A stretch of 36,709 bases of DNA. Origin: a virus. The position numbers and the translations under genes are program-made. A model generated the notes under the pieces. It did no database searches. It was not told the DNA's origin and saw nothing but the letters and a program-made list of their open reading frames with translations. The first letter of the stretch is position 1, and each line of letters opens with the position of its first letter. Shown in pieces: positions 1-36,709 of this stretch. Location of the stretch: IMG/VR virus record IMGVR_UViG_3300013094_000134, positions 1 through 36,709 of that record; one strand, 5' to 3'.

Positions 1-663
1 CAAATTCAGTTTAAAATCTAAATCTTTGCTTGAGTTAATTAAACTAGAATGTAGTTCAGTATAATGTTTAGGTGTGCCATACGCACTCATACCCATTAAG
101 ATGTATTCTTCATCTAAGGGTTTTAACCCAACTCTTTTAGTCATTGCTGAGTAGAACAATCCAATACTATCAGGATATGTTTGGCTATATAACTTCTTAT
201 ATACTGCTTTACCATTGCTATTGTAACGTGCATCCCAAATAGTAATGGTGTCGAACTCACCAATAGCATCAATCACAACTACAGTAGCATCAACAAAATC
301 ACTGGTTTGAAAACCACCTGCAGCATGACTCATGTGATGATTATGAGTATGATATTTCTTGTTGCCCAACAACGTTATTGCACCATTACTTAATTGAAAC
401 TTAGGACTCAAACTTGCTAGTTTAGGATTTTCACTTGATCTGATTTGACGTAGAAATTTTAACCAAGGTCTTTCGTAATAGTGAATCTCATAATCATCAT
501 TAACATAATGCATGGCATCAGTTACAATATCACTAGTGATTTGCTTGTCGTGTTTTATTTTGGTATAGCGTTCACTATGCCCGGCAAAAACTACATCGCC
601 CCTGCGATTGATAACACTTAATGCGGCATCGTGGAAGCCTGAACTTATTCCAATATAGTCCAT
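1..663 (-). CDS. Carbamoyltransferase, NodU/CmcH/TobZ family (N-terminal part, runs off the left edge)
   Basis: This reading frame is open from the ATG at 663 to the window edge (221 codons), so the C-terminal part is missing. Family members transfer a carbamoyl group from carbamoyl phosphate, via carbamoyl-adenylate, to a hydroxyl on a sugar or antibiotic. The N-terminus has the Kae1-like start MDYIGISSGFHDAALS with the His-Asp pair at 11-12. The metal-site pattern H109-x3-H113 appears in HNHHMSHAAGGF, followed by D132 in VVIDAIGE. The stretch EEYILMGMSAYG (about residues 185-196) matches the family's E-Y-x-x-M-G-x-x-x-Y-G signature. The start is one base after the stop of the 33-aa gene (TAATATG). 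It is the last visible gene of the glycosyltransferase, radical SAM and SGNH series, which suggests carbamoylation of a glycan; the substrate is inferred. The family call is firm. Confidence 0.93.
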   Translation of the reverse strand, partial: MDYIGISSGFHDAALSVINRRGDVVFAGHSERYTKIKHDKQITSDIVTDAMHYVNDDYEIHYYERPWLKFLRQIRSSENPKLASLSPKFQLSNGAITLLGNKKYHTHNHHMSHAAGGFQTSDFVDATVVVIDAIGEFDTITIWDARYNSNGKAVYKKLYSQTYPDSIGLFYSAMTKRVGLKPLDEEYILMGMSAYGTPKHYTELHSSLINSSKDLDFKLNL

Positions 664-664
664 A

Positions 665-766
665 TTAATAAATGAAGGGGTCTTTCTTCTTCAACTCTTT
701 AAGTTTTTTACGGTACTTGTACTCACGCACAATCTTAAACCACAATTCTGAAAAAAAGTTACGCAT
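665..766 (-). CDS. 33-aa basic peptide of unknown function
   Basis: This is a short gene between the SGNH gene and the carbamoyltransferase gene. It starts with ATG at 766, one base after the upstream stop, and ends with TAA at 665-667, one base before the next ATG; both junctions read TAATATG. The product begins MRNFFSELWFKIVREYKYRK, has an aromatic and amphipathic first half, then a Lys-rich stretch, and ends DPFIY. It may be a small membrane-peripheral or nucleic-acid-binding helix, but that is inference. No Shine-Dalgarno is evident, so translation may depend on coupling. The snug fit between two genes, with no alternative gene in the gap, is the main support. I do not recognise a characterised family. 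Confidence 0.6.
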   Translation of the reverse strand: MRNFFSELWFKIVREYKYRKKLKELKKKDPFIY

Positions 767-767
767 A

Positions 768-1556
768 TTATTTAATTTGTGAAAAGACATAATCAACAAT
801 CACTTGTTGATGGTATATTCCGGGGTGTGCAATCTCTGATCCGGGTTGTATGTCTCGTGCTTTATCAATATTGATATCATACTTGTCCCCATAGTTACAT
901 AGATTAAGAATAGGTAAGTCGGGATTACGTTCCCAAAAACCATCAGTATCTTGCCAACTAGTAACTTCAATTAATTTGATATCTGCAAGTTTACACAACA
1001 ACTTAACATTATCTCGGTAATAGGAGAACTTTCTAAGTTGATTTGAGTTTTCTGTAATATATTCTTTGAATGATTCGCGCCAATGTCTAGCTGTAGATTC
1101 TAGTGCTGGTAAGAAAAAATGCATTTGATCGTGTTCCCAAAACAAAGTTCGTGATGTTTGGGGCCAATTAACAACAATAAACTTAGGATATGTCTCAACA
1201 TTATTTAAATAATGGGTGATGTTGTAAAATACAAAATCAGGACTTGCACCACCAATTGCACCGTTAATGTAATCAATACCCAATTGATTAGCAATTCTAT
1301 AACTGAATGTTTCTTCTAGTTCCAAACCAATGCCTACAGTATTACTACATCCAAAAAAAGCAATGTGGCTATCATAGTTAATTTCATGCAATTCTTTATT
1401 CATTCTGTAGCCAAGATAATTAAAATGATAGTGTAGTGTTTTATCAGCGTAGTACCACTTTGGCCCATACTTTTTCTTGTTCTTTAGATAGGTATCTTCT
1501 GAATCAGTATGTGCAAAGTTAGATGAACATGAACGTAGTCCATCATGCGGGGTCAT
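768..1556 (-). CDS. SGNH/GDSL-like hydrolase or acyltransferase-like protein
   Basis: The product is about 262 aa from the ATG at 1556. An in-frame TTG at 1571 overlaps the radical SAM stop codon (TTGA) and would add five residues. I prefer the ATG because nearly all neighbours use it. Counting from the TTG, block I is AFFGCSNTVGIG with the likely nucleophile Ser76, block II is the Gly in AIGGAS (about 107), and the C-terminal catalytic His is H249 in AHPGIYH. The block III Gly-x-Asn-Asp is not intact; VVNWPQTSR lies at that place. No signal peptide is present, so it should act in the cytoplasm. SGNH enzymes remove or add acyl groups on sugars and lipids. Placed among glycosyltransferases, a glycan O-acyl modifying role is plausible but inferred. 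Confidence 0.75.
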   Translation of the reverse strand: MTPHDGLRSCSSNFAHTDSEDTYLKNKKKYGPKWYYADKTLHYHFNYLGYRMNKELHEINYDSHIAFFGCSNTVGIGLELEETFSYRIANQLGIDYINGAIGGASPDFVFYNITHYLNNVETYPKFIVVNWPQTSRTLFWEHDQMHFFLPALESTARHWRESFKEYITENSNQLRKFSYYRDNVKLLCKLADIKLIEVTSWQDTDGFWERNPDLPILNLCNYGDKYDINIDKARDIQPGSEIAHPGIYHQQVIVDYVFSQIK

Positions 1557-1567
1557 AATCAATTCAC

Positions 1568-2932
1568 TCAAAATTCACTCCATGTTTTATATAGTTCTGC
1601 GTATTCTGGGAAGGTTTTGACAAAGTTAGTACCTCTTCTTTTATCATGTTCATCTACAAACTTGATAAAATCTTTTCTATGCTTGACCAATAGATTGGCG
1701 TCAATGCCTTCTTTAACAAGAGTATATATGCGTTTAAGTTTCTCTAGTTCAATTTCATTAAAAACATAATTGTCAATGTTTGCTTCCATATATGCGATTT
1801 GTTCTTCAATGTAATGAAGATGGTCTTGATCCATAATGAATGCTGTTTGATGTTCAGGGAAGCGTAGATAATGATTATCTACTAGAATACGTTTGTTGGT
1901 AGTGGTTCTATACTCTAAGATGATTTTAGTCAAGTCTTCTAGCATCAATTTGTATGATGGGATACTGAGAAGATTATAAGTACACATCACCGTGAACTCT
2001 AATTTTTCATTCTTACTCAATGCATGACGAATGTTATTAAGCCATTGAAAGTAATGCATACCATGACGAATATACTCTGCTTGTTTACCATATGCTTCTG
2101 CACTAGTAAATATTTTGATTCGTTTAAGTTTGTTTTCGTTGAGAATGATGTTGACTTTTTCTAAGAAAGTTTCAAGCAATTCCCTAGGAGGATTCATGTT
2201 AGTGTTGATTGCAACCTCAAGATTAGGATTAGGATTCTCAATGATATAGTCTAATAGCTTGAATGTATTCTTGTTTAGTAATGGTTCGCCACCAGTGATT
2301 CTAAAATACTTTAAGTTCTTATACATGTCAGGGAACCATTCCCAAAATGCATCAACATATGGGTTCTCATCTTTGTTTGGAATAGGTAATGCATTCTGCC
2401 CTTTTAACCAATTTAAGTTGTTAAACTTTTCGCTAGTTGGATAGGGGCCATAACGCTCAATCTCTTCCATCCATTGACTACTAATGTGAGGAGCACAGTA
2501 ACTACATTTAAAGTTACACACGTTTCCAAAACTAACCTCAACATAACTAGGATCAATATTTTCATCCCAAGACTTGCTCAGTACTTCGTTTATATAGGGT
2601 CTAGCCCAATACTTGTCCGCACTCTTAAACACTCTATCACTTGTTTCACCTGCATCCTCGATACGCCAACAGTAATCACATTCTTCAGGGCGTTTACCTT
2701 CAAGCATTAACTTACGTTGCTCTTTTTTGTAATCGCTGTTATGTAATGCGGTCTTGTTACGTTTTAATTCTTCAATTGAAACGTGATGTGTTGCAGGGTG
2801 ATGGCAACTATGTGTATGACCATTTTGCAAATGCATTGTCACTTGCTTCCACTTTGCTACACAGAATGATGGGCTAATCTCATTCAATTCATTAGTAAAT
2901 TCTTCTACCTGTTTCTTTAACTCGTCTTGCAT
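1568..2932 (-). CDS. Radical SAM protein (twitch-domain-like)
   Basis: This 454-aa protein has the radical SAM signature C139-x3-C143-x2-C146 in VCNFKCSYCAP, the site of the [4Fe-4S] cluster that reductively cleaves S-adenosylmethionine. RITGGEPLLNK (about residues 238-248) is the GGE motif that binds the SAM amino group. Ahead of the barrel, C24, C43 (in THSCHHPATHH), C85 and C88 (in ECDYCWRIED) could ligate an additional iron-sulfur cluster; this is inference. The protein is soluble. Its ATG at 2932 overlaps the upstream stop by one base (TAATG), and its own stop at 1568 abuts the SGNH gene, so it belongs to the coupled cluster. The substrate is unknown: sugar, peptide and nucleotide modification are all possible. 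The superfamily call is secure. Confidence 0.92.
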   Translation of the reverse strand: MQDELKKQVEEFTNELNEISPSFCVAKWKQVTMHLQNGHTHSCHHPATHHVSIEELKRNKTALHNSDYKKEQRKLMLEGKRPEECDYCWRIEDAGETSDRVFKSADKYWARPYINEVLSKSWDENIDPSYVEVSFGNVCNFKCSYCAPHISSQWMEEIERYGPYPTSEKFNNLNWLKGQNALPIPNKDENPYVDAFWEWFPDMYKNLKYFRITGGEPLLNKNTFKLLDYIIENPNPNLEVAINTNMNPPRELLETFLEKVNIILNENKLKRIKIFTSAEAYGKQAEYIRHGMHYFQWLNNIRHALSKNEKLEFTVMCTYNLLSIPSYKLMLEDLTKIILEYRTTTNKRILVDNHYLRFPEHQTAFIMDQDHLHYIEEQIAYMEANIDNYVFNEIELEKLKRIYTLVKEGIDANLLVKHRKDFIKFVDEHDKRRGTNFVKTFPEYAELYKTWSEF

Positions 2933-3867
2933 TACCAGCCCTCTATTTTTCTAATTACATCAATCTCTTTAACGAGAGGACCTAAGTTACGTTTGTCTTT
3001 GTTATAGTGTCGCTTAAAGAAACGACTTTGTTCACGGTCTAGTGTATTGATTGGCAAGTCTAGCTTATTGCGTAAACTATTACCAAATAACTCTGCGTTA
3101 ATTCTTGGGTCGTTATCTTTATGATCTTGCCATAACTTTTCTAGGTTATCAAACCATTGAACTTGTATAGGGTCAAAGTCTTGTGTCATTGTCATGTGTG
3201 TGCCAAGTCTTGCACCGTAAATAGCCCACATGCCATTTTCTACGTCTGCGCCTACATTGTGCCAAATAGTTAAATTGTCTAAGTTACGACTTGGTATACG
3301 TTTAAATTCATTTACATTGGGAACTAATCCCCCAACTAAACACATCTTAACACCCTCACGAAATCCTGCACGCCATGCCTGAAAGGGTGTGTAGTTTGGA
3401 TATGTTGTACTGTAACAGTCGTTCATACTCCAATATAAACTGTTGTTATAGTCTAAACAAAAGTCAACAGTTGTTTTACTATTGCCATCACTGTTTTCAT
3501 GTGTCTTCATGTTCATAACATATTCTTTTGTCCATGAACTGATGCCACCGTTACCATACACTAAGCCATTGATATTGTTTCTAGCTTTCCAACGATATTG
3601 TGCGTTGGTGTATGATTCGTCTTTATCCGAATAGTCCAGTATTAGGTCAAAGAAACTACCATCGGGGATGTTGTCACCGTCAATTAAAATAAATCGTTCA
3701 GTATCAGATTCTTCTGCGGCTCTTTTATGAGCCGCATCACTGCCCTTAACGCCGTCGACACGTCTGGCCCAGGGTACCATGTTTTTAATCTTGAGCCAAA
3801 ATTCTTCTTTTTGTGGTTCATCATAGCTAAGATATACACAAGCCAAGTCTTGTATTTCAATTTTCAT
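2932..3867 (-). CDS. Glycosyltransferase-like protein (GT-A type, DGD motif)
   Basis: The product is 311 aa. Near the N-terminus is VYLSYDEP (about 11-18), then GSDAAHKRAAEESDTERF, then LIDGDNIPDG with D63-G64-D65. This resembles the DXD metal- and nucleotide-sugar-binding motif of GT-A glycosyltransferases, placed after about 60 residues of Rossmann-like sequence. The middle (YGNGGISSWTKEYV, about 104-117) is aromatic- and Gly-rich like an acceptor site. The ATG at 3867 overlaps the end of the 92-aa gene by 11 bases. No membrane segment or signal peptide is visible. The donor and acceptor cannot be told from sequence. A nucleotidyltransferase of similar fold is the main alternative. Confidence 0.7.
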   Translation of the reverse strand: MKIEIQDLACVYLSYDEPQKEEFWLKIKNMVPWARRVDGVKGSDAAHKRAAEESDTERFILIDGDNIPDGSFFDLILDYSDKDESYTNAQYRWKARNNINGLVYGNGGISSWTKEYVMNMKTHENSDGNSKTTVDFCLDYNNSLYWSMNDCYSTTYPNYTPFQAWRAGFREGVKMCLVGGLVPNVNEFKRIPSRNLDNLTIWHNVGADVENGMWAIYGARLGTHMTMTQDFDPIQVQWFDNLEKLWQDHKDNDPRINAELFGNSLRNKLDLPINTLDREQSRFFKRHYNKDKRNLGPLVKEIDVIRKIEGW

Positions 3868-4135
3868 AAACTGTTAAGTCCCAATAAACTGGATCGGTTT
3901 CATCAATTACCAGTATGTTTTCTCTGTGACACATTGTGCCTTTATCTTTAGGGATTAGTTTTAGTATATGCGTACCTGCTGCTAATACAACAGCTTTATT
4001 GTCAATCACCCGCACGTCATGCCTTGCTGACATATAGGTTATTTTGTCTATTACTACATACTTTCCCTCAAGGTCTTCAGTAGTATAGCATACAATTTTA
4101 CCTGTGTCATCATAATAAAGACGATATTCAACCAT
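3857..4135 (-). CDS. Small conserved-looking protein of unknown function (92 aa)
   Basis: The 92-aa product begins MVEYRLYYDDTGKIVCYTTE and has alternating hydrophobic and polar stretches typical of a small all-beta fold, with a strand-turn-strand start and a YVVIDKITY segment. It carries no catalytic motif, signal peptide or membrane helix that I can see. Its start overlaps the preceding glycosyltransferase stop by 8 bases, and its end overlaps the next glycosyltransferase start by 11 bases, so it is embedded in the coupled cluster and very likely translated. An accessory role to the neighbouring transferases is inference only. Confidence 0.7.
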   Translation of the reverse strand: MVEYRLYYDDTGKIVCYTTEDLEGKYVVIDKITYMSARHDVRVIDNKAVVLAAGTHILKLIPKDKGTMCHRENILVIDETDPVYWDLTVYEN

Positions 4136-4883
4136 AATGTTTACTCAATTTATAACTAAAATTTTTAATGTGATAGTGAAATGGGTAACATTGTGGGAAT
4201 GTTTGTACCCGTAATGGGTCGGTAAACTCATATGTCAATTCGTTTGTCCAATTGTCACCTATTGTATTGATAATAAACTTCTTCATATGCACCATACTGA
4301 ATTGAGTAAATTCAGGCATTGTTGTTTGTTCTACGCCAACCAAATGACAAGCAATACTATATACCCAATCGGTGGTTGCAGGCTCATTTGGATCACATTT
4401 AAAAATTTGTCTATACTCATCCCAATTTTCAAATATGTTTCTGACTGTGGTGTAAAACTGTTCTGCTACATCGCTTTTTTTAAAGTACGTGATTGCGTTA
4501 TATACATCAGGTAAATTGTTGTCTTCTATAAATTTACGATATACTTTAACATCAGATACTTCTCCTTTATAATTTCGTATAGTAGTGCTTATTACCACAT
4601 CTCTGTCTTTTAGTACATCCCACCAATAGCTGATATCATTGGGTATATACATATCAGCTTCAAGTTTGATAGTGTATTCATAAGGGCTTGCATCATATAC
4701 TTGCCAATCGTTGATAAGTTTCCAATCACTATCAGGAGCTTGATCTCCGTAAGGCAATACATCAAGAATAGTGACGTTAGCATCCGGCATTGCTTTTAGA
4801 ATGCTATTCTTTAATACCTCTGCACACTTAACATAATCAACACTATCTGTGTTTTGTGCTACTATTACAAATCCTTTATCCAT
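4128..4883 (-). CDS. Putative glycosyltransferase (GT-A-like, EAD motif)
   Basis: The 251-aa product starts MDKGFVIVAQNTDSVDYVKC, a Rossmann-like opening. It then has ASPYEYTIKLEADMYIPND with an E75-A76-D77 acid pair where GT8-like enzymes carry DXD. The upstream 262-aa protein has a parallel stretch (SPYDETLVLDSDYVV), so the two look like diverged paralogues. TTDWVYSIACHLVG (about 170-183) may form the acceptor pocket. The ATG at 4883 overlaps the previous stop by 8 bases. It likely adds a sugar during glycan building, in the cytoplasm. Donor and acceptor are unknown. The replacement of the first Asp by Glu makes activity less certain than for its paralogue. Confidence 0.65.
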   Translation of the reverse strand: MDKGFVIVAQNTDSVDYVKCAEVLKNSILKAMPDANVTILDVLPYGDQAPDSDWKLINDWQVYDASPYEYTIKLEADMYIPNDISYWWDVLKDRDVVISTTIRNYKGEVSDVKVYRKFIEDNNLPDVYNAITYFKKSDVAEQFYTTVRNIFENWDEYRQIFKCDPNEPATTDWVYSIACHLVGVEQTTMPEFTQFSMVHMKKFIINTIGDNWTNELTYEFTDPLRVQTFPQCYPFHYHIKNFSYKLSKHYG

Positions 4884-5664
4884 TTATTATCTCTGTAAAA
4901 TTTGTTTTGTTAAGCATATGAAAATCAATATCTTTGATTTTTATATACTCAGTACGTTTAACTACTCTAGTAGCAACGTAGTTGGTGTCAAATTCATCAC
5001 CAATTTTATATAGTTTTGTTTTTTCATTCACGTGCAACAAGTTCCAAGGAATATAGTTAGTTGTATCTTCTAATCCACCATTGACAATATGCAATGCAAT
5101 AGCAAGCGCATAATCGTTTCTATACGGTACGGGTACGAAACTGTATAGATTACTATAGTGTATATAGTTCTCTTGTATCATTTTGATACAGTCAAATATT
5201 TGTTTTGCTTTATCTGTTTTTTTAAATGCAATGACAGTAGCCCAAGGACAACTAAAACTATTTGTACTAATAATATCTATCGGGGCATCAGGAAACATCA
5301 AATAGATTGCGGTTTTAGCGCACATGAAATCGGTATAAGTATCAAAAATTTGATTTAGTTTATCGGTGTTGACTACATAATCACTATCCAAAACCAATGT
5401 TTCGTCATACGGTGATAGTTCGTATGCACGGTATCTATCTTTGTTTTTCCAAACATCTTTTTGTTTATAGTTATCTGATTGTGCAGATACTAACAACACA
5501 TTATCAAACTGATATGATTGGTTGCTAGGTAGGGATTCTTTATCCGTAACTAGTGTCACTGGTAGATTTAAAAAGTGATTGACTCGTTTAGCACAATATA
5601 CTGCCATATCATAATAGTTGGTAGTATCATTGTTGAATGCAAATAGTAGTACACCGCGACTCAT
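4876..5664 (-). CDS. Putative glycosyltransferase (GT8-like, DSD motif)
   Basis: The 262-aa product opens MSRGVLLFAFNNDTTNYYDM, followed by a second strand and helix (LPVTLVTDKES, about 34-44). It carries ELSPYDETLVLDSDYVVNTD with D93-S94-D95, a good DXD metal-binding motif of retaining GT-A enzymes such as GT8. Further on, SFSCPWATVIAFKKTDKAK (about 136-154) resembles the strand after the nucleotide-sugar pocket. The start codon overlaps the stop of the 101-aa gene (ATGA). It is the first of three transferase-like genes in the cluster, suggesting stepwise assembly of a short glycan; that role is inferred. No membrane anchor is seen. Confidence 0.7.
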   Translation of the reverse strand: MSRGVLLFAFNNDTTNYYDMAVYCAKRVNHFLNLPVTLVTDKESLPSNQSYQFDNVLLVSAQSDNYKQKDVWKNKDRYRAYELSPYDETLVLDSDYVVNTDKLNQIFDTYTDFMCAKTAIYLMFPDAPIDIISTNSFSCPWATVIAFKKTDKAKQIFDCIKMIQENYIHYSNLYSFVPVPYRNDYALAIALHIVNGGLEDTTNYIPWNLLHVNEKTKLYKIGDEFDTNYVATRVVKRTEYIKIKDIDFHMLNKTNFTEIING

Positions 5665-5966
5665 CTGGTATTCTTTAATTCTTCAAATTCATTATACCAA
5701 TCTTCCATAACTTTGGTATATACATTCTTTGTTTTTGCTAACAGTGTTGGCCTGTTTACTTTGATGGGATTTTTATAGTCATCTAACAGAATTATTATAT
5801 CATCATCTAACGTACTCAACAATGAGATAAGTTCTACACTGGCGCGCCATAACCCATTTTGGTCAGCAAAAATCAATTTGCTGGTATATTTGTCATTGAG
5901 GTATGTTTTAGATGCATTGAAGCTGAAACGAGCTTTAGCATCTGCGATTAAAGTTTTTGTATCCAT
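5661..5966 (-). CDS. Small phage protein of unknown function (101 aa), first gene of the left cluster
   Basis: The 101-aa product begins MDTKTLIADAKARFSFNASK, has a central beta-like part (LIFADQNGLWRASVELISLL) and a charged helical end rich in Trp, Tyr, Glu and Lys. The pattern of an N-terminal helix, a GLW-containing strand pair, an acidic DDD stretch and a C-terminal helix suggests a compact alpha/beta protein. I do not assign a function. A tail-assembly or adaptor role is possible given the fibre genes immediately upstream, but nothing proves it. The ATG at 5966 lies inside a perfect 11-bp hairpin with no obvious Shine-Dalgarno, which is unusual in this window. Its stop overlaps the next gene (ATGA). 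Confidence 0.75.
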   Translation of the reverse strand: MDTKTLIADAKARFSFNASKTYLNDKYTSKLIFADQNGLWRASVELISLLSTLDDDIIILLDDYKNPIKVNRPTLLAKTKNVYTKVMEDWYNEFEELKNTR

Positions 5967-5987
5967 GTGAATATTTACATGGATACA
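5958..5987 (-). promoter_or_regulatory. Perfect inverted repeat enclosing the start codon of the 101-aa gene
   Basis: TGTATCCATGT at 5958-5968 is the exact reverse complement of 5977-5987, giving an 11-bp stem with an 8-base loop. On the minus-strand transcript the start codon of the 101-aa gene (5966-5964) lies in the 3' arm. The 5' arm holds an out-of-frame AUG followed directly by UAA. No U-tract follows on either strand, so it is not a standard terminator. A translational switch is the inferred role; a protein-binding DNA operator is the alternative. Confidence 0.6.
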
Positions 5988-6002
5988 TCTTTACCATTAT
6001 TT

Positions 6003-6992
6003 TTATATGTACGATTGACTTGCTTGAACTAAATATGTTCCCCATGCTTTTACCAATGGAGAAGATGACCCAGAATCTGAAGATAGTGCTGGTCTTACAA
6101 TAGTTAACGCAATTTGTGTTCCCACACTTACAAACAGTGTTGGTGGAATTTCACTCCAAATAACTTCAATAGTAACACTGCTACCATTGTCATTATTCCC
6201 ACCTTGTGTACCATTTGTGTTAGCACGTACAGTAATGGATGAACCTAAATAATTAGAATAAAAACCTGTATCCATGCGTTGTTTGAATATTTCTGTACTT
6301 GCTGCGGTTAGTCCATAATATCCTGCTTGTGCTAGGAAAGAATCAGGGACTGCACCTTGTTGAGTAATAACTTGTGTAAGTCCTTGATAATCCACACCTG
6401 CAATATGTGTAGTTGATGGACTTAAACCAGGAGCACTTATAACCAATGTACCTATTTGTTGGCATAACAATCTAAACATACTATCCAACGGTGTACCAGT
6501 AGGATGCGACATAGATAGTTTTAATTGTCCGCCTGCATTAAAGAAATATCTTGCTGCATCCCCACTTGAGAATTGAACAGTAAATGTATAAACTGCTTGA
6601 TTAGACCAACGTTGAGTTGATGTAATTATAGCCGGAGTAGTTGATACTTGACTTGCCGCATTCAAATAGTTGCTTGATAATGTACTGATGTTAGTTGAGA
6701 TACTAGAAATATATCTAATTAGTGCCTGTGCATCACTACCACTGTTTGACGGTACGTAATCTGGTTGAGTAACATATTGAGAACTAGGACTTTGCTGTGC
6801 TGCCAAAGCAGATATCACTGAGAGGATAGAATCCCATTGTGATGCAGTAACTTCATTGCCTTTAGTAACTAACGGAATAGCTGTTTGACCTAACCCTTGA
6901 GGTCCAGAACCAGTGGCCCATAACGTATTAAGCTGGGTAGCAAAAGTATTATAGTCAGAAGCCTGAATTAAGCCATTGGTTATGTATGACAT
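6003..6992 (-). CDS. Tail fibre-like / virion structural protein (329 aa)
   Basis: The product is 329 aa. The N-terminal third is helical and Ala/Gln/Ser-rich (SQWDSILSVISALAAQQ), with LIRYISSISTNISTLSS as a short coiled-coil-like stretch. The rest is beta-rich: VYTFTVQFSSGDAARYFFNA (from about residue 133), then a Gly-rich segment, then SVTIEVIWSEIPP and a TQIALTIVRP strand near the end. This layout, a helical stalk followed by a Gly/Ser/Thr-rich beta domain with no catalytic motif, fits a phage fibre or fibre-tip protein. It lies directly after a clear fibre gene with an AAGGA ribosome-binding site 6 bases from the ATG. The exact position in the virion is unknown. Confidence 0.65.
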   Translation of the reverse strand: MSYITNGLIQASDYNTFATQLNTLWATGSGPQGLGQTAIPLVTKGNEVTASQWDSILSVISALAAQQSPSSQYVTQPDYVPSNSGSDAQALIRYISSISTNISTLSSNYLNAASQVSTTPAIITSTQRWSNQAVYTFTVQFSSGDAARYFFNAGGQLKLSMSHPTGTPLDSMFRLLCQQIGTLVISAPGLSPSTTHIAGVDYQGLTQVITQQGAVPDSFLAQAGYYGLTAASTEIFKQRMDTGFYSNYLGSSITVRANTNGTQGGNNDNGSSVTIEVIWSEIPPTLFVSVGTQIALTIVRPALSSDSGSSSPLVKAWGTYLVQASQSYI

Positions 6993-7001
6993 TTAAAATC
7001 C

Positions 7002-8213
7002 TTACTTAGTGATTGACACTACTGCAAGAACAACACCGGCTGTCATATCTGTTTTATCTTCTAAAGCACGACCAATAACGTTAAATGCTGTCATTTCTTC
7101 TCTCTTAGCAGCACGAGCATATCCTCTAATACCCGCACTGACCAAACGTTGACCTTTTTTGACTTTACCAATTACTTTAACTGGTACACGACCTGATACA
7201 GCGATTGATGGATGTGTTTCATCACTACCAGCAGCACCGTTCATAGTGAAACCAGCTGTGGTAGAAATAACCCCGAATACATCTTCGCTTAAATCAGTTT
7301 CAACAGCAGTAATTTCTTTATCACCGCCAATTTCAACGACTGTACCTGCATCATATATAGCGTCGGCTGCAAAGCGTTCTGCCAAGTCAGCATATGTTGC
7401 ATTGATGCGTGATCCTGTCTCTAACGTCCACACACCTTGAATTGTGCCTCCACCTGCTAGTCGTGTTGTTGTAACTTGAGTAGGTGCAATGTTACCAGTA
7501 AACTGTGTAATAGCATTTGCTCCAGTTAAGAAATCACTGACATTACCGTTATTATATGTACCGGTTGGGTTGAATGGTGTACCGTCAGCATTCATGTAGT
7601 TACCGCATTTGATACCAAAGCCAGTACCAAAAACAATATTACCTGATGTTACAGTTAGTGCATTACCTACGCCATCTACGTTCCATTTACCTGTCAAAAG
7701 ACCTGGATTAGCATTTGAACCAGTTGAAACGATTCTAGTATTAACTACGTTTGCATTAGCAGTAGTAATAGTTGCAATGTTTGTTGATAATCCAGTAGAA
7801 ACTGTCACAGATCCAACTGTGATAGTCCCAGCAGTTAATAGATTAGTAACGTTAGCATTGTTTGATGTTACGATATCACCGGTGATAGTAACATTACCCA
7901 AACTTGTTGCCCCTGCACTTGTAGCACTAGTTAATGTAATCCAATTACCCGCGACGGTTGTACCGTCTGCTGGGCAAATATTTAATGTATTTGTAATTGT
8001 GTTAAACCACAATTGACCTTTTAGTGGGTTTGAAGGAGGAGTATCATTTGCGAAATTCTCCAACATTCTCACAAAGTTAGTGTCTAAAGATTGACCATAA
8101 CCTGCATAGTTGCGTCCAGGAAGTCCCAGACTAGTACTAGTTGTATTAATTGTACCGTCTTGAATAGTTGTAAGAACCGTTGAATTATCGCTTCTTATGA
8201 TTGTATATGACAT
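7002..8213 (-). CDS. Tail fibre protein with C-terminal Peptidase_G2/chaperone-like domain
   Basis: The 403-aa product starts with a phage-fibre-type attachment domain (SLGLPGRNYAGYGQSLDTNF, then ENFANDTPPSNPLKGQLWFN; about residues 28-72). Residues 95-270 are a Val/Thr/Asn/Gly-rich repetitive shaft (VTITGDIVTSNNANVTNLL), as expected of a beta-stranded trimeric fibre. From about 272 the composition changes to a compact charged domain (YADLAERFAADA ... THPSIAVSGRVPVKVIG) resembling the intramolecular chaperone/self-cleaving domains at the ends of phage fibres and spikes (Peptidase_G2 type). Such domains guide trimerisation and may be cut off. GGAG at 8221-8224 is 7 bases before the ATG, and a late-promoter-like site lies upstream. 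A role in host-surface recognition is inferred from context. Confidence 0.82.
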   Translation of the reverse strand: MSYTIIRSDNSTVLTTIQDGTINTTSTSLGLPGRNYAGYGQSLDTNFVRMLENFANDTPPSNPLKGQLWFNTITNTLNICPADGTTVAGNWITLTSATSAGATSLGNVTITGDIVTSNNANVTNLLTAGTITVGSVTVSTGLSTNIATITTANANVVNTRIVSTGSNANPGLLTGKWNVDGVGNALTVTSGNIVFGTGFGIKCGNYMNADGTPFNPTGTYNNGNVSDFLTGANAITQFTGNIAPTQVTTTRLAGGGTIQGVWTLETGSRINATYADLAERFAADAIYDAGTVVEIGGDKEITAVETDLSEDVFGVISTTAGFTMNGAAGSDETHPSIAVSGRVPVKVIGKVKKGQRLVSAGIRGYARAAKREEMTAFNVIGRALEDKTDMTAGVVLAVVSITK

Positions 8214-8220
8214 TTAAATG

Positions 8221-8241
8221 CTCCGATATCTTATATTTATC
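8221..8241 (-). promoter_or_regulatory. Late-promoter-like GATAAATA and Shine-Dalgarno for the 403-aa fibre gene
   Basis: Read on the minus strand, GATAAATA occupies 8241-8234 and ends 20 bases before the ATG at 8213. GGAG (8224-8221) sits 7 bases before it. The octamer resembles the T4 late promoter TATAAATA and starts right after the stop codon of the preceding gene. Promoter activity is inferred. Confidence 0.5.
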
Positions 8242-8862
8242 TTAAACCGTAACCAAGTTAGTTAGGGTCTGAATTCTGATTGTGTAATCAATCTGTATTT
8301 GACGATTCAATGCTTTTTGCACTGGGTGAAAGATAACATGAGTCATTAATTGAGTCAATATGTTACCTGAATTGTCTGTTCCATAATAGCCCAAAATACC
8401 CAATTCGTCAAAAACGTATGGACTGTTTACTGATGTGCTATTGTCAAATGCCATTTGACCAGATGGTTCACCGTAATCTAACAAACATTGAATGACAATA
8501 TCTGTATAAACTTTTCCTGAAAGATGGCTAATCGTCATCTTGTTTCTAGATGGGTTTGTATTTAAAATATTTGTGTCATCAACCACTTTGTCATATGTTT
8601 GATTGTACAAACTAGCATTTGTACCTACTGTGTTCGGTGGCAAATATGTAATGATACCGGTTTGGTCAATACTTGAACCACCGTTACCAAAAGCCATCTT
8701 ATAGATAGTTCCTGTACCTCTATTAGATAATGAATTTGCAATACCAATACTTATATTCTCATAATGGATCGCATTGTCTTTATCTACAAAGACTTCCCCG
8801 TTGTTTGGGTCGTGAATCTTTAAAAAACCCCTAATTGAAATGGGTAGCAAGTTGTTTAACAT
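8242..8862 (-). CDS. Virion structural protein of unknown role (206 aa)
   Basis: The 206-aa product begins MLNNLLPISIRGFLKIHDPN and continues into GEVFVDKDNAIHYENISIGI. Gly/Asn-rich stretches follow (YKMAFGNGGSSIDQTG), then beta strands (LSGKVYTDIVIQCLLDYGEP), and it ends with HVIFHPVQKALNRQIQIDYT. No enzymatic motif, signal peptide or membrane helix is seen. It sits between the giant structural gene and the fibre gene, and its start overlaps the stop of the 54-aa gene (TAATG), so a tail or fibre-attachment role is likely. Residues 14-28 resemble the end of that upstream small protein (9 of 15 identical), suggesting a shared building block. The exact virion location is not known. Confidence 0.65.
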   Translation of the reverse strand: MLNNLLPISIRGFLKIHDPNNGEVFVDKDNAIHYENISIGIANSLSNRGTGTIYKMAFGNGGSSIDQTGIITYLPPNTVGTNASLYNQTYDKVVDDTNILNTNPSRNKMTISHLSGKVYTDIVIQCLLDYGEPSGQMAFDNSTSVNSPYVFDELGILGYYGTDNSGNILTQLMTHVIFHPVQKALNRQIQIDYTIRIQTLTNLVTV

Positions 8863-9026
8863 TAATTGTCGCCTCGTTTGTGTACTAATACTTCATTGGT
8901 ATTAGGATCGAATATCTTAATACTTGAACTAAAATAAATGCCTGAAAGTTCGTTAAAACCTCCCGATTCACGAACCGGGGGATTTGTTGTTTTCTGCTGA
9001 TTTGTATCTTTGTTCTCGGAATTCAT
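8862..9026 (-). CDS. 54-aa protein related to the N-terminus of the next gene
   Basis: This small gene fills the space between the giant gene and the 206-aa gene. It has an ATG at 9026 and a TAA at 8864-8862 that shares its last base with the next ATG. The product has a polar, Lys/Thr/Asn-rich first half (MNSENKDTNQQKTT) and a second half ending SIKIFDPNTNEVLVHKRGDN. Its residues 36-50 align without gaps to residues 14-28 of the 206-aa protein (LKIHDPNNGEVFVDK), 9 of 15 identical. This similarity and the stop-start overlap are the main evidence that it is real. It may be a small structural or attachment protein. A leader shorter than 10 bases would follow if the GATAAATA at 9041-9034 is its promoter. 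Confidence 0.7.
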   Translation of the reverse strand: MNSENKDTNQQKTTNPPVRESGGFNELSGIYFSSSIKIFDPNTNEVLVHKRGDN

Positions 9027-9033
9027 AATCTAT

Positions 9034-9041
9034 TATTTATC
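9034..9041 (-). promoter_or_regulatory. GATAAATA late-promoter-like octamer before the 54-aa gene
   Basis: The octamer starts 2 bases after the stop codon of the giant gene and ends 7 bases before the ATG at 9026. The spacing is much shorter than at the three other copies (20-23 bases), so a transcript from here might serve the 206-aa gene and leave the 54-aa gene nearly leaderless. Function is inferred from motif recurrence only. Confidence 0.35.
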
Positions 9042-9043
9042 TC

Positions 9044-12000
9044 TTATCTATTTCCGGAATTTAAGAATTCAGCCGCAGTTGTTGTGCTAACTGATAATGG
9101 GTCACCAAACGCAACATAGTTAGAACTATTCCACAACACAGAAAGCTGACTTGGGTCAAGTTTTCTAGCAGGACTTAGACTATAAACATAATCATATTGA
9201 TGATGTGTAGTAGTAACTGTATTTTGTGCGTTTCTAGTCAATCCTGAAATGATATTTGTTGAAGGATCAACACTAGCAAATTGGATTCTTTCGCCATTAG
9301 TTTCTAATAAATTACCAACATATACAGTTAATTTAACAACATCGTTGACAGCAGTATTTGGGTCATCAAACGAAATACCGTATGATCCCAAGAATCTTTC
9401 AAATTTAATATTCTCTGCTGGAATTGTGGTTCCTTTATTAATATTAAATGCCGTAACATACGTAATAGCATTGGTGTCGAAATCAGTCAAGAAACCAATA
9501 TCACTGTCGTTGTAACTATTAATCAAAGAACTAATTTGAGTAACAGTTTTAGTGACTGATATTTCTTCAACTAGTTTAGAAATATCATTTACAAACATTT
9601 CGGTATCAGTTAACCCGAGATCAACTGTTAACCAAGTTCTATCAGTTGGATTTGCTCTATAAGCTGACTGTACACCTGTCTTATCAACTAGTAACTTGAA
9701 GCCTGATGGGTTAGGACTTCCACCGTCAACAAACGCAGTTACAATAACTTTGTCACCGTTATATAATCCATAAACAGTTAATTGGTTGCTAGCACCATAG
9801 ATATATGCTGTAGATGGCAAACGTCTTCCGTTTAATGTCACCCATGATTTAGTTTCATCAGTATATGTCATATTGGGCATTGGGTTAGGTACTGTTGGAT
9901 AAGGAACAGTTATCACCAAATTACCGTTGTGTGATGCTGTTGCTGTAGTCGTTGATGCAAATAATCTACTTGTATCATAGTATGAAGTATATGCAATCAA
10001 ACGTGAATCATCAATAGAAGTTGTAAATGTTAATGTTGATCCGCTAATTGAGTACGCAGTTCCAGGAACTTGTCTGATGCCATCAATTTCCACAATGCCG
10101 TTAGCGGCATTCAACCCCGATGTAGGTAACGTCAATGTATATGTAAGGCTTCCACCTGATGCACCACGGAATGTTTGTGTCTGTGGATAAGAATAACCAT
10201 ACGGTGTTGAGTGATTAGGTGTAGTTAAATCACTGAATACTGAGTATAGAATCTTAGTGGAAGATTGGTCATATGCTGTGTTGAATTGAATTCGCATAGG
10301 TTGACTACCTGATCCAGTCTCGTAAGGTAATAGATCATAATCAACACCTCTCACTAACTTAGTATTACTTGTAGTAGTTTGTACAAAGATCAATGGATCA
10401 GTTTCAAGCGATTGAAATAATACATCCAACAAAATCATACTATGACCAGTAACATTATCAACACGGAACGGTATCAAATCAGAATTACCTCGAGTTAACT
10501 CAACACCGTTACCAACTTCATATACCTCAACCATCAATGACTGAGATACGTCAATTGGTATATTCAATGTGATAACTCTATTAAACCAATCTACAGTATA
10601 TGTATATGGGTTATTAGGACTAACCGTTATGTTTTCATAAACTCTAGTATAACCTGCATATGTAGGATCATAATAGAACACTGCAATTTGAATAGGATTG
10701 ATTACCACACCATTAAAACTAAATTGATTATTAGCGTCGGGTCTACCTAAAACTTGAGTCATGCTAAAGCCAGAATTTTTATACCATTGAAGCCCTGTAT
10801 TATCAATATCCCAATATGCGCTAGGCGCAGTATTTACTTGCATACTAATAGCATCTGATACGATTCCGGGTACTAGTTCTTCTGGTCCATAACCAAACAA
10901 GAAGTCATTGCCTTTAACAATATATGTAGGATCTTCTGATGCTAGACTAGATTGACTTACCCAGCTGATTCCATCAATACTACGAAGGATAGTATCATTG
11001 TCACCCACAGCATAGAAGAAATTACCATCAAACGTTACATTGTGCAAATTTTCTGTAGTAATAGAACTGTTAGATTCTTGTACCCATGTTTTACCATCAC
11101 TAGATTTTAAGATTAAACCAGGATCACTTGCCCCGGTACCTGTCTTGTTACCTACAGCAACAAACAAATTATTACCATAAGCAACACTATTAATCTTTGC
11201 AGTAATAGTTGTTCCTGCAATTGTTGCTGCGGACCAATTGTATGAGTTTACACTATAGAAGATTTGAGCGTTATCGCCTACAATAACAATCAATGAGTTA
11301 CCGTGAGTCACGCCAGTTAGTGCATATTGTGAAAGTCCAATTGGATGTGTGTTCCATGTAACACCATCAATACTTGTTATAATTCTAGTAATAGGATTAA
11401 TGATAGGAGCTGAGGTGTTTATACCAGAAATAATCTGACTTCCCAAACCAACTGCAATATAACCAATATATGCAGGGATATTAACGTAGTCAATGTCATT
11501 CAACACGTTTGTTAATCTACTATTGAATTGGTACAATGTGTTCCATTTCAATGCATCGGTGCTACTAATAATTTGTGTACCAACCGCATAGAAAGCACCG
11601 TTTAAGTACTTAACTTTTTGCAATGGTATAGTAGGAGCAGTGATTGCAGATACATCAAATTCACCAATATCATAACGCAGGTCATCATAGTTCTCTTGTG
11701 ATCCTATAGTTAACCAATTACCTAAATCAAAGCTAACCATCAATCCTGACGTAGATGTGTTAGTAGTTATCACATATGTATATTGATGATGCGCTATACC
11801 TGTACCAGGATCAGTTGTAATCAAATCATGTGATGCGATACTAGTTACACCCAATGGTATCTCAGACAATGTAGTTGTATACCAAATTGTAGAATCAGCA
11901 CTTCTAATTATAACTGTTTTAGTCGGTGTGTCTACTACCGCTAGATACTGTGAGTTATCATTAATAATTGATTTAATGTTAGGGTCAACTGGATAGAAAG

Positions 12001-15000
12001 GTCTGTCAACTAGAGTAGCATCTAATGGTAGTTGATCTGTTGCACTGAACTTATTACCATAATATGTTGGATTAGGATAAGTTACACCTTTCAACAACTG
12101 TTGAATGTCTTTAGCAGGCATATCAAATGATGGTTGATAGAACCCTTCAATTCTGTCTAATGCATTTAGACCAAAATCACTTTGACTTATAGGTACCCAC
12201 TTAGTAGGATCAAAATATGAATCATGATTAGTCTCAATACACTGCCAAATTGTATTTGCATAGCTTGTTAATGAACGAGTTGAATATTCAAAGTTCATAT
12301 TGCTATACAACGGTTCTGGCAAGAACGCATAATCTGTTCCTGGATAACCGTAACCATTTGAAGTATAAGATGTTGAACCGTCCCAAATGAATGATGATGA
12401 TGGAACTTCAACTTTTAATGTTGGGTCAAAATAGATACCCAATTGTGAGTCATTGATTGCTTTAACATAATATTGTTGGAAGTCGTTAACGGGTGTTCCA
12501 GTAACACTTACCAAATACACTGATGAGTCATTATTGACCTGTATTATTTGAATAATAGCATCATTTGTGTAATTTGTTCCACCTAGATATGAACCCAATA
12601 CACGTAATGTTTGTCCTTGAGTATATCCTGTACCGCCTGCAATTAAAGTAACAGTATAGTTGTTAATGATTTTTCCATCATTGAATGTAGGTCTAGTTAC
12701 CATAAACTGAGCGCCACCGGTATCAGTAAACAAATAACCAGCATGTACACGATAGAAATACAGTTGTGTACCATTAACTTGACCAGGTAATAATCTACTA
12801 TATGAATAGTCAACTGAAATTACCGCACCACCTGTACCAGATGATTGTAATCCTAATATTGGTAACACTGCACTTTGTAAACTTGTAGTGTCTACAGTTG
12901 CAGGTGTACCCAACACTTGATATGTTAAAATTTTACCTGACCCATTAACTGATGTTACAAAGATATAGCAATTATTTGCGCTACTTCCTTCTAAATGTAG
13001 TCCGGATATAGTTATAATACTACCGGTAAAGTTTGATAATGCTTGAGTTAGTGTCCATGATGATACCCAAGCACCAGAATTATACCCAGAACCCCCTGTA
13101 GTTAGGCTAGCCTCATATATTCCTGCTTCCACCCAATTCAACACAGTGAATGTGGCACCAGAACCACCTAAGGGACTAACAGTACTAGCATCTAGACCAA
13201 TCGTATAAGTTGCAGAATAGCCCAAAGTGCGATCTGTGTTTACACTTGAAGATGCATTGTGAAAAGCACTTGACCAATATTGATTTGGTGTCCAAGGAAC
13301 TACGGTTGATCTATAACTTGTTCTATCAAATTTAAGTGTAGTTCTAAATCCACGAACCTGCGAATTATTTGCATAAACAACAGCGTATGCACATACACCA
13401 ATACTATGAGTATATCCACTAGATAAATTCTCAACAGGAGTAAACGTGATAGGATTTACTTTTCTTAAACTATCTCCATAGCTTTTGTGGAATGAAATCA
13501 AAGATAGACCAGTAACTTGTTGATAGAATACGTTGATATAATAGTTTCCATCGGGAATAAATGTTAATCCATTAGTACCACTACCAACTGATCTTACTAA
13601 ATCACCAGTATTAAACTCAGAAGTTCCTAAAACAATAAAACCGTTATTGTTAATAGCACTAGTAGAGAATGCAAATGTGATACTTGGGTCAATGATAATT
13701 TCAGGTAATACAACATACCCTTGTCCTGGATCATTTATAGTAATACCAATAACTTTATCACCTGACATGATTGGTGACAATACTGCAGGGATTGACGGTG
13801 CAGGATAAATTGTTGTATCAATATATGCGACAATGTTAGGAATAAATGTATATCCCCTACCTTCATTCAATAATGTTACACTAGGTATATCCATAATAAT
13901 TTGAACGCCCGGGATATGGAATGTAGGTTGAGTGGCATTCAATCCTCTATTGAGACCGGTCAGTATACCATTTTCTCTATCAATACCTGTATAGCTAATC
14001 AATTCAGAATCTACAAGAATAATACCCTCGACTGGCATACCCCTTGCATTATCAACATATAATACAGTGTCATTAGGTCTTAGATATTGGTTAACAAACG
14101 CAACTACAACATCAGGACTATCAACTAAAGATAACCCAAAGTTGTCATGCCATCTGATGAATTCAGGTGAACTAGACCAGATTGGATCAGAATCTTGATA
14201 TTCAAAACTATTAGTTGGACCTTTAAATGTCAATTGAGGTGATACAAATCTACCTAAATTACTATCAAAAAATGTTGGTAAGTCAAAGTCTGATATGGTA
14301 CCTGTAATAGTATCTAATGCAGAGTATTCTAATGTGAACTCTTTGATAACCACATGATATGGCTTTATTTCATTCAAATAGCCTTCTAATAATCCCAAGT
14401 TATCTGAACGATACTTAGTATCCTGTGCTAAGGTTCTTACATTATAAGTGATATCTGCAAAACTTGTTTTGTTCAACCAAGGTAAGTAACCATTTGAAGA
14501 AACACTTTCGCTAGAGATAAATTCAAACATCAAGATCAACGCTTTATTTCTATATGCAAATAAATCGTTAACGAAAATCTGTTCAAATATACCACGAACA
14601 ATGTAACGAGATTCTACTGTTGGGTGTGCATCAAATCCTGATGCATCAAAGAAGTCATTACCAAAACCAATCTTGTTATTAGCATAATCATACAAGCTAC
14701 TTAAGAAGTTGATAGTTCCGTCTTGTAATCCAACACGATTCCATACACTATTTGTGTATACATAGATTTCTCGTTTACCTTTACCATTCTTTGCAACACC
14801 TACAATCATACCTTCATATGCACTGAATGTTAGTAAATCAGAATAAGTTTGAACTTCTAGGTTAGTTTTAGTAGTGCTGGAATAGCCAGTAGCATACCAA
14901 TAGGTATATTCCCAATAAATTCTGGTGTCAAAAGTATCACTGTATTCACTTAACAATGTTAAGTTTTCAATCTCACTGATTGGATAATTTACAATAATAT

Positions 15001-18000
15001 TATTTGTGAATTCAATGAAATTTTTCAGTGCAGCAAATCTATCAACAAACATACTTTGACGTGGTCTAATGTTTGTTCCAATTTGTAACATCTTAGGTAA
15101 TATTGGGTCGGGTACAACTGCACCAAAACTATCACTACCTGCAAAACTATCAATCAATTTCTCATAGACACCAGTTGGATCAGGATTTCCTCGTTTAGCA
15201 TCAGGGAATCCTGATAAGAAGTCTTCAGGATAATCTGTTCTAATTAACTTATAATCAATGTGAGCAGGGGTATCATTAGTACTTGTACTAAAGCCAATAT
15301 GCAAGTTAGTTGTCAATCCATTGATATAGTTATTTGCATTATAGATACCATATGTATTTGAACGTAATGGAACCATAAATGCTATACCAGAATTAGTTGG
15401 ATTAGCAATATATTGAGAAATTGTATAATCGCTTAATGTTTTTCCTTGTAATGCATACAATTTGTTTGTATTCTTGACCCAATAATAGTACATAGGCACG
15501 ATTGCATGATTAGCATCAGTTACGAATGTCACTGCATACTTAGAAACATCATACGGTGTTCCGGTTGTATCTTTGTATAAATTAGGTGGGTTCAGTGATT
15601 CTACCCAAGTGTAAACATCTACACTGCTTCCTGGGAATGTTTGTCCCCAATATTTGCTGTTGTATGAAACATCATTTTGATGATAGTCTAAGAATCTACT
15701 TGTAGATACATCAAACCAAATACTACCAACTTGATTTTTATTCCATACAATCTTGCCTTTGTTATAGTTTGCACTATTGTATCCGGCTGGGTCAATTGAA
15801 GTAGTGTAGTCAATGTTTTCTGCCACAGCCCCCAAGAACTTACCTTGTAAAGGATCAATATAATCTAAAGACAATAGTGTCTTATCATTTGTGTTATCAA
15901 ACAATTGAACTTTTTGTACTTTGCTAATATCTACAATACTATCAGGGTAGCGATATGTAGTCCAGTTACTTGTACCTATACTGTTTCTGTACATTACAAC
16001 TTTACCACCGGCAGTATCTAACTTGAAGTTAGGTGCACCAATCATTAACAAATTGTCTCTAAAGTCTAAGGCATTACCATACATAGGCAATGTACCATAA
16101 TCTTGTACGGTATCATGACATGGTTGTGCATAGATATAATTACTTAGATTCAACAATGATTCGTTATAGCAAGGGATATAATCAAAGATATATACCGCGC
16201 CAGCACGATCAAATGAATCAATAAACTCAGTTAAGTTACTATCAAATGCAGTTTGACTATGTATATCCATTGTATAATCATAATCAAATGTTGTTTTTAA
16301 GAATCTATCAGTTACCGGGGCGCTTACTGCGATTGAACCAGTTTCATTAAATTTAACAACAGTACCAAACAATGAATTATGTTGTGGGTGTGGGTTAGAA
16401 ATAGTTTGTGTCTTGGTATACAATGACATACCCATTTCAGTAATGACATTACCATTCAATGCCATGACGTTGAGTTTGTTCTCACTTTGACCCAATGTGG
16501 TATCAATCAAAGAAATAATCAATCTATCTTCATTATCGGTACCAGCAAACACGTTTACAATATTTGTTTGATTAATCACATATGCTATGTCAGCGGCGTC
16601 GCCTAACGGGATAACAACTTGCAAATCACTTGCAGGCCACACACCTGAAGGATATGCACTTGATGTTAAATCTGTTGCAAATGCAATAGCTAATGTAATC
16701 ACACCAGTAGTAAGATTGACACTAGTATATTCCATAGTATAATTATTACTATAGATATTCTGAATGGTCAATATACCAATTTGCGGCATTCTTGCTGCAA
16801 TGTCAGGACTAACTGATATCGTAGTTGAACCGTGAGTAAAGCTACTTGTTGAATCAACAGATAAAAACAAGTTAACAACAAAACCATTAATATAAATGTA
16901 TGTGGGTTGGAATGAGTCCGCAGCAACTAATGCACTCATTGTACCAAATTTTCTACCTTCACAAGTAAATCTAATTACAGCACCTTCTTGGTCGTTATCA
17001 ACTACACCGTTTGGTACTCCAACCATAACTTCACTAGCCCATTTATTACAAGCAACACTTGCACCGAACAATTCTCCTGGACGCAAATCAGCATAGTTAG
17101 TTGACTTCATTAAGAATTGAGAGAACACTAAGTTGTAGCTTCTAAATGTTAATATGTCACCTGCTTTTAATCCAACTGGCCCAATCAAGATAACAGTACC
17201 CACGTTTGTTTGTGCATTGCCAGGGATAATAATATATTTTGTTGTTGGTAGCGGAGTTCCATTCCACAAAACAATGGAGTTAGCTGTGGGGATCCATGCA
17301 ACAGTTAAAGCAAAGAAAGGTGTATTAATGTTTTGGTCATACTTGATTTGATAATTTTCAATAATAGCATCGGCTACCCAAACACGACCTACATTAGAAA
17401 TTGTATGGACATTGTCAGTAGTGGTAAACGAAGCATTAGGAGATCCAACAAATACACGAGTACCGTCATAGTTAGTTGCAATACTTGCACCAAAGTTATC
17501 ACCAAAGTTAACAACCGGAGGTTGTGCTGCACCTACTAATTGATAGTTAATATGAGAATGATATACCGCTGCACCTGCAAGAGATATATGTTGCATTGTA
17601 CCTACGATAAAGAATGTTGTACAATTAATAGTTGTTGTGATATCAATACTAGCATTGTTGCTTGGTGCAGTATTGAATGTAATATAGTTACCAGTAAATG
17701 AGTAAGTAGAAGTTGCTTGCACTGTATTATTAATTTTAACCACAGTGTTTGCTGAATTTCTTACAGTGTTAGGTGTAGAAATATGCGCTAATCTAAATCC
17801 AACAGTAACACCGTCACCTGTATAGTCATTTACTAGTGTGTTTTCATACAAACCAGTAACAACCGTGTAGATAATATCTTGGCTAAAGGATGCTGCATAC
17901 ACAATTGTACCATTGTATGTAGTAACTGCTATAATTTCTTCAGTATATACGGTAGTTGTGTTAGCATCAGGATCGTAAGATGTATGAGTTACAGTATATA

Positions 18001-21000
18001 ATTGGTCTCCTGCAGTACCGGTATTGCTGAAAGATACTTGAATACCAGTATAGATGTTTTGACTTACGTCACCTTCACATACAAAGTAGTTATTGTTTTG
18101 AATTGCATTAATTGCAAGAATACCAACTTGTAGATAGAATGTTATAAACGAGACACGCTGACCTTCAGTAATACTAGATAAAGCGTTACCAAAAATGACA
18201 AATGAGTTTTTGTTTAACGTTGTTGGTTGTGCTAACACAAAACCCAAATTAGTGAATTCTAAATTAGGGTCTCTTGCAAAAGACAATAGATATTCTGATG
18301 CACCATAATCACCCTGTTTATTTTTTGCACCAACATATAATACATTGCTATCACCGGAGATTGCCATAGCATAGCCGGCTTTCACATGATAAGGATTCCC
18401 ATCACCATCTACGCCTGAAGGTAAGTTAATAACTTGCTCAAGCACGGGGTATCTGATATTACTTTCGCTAGGAATTCTATAGATAAAGATATGGTTATTT
18501 GTATATGTGTCGTCTGGAGATGATACCACCATCACTTCATCACTGTAAACAATTACTGATCCAAATGCTGCAACAGTCTCAGTTTGATTTGTTGCAGGAT
18601 TATACCATCCATCTTTATATGATAGGAAATAGTCAGTAAAGAAAGTGCCGTCGCCATTGATGCTATCCAAATAATGATATATTTTGTTGTCGGCAGCATC
18701 TCCAACTACATATCCTAACACCGGCACATTTGCAACTGCTGTACCAAACTTAATAGTAGTAAATGCATTATTGCTTCTAGTTTTAGGTAGTTCATTATGT
18801 AAGTAGTTAGGTGTTTTGCTATAAACAGTCCACTCACCGTTTTGATTCTCATCTACCCAAACTAAATTAGTATCAAATTCTTGATTGTTTAACGGTAAAC
18901 CAACAATATCTCTAGAAGTAATAACACGTTGACTTTGTAATAAGAAGAAAGCTCCGTATCCGTTAACAACTGATGTGGTTTTTACTAAGTTACTTGTAAC
19001 TACAATTGAAGTTAAATTGTTGATTGCTTTTACAGTATAGTAACCATCAACTCTGGAATCAAAGTTTAGTATACCTACAATTTGACTTACTTGTAAATTG
19101 TGTGCACCGGAGAAATTGACAGTGATTGTTCCGTTTAAGTTATTAATGATATTAGTTACTGCGATGTTTGTTGGCAATGGTGTATATACATCCCAACTAC
19201 CATTGACATTGGCTAACCAAATATAGTCACCTCGATAGATTGCGTAAATACTACCGTTTGGTAATGAAGCTACATTATATCCCAATTCAACAACATCATC
19301 AACATTGACGTATCCAGCTGTTGGGATTCTACCAACAATACTAGATTCACTTAGTGTTGCTAAGATATTAGTATTTGAAATATTTCTAGCATAGTTCTTA
19401 ACTTGATTCAATGGAATCTGTTGCTGACTGCCTTCTACATTAGTGTCACCAACAACACTAACAATCGCTGGATTTCCAGTAAGTTTAGATTTGTCAAGTG
19501 TAACTTGAATAAAGTTGTGGTTATTCAAACCACTGTACTCACTGTTCTTAATAGCCCAGTTTTCATGTACAGTATAAGACAATTCATTGTTGTTGATTTG
19601 AATACCATTCAATCCTTGTGCAGCTTGATTAGTACCTTTAGACTCAATCATGCTCTTATACAAGTTAACTTGTGAAGGATCATCAAAATCAGCATCAGAT
19701 AAGTATGGGCGTGGTCTATAACCAATCAAACTAAAGCTCAACAAATCAGCATCATTGGCTAAGTTAGCTTGATTAGGGTTGTAGAACTTGATTGACTCCA
19801 CAGATTTTGTACTAGGGTTAGGCAACATGTTTTGTTGAACCATATCATATGTTGTTTGATCCCAATACTTATTGTCAAAAGTTGCACTTGGTTGAACCAC
19901 ATCAACATTAGCCATCCAATAGCTGTTCTTATAGTTAACTACTGTACCTTTAACATATTTTGTATTGGCTTGCCAATCATTGATATTGTCTTGTGCAAGA
20001 ATAAACCCAGCAGCATTCAATGAACCATTCCAATTTGCAGATTTAGAACCACGCAAGAAAATACGTTGTTGGCGTAATCCGGTTACTGGGTTATAAATCA
20101 AGTCACCAAACAATGTTGTATTGTCAAATACAATAACATGTTCAATTGTACTCACTGTTGCATTGAATAGTGAAATTGAATCACCTGAATTCAATGTTTG
20201 AACTGATAACTTTGTATCTGAACGAGTAATAGCTAAATCATTTATTGCGATTGGCAATAGATTTTGATTTAAGATAAAGTTGTCTTTTTGCAATGTCAAT
20301 GGTTGTACAATTGATTGACCATTATCAACCACAAGTTGACTTGTTCCTGGGTTGATACTAATAGTTGAACCAACAGTCCATCCTGTAGTAATCCAATAGA
20401 GAATCTCATTCAACATTTGATCCCAAGATAGAACAATGCCGTTCTCTATATTGTTGAATTGGAACCCTTGACTTTCTAAATAAACACCGTAACCTTTAAC
20501 AAAGGTCAATAAATCTTGAATTGAATAAAACTCAGCGCCGTACGGATAGACTTGGCTGCTAGTTGCATCAAAGTTTCTAGGTATTTGAACTGAATTTGTA
20601 TTAACAGTAATAGTATCATAGATACCTAATTTAGGCAAACACGCTGAAAAATATGAATTGAACTGTTTGTTACCATAAACTTTATAACCATTTTGAGTTA
20701 TTTGAATAATAATACTTGAATAAACTAATGTGTCTGTTGGTTGATTGTTATATAAAAATACACTATAACTATCGTCGGGAATTAATAATGAATTGGTATT
20801 TGTAGAACTCATTTCCAATGAGAACTGCAAGTGTGACTTATCACTAAATCCAGCCATTCTATATGCTAGTCTTACATCGGCGTTAGTGAATAAGTTAACG
20901 ATTTGACTGGTTCCGTTCATACCAAACTGTTTTTGATAATCAATAATCCAGTTTAAGTAACTATGTTCTGCTGATGTAGTATCAGTTCCATAGAAATTCA

Positions 21001-24000
21001 ATAGATTGGTAGGATCACCAATATTTGTACGTAGTCTATTATAGACTAACCATTGACTAAACTCTTGGCTGTATGCATATACATCCAAATCAATATTGTA
21101 TGTGAAGAATTTAGCAGGACGTAACAATGCGGTAAGTTGTACTAAATCAAATGGCCATGAACTGCTAGTGCGATATGCAAATTCTGTAGGTCCCATGTCG
21201 CCCACATTCCAACTGTTCTTAAACTTGTTGAAATCATAACTACCAACAATGCCATTAAATGGATATACCAAGTTACCTTGATTATCAACAGGTATCATTG
21301 ACAATAAGTTTGGACGAATGCGTTTTTGATTTACATAAGGATTACCGTCATTATAAACATATCCTTTGCTAATATCAGTCCACATTACTAAGTTTTCACT
21401 TGTGTAGGGTGCAGCACCATAATAACTGTCCCACCATGTTGGTTTTACATACAACCCTAACATTTCCCATGGACGTGTATGTGGGTAAGTGGTATCATAT
21501 AACCAAAGATAGATACCTCTCCAGTTACCTTGTGTTAATTTTGAATTATTTGACTTAAGTCCGCTGCCTGAATAGTTCCAAGTTTTTTCATTATGTGCGT
21601 CATAATACTGTGTTGAATAGTCAACACGATTTATACCAACCCAACTTAAAAACTTAGGAGAATATGCCGCTAAAAACTGTTCAGGTGTGTACCCTACATC
21701 TCTATTCATACCTGGAATAATCTCATCCATGTTGATAGGTGTGGATACTGCCACTTTCAAGTTGTTGTAGACACGCATTTCATATTCAAACAAAACCTTG
21801 TCACGTAAATCAGTTAACAATCCATTAGCATAATCACCGTATAGTTTAGTCTGTGAACCATCATGACCTCTTATGAAGTATGTTGGGGTTGAATATGTAT
21901 CATCTAACACCAACTCAGGTAAGAATGCTGGGTATAATCCCAACTTAGTTGGTGTACTTGGTACAAAGTTTCCATATGTTTGTGAATATTCATTGATAGT
22001 GATAATATCATTTGGCAATAAGTCACTAATGATTTCTAATCTAGCAGTAGTAGGAGAAACAATATAATCAACATCTCTTATAAGTTGAGTTACTGTTGTA
22101 CCTTGTGCTTCTACCGTACGTGTTAAATATACCAATACGCTGTTATAGTTAGCAGTAGTAAAATTATAAACTTGACTCAATTGAAAATATGAGATTGGTA
22201 AGTTAGTTTTAAAACTATAGGTATTTGATACGGTAGGAGTTTTGCTTGGTAGCATATCACTCCAAAAGAATGGGCTTGATTCTGTACCGGACGCTGTTAT
22301 ATTACCGATAATATCATCTAACAATGTTGCAGTTGATTGTGTTAAGTCTAGTTGCAATGTATTGATACTTGCAACCATTAAATTTTTAAATTTATCATAC
22401 TCATACGCATTATATGATGCAGCAGAGAAAAAGTTAAAATCATTATTTCTAATAAACGCAGCCGGTAACACTAGCGGTGCACTGTTTTGAATAATACGTG
22501 TACCGTAGGGAACTAAGTTACCTAAATCTCTAAAGTTGTTTGCTCCAAATGCACTACCACTTAAGTTAGAAATATTATTACAAATGCTCTTGTAATGCCC
22601 ACGAACATCACCCAACGTGATTAATCCAATCGCTTGGTTAAACGGGTTACTTTCCATAGTTGTTGGTATCTCGTAGTAACCAATTTTACTAACTTGGTCA
22701 CTATATAACATAATAACAACCGGTGTACCTATAGCAGGGATAGTTGTTAATGTAACAGTTGTACTGTCACTTGTTGTGGAGACTGTATACTGTGATGAAT
22801 CTATACGAGAATTATCAACATACACAACAATAGTAGGCCATTTAGTGCTAGTTGGATCCTTCATTGCAATATCTAATGTGAATGTAGGAATATAAGGTAC
22901 ACCTGTGTACTGAAGATCAAACACTTGGTTTTGATAACTTGTATCAACTGCCGTTTGCCAACCAATGTTCCTAGTAAAATTTATATTTGAAGAATAGTCA
23001 TAAACGTATGCAGTTTTTACAAGCGCAGTTGTTGACACATTGTTCAATGAATAGTTGAAGGTTGCGCTATTCAATGAGATATTAAACTCAACGTCACCTA
23101 AATTACTAACGCTAGTATAGCTAATAGGAAATCCCAAAATGCTATCGTTAGTACCAGTACCACGTTTGTACTCTAGTAAAGTACAACCAACAAAGTCTGA
23201 ACTAGGATAGTAATCTTGTTCACCTAAACTGTTACCCAAGTAATCAAACAAATCAAATAACGGTGCTTGATTAACTGTTGTTTTTTGTTGTGTTTGTATC
23301 CAGTTTAATCCATTGAAGTAGAAAGATAATCCTGCATTTGAATCGCCGGCTAATACTGATACCATGTCGTTGAAGTTAATTTCAGCGATTGGTGCTAACA
23401 CAATTTCAGGTTGCACAACCATAGTAGTTGTTCCTGTACCAAAAGTACCCGGATCAGCTGGATACAACAATGTAACAGATGTTTGAGTACTGTCAGTTAC
23501 AATGTAAGAACCGTTATAGTTGACGTTACTATTATTGGTAACAAAATAATATCTACCTACTGTAGGAGGTACAACCTGATGTGGGATTGCAAAGCGTACT
23601 TGTGAATATCCTCTTGCCAAAACAGTTGTTAATGTTACTTTTGAAGAATCGTCAATAGCTTCAATTTGTGCTTCATAGATTTTGTTTCTAACATCTGGAT
23701 TAGAATCAGCAGCAAAAATAATCTTAGTTCCATCATTGATTGACGATGTATTACCGTCAGGCATATAGCTAACTTGACCTGCTACTTGAGTAAAAGCATC
23801 AGTTGTGTTAAAGTCAATGTAATTTACACTTCCTCTAGCGACAGAACCATAATTGAATAGTTTCAAGTTAGGATAGAATTCTAAGATTGGGCGTTTAGCC
23901 ATGCTTGATGAACTACTTAATGCGGCGCTTGCTAAAGGTGCGATTAAGTTGTTGCTAATTGACATTTTTAAAACATCTGTATGGAACCAACGATTGCTTC

Positions 24001-25531
24001 TTGACCATGCATTTCTATTCAATGCACCGCGATTGATAGTAAGATAATCAGGAGTTACTGGTAAAAAGAATGATTCACTAAAAGGTAATGCGTCAAAACC
24101 ATGAGTTGTGTCATCAAACGCGGTTGTCAATGTTTGACTATAATTTTCAGGCACTGTTAATTCAGATTCAGGCACCAACACAATGCTAGTACCAACGCCC
24201 TCAACATAGTATAAGTCTGTTAAGTATTTTTGTGGTACAACATTACCTTGGAATTGAACTTTCAATCCATTTGTGAAAGTGATTCCATTTGGACTAGTAT
24301 ATGTTGCTTTACCAATAATATCATTAACGTCAAGTATCACAGAGATGTTAGAATTGATAAGTTTTATTTTACCAAACTTAGTAGGATCAGTACCATCTTG
24401 ATAATACAATGTATCATATGAAGCTGTAATGATTGGTACTAATGAGATATAGTCGTATGAATTTTTAACAAACTGTCTGCCAATATATTGAGTACCTGAC
24501 TTGATTACAATTGCTTGATTGTCAGGTATTAAACCAACCGGTGTTAGTTTAGTTGTAGTTGTTCCATCAACACCAACTAGATAGGTAATTTGATAATAGT
24601 ACTTGTTAACTTCAATTGATTGACCGTTAATAGTTGATGTTGAAGTTGGAGAGATTTCTGTAAATATTACAGTTTTGTTGTTTAGGAAAGAAACACTATC
24701 AATGATAACATCACTTGCTAATAGACCATCAACTTGCTCAACAGTTAAATTACATGCTAAATCAACTTCTAATCCAACTGGATAAATCATTGAATCTTGG
24801 TCATCGGCGTTAGGTACATTGAATGTGATTGTACCATCAGCTAACCCGTTATTAGTTACACCAAATACTTCTCTTGTTGAAATGTTTGATTTAGTTGAAT
24901 CAATACCAGAAATCCCAGGCTCAGTTTGTATCCAAAAGTTTGTAGCTTGGTTAACTACAAACTCATATGTACCACCACGAACTAATGTAATATCAGGGTT
25001 AGTTTGTGTTATGTTAAACTTGTTAGTTGTAAATGAATAATCTAATATATTATCGGTAACTTGATAATTTAACTGTGAATATATCTGAGTGTTGGTAACT
25101 GTTACTGGCTCAGGACCTTCTGGAATCCAGTAGTACTGACTATAGTTAATCATTTTATCTAAATCAACAAAACTATCCCATGAATAGAATTCACTAGAGA
25201 ACAATAGGTTGTGGTTATCTGTGATGGAACCGTTATGTTTCAATGCATCTATTGTTCCGGGGTATGTGAGTAAGTCAACTGCTTTATTAGTACCTGTTTT
25301 TGTAAAGACAATAGCAGGTTCAAGTTGATAGTTTTTACGAATACTAGTGGGTTCACTGATATATTGATCGGTTGAGTTGACACCATACCCAAACTTACTA
25401 CCAATAAAACCTTGAACTCTATTAAAGTCAGGTTGTTGTACCAACACATCTAATGTAGATGATAAAAATTGTTGGTTAGGTGTGGTTTGAAAAATCTCTG
25501 GTAAAAAATCAAGTGTTCTAATTGTTGCCAT
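9044..25531 (-). CDS. Giant virion structural protein (5,495 aa), baseplate/tail-tip type
   Basis: A single open frame of 16.5 kb occupies 45% of the window. The N-terminus (TLDFLPEIFQTTPNQQFL, then NYQLEPAIVF near 69-76) is of the kind that opens very large structural proteins in T4-superfamily phages lacking separate gp7/gp10-type genes; this is from recall. Residues about 1334-1440 are aromatic-rich (YPHTRPWEMLGLYVKPTWWD). A carbohydrate-binding-like stretch lies near 1850-1885. FG-GAP-like units lie near 2385, 2680, 2821, 3054 and 3149. A conserved-looking core (about 3480-3740) contains LNEIKPYH. Six S-x-D-x-x-x-W Asp-box-like units lie near 4540-4850. A beta-sandwich (TYTLTLP ... IVEIDGIRQVPG) lies near 5130. 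I infer a baseplate-wedge or tail-tip scaffold with surface-binding parts. AGG 8 bases before the ATG is a weak ribosome-binding site. Confidence 0.9.
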   Translation of the reverse strand: MATIRTLDFLPEIFQTTPNQQFLSSTLDVLVQQPDFNRVQGFIGSKFGYGVNSTDQYISEPTSIRKNYQLEPAIVFTKTGTNKAVDLLTYPGTIDALKHNGSITDNHNLLFSSEFYSWDSFVDLDKMINYSQYYWIPEGPEPVTVTNTQIYSQLNYQVTDNILDYSFTTNKFNITQTNPDITLVRGGTYEFVVNQATNFWIQTEPGISGIDSTKSNISTREVFGVTNNGLADGTITFNVPNADDQDSMIYPVGLEVDLACNLTVEQVDGLLASDVIIDSVSFLNNKTVIFTEISPTSTSTINGQSIEVNKYYYQITYLVGVDGTTTTKLTPVGLIPDNQAIVIKSGTQYIGRQFVKNSYDYISLVPIITASYDTLYYQDGTDPTKFGKIKLINSNISVILDVNDIIGKATYTSPNGITFTNGLKVQFQGNVVPQKYLTDLYYVEGVGTSIVLVPESELTVPENYSQTLTTAFDDTTHGFDALPFSESFFLPVTPDYLTINRGALNRNAWSRSNRWFHTDVLKMSISNNLIAPLASAALSSSSSMAKRPILEFYPNLKLFNYGSVARGSVNYIDFNTTDAFTQVAGQVSYMPDGNTSSINDGTKIIFAADSNPDVRNKIYEAQIEAIDDSSKVTLTTVLARGYSQVRFAIPHQVVPPTVGRYYFVTNNSNVNYNGSYIVTDSTQTSVTLLYPADPGTFGTGTTTMVVQPEIVLAPIAEINFNDMVSVLAGDSNAGLSFYFNGLNWIQTQQKTTVNQAPLFDLFDYLGNSLGEQDYYPSSDFVGCTLLEYKRGTGTNDSILGFPISYTSVSNLGDVEFNISLNSATFNYSLNNVSTTALVKTAYVYDYSSNINFTRNIGWQTAVDTSYQNQVFDLQYTGVPYIPTFTLDIAMKDPTSTKWPTIVVYVDNSRIDSSQYTVSTTSDSTTVTLTTIPAIGTPVVIMLYSDQVSKIGYYEIPTTMESNPFNQAIGLITLGDVRGHYKSICNNISNLSGSAFGANNFRDLGNLVPYGTRIIQNSAPLVLPAAFIRNNDFNFFSAASYNAYEYDKFKNLMVASINTLQLDLTQSTATLLDDIIGNITASGTESSPFFWSDMLPSKTPTVSNTYSFKTNLPISYFQLSQVYNFTTANYNSVLVYLTRTVEAQGTTVTQLIRDVDYIVSPTTARLEIISDLLPNDIITINEYSQTYGNFVPSTPTKLGLYPAFLPELVLDDTYSTPTYFIRGHDGSQTKLYGDYANGLLTDLRDKVLFEYEMRVYNNLKVAVSTPINMDEIIPGMNRDVGYTPEQFLAAYSPKFLSWVGINRVDYSTQYYDAHNEKTWNYSGSGLKSNNSKLTQGNWRGIYLWLYDTTYPHTRPWEMLGLYVKPTWWDSYYGAAPYTSENLVMWTDISKGYVYNDGNPYVNQKRIRPNLLSMIPVDNQGNLVYPFNGIVGSYDFNKFKNSWNVGDMGPTEFAYRTSSSWPFDLVQLTALLRPAKFFTYNIDLDVYAYSQEFSQWLVYNRLRTNIGDPTNLLNFYGTDTTSAEHSYLNWIIDYQKQFGMNGTSQIVNLFTNADVRLAYRMAGFSDKSHLQFSLEMSSTNTNSLLIPDDSYSVFLYNNQPTDTLVYSSIIIQITQNGYKVYGNKQFNSYFSACLPKLGIYDTITVNTNSVQIPRNFDATSSQVYPYGAEFYSIQDLLTFVKGYGVYLESQGFQFNNIENGIVLSWDQMLNEILYWITTGWTVGSTISINPGTSQLVVDNGQSIVQPLTLQKDNFILNQNLLPIAINDLAITRSDTKLSVQTLNSGDSISLFNATVSTIEHVIVFDNTTLFGDLIYNPVTGLRQQRIFLRGSKSANWNGSLNAAGFILAQDNINDWQANTKYVKGTVVNYKNSYWMANVDVVQPSATFDNKYWDQTTYDMVQQNMLPNPSTKSVESIKFYNPNQANLANDADLLSFSLIGYRPRPYLSDADFDDPSQVNLYKSMIESKGTNQAAQGLNGIQINNNELSYTVHENWAIKNSEYSGLNNHNFIQVTLDKSKLTGNPAIVSVVGDTNVEGSQQQIPLNQVKNYARNISNTNILATLSESSIVGRIPTAGYVNVDDVVELGYNVASLPNGSIYAIYRGDYIWLANVNGSWDVYTPLPTNIAVTNIINNLNGTITVNFSGAHNLQVSQIVGILNFDSRVDGYYTVKAINNLTSIVVTSNLVKTTSVVNGYGAFFLLQSQRVITSRDIVGLPLNNQEFDTNLVWVDENQNGEWTVYSKTPNYLHNELPKTRSNNAFTTIKFGTAVANVPVLGYVVGDAADNKIYHYLDSINGDGTFFTDYFLSYKDGWYNPATNQTETVAAFGSVIVYSDEVMVVSSPDDTYTNNHIFIYRIPSESNIRYPVLEQVINLPSGVDGDGNPYHVKAGYAMAISGDSNVLYVGAKNKQGDYGASEYLLSFARDPNLEFTNLGFVLAQPTTLNKNSFVIFGNALSSITEGQRVSFITFYLQVGILAINAIQNNNYFVCEGDVSQNIYTGIQVSFSNTGTAGDQLYTVTHTSYDPDANTTTVYTEEIIAVTTYNGTIVYAASFSQDIIYTVVTGLYENTLVNDYTGDGVTVGFRLAHISTPNTVRNSANTVVKINNTVQATSTYSFTGNYITFNTAPSNNASIDITTTINCTTFFIVGTMQHISLAGAAVYHSHINYQLVGAAQPPVVNFGDNFGASIATNYDGTRVFVGSPNASFTTTDNVHTISNVGRVWVADAIIENYQIKYDQNINTPFFALTVAWIPTANSIVLWNGTPLPTTKYIIIPGNAQTNVGTVILIGPVGLKAGDILTFRSYNLVFSQFLMKSTNYADLRPGELFGASVACNKWASEVMVGVPNGVVDNDQEGAVIRFTCEGRKFGTMSALVAADSFQPTYIYINGFVVNLFLSVDSTSSFTHGSTTISVSPDIAARMPQIGILTIQNIYSNNYTMEYTSVNLTTGVITLAIAFATDLTSSAYPSGVWPASDLQVVIPLGDAADIAYVINQTNIVNVFAGTDNEDRLIISLIDTTLGQSENKLNVMALNGNVITEMGMSLYTKTQTISNPHPQHNSLFGTVVKFNETGSIAVSAPVTDRFLKTTFDYDYTMDIHSQTAFDSNLTEFIDSFDRAGAVYIFDYIPCYNESLLNLSNYIYAQPCHDTVQDYGTLPMYGNALDFRDNLLMIGAPNFKLDTAGGKVVMYRNSIGTSNWTTYRYPDSIVDISKVQKVQLFDNTNDKTLLSLDYIDPLQGKFLGAVAENIDYTTSIDPAGYNSANYNKGKIVWNKNQVGSIWFDVSTSRFLDYHQNDVSYNSKYWGQTFPGSSVDVYTWVESLNPPNLYKDTTGTPYDVSKYAVTFVTDANHAIVPMYYYWVKNTNKLYALQGKTLSDYTISQYIANPTNSGIAFMVPLRSNTYGIYNANNYINGLTTNLHIGFSTSTNDTPAHIDYKLIRTDYPEDFLSGFPDAKRGNPDPTGVYEKLIDSFAGSDSFGAVVPDPILPKMLQIGTNIRPRQSMFVDRFAALKNFIEFTNNIIVNYPISEIENLTLLSEYSDTFDTRIYWEYTYWYATGYSSTTKTNLEVQTYSDLLTFSAYEGMIVGVAKNGKGKREIYVYTNSVWNRVGLQDGTINFLSSLYDYANNKIGFGNDFFDASGFDAHPTVESRYIVRGIFEQIFVNDLFAYRNKALILMFEFISSESVSSNGYLPWLNKTSFADITYNVRTLAQDTKYRSDNLGLLEGYLNEIKPYHVVIKEFTLEYSALDTITGTISDFDLPTFFDSNLGRFVSPQLTFKGPTNSFEYQDSDPIWSSSPEFIRWHDNFGLSLVDSPDVVVAFVNQYLRPNDTVLYVDNARGMPVEGIILVDSELISYTGIDRENGILTGLNRGLNATQPTFHIPGVQIIMDIPSVTLLNEGRGYTFIPNIVAYIDTTIYPAPSIPAVLSPIMSGDKVIGITINDPGQGYVVLPEIIIDPSITFAFSTSAINNNGFIVLGTSEFNTGDLVRSVGSGTNGLTFIPDGNYYINVFYQQVTGLSLISFHKSYGDSLRKVNPITFTPVENLSSGYTHSIGVCAYAVVYANNSQVRGFRTTLKFDRTSYRSTVVPWTPNQYWSSAFHNASSSVNTDRTLGYSATYTIGLDASTVSPLGGSGATFTVLNWVEAGIYEASLTTGGSGYNSGAWVSSWTLTQALSNFTGSIITISGLHLEGSSANNCYIFVTSVNGSGKILTYQVLGTPATVDTTSLQSAVLPILGLQSSGTGGAVISVDYSYSRLLPGQVNGTQLYFYRVHAGYLFTDTGGAQFMVTRPTFNDGKIINNYTVTLIAGGTGYTQGQTLRVLGSYLGGTNYTNDAIIQIIQVNNDSSVYLVSVTGTPVNDFQQYYVKAINDSQLGIYFDPTLKVEVPSSSFIWDGSTSYTSNGYGYPGTDYAFLPEPLYSNMNFEYSTRSLTSYANTIWQCIETNHDSYFDPTKWVPISQSDFGLNALDRIEGFYQPSFDMPAKDIQQLLKGVTYPNPTYYGNKFSATDQLPLDATLVDRPFYPVDPNIKSIINDNSQYLAVVDTPTKTVIIRSADSTIWYTTTLSEIPLGVTSIASHDLITTDPGTGIAHHQYTYVITTNTSTSGLMVSFDLGNWLTIGSQENYDDLRYDIGEFDVSAITAPTIPLQKVKYLNGAFYAVGTQIISSTDALKWNTLYQFNSRLTNVLNDIDYVNIPAYIGYIAVGLGSQIISGINTSAPIINPITRIITSIDGVTWNTHPIGLSQYALTGVTHGNSLIVIVGDNAQIFYSVNSYNWSAATIAGTTITAKINSVAYGNNLFVAVGNKTGTGASDPGLILKSSDGKTWVQESNSSITTENLHNVTFDGNFFYAVGDNDTILRSIDGISWVSQSSLASEDPTYIVKGNDFLFGYGPEELVPGIVSDAISMQVNTAPSAYWDIDNTGLQWYKNSGFSMTQVLGRPDANNQFSFNGVVINPIQIAVFYYDPTYAGYTRVYENITVSPNNPYTYTVDWFNRVITLNIPIDVSQSLMVEVYEVGNGVELTRGNSDLIPFRVDNVTGHSMILLDVLFQSLETDPLIFVQTTTSNTKLVRGVDYDLLPYETGSGSQPMRIQFNTAYDQSSTKILYSVFSDLTTPNHSTPYGYSYPQTQTFRGASGGSLTYTLTLPTSGLNAANGIVEIDGIRQVPGTAYSISGSTLTFTTSIDDSRLIAYTSYYDTSRLFASTTTATASHNGNLVITVPYPTVPNPMPNMTYTDETKSWVTLNGRRLPSTAYIYGASNQLTVYGLYNGDKVIVTAFVDGGSPNPSGFKLLVDKTGVQSAYRANPTDRTWLTVDLGLTDTEMFVNDISKLVEEISVTKTVTQISSLINSYNDSDIGFLTDFDTNAITYVTAFNINKGTTIPAENIKFERFLGSYGISFDDPNTAVNDVVKLTVYVGNLLETNGERIQFASVDPSTNIISGLTRNAQNTVTTTHHQYDYVYSLSPARKLDPSQLSVLWNSSNYVAFGDPLSVSTTTAAEFLNSGNR

Positions 25532-25545
25532 TTATATTACCTATA

Positions 25546-28500
25546 TTATCCTGCGGGGGTCAATGCAGCCGGTGTTAGAGCTGTGATTACTGTTATGTTT
25601 GCTGCGGTAGCTGCGCTTACAAAAATTTCATATGGTGCTGAGTTAATTTCATACAAATCACCAAACGTTAATGTTGGGTCATTTGGAACTAGAATAGCAG
25701 AGCTAATCATATCTCCCATCTCAGAATGCAAGTATGCACTTAATTCACTGAAATAGAAGGTGTCACCAAAGTCCCAGTTTGTGATGTCAAAATATGAGTT
25801 GATGTTAGTTAGTGCTGTAGAAATAATTTCTCCATCACTAGCGTTTGTTGTTGATGACTTAACTAACTTGATAGTCCCTTGCAATTCAGAAGGAGCTTTT
25901 GATCCAAACAATGGTTTGAACTTAGCACAGTTTAAAATTACGCTGTCGGTTAACATCTTATAACTATTTAACTGATTGTAATCCTGTGTCAATTCAGTTA
26001 TAGTTGGTACTAATGGTTCACTTACTTTACCAGTAGTGTCAGCTATCCAGTTTTGATAACTAGTATAATAGCCTTGTGGCAACACATACAAATCAATAAT
26101 GTTAGTAGTTGCAGGATCAACACGGTTAGTGTCACTTGATACATGTCTATATTGGAAATACATACCCTGACGACCATACTTAACACTATATGTAGGGGCT
26201 GATACTAAATCAACAATGTTATTGTATGTTGGATCTTGTATCAACTGATAGAATCTGTTTTCTAACACTGCATAAAATATTTGACCAACAGGGTAATCAT
26301 ACTTAACCAATGCAATATCGCTTAGTGTTCCATAGCTATAAACAATATCAGTAGATGCTACCATAACATTTCTTGTTAACAAGTTTGTGTCTGTTATTTT
26401 ATTAAAGAACGCAAATTGTCTTAGATTTAAAGAACCATAATTATAACCAGTAATCTCATTAAAGAAGTCTGGGTTTTTATTTGTTCCAGGAACTGTCAAG
26501 CCCGATGTAGATACTTCAATAGAATAGTCATCAACGTATCCGTCACTTTCAATCATTTGACCAACTACTTCTAATTTCACATCTTGTGCAATTGGATAGT
26601 TAGAACCATATTGACTATTTGATTTCAATACAGTAATAGTATCTTTCATCAATTCACCAGTAACTGGATCATAGATAATTTTATCTCTATCAAACACAAA
26701 TTTAATGTTAGCTACACTACCAAAGTAATAAATGATTGAACGGTATGTTACTTGATAATTGTTATTACCTAAACTTAAGAATTTTACAAAATAGCTACTG
26801 TCGTCAATTGTGCTTAGTGACCAACGTTCTTGATTAGCTAAGAATGAATTATTGTAAACCAATGTAAAACTTTGATTTAGTGTCACTGATGTGATGATAT
26901 TTTGAATCAGTGCATTGCCAAATACGTTTGTAAATGACGGTGCGATTGAAACTAAGATACATCCTGTTGGTACAGGATTAGTTAATGTGATCGGGCCCAA
27001 TCCAGTTGAGAGGTTACCTTGACCTGCGTTTGATCCATCACCAACTACATTTGATACACTTGTCCAAATAACAGTGATATCACTTGGTCCAGGTAATCCA
27101 GGAACTAAACGATTATTTACATCAAAGTAAAAACCTGCAGGTGGAATAAACCCCAACAATGCGCCTTCAGTAATGTACTTAACTGTGTTACTTGCATACA
27201 CACCTACACTAATTGGAGCAAGTGTAGTTAAAAAGAAACCAGTACATTCAGTTGCATCGTTGGTTGTTTGTTCCCAAAATACTTCACCGGTGCCAGAATC
27301 AGCTTGTGCCAAGTAACGATCAAACTCTTGTACGTAAAATTGATATGAGCGGTTGCTACTAAGGATACTTGCTAGGTTGTCTGTTAAGAATCTAACAATA
27401 TCATTAGTAGTAGAAACAGTTAAGTTAACAAAACCATCATCAATAATTTGAAACAAACCACCGTCATCACTAAAATCATTAGTGCTTGAATAACGTGCGC
27501 TTGGATCTAATAAATCATAATTACGGCTTACACCAATACTACTACGATTCAATGCTTTGCTTTTGATAATTGAACTGTATAGTGTAAATGGGAAGTTATT
27601 GTAGTCTTCGCCATTAACCATACGATTTTGCGTATAGTAACGTTGAGGAGCACGTTCTTTGATATTAGCTAATGTTTCACGAGCTTGTGCATTTGACACT
27701 GGTAATGTCAATTCAATACCAATAGTCAACGTTTCAGTGCGTCCATTTGCACTGACATATGGAATTTGAACTGTTGTGCCTTGGAATTCGCTTGGATCAA
27801 TCGTATATGTTGTGGCGTCACTTGCACGTAAATAAGCAATAAAATTACCTACAGGAATCTGACCAAATACACCATCACCAAAGTTATAAGTTACTTGGTC
27901 ATTATATCCGGATGTTGCGCTGAACACTGTTTGGTTTGGTGTTTTAGTGTAACTGGTAGAATATATGCTATCTACCTGAGTCCATTTACTTAATGCTTGT
28001 GAGATTGAATCAATTTTGTACAACCAAGTATCTTCATTGTTAATACCTTGAATTGGGATATCAACTGTTTGATTTGCTAATTGATTAGCTAAACTAAAAT
28101 TATATGTTTCAAGTGTACCTTGCTTAAAGTATAAGAAGAATCCTGTATTTGCACTACCATAACCCAACATATCATTACGATATAAAATATTGAAAGTAGT
28201 AGTTGTTCCTGGGTCCATTTCATATAAACTTGTTGAGTTTACGCTAGACATACTAACACATTCAAATGTCATGTTTATGTTATTGACATTAGCTGAGAAT
28301 GTAAATGTTGGGAGTGTTCCTGTGGGAACTTGAACGCTATATTCATCAGTTTGTACATCAGCAATACTTGCAGAATGTCCTGGATTACCGATTCGTTGGC
28401 TATTAATTAAGGCAGCATTCAATACAGTATTAAATTGTTGTTGCCAATTTTGATTAGCAGCATCATTCCAAAGAATGGTTAGATTCGTTAAGTTAACATT

Positions 28501-28899
28501 GTTAATATCACGCAATTGCTCGGTAGTTGCAATATTGGTAATTTTTACAAATCCTTGACCACTCAGATTACGTTTAGGATTATATCCAACTAAGTTGGCT
28601 AATTTAATTACACTATCTCTACGTTCAGCAGTATCAATGAAATTTTCACGGGTATTTAAGTCATTACGAAAAGCAAGGGCTTGGCCCATGTATGCAATAA
28701 CGTCAAGCAAAGCAACATATTCGCTAGATTCTACATAGTCATTAAATGTTTCAGGATAGTTGGCGCGTAGATAGTCCACGAACACTTTTCTTAGTGTTTC
28801 GTAGTCATAGCTCTGGAAATCTGCTTGGCTATAATTTTTATAGATTGATTTCCAATCGTTTACCCCAAAGATTGCTGATTGTCTTGAACTTGTTGCCAT
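25546..28899 (-). CDS. Baseplate wedge protein, gp6-like (baseplate J family)
   Basis: The 1,117-aa product has the typical N-terminal block of gp6/baseplate-J proteins: an FxSYDYETLRK-like start, then EYVALLDVIAYMGQALAFRN (about 55-74), then AERRDSVIKLANLVGYNPKR. The centre has QVTYNFGDGVFGQIPVGNFI, the family's GDG-x-x-G motif, and RAPQRYYTQNRMVNGEDYNN (starting near residue 414), another baseplate-J landmark. T4 gp6 is about 660 aa, so this version is much longer, with extra beta-rich material in the second half. gp6 forms the inner wedge ring with gp25 and gp53, which are encoded just upstream. A GATAAATA site ends 21 bases before the ATG, with GAGAG in the leader. Confidence 0.9.
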   Translation of the reverse strand: MATSSRQSAIFGVNDWKSIYKNYSQADFQSYDYETLRKVFVDYLRANYPETFNDYVESSEYVALLDVIAYMGQALAFRNDLNTRENFIDTAERRDSVIKLANLVGYNPKRNLSGQGFVKITNIATTEQLRDINNVNLTNLTILWNDAANQNWQQQFNTVLNAALINSQRIGNPGHSASIADVQTDEYSVQVPTGTLPTFTFSANVNNINMTFECVSMSSVNSTSLYEMDPGTTTTFNILYRNDMLGYGSANTGFFLYFKQGTLETYNFSLANQLANQTVDIPIQGINNEDTWLYKIDSISQALSKWTQVDSIYSTSYTKTPNQTVFSATSGYNDQVTYNFGDGVFGQIPVGNFIAYLRASDATTYTIDPSEFQGTTVQIPYVSANGRTETLTIGIELTLPVSNAQARETLANIKERAPQRYYTQNRMVNGEDYNNFPFTLYSSIIKSKALNRSSIGVSRNYDLLDPSARYSSTNDFSDDGGLFQIIDDGFVNLTVSTTNDIVRFLTDNLASILSSNRSYQFYVQEFDRYLAQADSGTGEVFWEQTTNDATECTGFFLTTLAPISVGVYASNTVKYITEGALLGFIPPAGFYFDVNNRLVPGLPGPSDITVIWTSVSNVVGDGSNAGQGNLSTGLGPITLTNPVPTGCILVSIAPSFTNVFGNALIQNIITSVTLNQSFTLVYNNSFLANQERWSLSTIDDSSYFVKFLSLGNNNYQVTYRSIIYYFGSVANIKFVFDRDKIIYDPVTGELMKDTITVLKSNSQYGSNYPIAQDVKLEVVGQMIESDGYVDDYSIEVSTSGLTVPGTNKNPDFFNEITGYNYGSLNLRQFAFFNKITDTNLLTRNVMVASTDIVYSYGTLSDIALVKYDYPVGQIFYAVLENRFYQLIQDPTYNNIVDLVSAPTYSVKYGRQGMYFQYRHVSSDTNRVDPATTNIIDLYVLPQGYYTSYQNWIADTTGKVSEPLVPTITELTQDYNQLNSYKMLTDSVILNCAKFKPLFGSKAPSELQGTIKLVKSSTTNASDGEIISTALTNINSYFDITNWDFGDTFYFSELSAYLHSEMGDMISSAILVPNDPTLTFGDLYEINSAPYEIFVSAATAANITVITALTPAALTPAG

Positions 28900-28920
28900 A
28901 GGTTTATTCTCTCAATAATG

Positions 28921-28928
28921 TATTTATC
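28921..28928 (-). promoter_or_regulatory. Late-promoter-like GATAAATA before the gp6-like gene
   Basis: On the minus strand GATAAATA runs 28928-28921, in the 49-base gap between the gp25-like stop and the gp6-like ATG, ending 21 bases before the start codon. This is the same geometry as the copies upstream of 36620 and 8213. It resembles the T4 late promoter octamer; activity is inferred. Confidence 0.5.
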
Positions 28929-28948
28929 ATTACAGAAAATGGCGTTTT

Positions 28949-29398
28949 TTACTGTTGGGAGGCGGTGTTGCTACCTTGGTCAAATAATATTTGCAATGTT
29001 TGTACGTTGTTGAAGGGCACAACTGCAAATTCTACTTCTAAAAGAATACCGTTATCTTGGTTATACATCTGAATATTATTGATAACCATTCTAGGGTCAA
29101 GCGCACCAATTCTTCTAATTTCAGTGTCCAATGCTGCTTGGGTAGTCGTGTCATTTGGTTCAAAAATAAAAGACCACAATGTTGTTCCATATTTGGGGTT
29201 CCCTGGCTTAGAACCCTGCGTAATATTCAACGCATTTATAAAGTCACGAATTACGATTTGTTCGTCATACCCTGTAAACTTTTTACCAAACAAGTTGGGT
29301 TTGGTAAATCCTCCGATGCCAGCATCTGCTCCTGTTCCAATCTGAGTTGGACGAACGGTTGTGTAATTTTGTGTGTTAAAACCAATGAATGTTGCCAT
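28949..29398 (-). CDS. Baseplate wedge protein, gp25-like
   Basis: The 149-aa product matches the gp25 (GPW/gp25) family in length (T4 gp25 is about 132 aa) and pattern: GYDEQIVIRDFINALNIT (about 43-60), then GSKPGNPKYGTTLWSFIFEP with the conserved W-x-x-x-F-E-P core around residues 75-81, then ALDTEIRRIGALDPRM, and a final strand pair (GILLEVEFAVVP). Although once described as lysozyme-like, gp25 acts as a structural wedge and sheath-initiation subunit that pairs with gp6 and gp53. It lies between the gp5-like and gp6-like genes. There is no convincing Shine-Dalgarno before the ATG. Confidence 0.93.
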   Translation of the reverse strand: MATFIGFNTQNYTTVRPTQIGTGADAGIGGFTKPNLFGKKFTGYDEQIVIRDFINALNITQGSKPGNPKYGTTLWSFIFEPNDTTTQAALDTEIRRIGALDPRMVINNIQMYNQDNGILLEVEFAVVPFNNVQTLQILFDQGSNTASQQ

Positions 29399-29405
29399 AC
29401 TTTAT

Positions 29406-32400
29406 TTATGCAGTTAATGAATCCACTTGTTGAGTAGCCTGAACATACTCAGCATGTGCTTGTAGTGTCGCTGGATCAGTATCACCGTTCATGTCTCTTG
29501 CAGTTGCCCATTTATCTTTTGCTTGTTGTTGCTTTTCTACTGCCGCATTTAATTGAGAAACTTGTTTATTTTTAGCTTCAATTTGAGCAGTAGAGACAGT
29601 AGCAGTAGATTTTCCTGTAAGATTAATTGGTGGAATCTTAGGATCTCCTAATAATCTACGTGACTGAGCTTCAACTGCCGCAATCTTATTAGTAGCAGTT
29701 GCCATTGTAGGTAGTGAAGTTTTGAACGGACCACCAAGACCTAGTGATCCCAGTACTCCGGATAACTGTGATAAGCCTGCTTTGTTTAATCCCGATGATG
29801 CCATACTCAACAATCCGCTAGATTGTAGTTTAGTTGCCACACCTTGAATTGAAGATACAAAACTCTGTGTCGTACCTATCGCACCTGAAACATTAGTGAC
29901 TAATGTTGATACTGGTCCTGTGCCCGGTATTGATTGTACGGGTGTTTGTCCGTTTGTTACAACGTTGCTGATTGCGGTCAATCCACCGGCTACTCCTCCC
30001 ACTACCGCATCATTTGATGCTACGCTTAATGTGACAGGGGTATCAGAAGGTGTGCCACCTGATGTAGTTACTAATTGATTAATATTTGAATTATTACTTA
30101 CATCTGATGATACAGTGCTAATATCAGTACCTTTAGCTAAATCCATGACCAAAACAACACTGTTGACGAATCCTTGATTAGAAGATTGTTTATTCAATAT
30201 GTTGCTTGCATCTGCGTATGTAGTTGGGTTAGCCGGTGGCAAATCTGCTGCTGTTAGTTCAGCTTGTAACCCATCATTTGCTGCCGACAGACTGATTGGA
30301 ACGTTAGGTTCCAATGCTCTAAATGCTGAGATAACTTGGTTAAATGCCCCCGCAGTATTGTCTTGTAATCCTTTTAAGAACGAATCTACTTTAGTAGAAT
30401 TCAAACGTTCCTCAACGTCCAATGATGCAAATAAACCACCTGACATTAAATCATCAATAGAAGAACTGATGTTATCATATGCATTACTGATTCCATTCTC
30501 GATAGAATTTTCAAGATTAGATACTGTTGTTGAAATATTGTTTTCAATATTAGAAACAGTGGATGAAATCTTATCTTCAACGTTATTGATTGTACCTGAA
30601 ATATTATCGCCAATTGCTGAAATGTTTTTAGTAAACCCTGCAGTATCACCCTGAATTAACGATTTAGCTGCATTTCCTGCATATTGTAATGTGGGTTTTA
30701 ATCCTGCAACAGCGGTACTCATAATCAATCCACCGGTTTGTGAAATAGCCTCTTTACCTGTAATGACACCTTGATTTACTAGTGTATCTTTAGCTTTGTT
30801 TAATAGTGTTGATGCAATGTTAGTTTGAACCAAAGTGTTTCCTACTAAATCAGCAAGACTATTGATACCATCTTTACCAGTAAAGAAGTTAGGTGTCATT
30901 GATTGTTCTATTGATTGTCCGGCATTAATTGATGCTTGAACAGCAATATCAGATCCGGGTTTTAAGTAACCGGCTGTTACAAGTTGTTGAGGTGTTAGTC
31001 CCAATGAACCAATGACAATTTGTTTATTAGTTCCCGTATCAACCACCGCGGCAGATTGTTGAATTGCTTCTCCTGCTGGTCCTGTTGAAGCAGTTACAGC
31101 CATTTGAGAAACCATAGCTGATGTTGTTGCTGGATCAATTGAGCCTGAACTTGCTACTTGAGATGTAGTTGGTACTGTTGCAACAAGAGTTTCATTAGTT
31201 GGGTTAATTGGTGAAGGTGGGACTGTTGAATTAACTTGAGTTACTATTGGGGAAGGAACACTAGCAACTGCATTACCTGAATTTAAATCAGCAGTAGCAT
31301 CGACTCCTTTTCCTGCAGCAGCCCACGGAGCATGAGCAGGGGCACGACTAACAATACTTGATAGTTTTTGCGGAGCAGCCGCATATCCCACGTTAGAATC
31401 ATACAATGTATCAGTGTGTAATACCCTAGGAAGCTGACTTGCTGGTAATGGAACAGTTGGACAGATGCCACTATTCATCATAATCATTGGACCACCTTTT
31501 AAATATACTGATCCTAATGTTGCTGACAATCCAACATCATTACCTGCTAATACGCTATAACTACCACCTATATGATGTGTATGAGTACCCAACACTGTAG
31601 TGTTCATAGCTTTACCAGTGAAATGTGTTGTATTTTCTTGACTTTCAATGTGTGTATTTTTACCAAAGATGTTTAAATCTCTACCTGCATTCATGTTGAT
31701 ATCTCTATCAGCATGTAAGTTCAAATCACCTTGTGTTCTAATGTTTACTGAGTTTGTTGAGTACATATCAATTGTACCCTCTTTACCTAACTCAATATAG
31801 CTTTGTCCGTTGCTATGCATAATGAACAATGTTTGCGCCGCATCGTTCATTAATATAGTATGACCTTGTGCAGTACGAATTCTAACCAATTGGTCATTGC
31901 CTTCAACATCACCGTCGTCCATAACAAATGTATGTCCACCTACTCTACCAGTGACTTTTAAACTAGCATCAGGAACACTGTTATCATTGATTGCATTTTG
32001 AATATTATCATCAGTATATCCACCTGCATATATAGGACGACCCGGAGTACTGATACCAAATACTCTACTAGGGCTTTCACGCTGAGAGCTTGAACCAATA
32101 GGACCCCTATCCGGATCTCTCAATAATCCTTGAGCATTATAAATCGCAGCTTGATAACTATGTACAGGTCTTGCTTGGTCGCTTAATACACCTGAGTTTG
32201 CATTCTTGTCGTTAGCGTTGTTTATTTCTCCAACCGGAAGACGCAATGCACCACCATAACTAGCACCCTCTTGATTGTTCAATATAACTTTATCTGCGGC
32301 ACCAATAGCAGGCACCATATGATTAAGTCCTGGAATAGGAATGCAGCCAATGTAGTATCCAAAGTTAGGATCTCCATTAGCAAATATGCATAATACTTCT

Positions 32401-32723
32401 GTGCCTATGTCAGGAGGTGTCATCCACATGCCATAACTATGTGGATTACCAGCAAAACTTCCATTGTCATTTGTACTTGATTCATTCGGGGTATACCCAA
32501 AGAAAGGACTTAGATAACGAATGGGGCTTGACCAGTTAGCAGGAATATCTTCAGGATAAGCACCGTTCATTCGTTTCAACAATACACGAATCATACCTGT
32601 ACGGGTAGGATCAATGTTGTGCTTTACAATACCAACAATGGGATGCGGGAATAAGTTTGCGCCACCTCTATCATCACTAAACTGTTTGGGTGCTCTATAC
32701 TGATTGACTGTATCTTCTGGCAT
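29406..32723 (-). CDS. Baseplate central spike/needle protein, gp5-like (OB-fold plus gp5_C-type repeats, no lysozyme domain)
   Basis: The 1,105-aa product opens with a gp5/VgrG-type OB-fold: FPHPIVGIVKHNIDPTRTGM (about 26-45), WSSPIRYLSPFFGY, and DIGTEVLCIFANGDPNFGYY (about 104-123). Residues about 268-430 are short beta-helix repeats of the gp5_C/VgrG type (ADRDINMNAGRDLNIFGKNT) ending in a His-rich stretch (THTHHIGGSY) that could bind metal. T4 gp5 carries a lysozyme domain between these parts; here the linker shows no lysozyme-like block. Residues about 440-1105 are Ala/Ser/Thr/Val-rich with an amphipathic helical repeat region (IENNISTTVSNLENSIENGI, about 695-761), far longer than T4 gp5. 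It should form the membrane-piercing spike. TAAGGA overlapping the upstream stop codon puts AAGGA 6 bases from the ATG. Confidence 0.88.
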   Translation of the reverse strand: MPEDTVNQYRAPKQFSDDRGGANLFPHPIVGIVKHNIDPTRTGMIRVLLKRMNGAYPEDIPANWSSPIRYLSPFFGYTPNESSTNDNGSFAGNPHSYGMWMTPPDIGTEVLCIFANGDPNFGYYIGCIPIPGLNHMVPAIGAADKVILNNQEGASYGGALRLPVGEINNANDKNANSGVLSDQARPVHSYQAAIYNAQGLLRDPDRGPIGSSSQRESPSRVFGISTPGRPIYAGGYTDDNIQNAINDNSVPDASLKVTGRVGGHTFVMDDGDVEGNDQLVRIRTAQGHTILMNDAAQTLFIMHSNGQSYIELGKEGTIDMYSTNSVNIRTQGDLNLHADRDINMNAGRDLNIFGKNTHIESQENTTHFTGKAMNTTVLGTHTHHIGGSYSVLAGNDVGLSATLGSVYLKGGPMIMMNSGICPTVPLPASQLPRVLHTDTLYDSNVGYAAAPQKLSSIVSRAPAHAPWAAAGKGVDATADLNSGNAVASVPSPIVTQVNSTVPPSPINPTNETLVATVPTTSQVASSGSIDPATTSAMVSQMAVTASTGPAGEAIQQSAAVVDTGTNKQIVIGSLGLTPQQLVTAGYLKPGSDIAVQASINAGQSIEQSMTPNFFTGKDGINSLADLVGNTLVQTNIASTLLNKAKDTLVNQGVITGKEAISQTGGLIMSTAVAGLKPTLQYAGNAAKSLIQGDTAGFTKNISAIGDNISGTINNVEDKISSTVSNIENNISTTVSNLENSIENGISNAYDNISSSIDDLMSGGLFASLDVEERLNSTKVDSFLKGLQDNTAGAFNQVISAFRALEPNVPISLSAANDGLQAELTAADLPPANPTTYADASNILNKQSSNQGFVNSVVLVMDLAKGTDISTVSSDVSNNSNINQLVTTSGGTPSDTPVTLSVASNDAVVGGVAGGLTAISNVVTNGQTPVQSIPGTGPVSTLVTNVSGAIGTTQSFVSSIQGVATKLQSSGLLSMASSGLNKAGLSQLSGVLGSLGLGGPFKTSLPTMATATNKIAAVEAQSRRLLGDPKIPPINLTGKSTATVSTAQIEAKNKQVSQLNAAVEKQQQAKDKWATARDMNGDTDPATLQAHAEYVQATQQVDSLTA

Positions 32724-32732
32724 TAATATTCC

Positions 32733-34958
32733 TTATTTTGCAAAACGGTTAGTAGTTTTATTACTTGTATCATATTGTTTAGTGCTGCCACGACCACCAC
32801 CTGGTTTTTGTGGTTTCACTGCTTTGTTTGCATTTTCATCTTCCGAATCCCAACTATTTCCACTTGAAACCACACTAGAAAACGGAGTATTATTAATATA
32901 TGCTATATCAGCTTGTGTAGATGATGTAGATTGATTTGCCGGTTTAGCTGCCGGTGTTTCTCTTTGCGTTTCTTTAGTAGTATCACTTTTCGTTGAAAAC
33001 GGTGGGATAATTGTTTTCAATTCTTGTGTGAACATTCCCCTGCTAAAATTACTCTTAAAGGATATAACCATATATATCATTCTATTTCCAGCTATAGCCT
33101 TTACTTCATTAGGATAGTCCCAAAAAACAATGTCATTATTTGGCTCTAATAGGCCTGAATTAATATTATAATCAGTGACTTGTCTGAATCCAATTTCAAT
33201 AAAAACTTGGCCAGTTGCAGGATTCAGTGTATAATCATTTCCATACCACTGTTGTGCTACTAGGTTTTCTGCACCTGCTTCTGATGTAACTAGATAATCA
33301 GGATCACCTAAAATTTTAATATGTGCGTTTATCTGATCGCCCGGGCTATACAAAGCAGTTCTTACTGTATTGGGATTTTCTTTTGAATTAGGCAAAGAAC
33401 CAACACCAGAAGCATCTGATACTGTTTTTTGACTTGTGGGCGCAACATCTTTGTTTGGCGTAGTAGCAGCTTCACTACTTGCGGCGCCTGTAGTAAAGTA
33501 TAGCATGTTATATGTTTGCTCATACGACAAAATTTCAGTATTTTTTCCTGTGTACCAATAATCATAACGCTTAAATGCACCTTTATAAGATGTGGTAGTT
33601 TTGACTGCAGGTGAACGAACGTATGGTACTTCTTTTTGTTGTATCAAATAACGAATTTTATATGCAAAGTCATGTCGTTTATGGTCAAATTTCTTTTTAA
33701 TAATTTGAGGTGTCACGTGATACCAGTACAAAGGTTTTGGTTTAGCGTTAGTTGAATATCCTTGTTCGGTAGATTTTGTTTTATCAATAATTTCTTTATC
33801 TACTACTTCCAATGCCTTAGATACAAAAGTACTTTGTGTGATAATTTGATCTATCACGCTCATAACTGTACTACCGGGTGCCAATTGAATTTGTCTTTTT
33901 TGCTTTACAACTTCAGATTTTGCACTGTCAGCAAGTCTAACATTAATATTCAATCCACTAATTACATCCGGCATTGGGGTTGAACTAATGACATAATGAT
34001 TCTTATCTACAATATATTCATTACCTATTGTATTTGAATTTCCTACAAAGACATATTCATATTCATCTGGAATTTCTTGAGTTGCGCCTTTTTGTGACCC
34101 TGAAATAAGTTCCTGTTTTCTATTCATTGCTGCTGCAATTAAATCTAATGCAGTTTGTACAGTATCGGCGTTCACTGATGTTGCGTCTTCAATTATACCA
34201 CGCTTTTGACCAAATGCCACTTGAAAGTTACTCATAGTAGCCTGTATGTCGTAGATAGCCATTTTGTTATCTAATTTAAATCCCATTTTAGTGATAGTTA
34301 TTGGGAAAAGTCTTTCAAAAGCTGCACCGCCTGCTGCGCTTGATTGTGTTCCGTTAATGTCAGGTGGACCTGAAGTTATTTTGCCATCTGCATCATACCC
34401 GTAAAAATGCACAGCTAACAAGTAATCAACCATCAATGCTTCAATAGGTTGATCTAATGAACGTTGTATTTCTGATTTTTTTTGCATATCAATTGCAGCA
34501 TTAATCAGATTAGTTGTAAAGCTAATACCGTAAGGTTCAAATATTTGAAACTTAAACTTGAATGATGTAGTTGAAACTTGATTGCCTTTTGGACTTACTA
34601 CAGAATCAATTTCTAAATTGTCCATATACAAATCTAATCCAAAGTATGGACTTCTGTTCCCATCTATACTCTTAGTTATGCCACCGCTTTGGACTATCAA
34701 AGTCATTGATTTTAAATCCCATGTACCAGTCTGAGCAAACTGATTACCGTCTTCAGGGGTAATCATATATAATCCTAATCTATAAGTAGAACTACTATAA
34801 GTTGCTAATGGATTATGTTGACGCATTGTGGGACTAGAAGATCCATTAGAGTCACCGGTAACAATATTGTTATTATTATCAGACTGTGATTTTATTTTAT
34901 CACCACTAGCATCATCGTCTGGTACTATTTGTCCAAACTCATTAACTGTTGTTGCCAT
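32733..34958 (-). CDS. Probable baseplate hub protein (gp27-like position)
   Basis: The 741-aa product precedes the gp5-like spike gene, where a hub subunit is expected. The first 50 residues are polar and probably disordered; a beta-rich domain follows (YRLGLYMITPEDGNQFAQTG, about 59-78; FKFKFQIFEPYGISF). Near residue 469 is RYDYWYTGKNTEILSYE, and near 638 is NFSRGMFTQELKTIIP. As I recall, YTGKN and G-x-FTQ-x-L motifs of this type occur in hub or late-control-D-like proteins. The last 90 residues are Ser/Thr/Lys/Pro-rich and low in complexity. Hubs join tail tube, spike and wedges at the centre of the baseplate. Assignment rests on context and short motifs, so another baseplate structural role is possible. 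AGGA lies before the ATG. Confidence 0.65.
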   Translation of the reverse strand: MATTVNEFGQIVPDDDASGDKIKSQSDNNNNIVTGDSNGSSSPTMRQHNPLATYSSSTYRLGLYMITPEDGNQFAQTGTWDLKSMTLIVQSGGITKSIDGNRSPYFGLDLYMDNLEIDSVVSPKGNQVSTTSFKFKFQIFEPYGISFTTNLINAAIDMQKKSEIQRSLDQPIEALMVDYLLAVHFYGYDADGKITSGPPDINGTQSSAAGGAAFERLFPITITKMGFKLDNKMAIYDIQATMSNFQVAFGQKRGIIEDATSVNADTVQTALDLIAAAMNRKQELISGSQKGATQEIPDEYEYVFVGNSNTIGNEYIVDKNHYVISSTPMPDVISGLNINVRLADSAKSEVVKQKRQIQLAPGSTVMSVIDQIITQSTFVSKALEVVDKEIIDKTKSTEQGYSTNAKPKPLYWYHVTPQIIKKKFDHKRHDFAYKIRYLIQQKEVPYVRSPAVKTTTSYKGAFKRYDYWYTGKNTEILSYEQTYNMLYFTTGAASSEAATTPNKDVAPTSQKTVSDASGVGSLPNSKENPNTVRTALYSPGDQINAHIKILGDPDYLVTSEAGAENLVAQQWYGNDYTLNPATGQVFIEIGFRQVTDYNINSGLLEPNNDIVFWDYPNEVKAIAGNRMIYMVISFKSNFSRGMFTQELKTIIPPFSTKSDTTKETQRETPAAKPANQSTSSTQADIAYINNTPFSSVVSSGNSWDSEDENANKAVKPQKPGGGRGSTKQYDTSNKTTNRFAK

Positions 34959-34959
34959 A

Positions 34960-35259
34960 TTATATTCCTAAAGCAGTTTGCAAGTTAGATAACTGAGGGA
35001 TATAGATATTGATACCTTCAACAAAATCAAAAACTGGATCTTTAAGTTTATTAGGATTGCGTTGAGCAAATACCCACCACAGTCTACTGTCATTATATAA
35101 GTCATACGCCAATAGGTCAGGGCGTAAATGATATGTTGATGTGATTCCCCATAGTGTATCAGACGTATCTACTGGAATATCAACGTTAATCATAATGTCT
35201 AAAAATTGCCCATTGTAAATTTCTGAATTGTGATATGGACTTGTTTGTGGATAATTCAT
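34960..35259 (-). CDS. Baseplate wedge protein, gp53-like (LysM-type)
   Basis: The 99-aa product begins MNYPQTSPYH and contains VDTSDTLWGITSTYHLRPDL (about 30-49), a LysM-like strand-helix motif, then LWWVFAQRNPNKLKDPVFDF (about 60-79) and GINIYIPQL. This is the pattern of gp53-like wedge proteins, in which a LysM-like fold binds gp6/gp25 rather than peptidoglycan. The start is the ATG at 35259, which overlaps the upstream stop (TAATG) and lies 9 bases after AGGAGG (35274-35269). An in-frame TTG at 35265 would leave only a 3-base spacer and is rejected. Confidence 0.88.
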   Translation of the reverse strand: MNYPQTSPYHNSEIYNGQFLDIMINVDIPVDTSDTLWGITSTYHLRPDLLAYDLYNDSRLWWVFAQRNPNKLKDPVFDFVEGINIYIPQLSNLQTALGI

Positions 35260-36620
35260 TACCAAATACCTCCTGCACCTCGATTGTTCCCTAACAATAA
35301 TTTTCCTGTTGCATAATCTGCAAGACTAAAATTATTTGATATATCATTTCTTGTTACTACTGGTAAACAATTTATAGATAATTGAATTTTAGTAGGAACA
35401 TATGTTGTTTCACCTATTGTTGATAGATTAAAAGTAGGTTGACTTGGTGCTCCACCTGGATTTAATTTAGATCCAAACAACCTATTTTTTACATAGTCTA
35501 TGCCCGGATTATATGAAGCTTTGGGTGCGTTTCCTGAAGACAATGATGCACTAGTGTTAAAGGAAGCCCTGATGTAGTCTACATCATTAGGTAAACTATA
35601 TGTGAATGAACTAATCAACATAGGGTGGTTGTTGAATTGATACTGGCCGTACCCAGAAAGATATACTAACGGAGGAGGAGTACCAGCAGATACACCCCCT
35701 TTAATACCATCTTGACCATAGAACATTTTAGTAGCAGATTTAAAGAAATGAATTACTGCTAACAAATAATTTGCTTCAGCGTTATCTTGTGCGGTGAAGT
35801 CACAACTGATACTTATATCATCAACATTACTGTTTCTATAGAAAAACATTTTATAGTTTGAATGTGTCAAGTCAGCAGGATCATAGTTTGCACGATATGC
35901 TGTTTGAATGGTAGGAGTATACGGGAATACTACACCATCAGTATATTGCAAAGGCCACAATATATCGCTAGAAGTTGCAGCATTGTACAAATACTTTGAA
36001 CCTTTAGCTAAACTAAGTTTAACTCTCCAATCAGTTACAGGAGTTGCCGCATTAGCTTTTTGTTTGATAGAAGTTGTACTAATAGATGTTGTATTAGTGT
36101 TTGACCCATCAGTGTATACTGGTTGCCCCACTGAGTTGAACGTTTGGTTACCATTACTATCAGTAACCAAAGTTGATCCGTCACCAAATGTTTGAATACT
36201 AGATCCATCATCAAATGTTTGTGTAGAGACAACAATGTTTGCTTGTGCCTTAACGTTAGCCGCGCTTAATCTAGCGGTTTCTGCGGAAGTCTCGTCTGTT
36301 GCAGGCTGCACTGCTGGTTCAACAGTGTCTATAAGCCAAGCAACAACGTTTCCTGGACCTGGTAATGTAATTGCATGTGCTCCTGAGCCGTTAGGATCAT
36401 CTGATTCTGCTAATGTAGCTAATCTAGTATTAGGAGGAATTTGTAAATTTGCTGGAGCATTTTCAACTACGTATGATACCCCGCTTATTTCAATACGCAT
36501 GGCAGTTTGTTCTGTTGCCGCAGGTGTTGAAACCGTCTTAGTTATAGCGTTTATAACCGAAGCATTAGTGTTTGCTTGTTCGGCTACGGGGTCTGAATTT
36601 GATACTGTTGGATCTGCCAT
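35259..36620 (-). CDS. Baseplate tail-tube initiator, gp48/gp54-like, with long N-terminal extension
   Basis: The 453-aa product has two parts. Residues 1 to about 195 are Asp/Asn/Thr/Gln/Ala-rich, with short repeats (STQTFDDGSSIQTFGDGSTL, about 131-150), and look flexible. Residues about 197-453 form the folded part: WRVKLSLAKGSKYL, VFPYTPTIQTAYRANYD, ISCDFTAQDNAEANYLLAVI, HFFKSATKMFYGQD (about 292), PPPLVYLSGYGQYQFNNHPM, SSFTYSLPNDVDYI and VPTKIQLSINCLPV. The order strand, acidic turn, long helix, P-x-Y strand, tube-like strand resembles gp48/gp54 proteins that cap the baseplate and start tube polymerisation. It heads the baseplate gene set behind a late-promoter-like site. Only one such protein is visible here, while T4 has two. 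Confidence 0.75.
   Translation of the reverse strand: MADPTVSNSDPVAEQANTNASVINAITKTVSTPAATEQTAMRIEISGVSYVVENAPANLQIPPNTRLATLAESDDPNGSGAHAITLPGPGNVVAWLIDTVEPAVQPATDETSAETARLSAANVKAQANIVVSTQTFDDGSSIQTFGDGSTLVTDSNGNQTFNSVGQPVYTDGSNTNTTSISTTSIKQKANAATPVTDWRVKLSLAKGSKYLYNAATSSDILWPLQYTDGVVFPYTPTIQTAYRANYDPADLTHSNYKMFFYRNSNVDDISISCDFTAQDNAEANYLLAVIHFFKSATKMFYGQDGIKGGVSAGTPPPLVYLSGYGQYQFNNHPMLISSFTYSLPNDVDYIRASFNTSASLSSGNAPKASYNPGIDYVKNRLFGSKLNPGGAPSQPTFNLSTIGETTYVPTKIQLSINCLPVVTRNDISNNFSLADYATGKLLLGNNRGAGGIW
35269..35274 (-). promoter_or_regulatory. Strong Shine-Dalgarno AGGAGG deciding the gp53-like start
   Basis: AGGAGG (minus strand) lies inside the last codons of the upstream gene, 9 bases before the ATG at 35259. 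This spacing supports the ATG over the TTG six bases upstream of it. Confidence 0.7.
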
Positions 36621-36643
36621 GGTGAATATACCTTTACTAAATA

Positions 36644-36651
36644 TATTTATC
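36644..36651 (-). promoter_or_regulatory. Late-promoter-like GATAAATA before the tube-initiator gene
   Basis: GATAAATA (minus strand, 36651-36644) ends 23 bases before the ATG at 36620, with AAAGG in the leader about 10 bases from the start. It matches the geometry of the copies before 28899 and 8213. T4-like late promoter function is inferred. Confidence 0.5.
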
Positions 36652-36683
36652 GCATCAAAAAACCACCATTTTTACCGTAATCT

Positions 36684-36699
36684 GTTGCATTTTTGCAAC
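36684..36699. other. Short hairpin at the right edge
   Basis: GTTGCA and TGCAAC flank a 4-base loop (6-bp stem). No U-tract follows on either strand, so I do not call it a terminator. It lies in the 89 bases right of the last gene, which hold no gene I can support. Confidence 0.3.
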
Positions 36700-36709
36700 G
36701 AAAGTATTA

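Follow-up and report, generated by a model that had tools for sequence, protein, structure and literature searches.

Genes and hairpin at the locus

The window (the whole stretch of viral DNA that was analysed, 36,709 nucleotides) carries on its minus strand a run of overlapping genes headed by a gene for a protein of 101 amino acids, and the start codon of this gene lies in a hairpin. The genes and the parts of the hairpin are as follows.

1..5664, minus strand: overlapping downstream genes, in an order kept in about 80-90 loci
1-663, minus strand: carbamoyltransferase N-terminus (PF02543)
1568-2932, minus strand: radical SAM gene (NCBIfam N_Twi_rSAM, 340 bits)
5661..5966, minus strand: 101-aa gene behind the hairpin, with a confident predicted fold, weakly DUF4376/prefoldin-like
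5958-5987, minus strand: hairpin, exact 11-bp stem and 8-nt loop
5958..5968, minus strand: 3' arm ACATGGATACA, containing the ATG and codons 2-3 (from the repeat, folding and accessibility prediction)
5975..5980, minus strand: ATG-TAA mini-ORF, not conserved, its TAA overlapping the putative promoter box
5977..5987, minus strand: 5' arm TGTATCCATGT (from the repeat and folding), covarying with codons 2-5 in relatives
6003-6992 and 7002-8213, minus strand: two upstream virion-type genes, whose late transcript can run on into the hairpin

The 101-aa protein matched nothing in Pfam, PHROG or NCBIfam, and a tblastn search of 50,697 deposited phage records found no relative. Its structural model is confident (pLDDT 95); compared with the PDB it gave no significant match (the best were prefoldins, E 0.2), and compared with viral models it gave weak matches to DUF4376 (E about 0.03 to 0.05) and one clear uncharacterised homologue. 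The two upstream and four of the downstream genes have homologues at matching places in roughly 80 to 90 loci. A preliminary description of this DNA had named the downstream genes a glycosyltransferase/radical SAM/carbamoyltransferase cluster; we recovered the last two identities, and no glycosyltransferase family was matched among the downstream genes. The overlaps of 1-11 nt that it reported between these genes are present, and the overlaps, which are kept in relatives, make translational coupling of the downstream genes plausible. Further upstream, adjoining baseplate genes, a single ORF of 5495 aa occupies 9044-25531 (minus strand), and in the jumbo phages Atu_ph07 and GAP32 the corresponding position is taken by very long virion genes.

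Read on the minus strand from 5987 to 5958, the hairpin is TGTATCCATGT-AAATATTC-ACATGGATACA (arm, loop, arm), an exact 11-bp inverted repeat around an 8-base loop, just as first described. The ATG of the 101-aa gene (5966-5964) falls within the 3' arm, and the ATG of the mini-ORF (5980-5975) begins in the 5' arm, 14 nt upstream of the gene's ATG and out of frame with it. No Shine-Dalgarno precedes the start of the window's 101-aa gene, again in agreement with the preliminary description. Both the ATG-TAA and the absent Shine-Dalgarno are peculiarities of the window's lineage (most relatives have ATC-TAA and AGGAG), and the significance attached earlier to the mini-ORF was not borne out: its UAA is part of the putative promoter box.

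The hairpin is the longest among the perfect short-loop inverted repeats of the window, and folding the RNA of 5940-6020, a check that had been proposed earlier, gave -16 kcal/mol, whereas shuffles averaged -7.3 (z -4.1, with no shuffle equalling it). Dinucleotide shuffling of the window nevertheless produces a perfect stem of 11 bp or more, with a loop of 3-10 nt, in 13 cases out of 100; the inverted repeat by itself is weak evidence, unremarkable against chance, and the case for the hairpin therefore rests on relatives. An intrinsic terminator was considered and rejected (no T run follows the stem, the tail being AAAAACTTT, and the site is not among the terminator sites found).

Pairing of the two arms among relatives

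An initial search with the 101-aa protein yielded 29 loci, and a profile search widened the set to 73 distinct upstream regions, window included. For each locus we compared the 8 nt preceding the putative promoter box with the first 8 nt of the gene. At least six of the eight positions pair in 67 of 72 distinct loci of the same gene order, with compensatory changes, so that the conserved pairing which the preliminary description had proposed to look for in syntenic relatives is indeed found. In register, pairing averages 7.4 of 8 positions, and registers slid by 1 to 3 give at most 3.8.

Because the first eight coding bases are nearly constant across loci, the outer pairs were tested as well. 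Comparison of each locus's own arms with swapped arms gave z 6.1 for pairs 1-8 and z 7.1 for pairs 9-11 (codons 3 and 4), and pairs 9-13 keep z 4.7 once near-duplicates are thinned, values from which shared ancestry is not fully removed. It is this conservation, not the rarity of the repeat, that makes the hairpin credible.

A predicted late promoter between the arms

The sequence between the arms is itself informative, and three further features are needed to describe it.

5972..5978, minus strand: box GTAAATA, resembling a late promoter (64 of the 73 distinct loci have CTAAATA)
5966..5966, minus strand: predicted transcription start, the A of the ATG, from the T4 box rule (PMC1524935) and the 5-nt spacing peak in five relatives
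8234..8240, minus strand: late box ATAAATA, 20 nt upstream of the start codon of 7002-8213

The core TAAATA lies between the arms in all 73 distinct loci and is preceded by C in 64 of them; the motif is also the strongest upstream signal in a 360-kb relative (ATAAATAC, 24 occurrences against 0.4 expected). The canonical T4 late box TATAAATA is absent from both strands of the window (seven expected from shuffles), and variants of the box were therefore sought. Such variants are known among T4-type phages: the T4 box spans -13 to -6 and Aeh1 uses CTAAATA (PMC1524935), CBB and GAP32 use ATAAATA (PMC5259590), and S-PM2 has NATAAATA. The Aeh1 form matches the box of the relatives at this locus, and as in T4-type systems the box is accompanied by a gp55-type late sigma homologue (homologous to GAP32_238) in G003, G006, G007, G011 and G013; no gp55 homologue was found in G002. 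ATAAATA boxes precede several genes of the window, despite its lack of TATAAATA. The TATCCAT arm was also considered as a general upstream promoter element and set aside, the motif occurring once per genome.

With the end of the box at -6, as the T4 rule has it, five nucleotides separate it from +1, and a late RNA starting by this rule would lack the 5' arm at every one of the 73 distinct loci. The Shine-Dalgarno begins exactly at the predicted +1 in 61 of 71 relatives, and among the box-led genes of five genomes just 2 of 95 Shine-Dalgarnos start before +1; both counts support the assigned start. The gene's own late promoter thus probably lies within the hairpin. Our main reading, to which we give a probability of roughly 0.7, holds that a late promoter sits within an inverted repeat, in the style of T4 e, soc, 49 and I-TevI, and that the mRNA is leaderless in the window.

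The device would work as follows. RNA entering from upstream, likely originating at the ATAAATA box at 8234..8240, would carry both arms, fold, and bury the AUG of the 101-aa gene. A late RNA polymerase with a gp55-type sigma would recognise TAAATA inside the repeat and start 5 nt after it, past the 5' arm (5977..5987), which is predicted to be missing from this RNA, so that no stem could form and the AUG would be open. In most relatives the late RNA would begin on the Shine-Dalgarno; in the window's lineage the leader would be gone, +1 would coincide with the AUG, and the gene would be translated as a leaderless mRNA. The hairpin would then act as a silencer of read-through RNA and not as a riboswitch-like gate. 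The sequences themselves show the pairing of the arms and how it covaries, the box and where it lies, and the peak in spacing over the clade; promoter activity, the start site, repression of the read-through RNA and leaderless translation are inferred. Most of the loci L001-L028 and L118-L179 have their Shine-Dalgarno in a small hairpin of its own, TACTC-NNAG-GAGTA, the 5' half of which is likewise missing from the predicted late RNA.

Predicted accessibility agrees with the burial of the start codon that was claimed at the outset: in the window the probability that the AUG is unpaired is 0.0006 on read-through RNA versus 0.78 on late RNA, and the means across loci are 0.05 and 0.58, respectively (ordinary genes without a box give 0.44 on read-through RNA). 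The upstream genes are of virion type with a late box of their own, and the separation of early from late expression that accounts for the device in T4 is not evident here; because the upstream genes appear late too, we consider insulation from upstream late transcription, rather than timing, as a possible benefit of the hairpin.

The window's own box speaks against this reading. GTAAATA, shared by the window and loci L001 and L002, departs from the [AC]TAAATA form to which the relatives conform, and in five relatives it is followed by an ATG at 4-6 nt in 6.8% of cases versus a background of 7.1%, that is, without excess; TGTAAATA, the form found in the window, has a weak excess there (12.6% versus 6.8%, 12 cases). 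It is best described as a weak variant; its G forms a pair with the C that stands two bases ahead of the ATG, and may have been favoured for the stem at some expense to the promoter. The promoter in the window is predicted from homology with the CTAAATA relatives, from the exact spacing and from conservation in L001 and L002. The lack of enrichment of GTAAATA before ATG, together with the missing Shine-Dalgarno, would also suit a lineage with a promoter degraded by the C-to-G change and a deleted Shine-Dalgarno, in which the hairpin is left as a relic and the gene either is expressed poorly or starts at another site. We think this unlikely: L001 and L002 (protein 88% identical) keep GTATCYATGTAAATATTCACATGGATAC almost intact while nearby upstream sequence differs, the 5-nt distance is the modal leaderless spacing in five relatives, and leaderless spacing at this locus recurs in L026 (CTAAATA, 5 nt) and L165 (GTAAATA, 4 nt).

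Somewhat less probable again is the interpretation closest to that of the preliminary description, namely a hairpin (a thermosensor, or gated by a ligand or protein) that is switched on a single transcript and sets translation of the whole cluster. The stem is conserved and buries the AUG, and the downstream genes overlap, as this would require, but the promoter core lies within the hairpin in all loci, and with TAAATA so placed the gene's own late transcript is expected never to form the stem; a start inside the hairpin, which the preliminary description had named as refuting its inference, is thus predicted for this RNA, and control of the cluster by opening and closing the stem is unsupported. 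Loop and stem sequences vary between loci with pairing alone maintained, and the in-register stem ranges from fewer than 6 to 16 bp, which is more what one expects of a simple blocker than of a tuned sensor; no conserved sensor sequence (riboswitch or RNA thermometer) was seen among the loci. The hairpin as first observed is therefore confirmed, and its regulatory interpretation is supported in part.

We regard as very improbable a role for the repeat as DNA (a repressor operator or a cruciform) instead of RNA. Perfect palindromic arms do lie on either side of the promoter, and binding of I-TevI to the late promoter of its own gene has been described (PMC2988022), but each genome has the 5' arm motif only once, the arm sequence changes with the codons that it faces, and changes that leave a G-U pair are tolerated: C-to-T changes preserving G-U are common (33), T-to-C changes opposite A are rare (4), and changes that break pairing are less frequent than those that retain G-U. 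This tolerance points to structure at the RNA level. Coincidence, in which the Met-Asp-Thr start would dictate the 3' arm and an extended promoter the 5' arm, has in its favour the near-constancy of the 3' arm over 8 nt and the 13% of shuffles with such a repeat, but we give it practically no weight, for it is already contradicted by covariation, the 5' arms tracking codons 2-4 (where codon 2 is GAC the arm is mostly GTGTC, not GTATC; ACAAAG lies opposite CTTTGT in L013, L026 and L120, and ACAACG opposite CGTTGT in L119), and by the syntenic locus L029 (protein 33% identical, the same layout of gene lengths as the window), which has a 13-bp stem of unrelated sequence.

Leaderless spacing across the clade and known systems

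The predicted late promoter within the repeat, with its start on the AUG, places the window gene in a larger class. In five related jumbo phages, 114 ORFs have an AUG 4-6 nt after TAAATA; the distances from TAAATA to ATG peak at 4-6 nt (38, 61 and 15 ORFs) and again at about 16-28 nt, against an expectation of fewer than one per position for the five relatives combined. Counted independently of ORF calls, ATG stands 5 nt after [AC]TAAATA at 99 of 803 sites, and GTG, TTG and CTG show no comparable excess at that distance. A Shine-Dalgarno of at least 4 nt precedes 6% of the 4-6 nt genes versus 59% of the late genes with longer spacing. Across 18 clade contigs, some of which overlap in sequence so that not all cases are independent, the pattern occurs 262 times with a 5-nt gap versus 21 times with an 11-nt gap; the corresponding counts for 13 named phages, which include T4 and jumbo phages, are 29 and 21. 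T4 has no ORF with an ATG 4-6 nt after TAAATA, and neither T4 nor the 12 other cultured phages (T4-type and jumbo) have an excess at 4-6 nt, so this sign of leaderless late mRNAs runs through the clade and is absent from all 13. About one third of the clade's late promoters stand at leaderless spacing, from which widespread leaderless late mRNAs may be inferred, and membership of the window gene in the 5-nt class would explain its missing Shine-Dalgarno. The relative L139 lies on a phage contig of 524,565 bases with 38 matches to the leaderless-type pattern.

The window offers a second example, in a gene for a baseplate protein.

29399-29409, minus strand: ATAAATA box of the gp25-like baseplate gene, ending 4 nt before the ATG, with no Shine-Dalgarno

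Leaderless spacing is found at the gp25 gene of the window, G013, G007, G002 and G003, and a Shine-Dalgarno leads the gene in G006 and G011; since these orthologues differ in spacing, the two modes can replace each other. Tentatively, and with the odds well against it, the clade might run a leaderless late programme (the late sigma placing +1 on the AUG in about a third of late promoter-proximal genes) with a phage or host factor that favours, late in infection, 70S or leaderless initiation, in which case the hairpin would leave the leaderless start as the window gene's sole usable one, and the phage would switch its kind of translation as well as its promoter. Searches of open-access literature turned up no account of T4-type phages with leaderless late genes. 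If confirmed, late structural genes of the clade, including the gp25 baseplate gene, would be made without a Shine-Dalgarno, providing a natural, testable system for high-output leaderless translation, and gene calling would be affected, in that starts directly after TAAATA would be trusted.

Leaderless spacing and a hairpin are not usually combined. In the five relatives, pairing across the promoter exceeds swapped controls for Shine-Dalgarno-led genes with a box 14-32 nt upstream (z -9.1), genes without a box show no excess (z 0.2), and the class of leaderless-spaced genes has no surplus of hairpin pairing (z -1.4); by this comparison the window gene is an unusual combination. The strongest cases of cross-promoter pairing include HNH and GIY-YIG homing endonucleases, so that homing endonucleases are among the genes with a promoter in a hairpin here as in T4.

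The long early RNAs of T4 e, soc, 49 and I-TevI are silent and their late RNAs translated (PMC3014915, PMC2988022), and in these genes, as also in segB and Aeh1 mobE, a promoter placed in the structure frees the start region on the late RNA. The locus resembles T4 e and I-TevI in having the late-promoter core within the repeat, the 5' arm upstream of the predicted +1 and the start region in the 3' arm. It differs in that the gene, neither a lysis nor a homing gene, heads a tail-adjacent cluster; the arm covers chiefly the beginning of the coding sequence; no Shine-Dalgarno precedes the window gene, for which a leaderless mRNA is predicted; and read-through would come from late upstream genes. 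The comparative evidence is strong that the T4 gene e/soc/I-TevI device is present in a new clade, extending this classic form of control to a large clade of uncultured phages.

The many boxes 4-6 nt before an AUG, where T4 has none, recall instead leaderless mRNAs such as that of lambda cI, in that the AUG is at or beside the predicted 5' end without a Shine-Dalgarno and AUG alone, not GUG, UUG or CUG, is enriched; lambda cI is an isolated gene, whereas in this clade, under a T4-type sigma programme, apparently one in three late promoter-proximal genes is of this kind. T4 gene 25, also a phage late gene, has a conserved stem at its start as well. That stem aids initiation by bringing the Shine-Dalgarno closer, whereas the hairpin here hides the AUG.

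Two other genes bear elements of a related kind. A promoter-in-hairpin element precedes a NifU-like Fe-S scaffold gene in G003 (L104:10062-10442, minus strand), the protein of which is up to 85% identical to Burkholderiales proteins; this is suggestive only, and hosts may be betaproteobacterial. A connector-type gene with a match to the PHROG head-tail adaptor Ad2 (L030:12912-13697, minus strand, with counterparts in G011 and G002) has a stem of 9-11 bp around GATAAATA, and the arm sequence differs between genomes, making this stem a candidate for another case of compensatory change.
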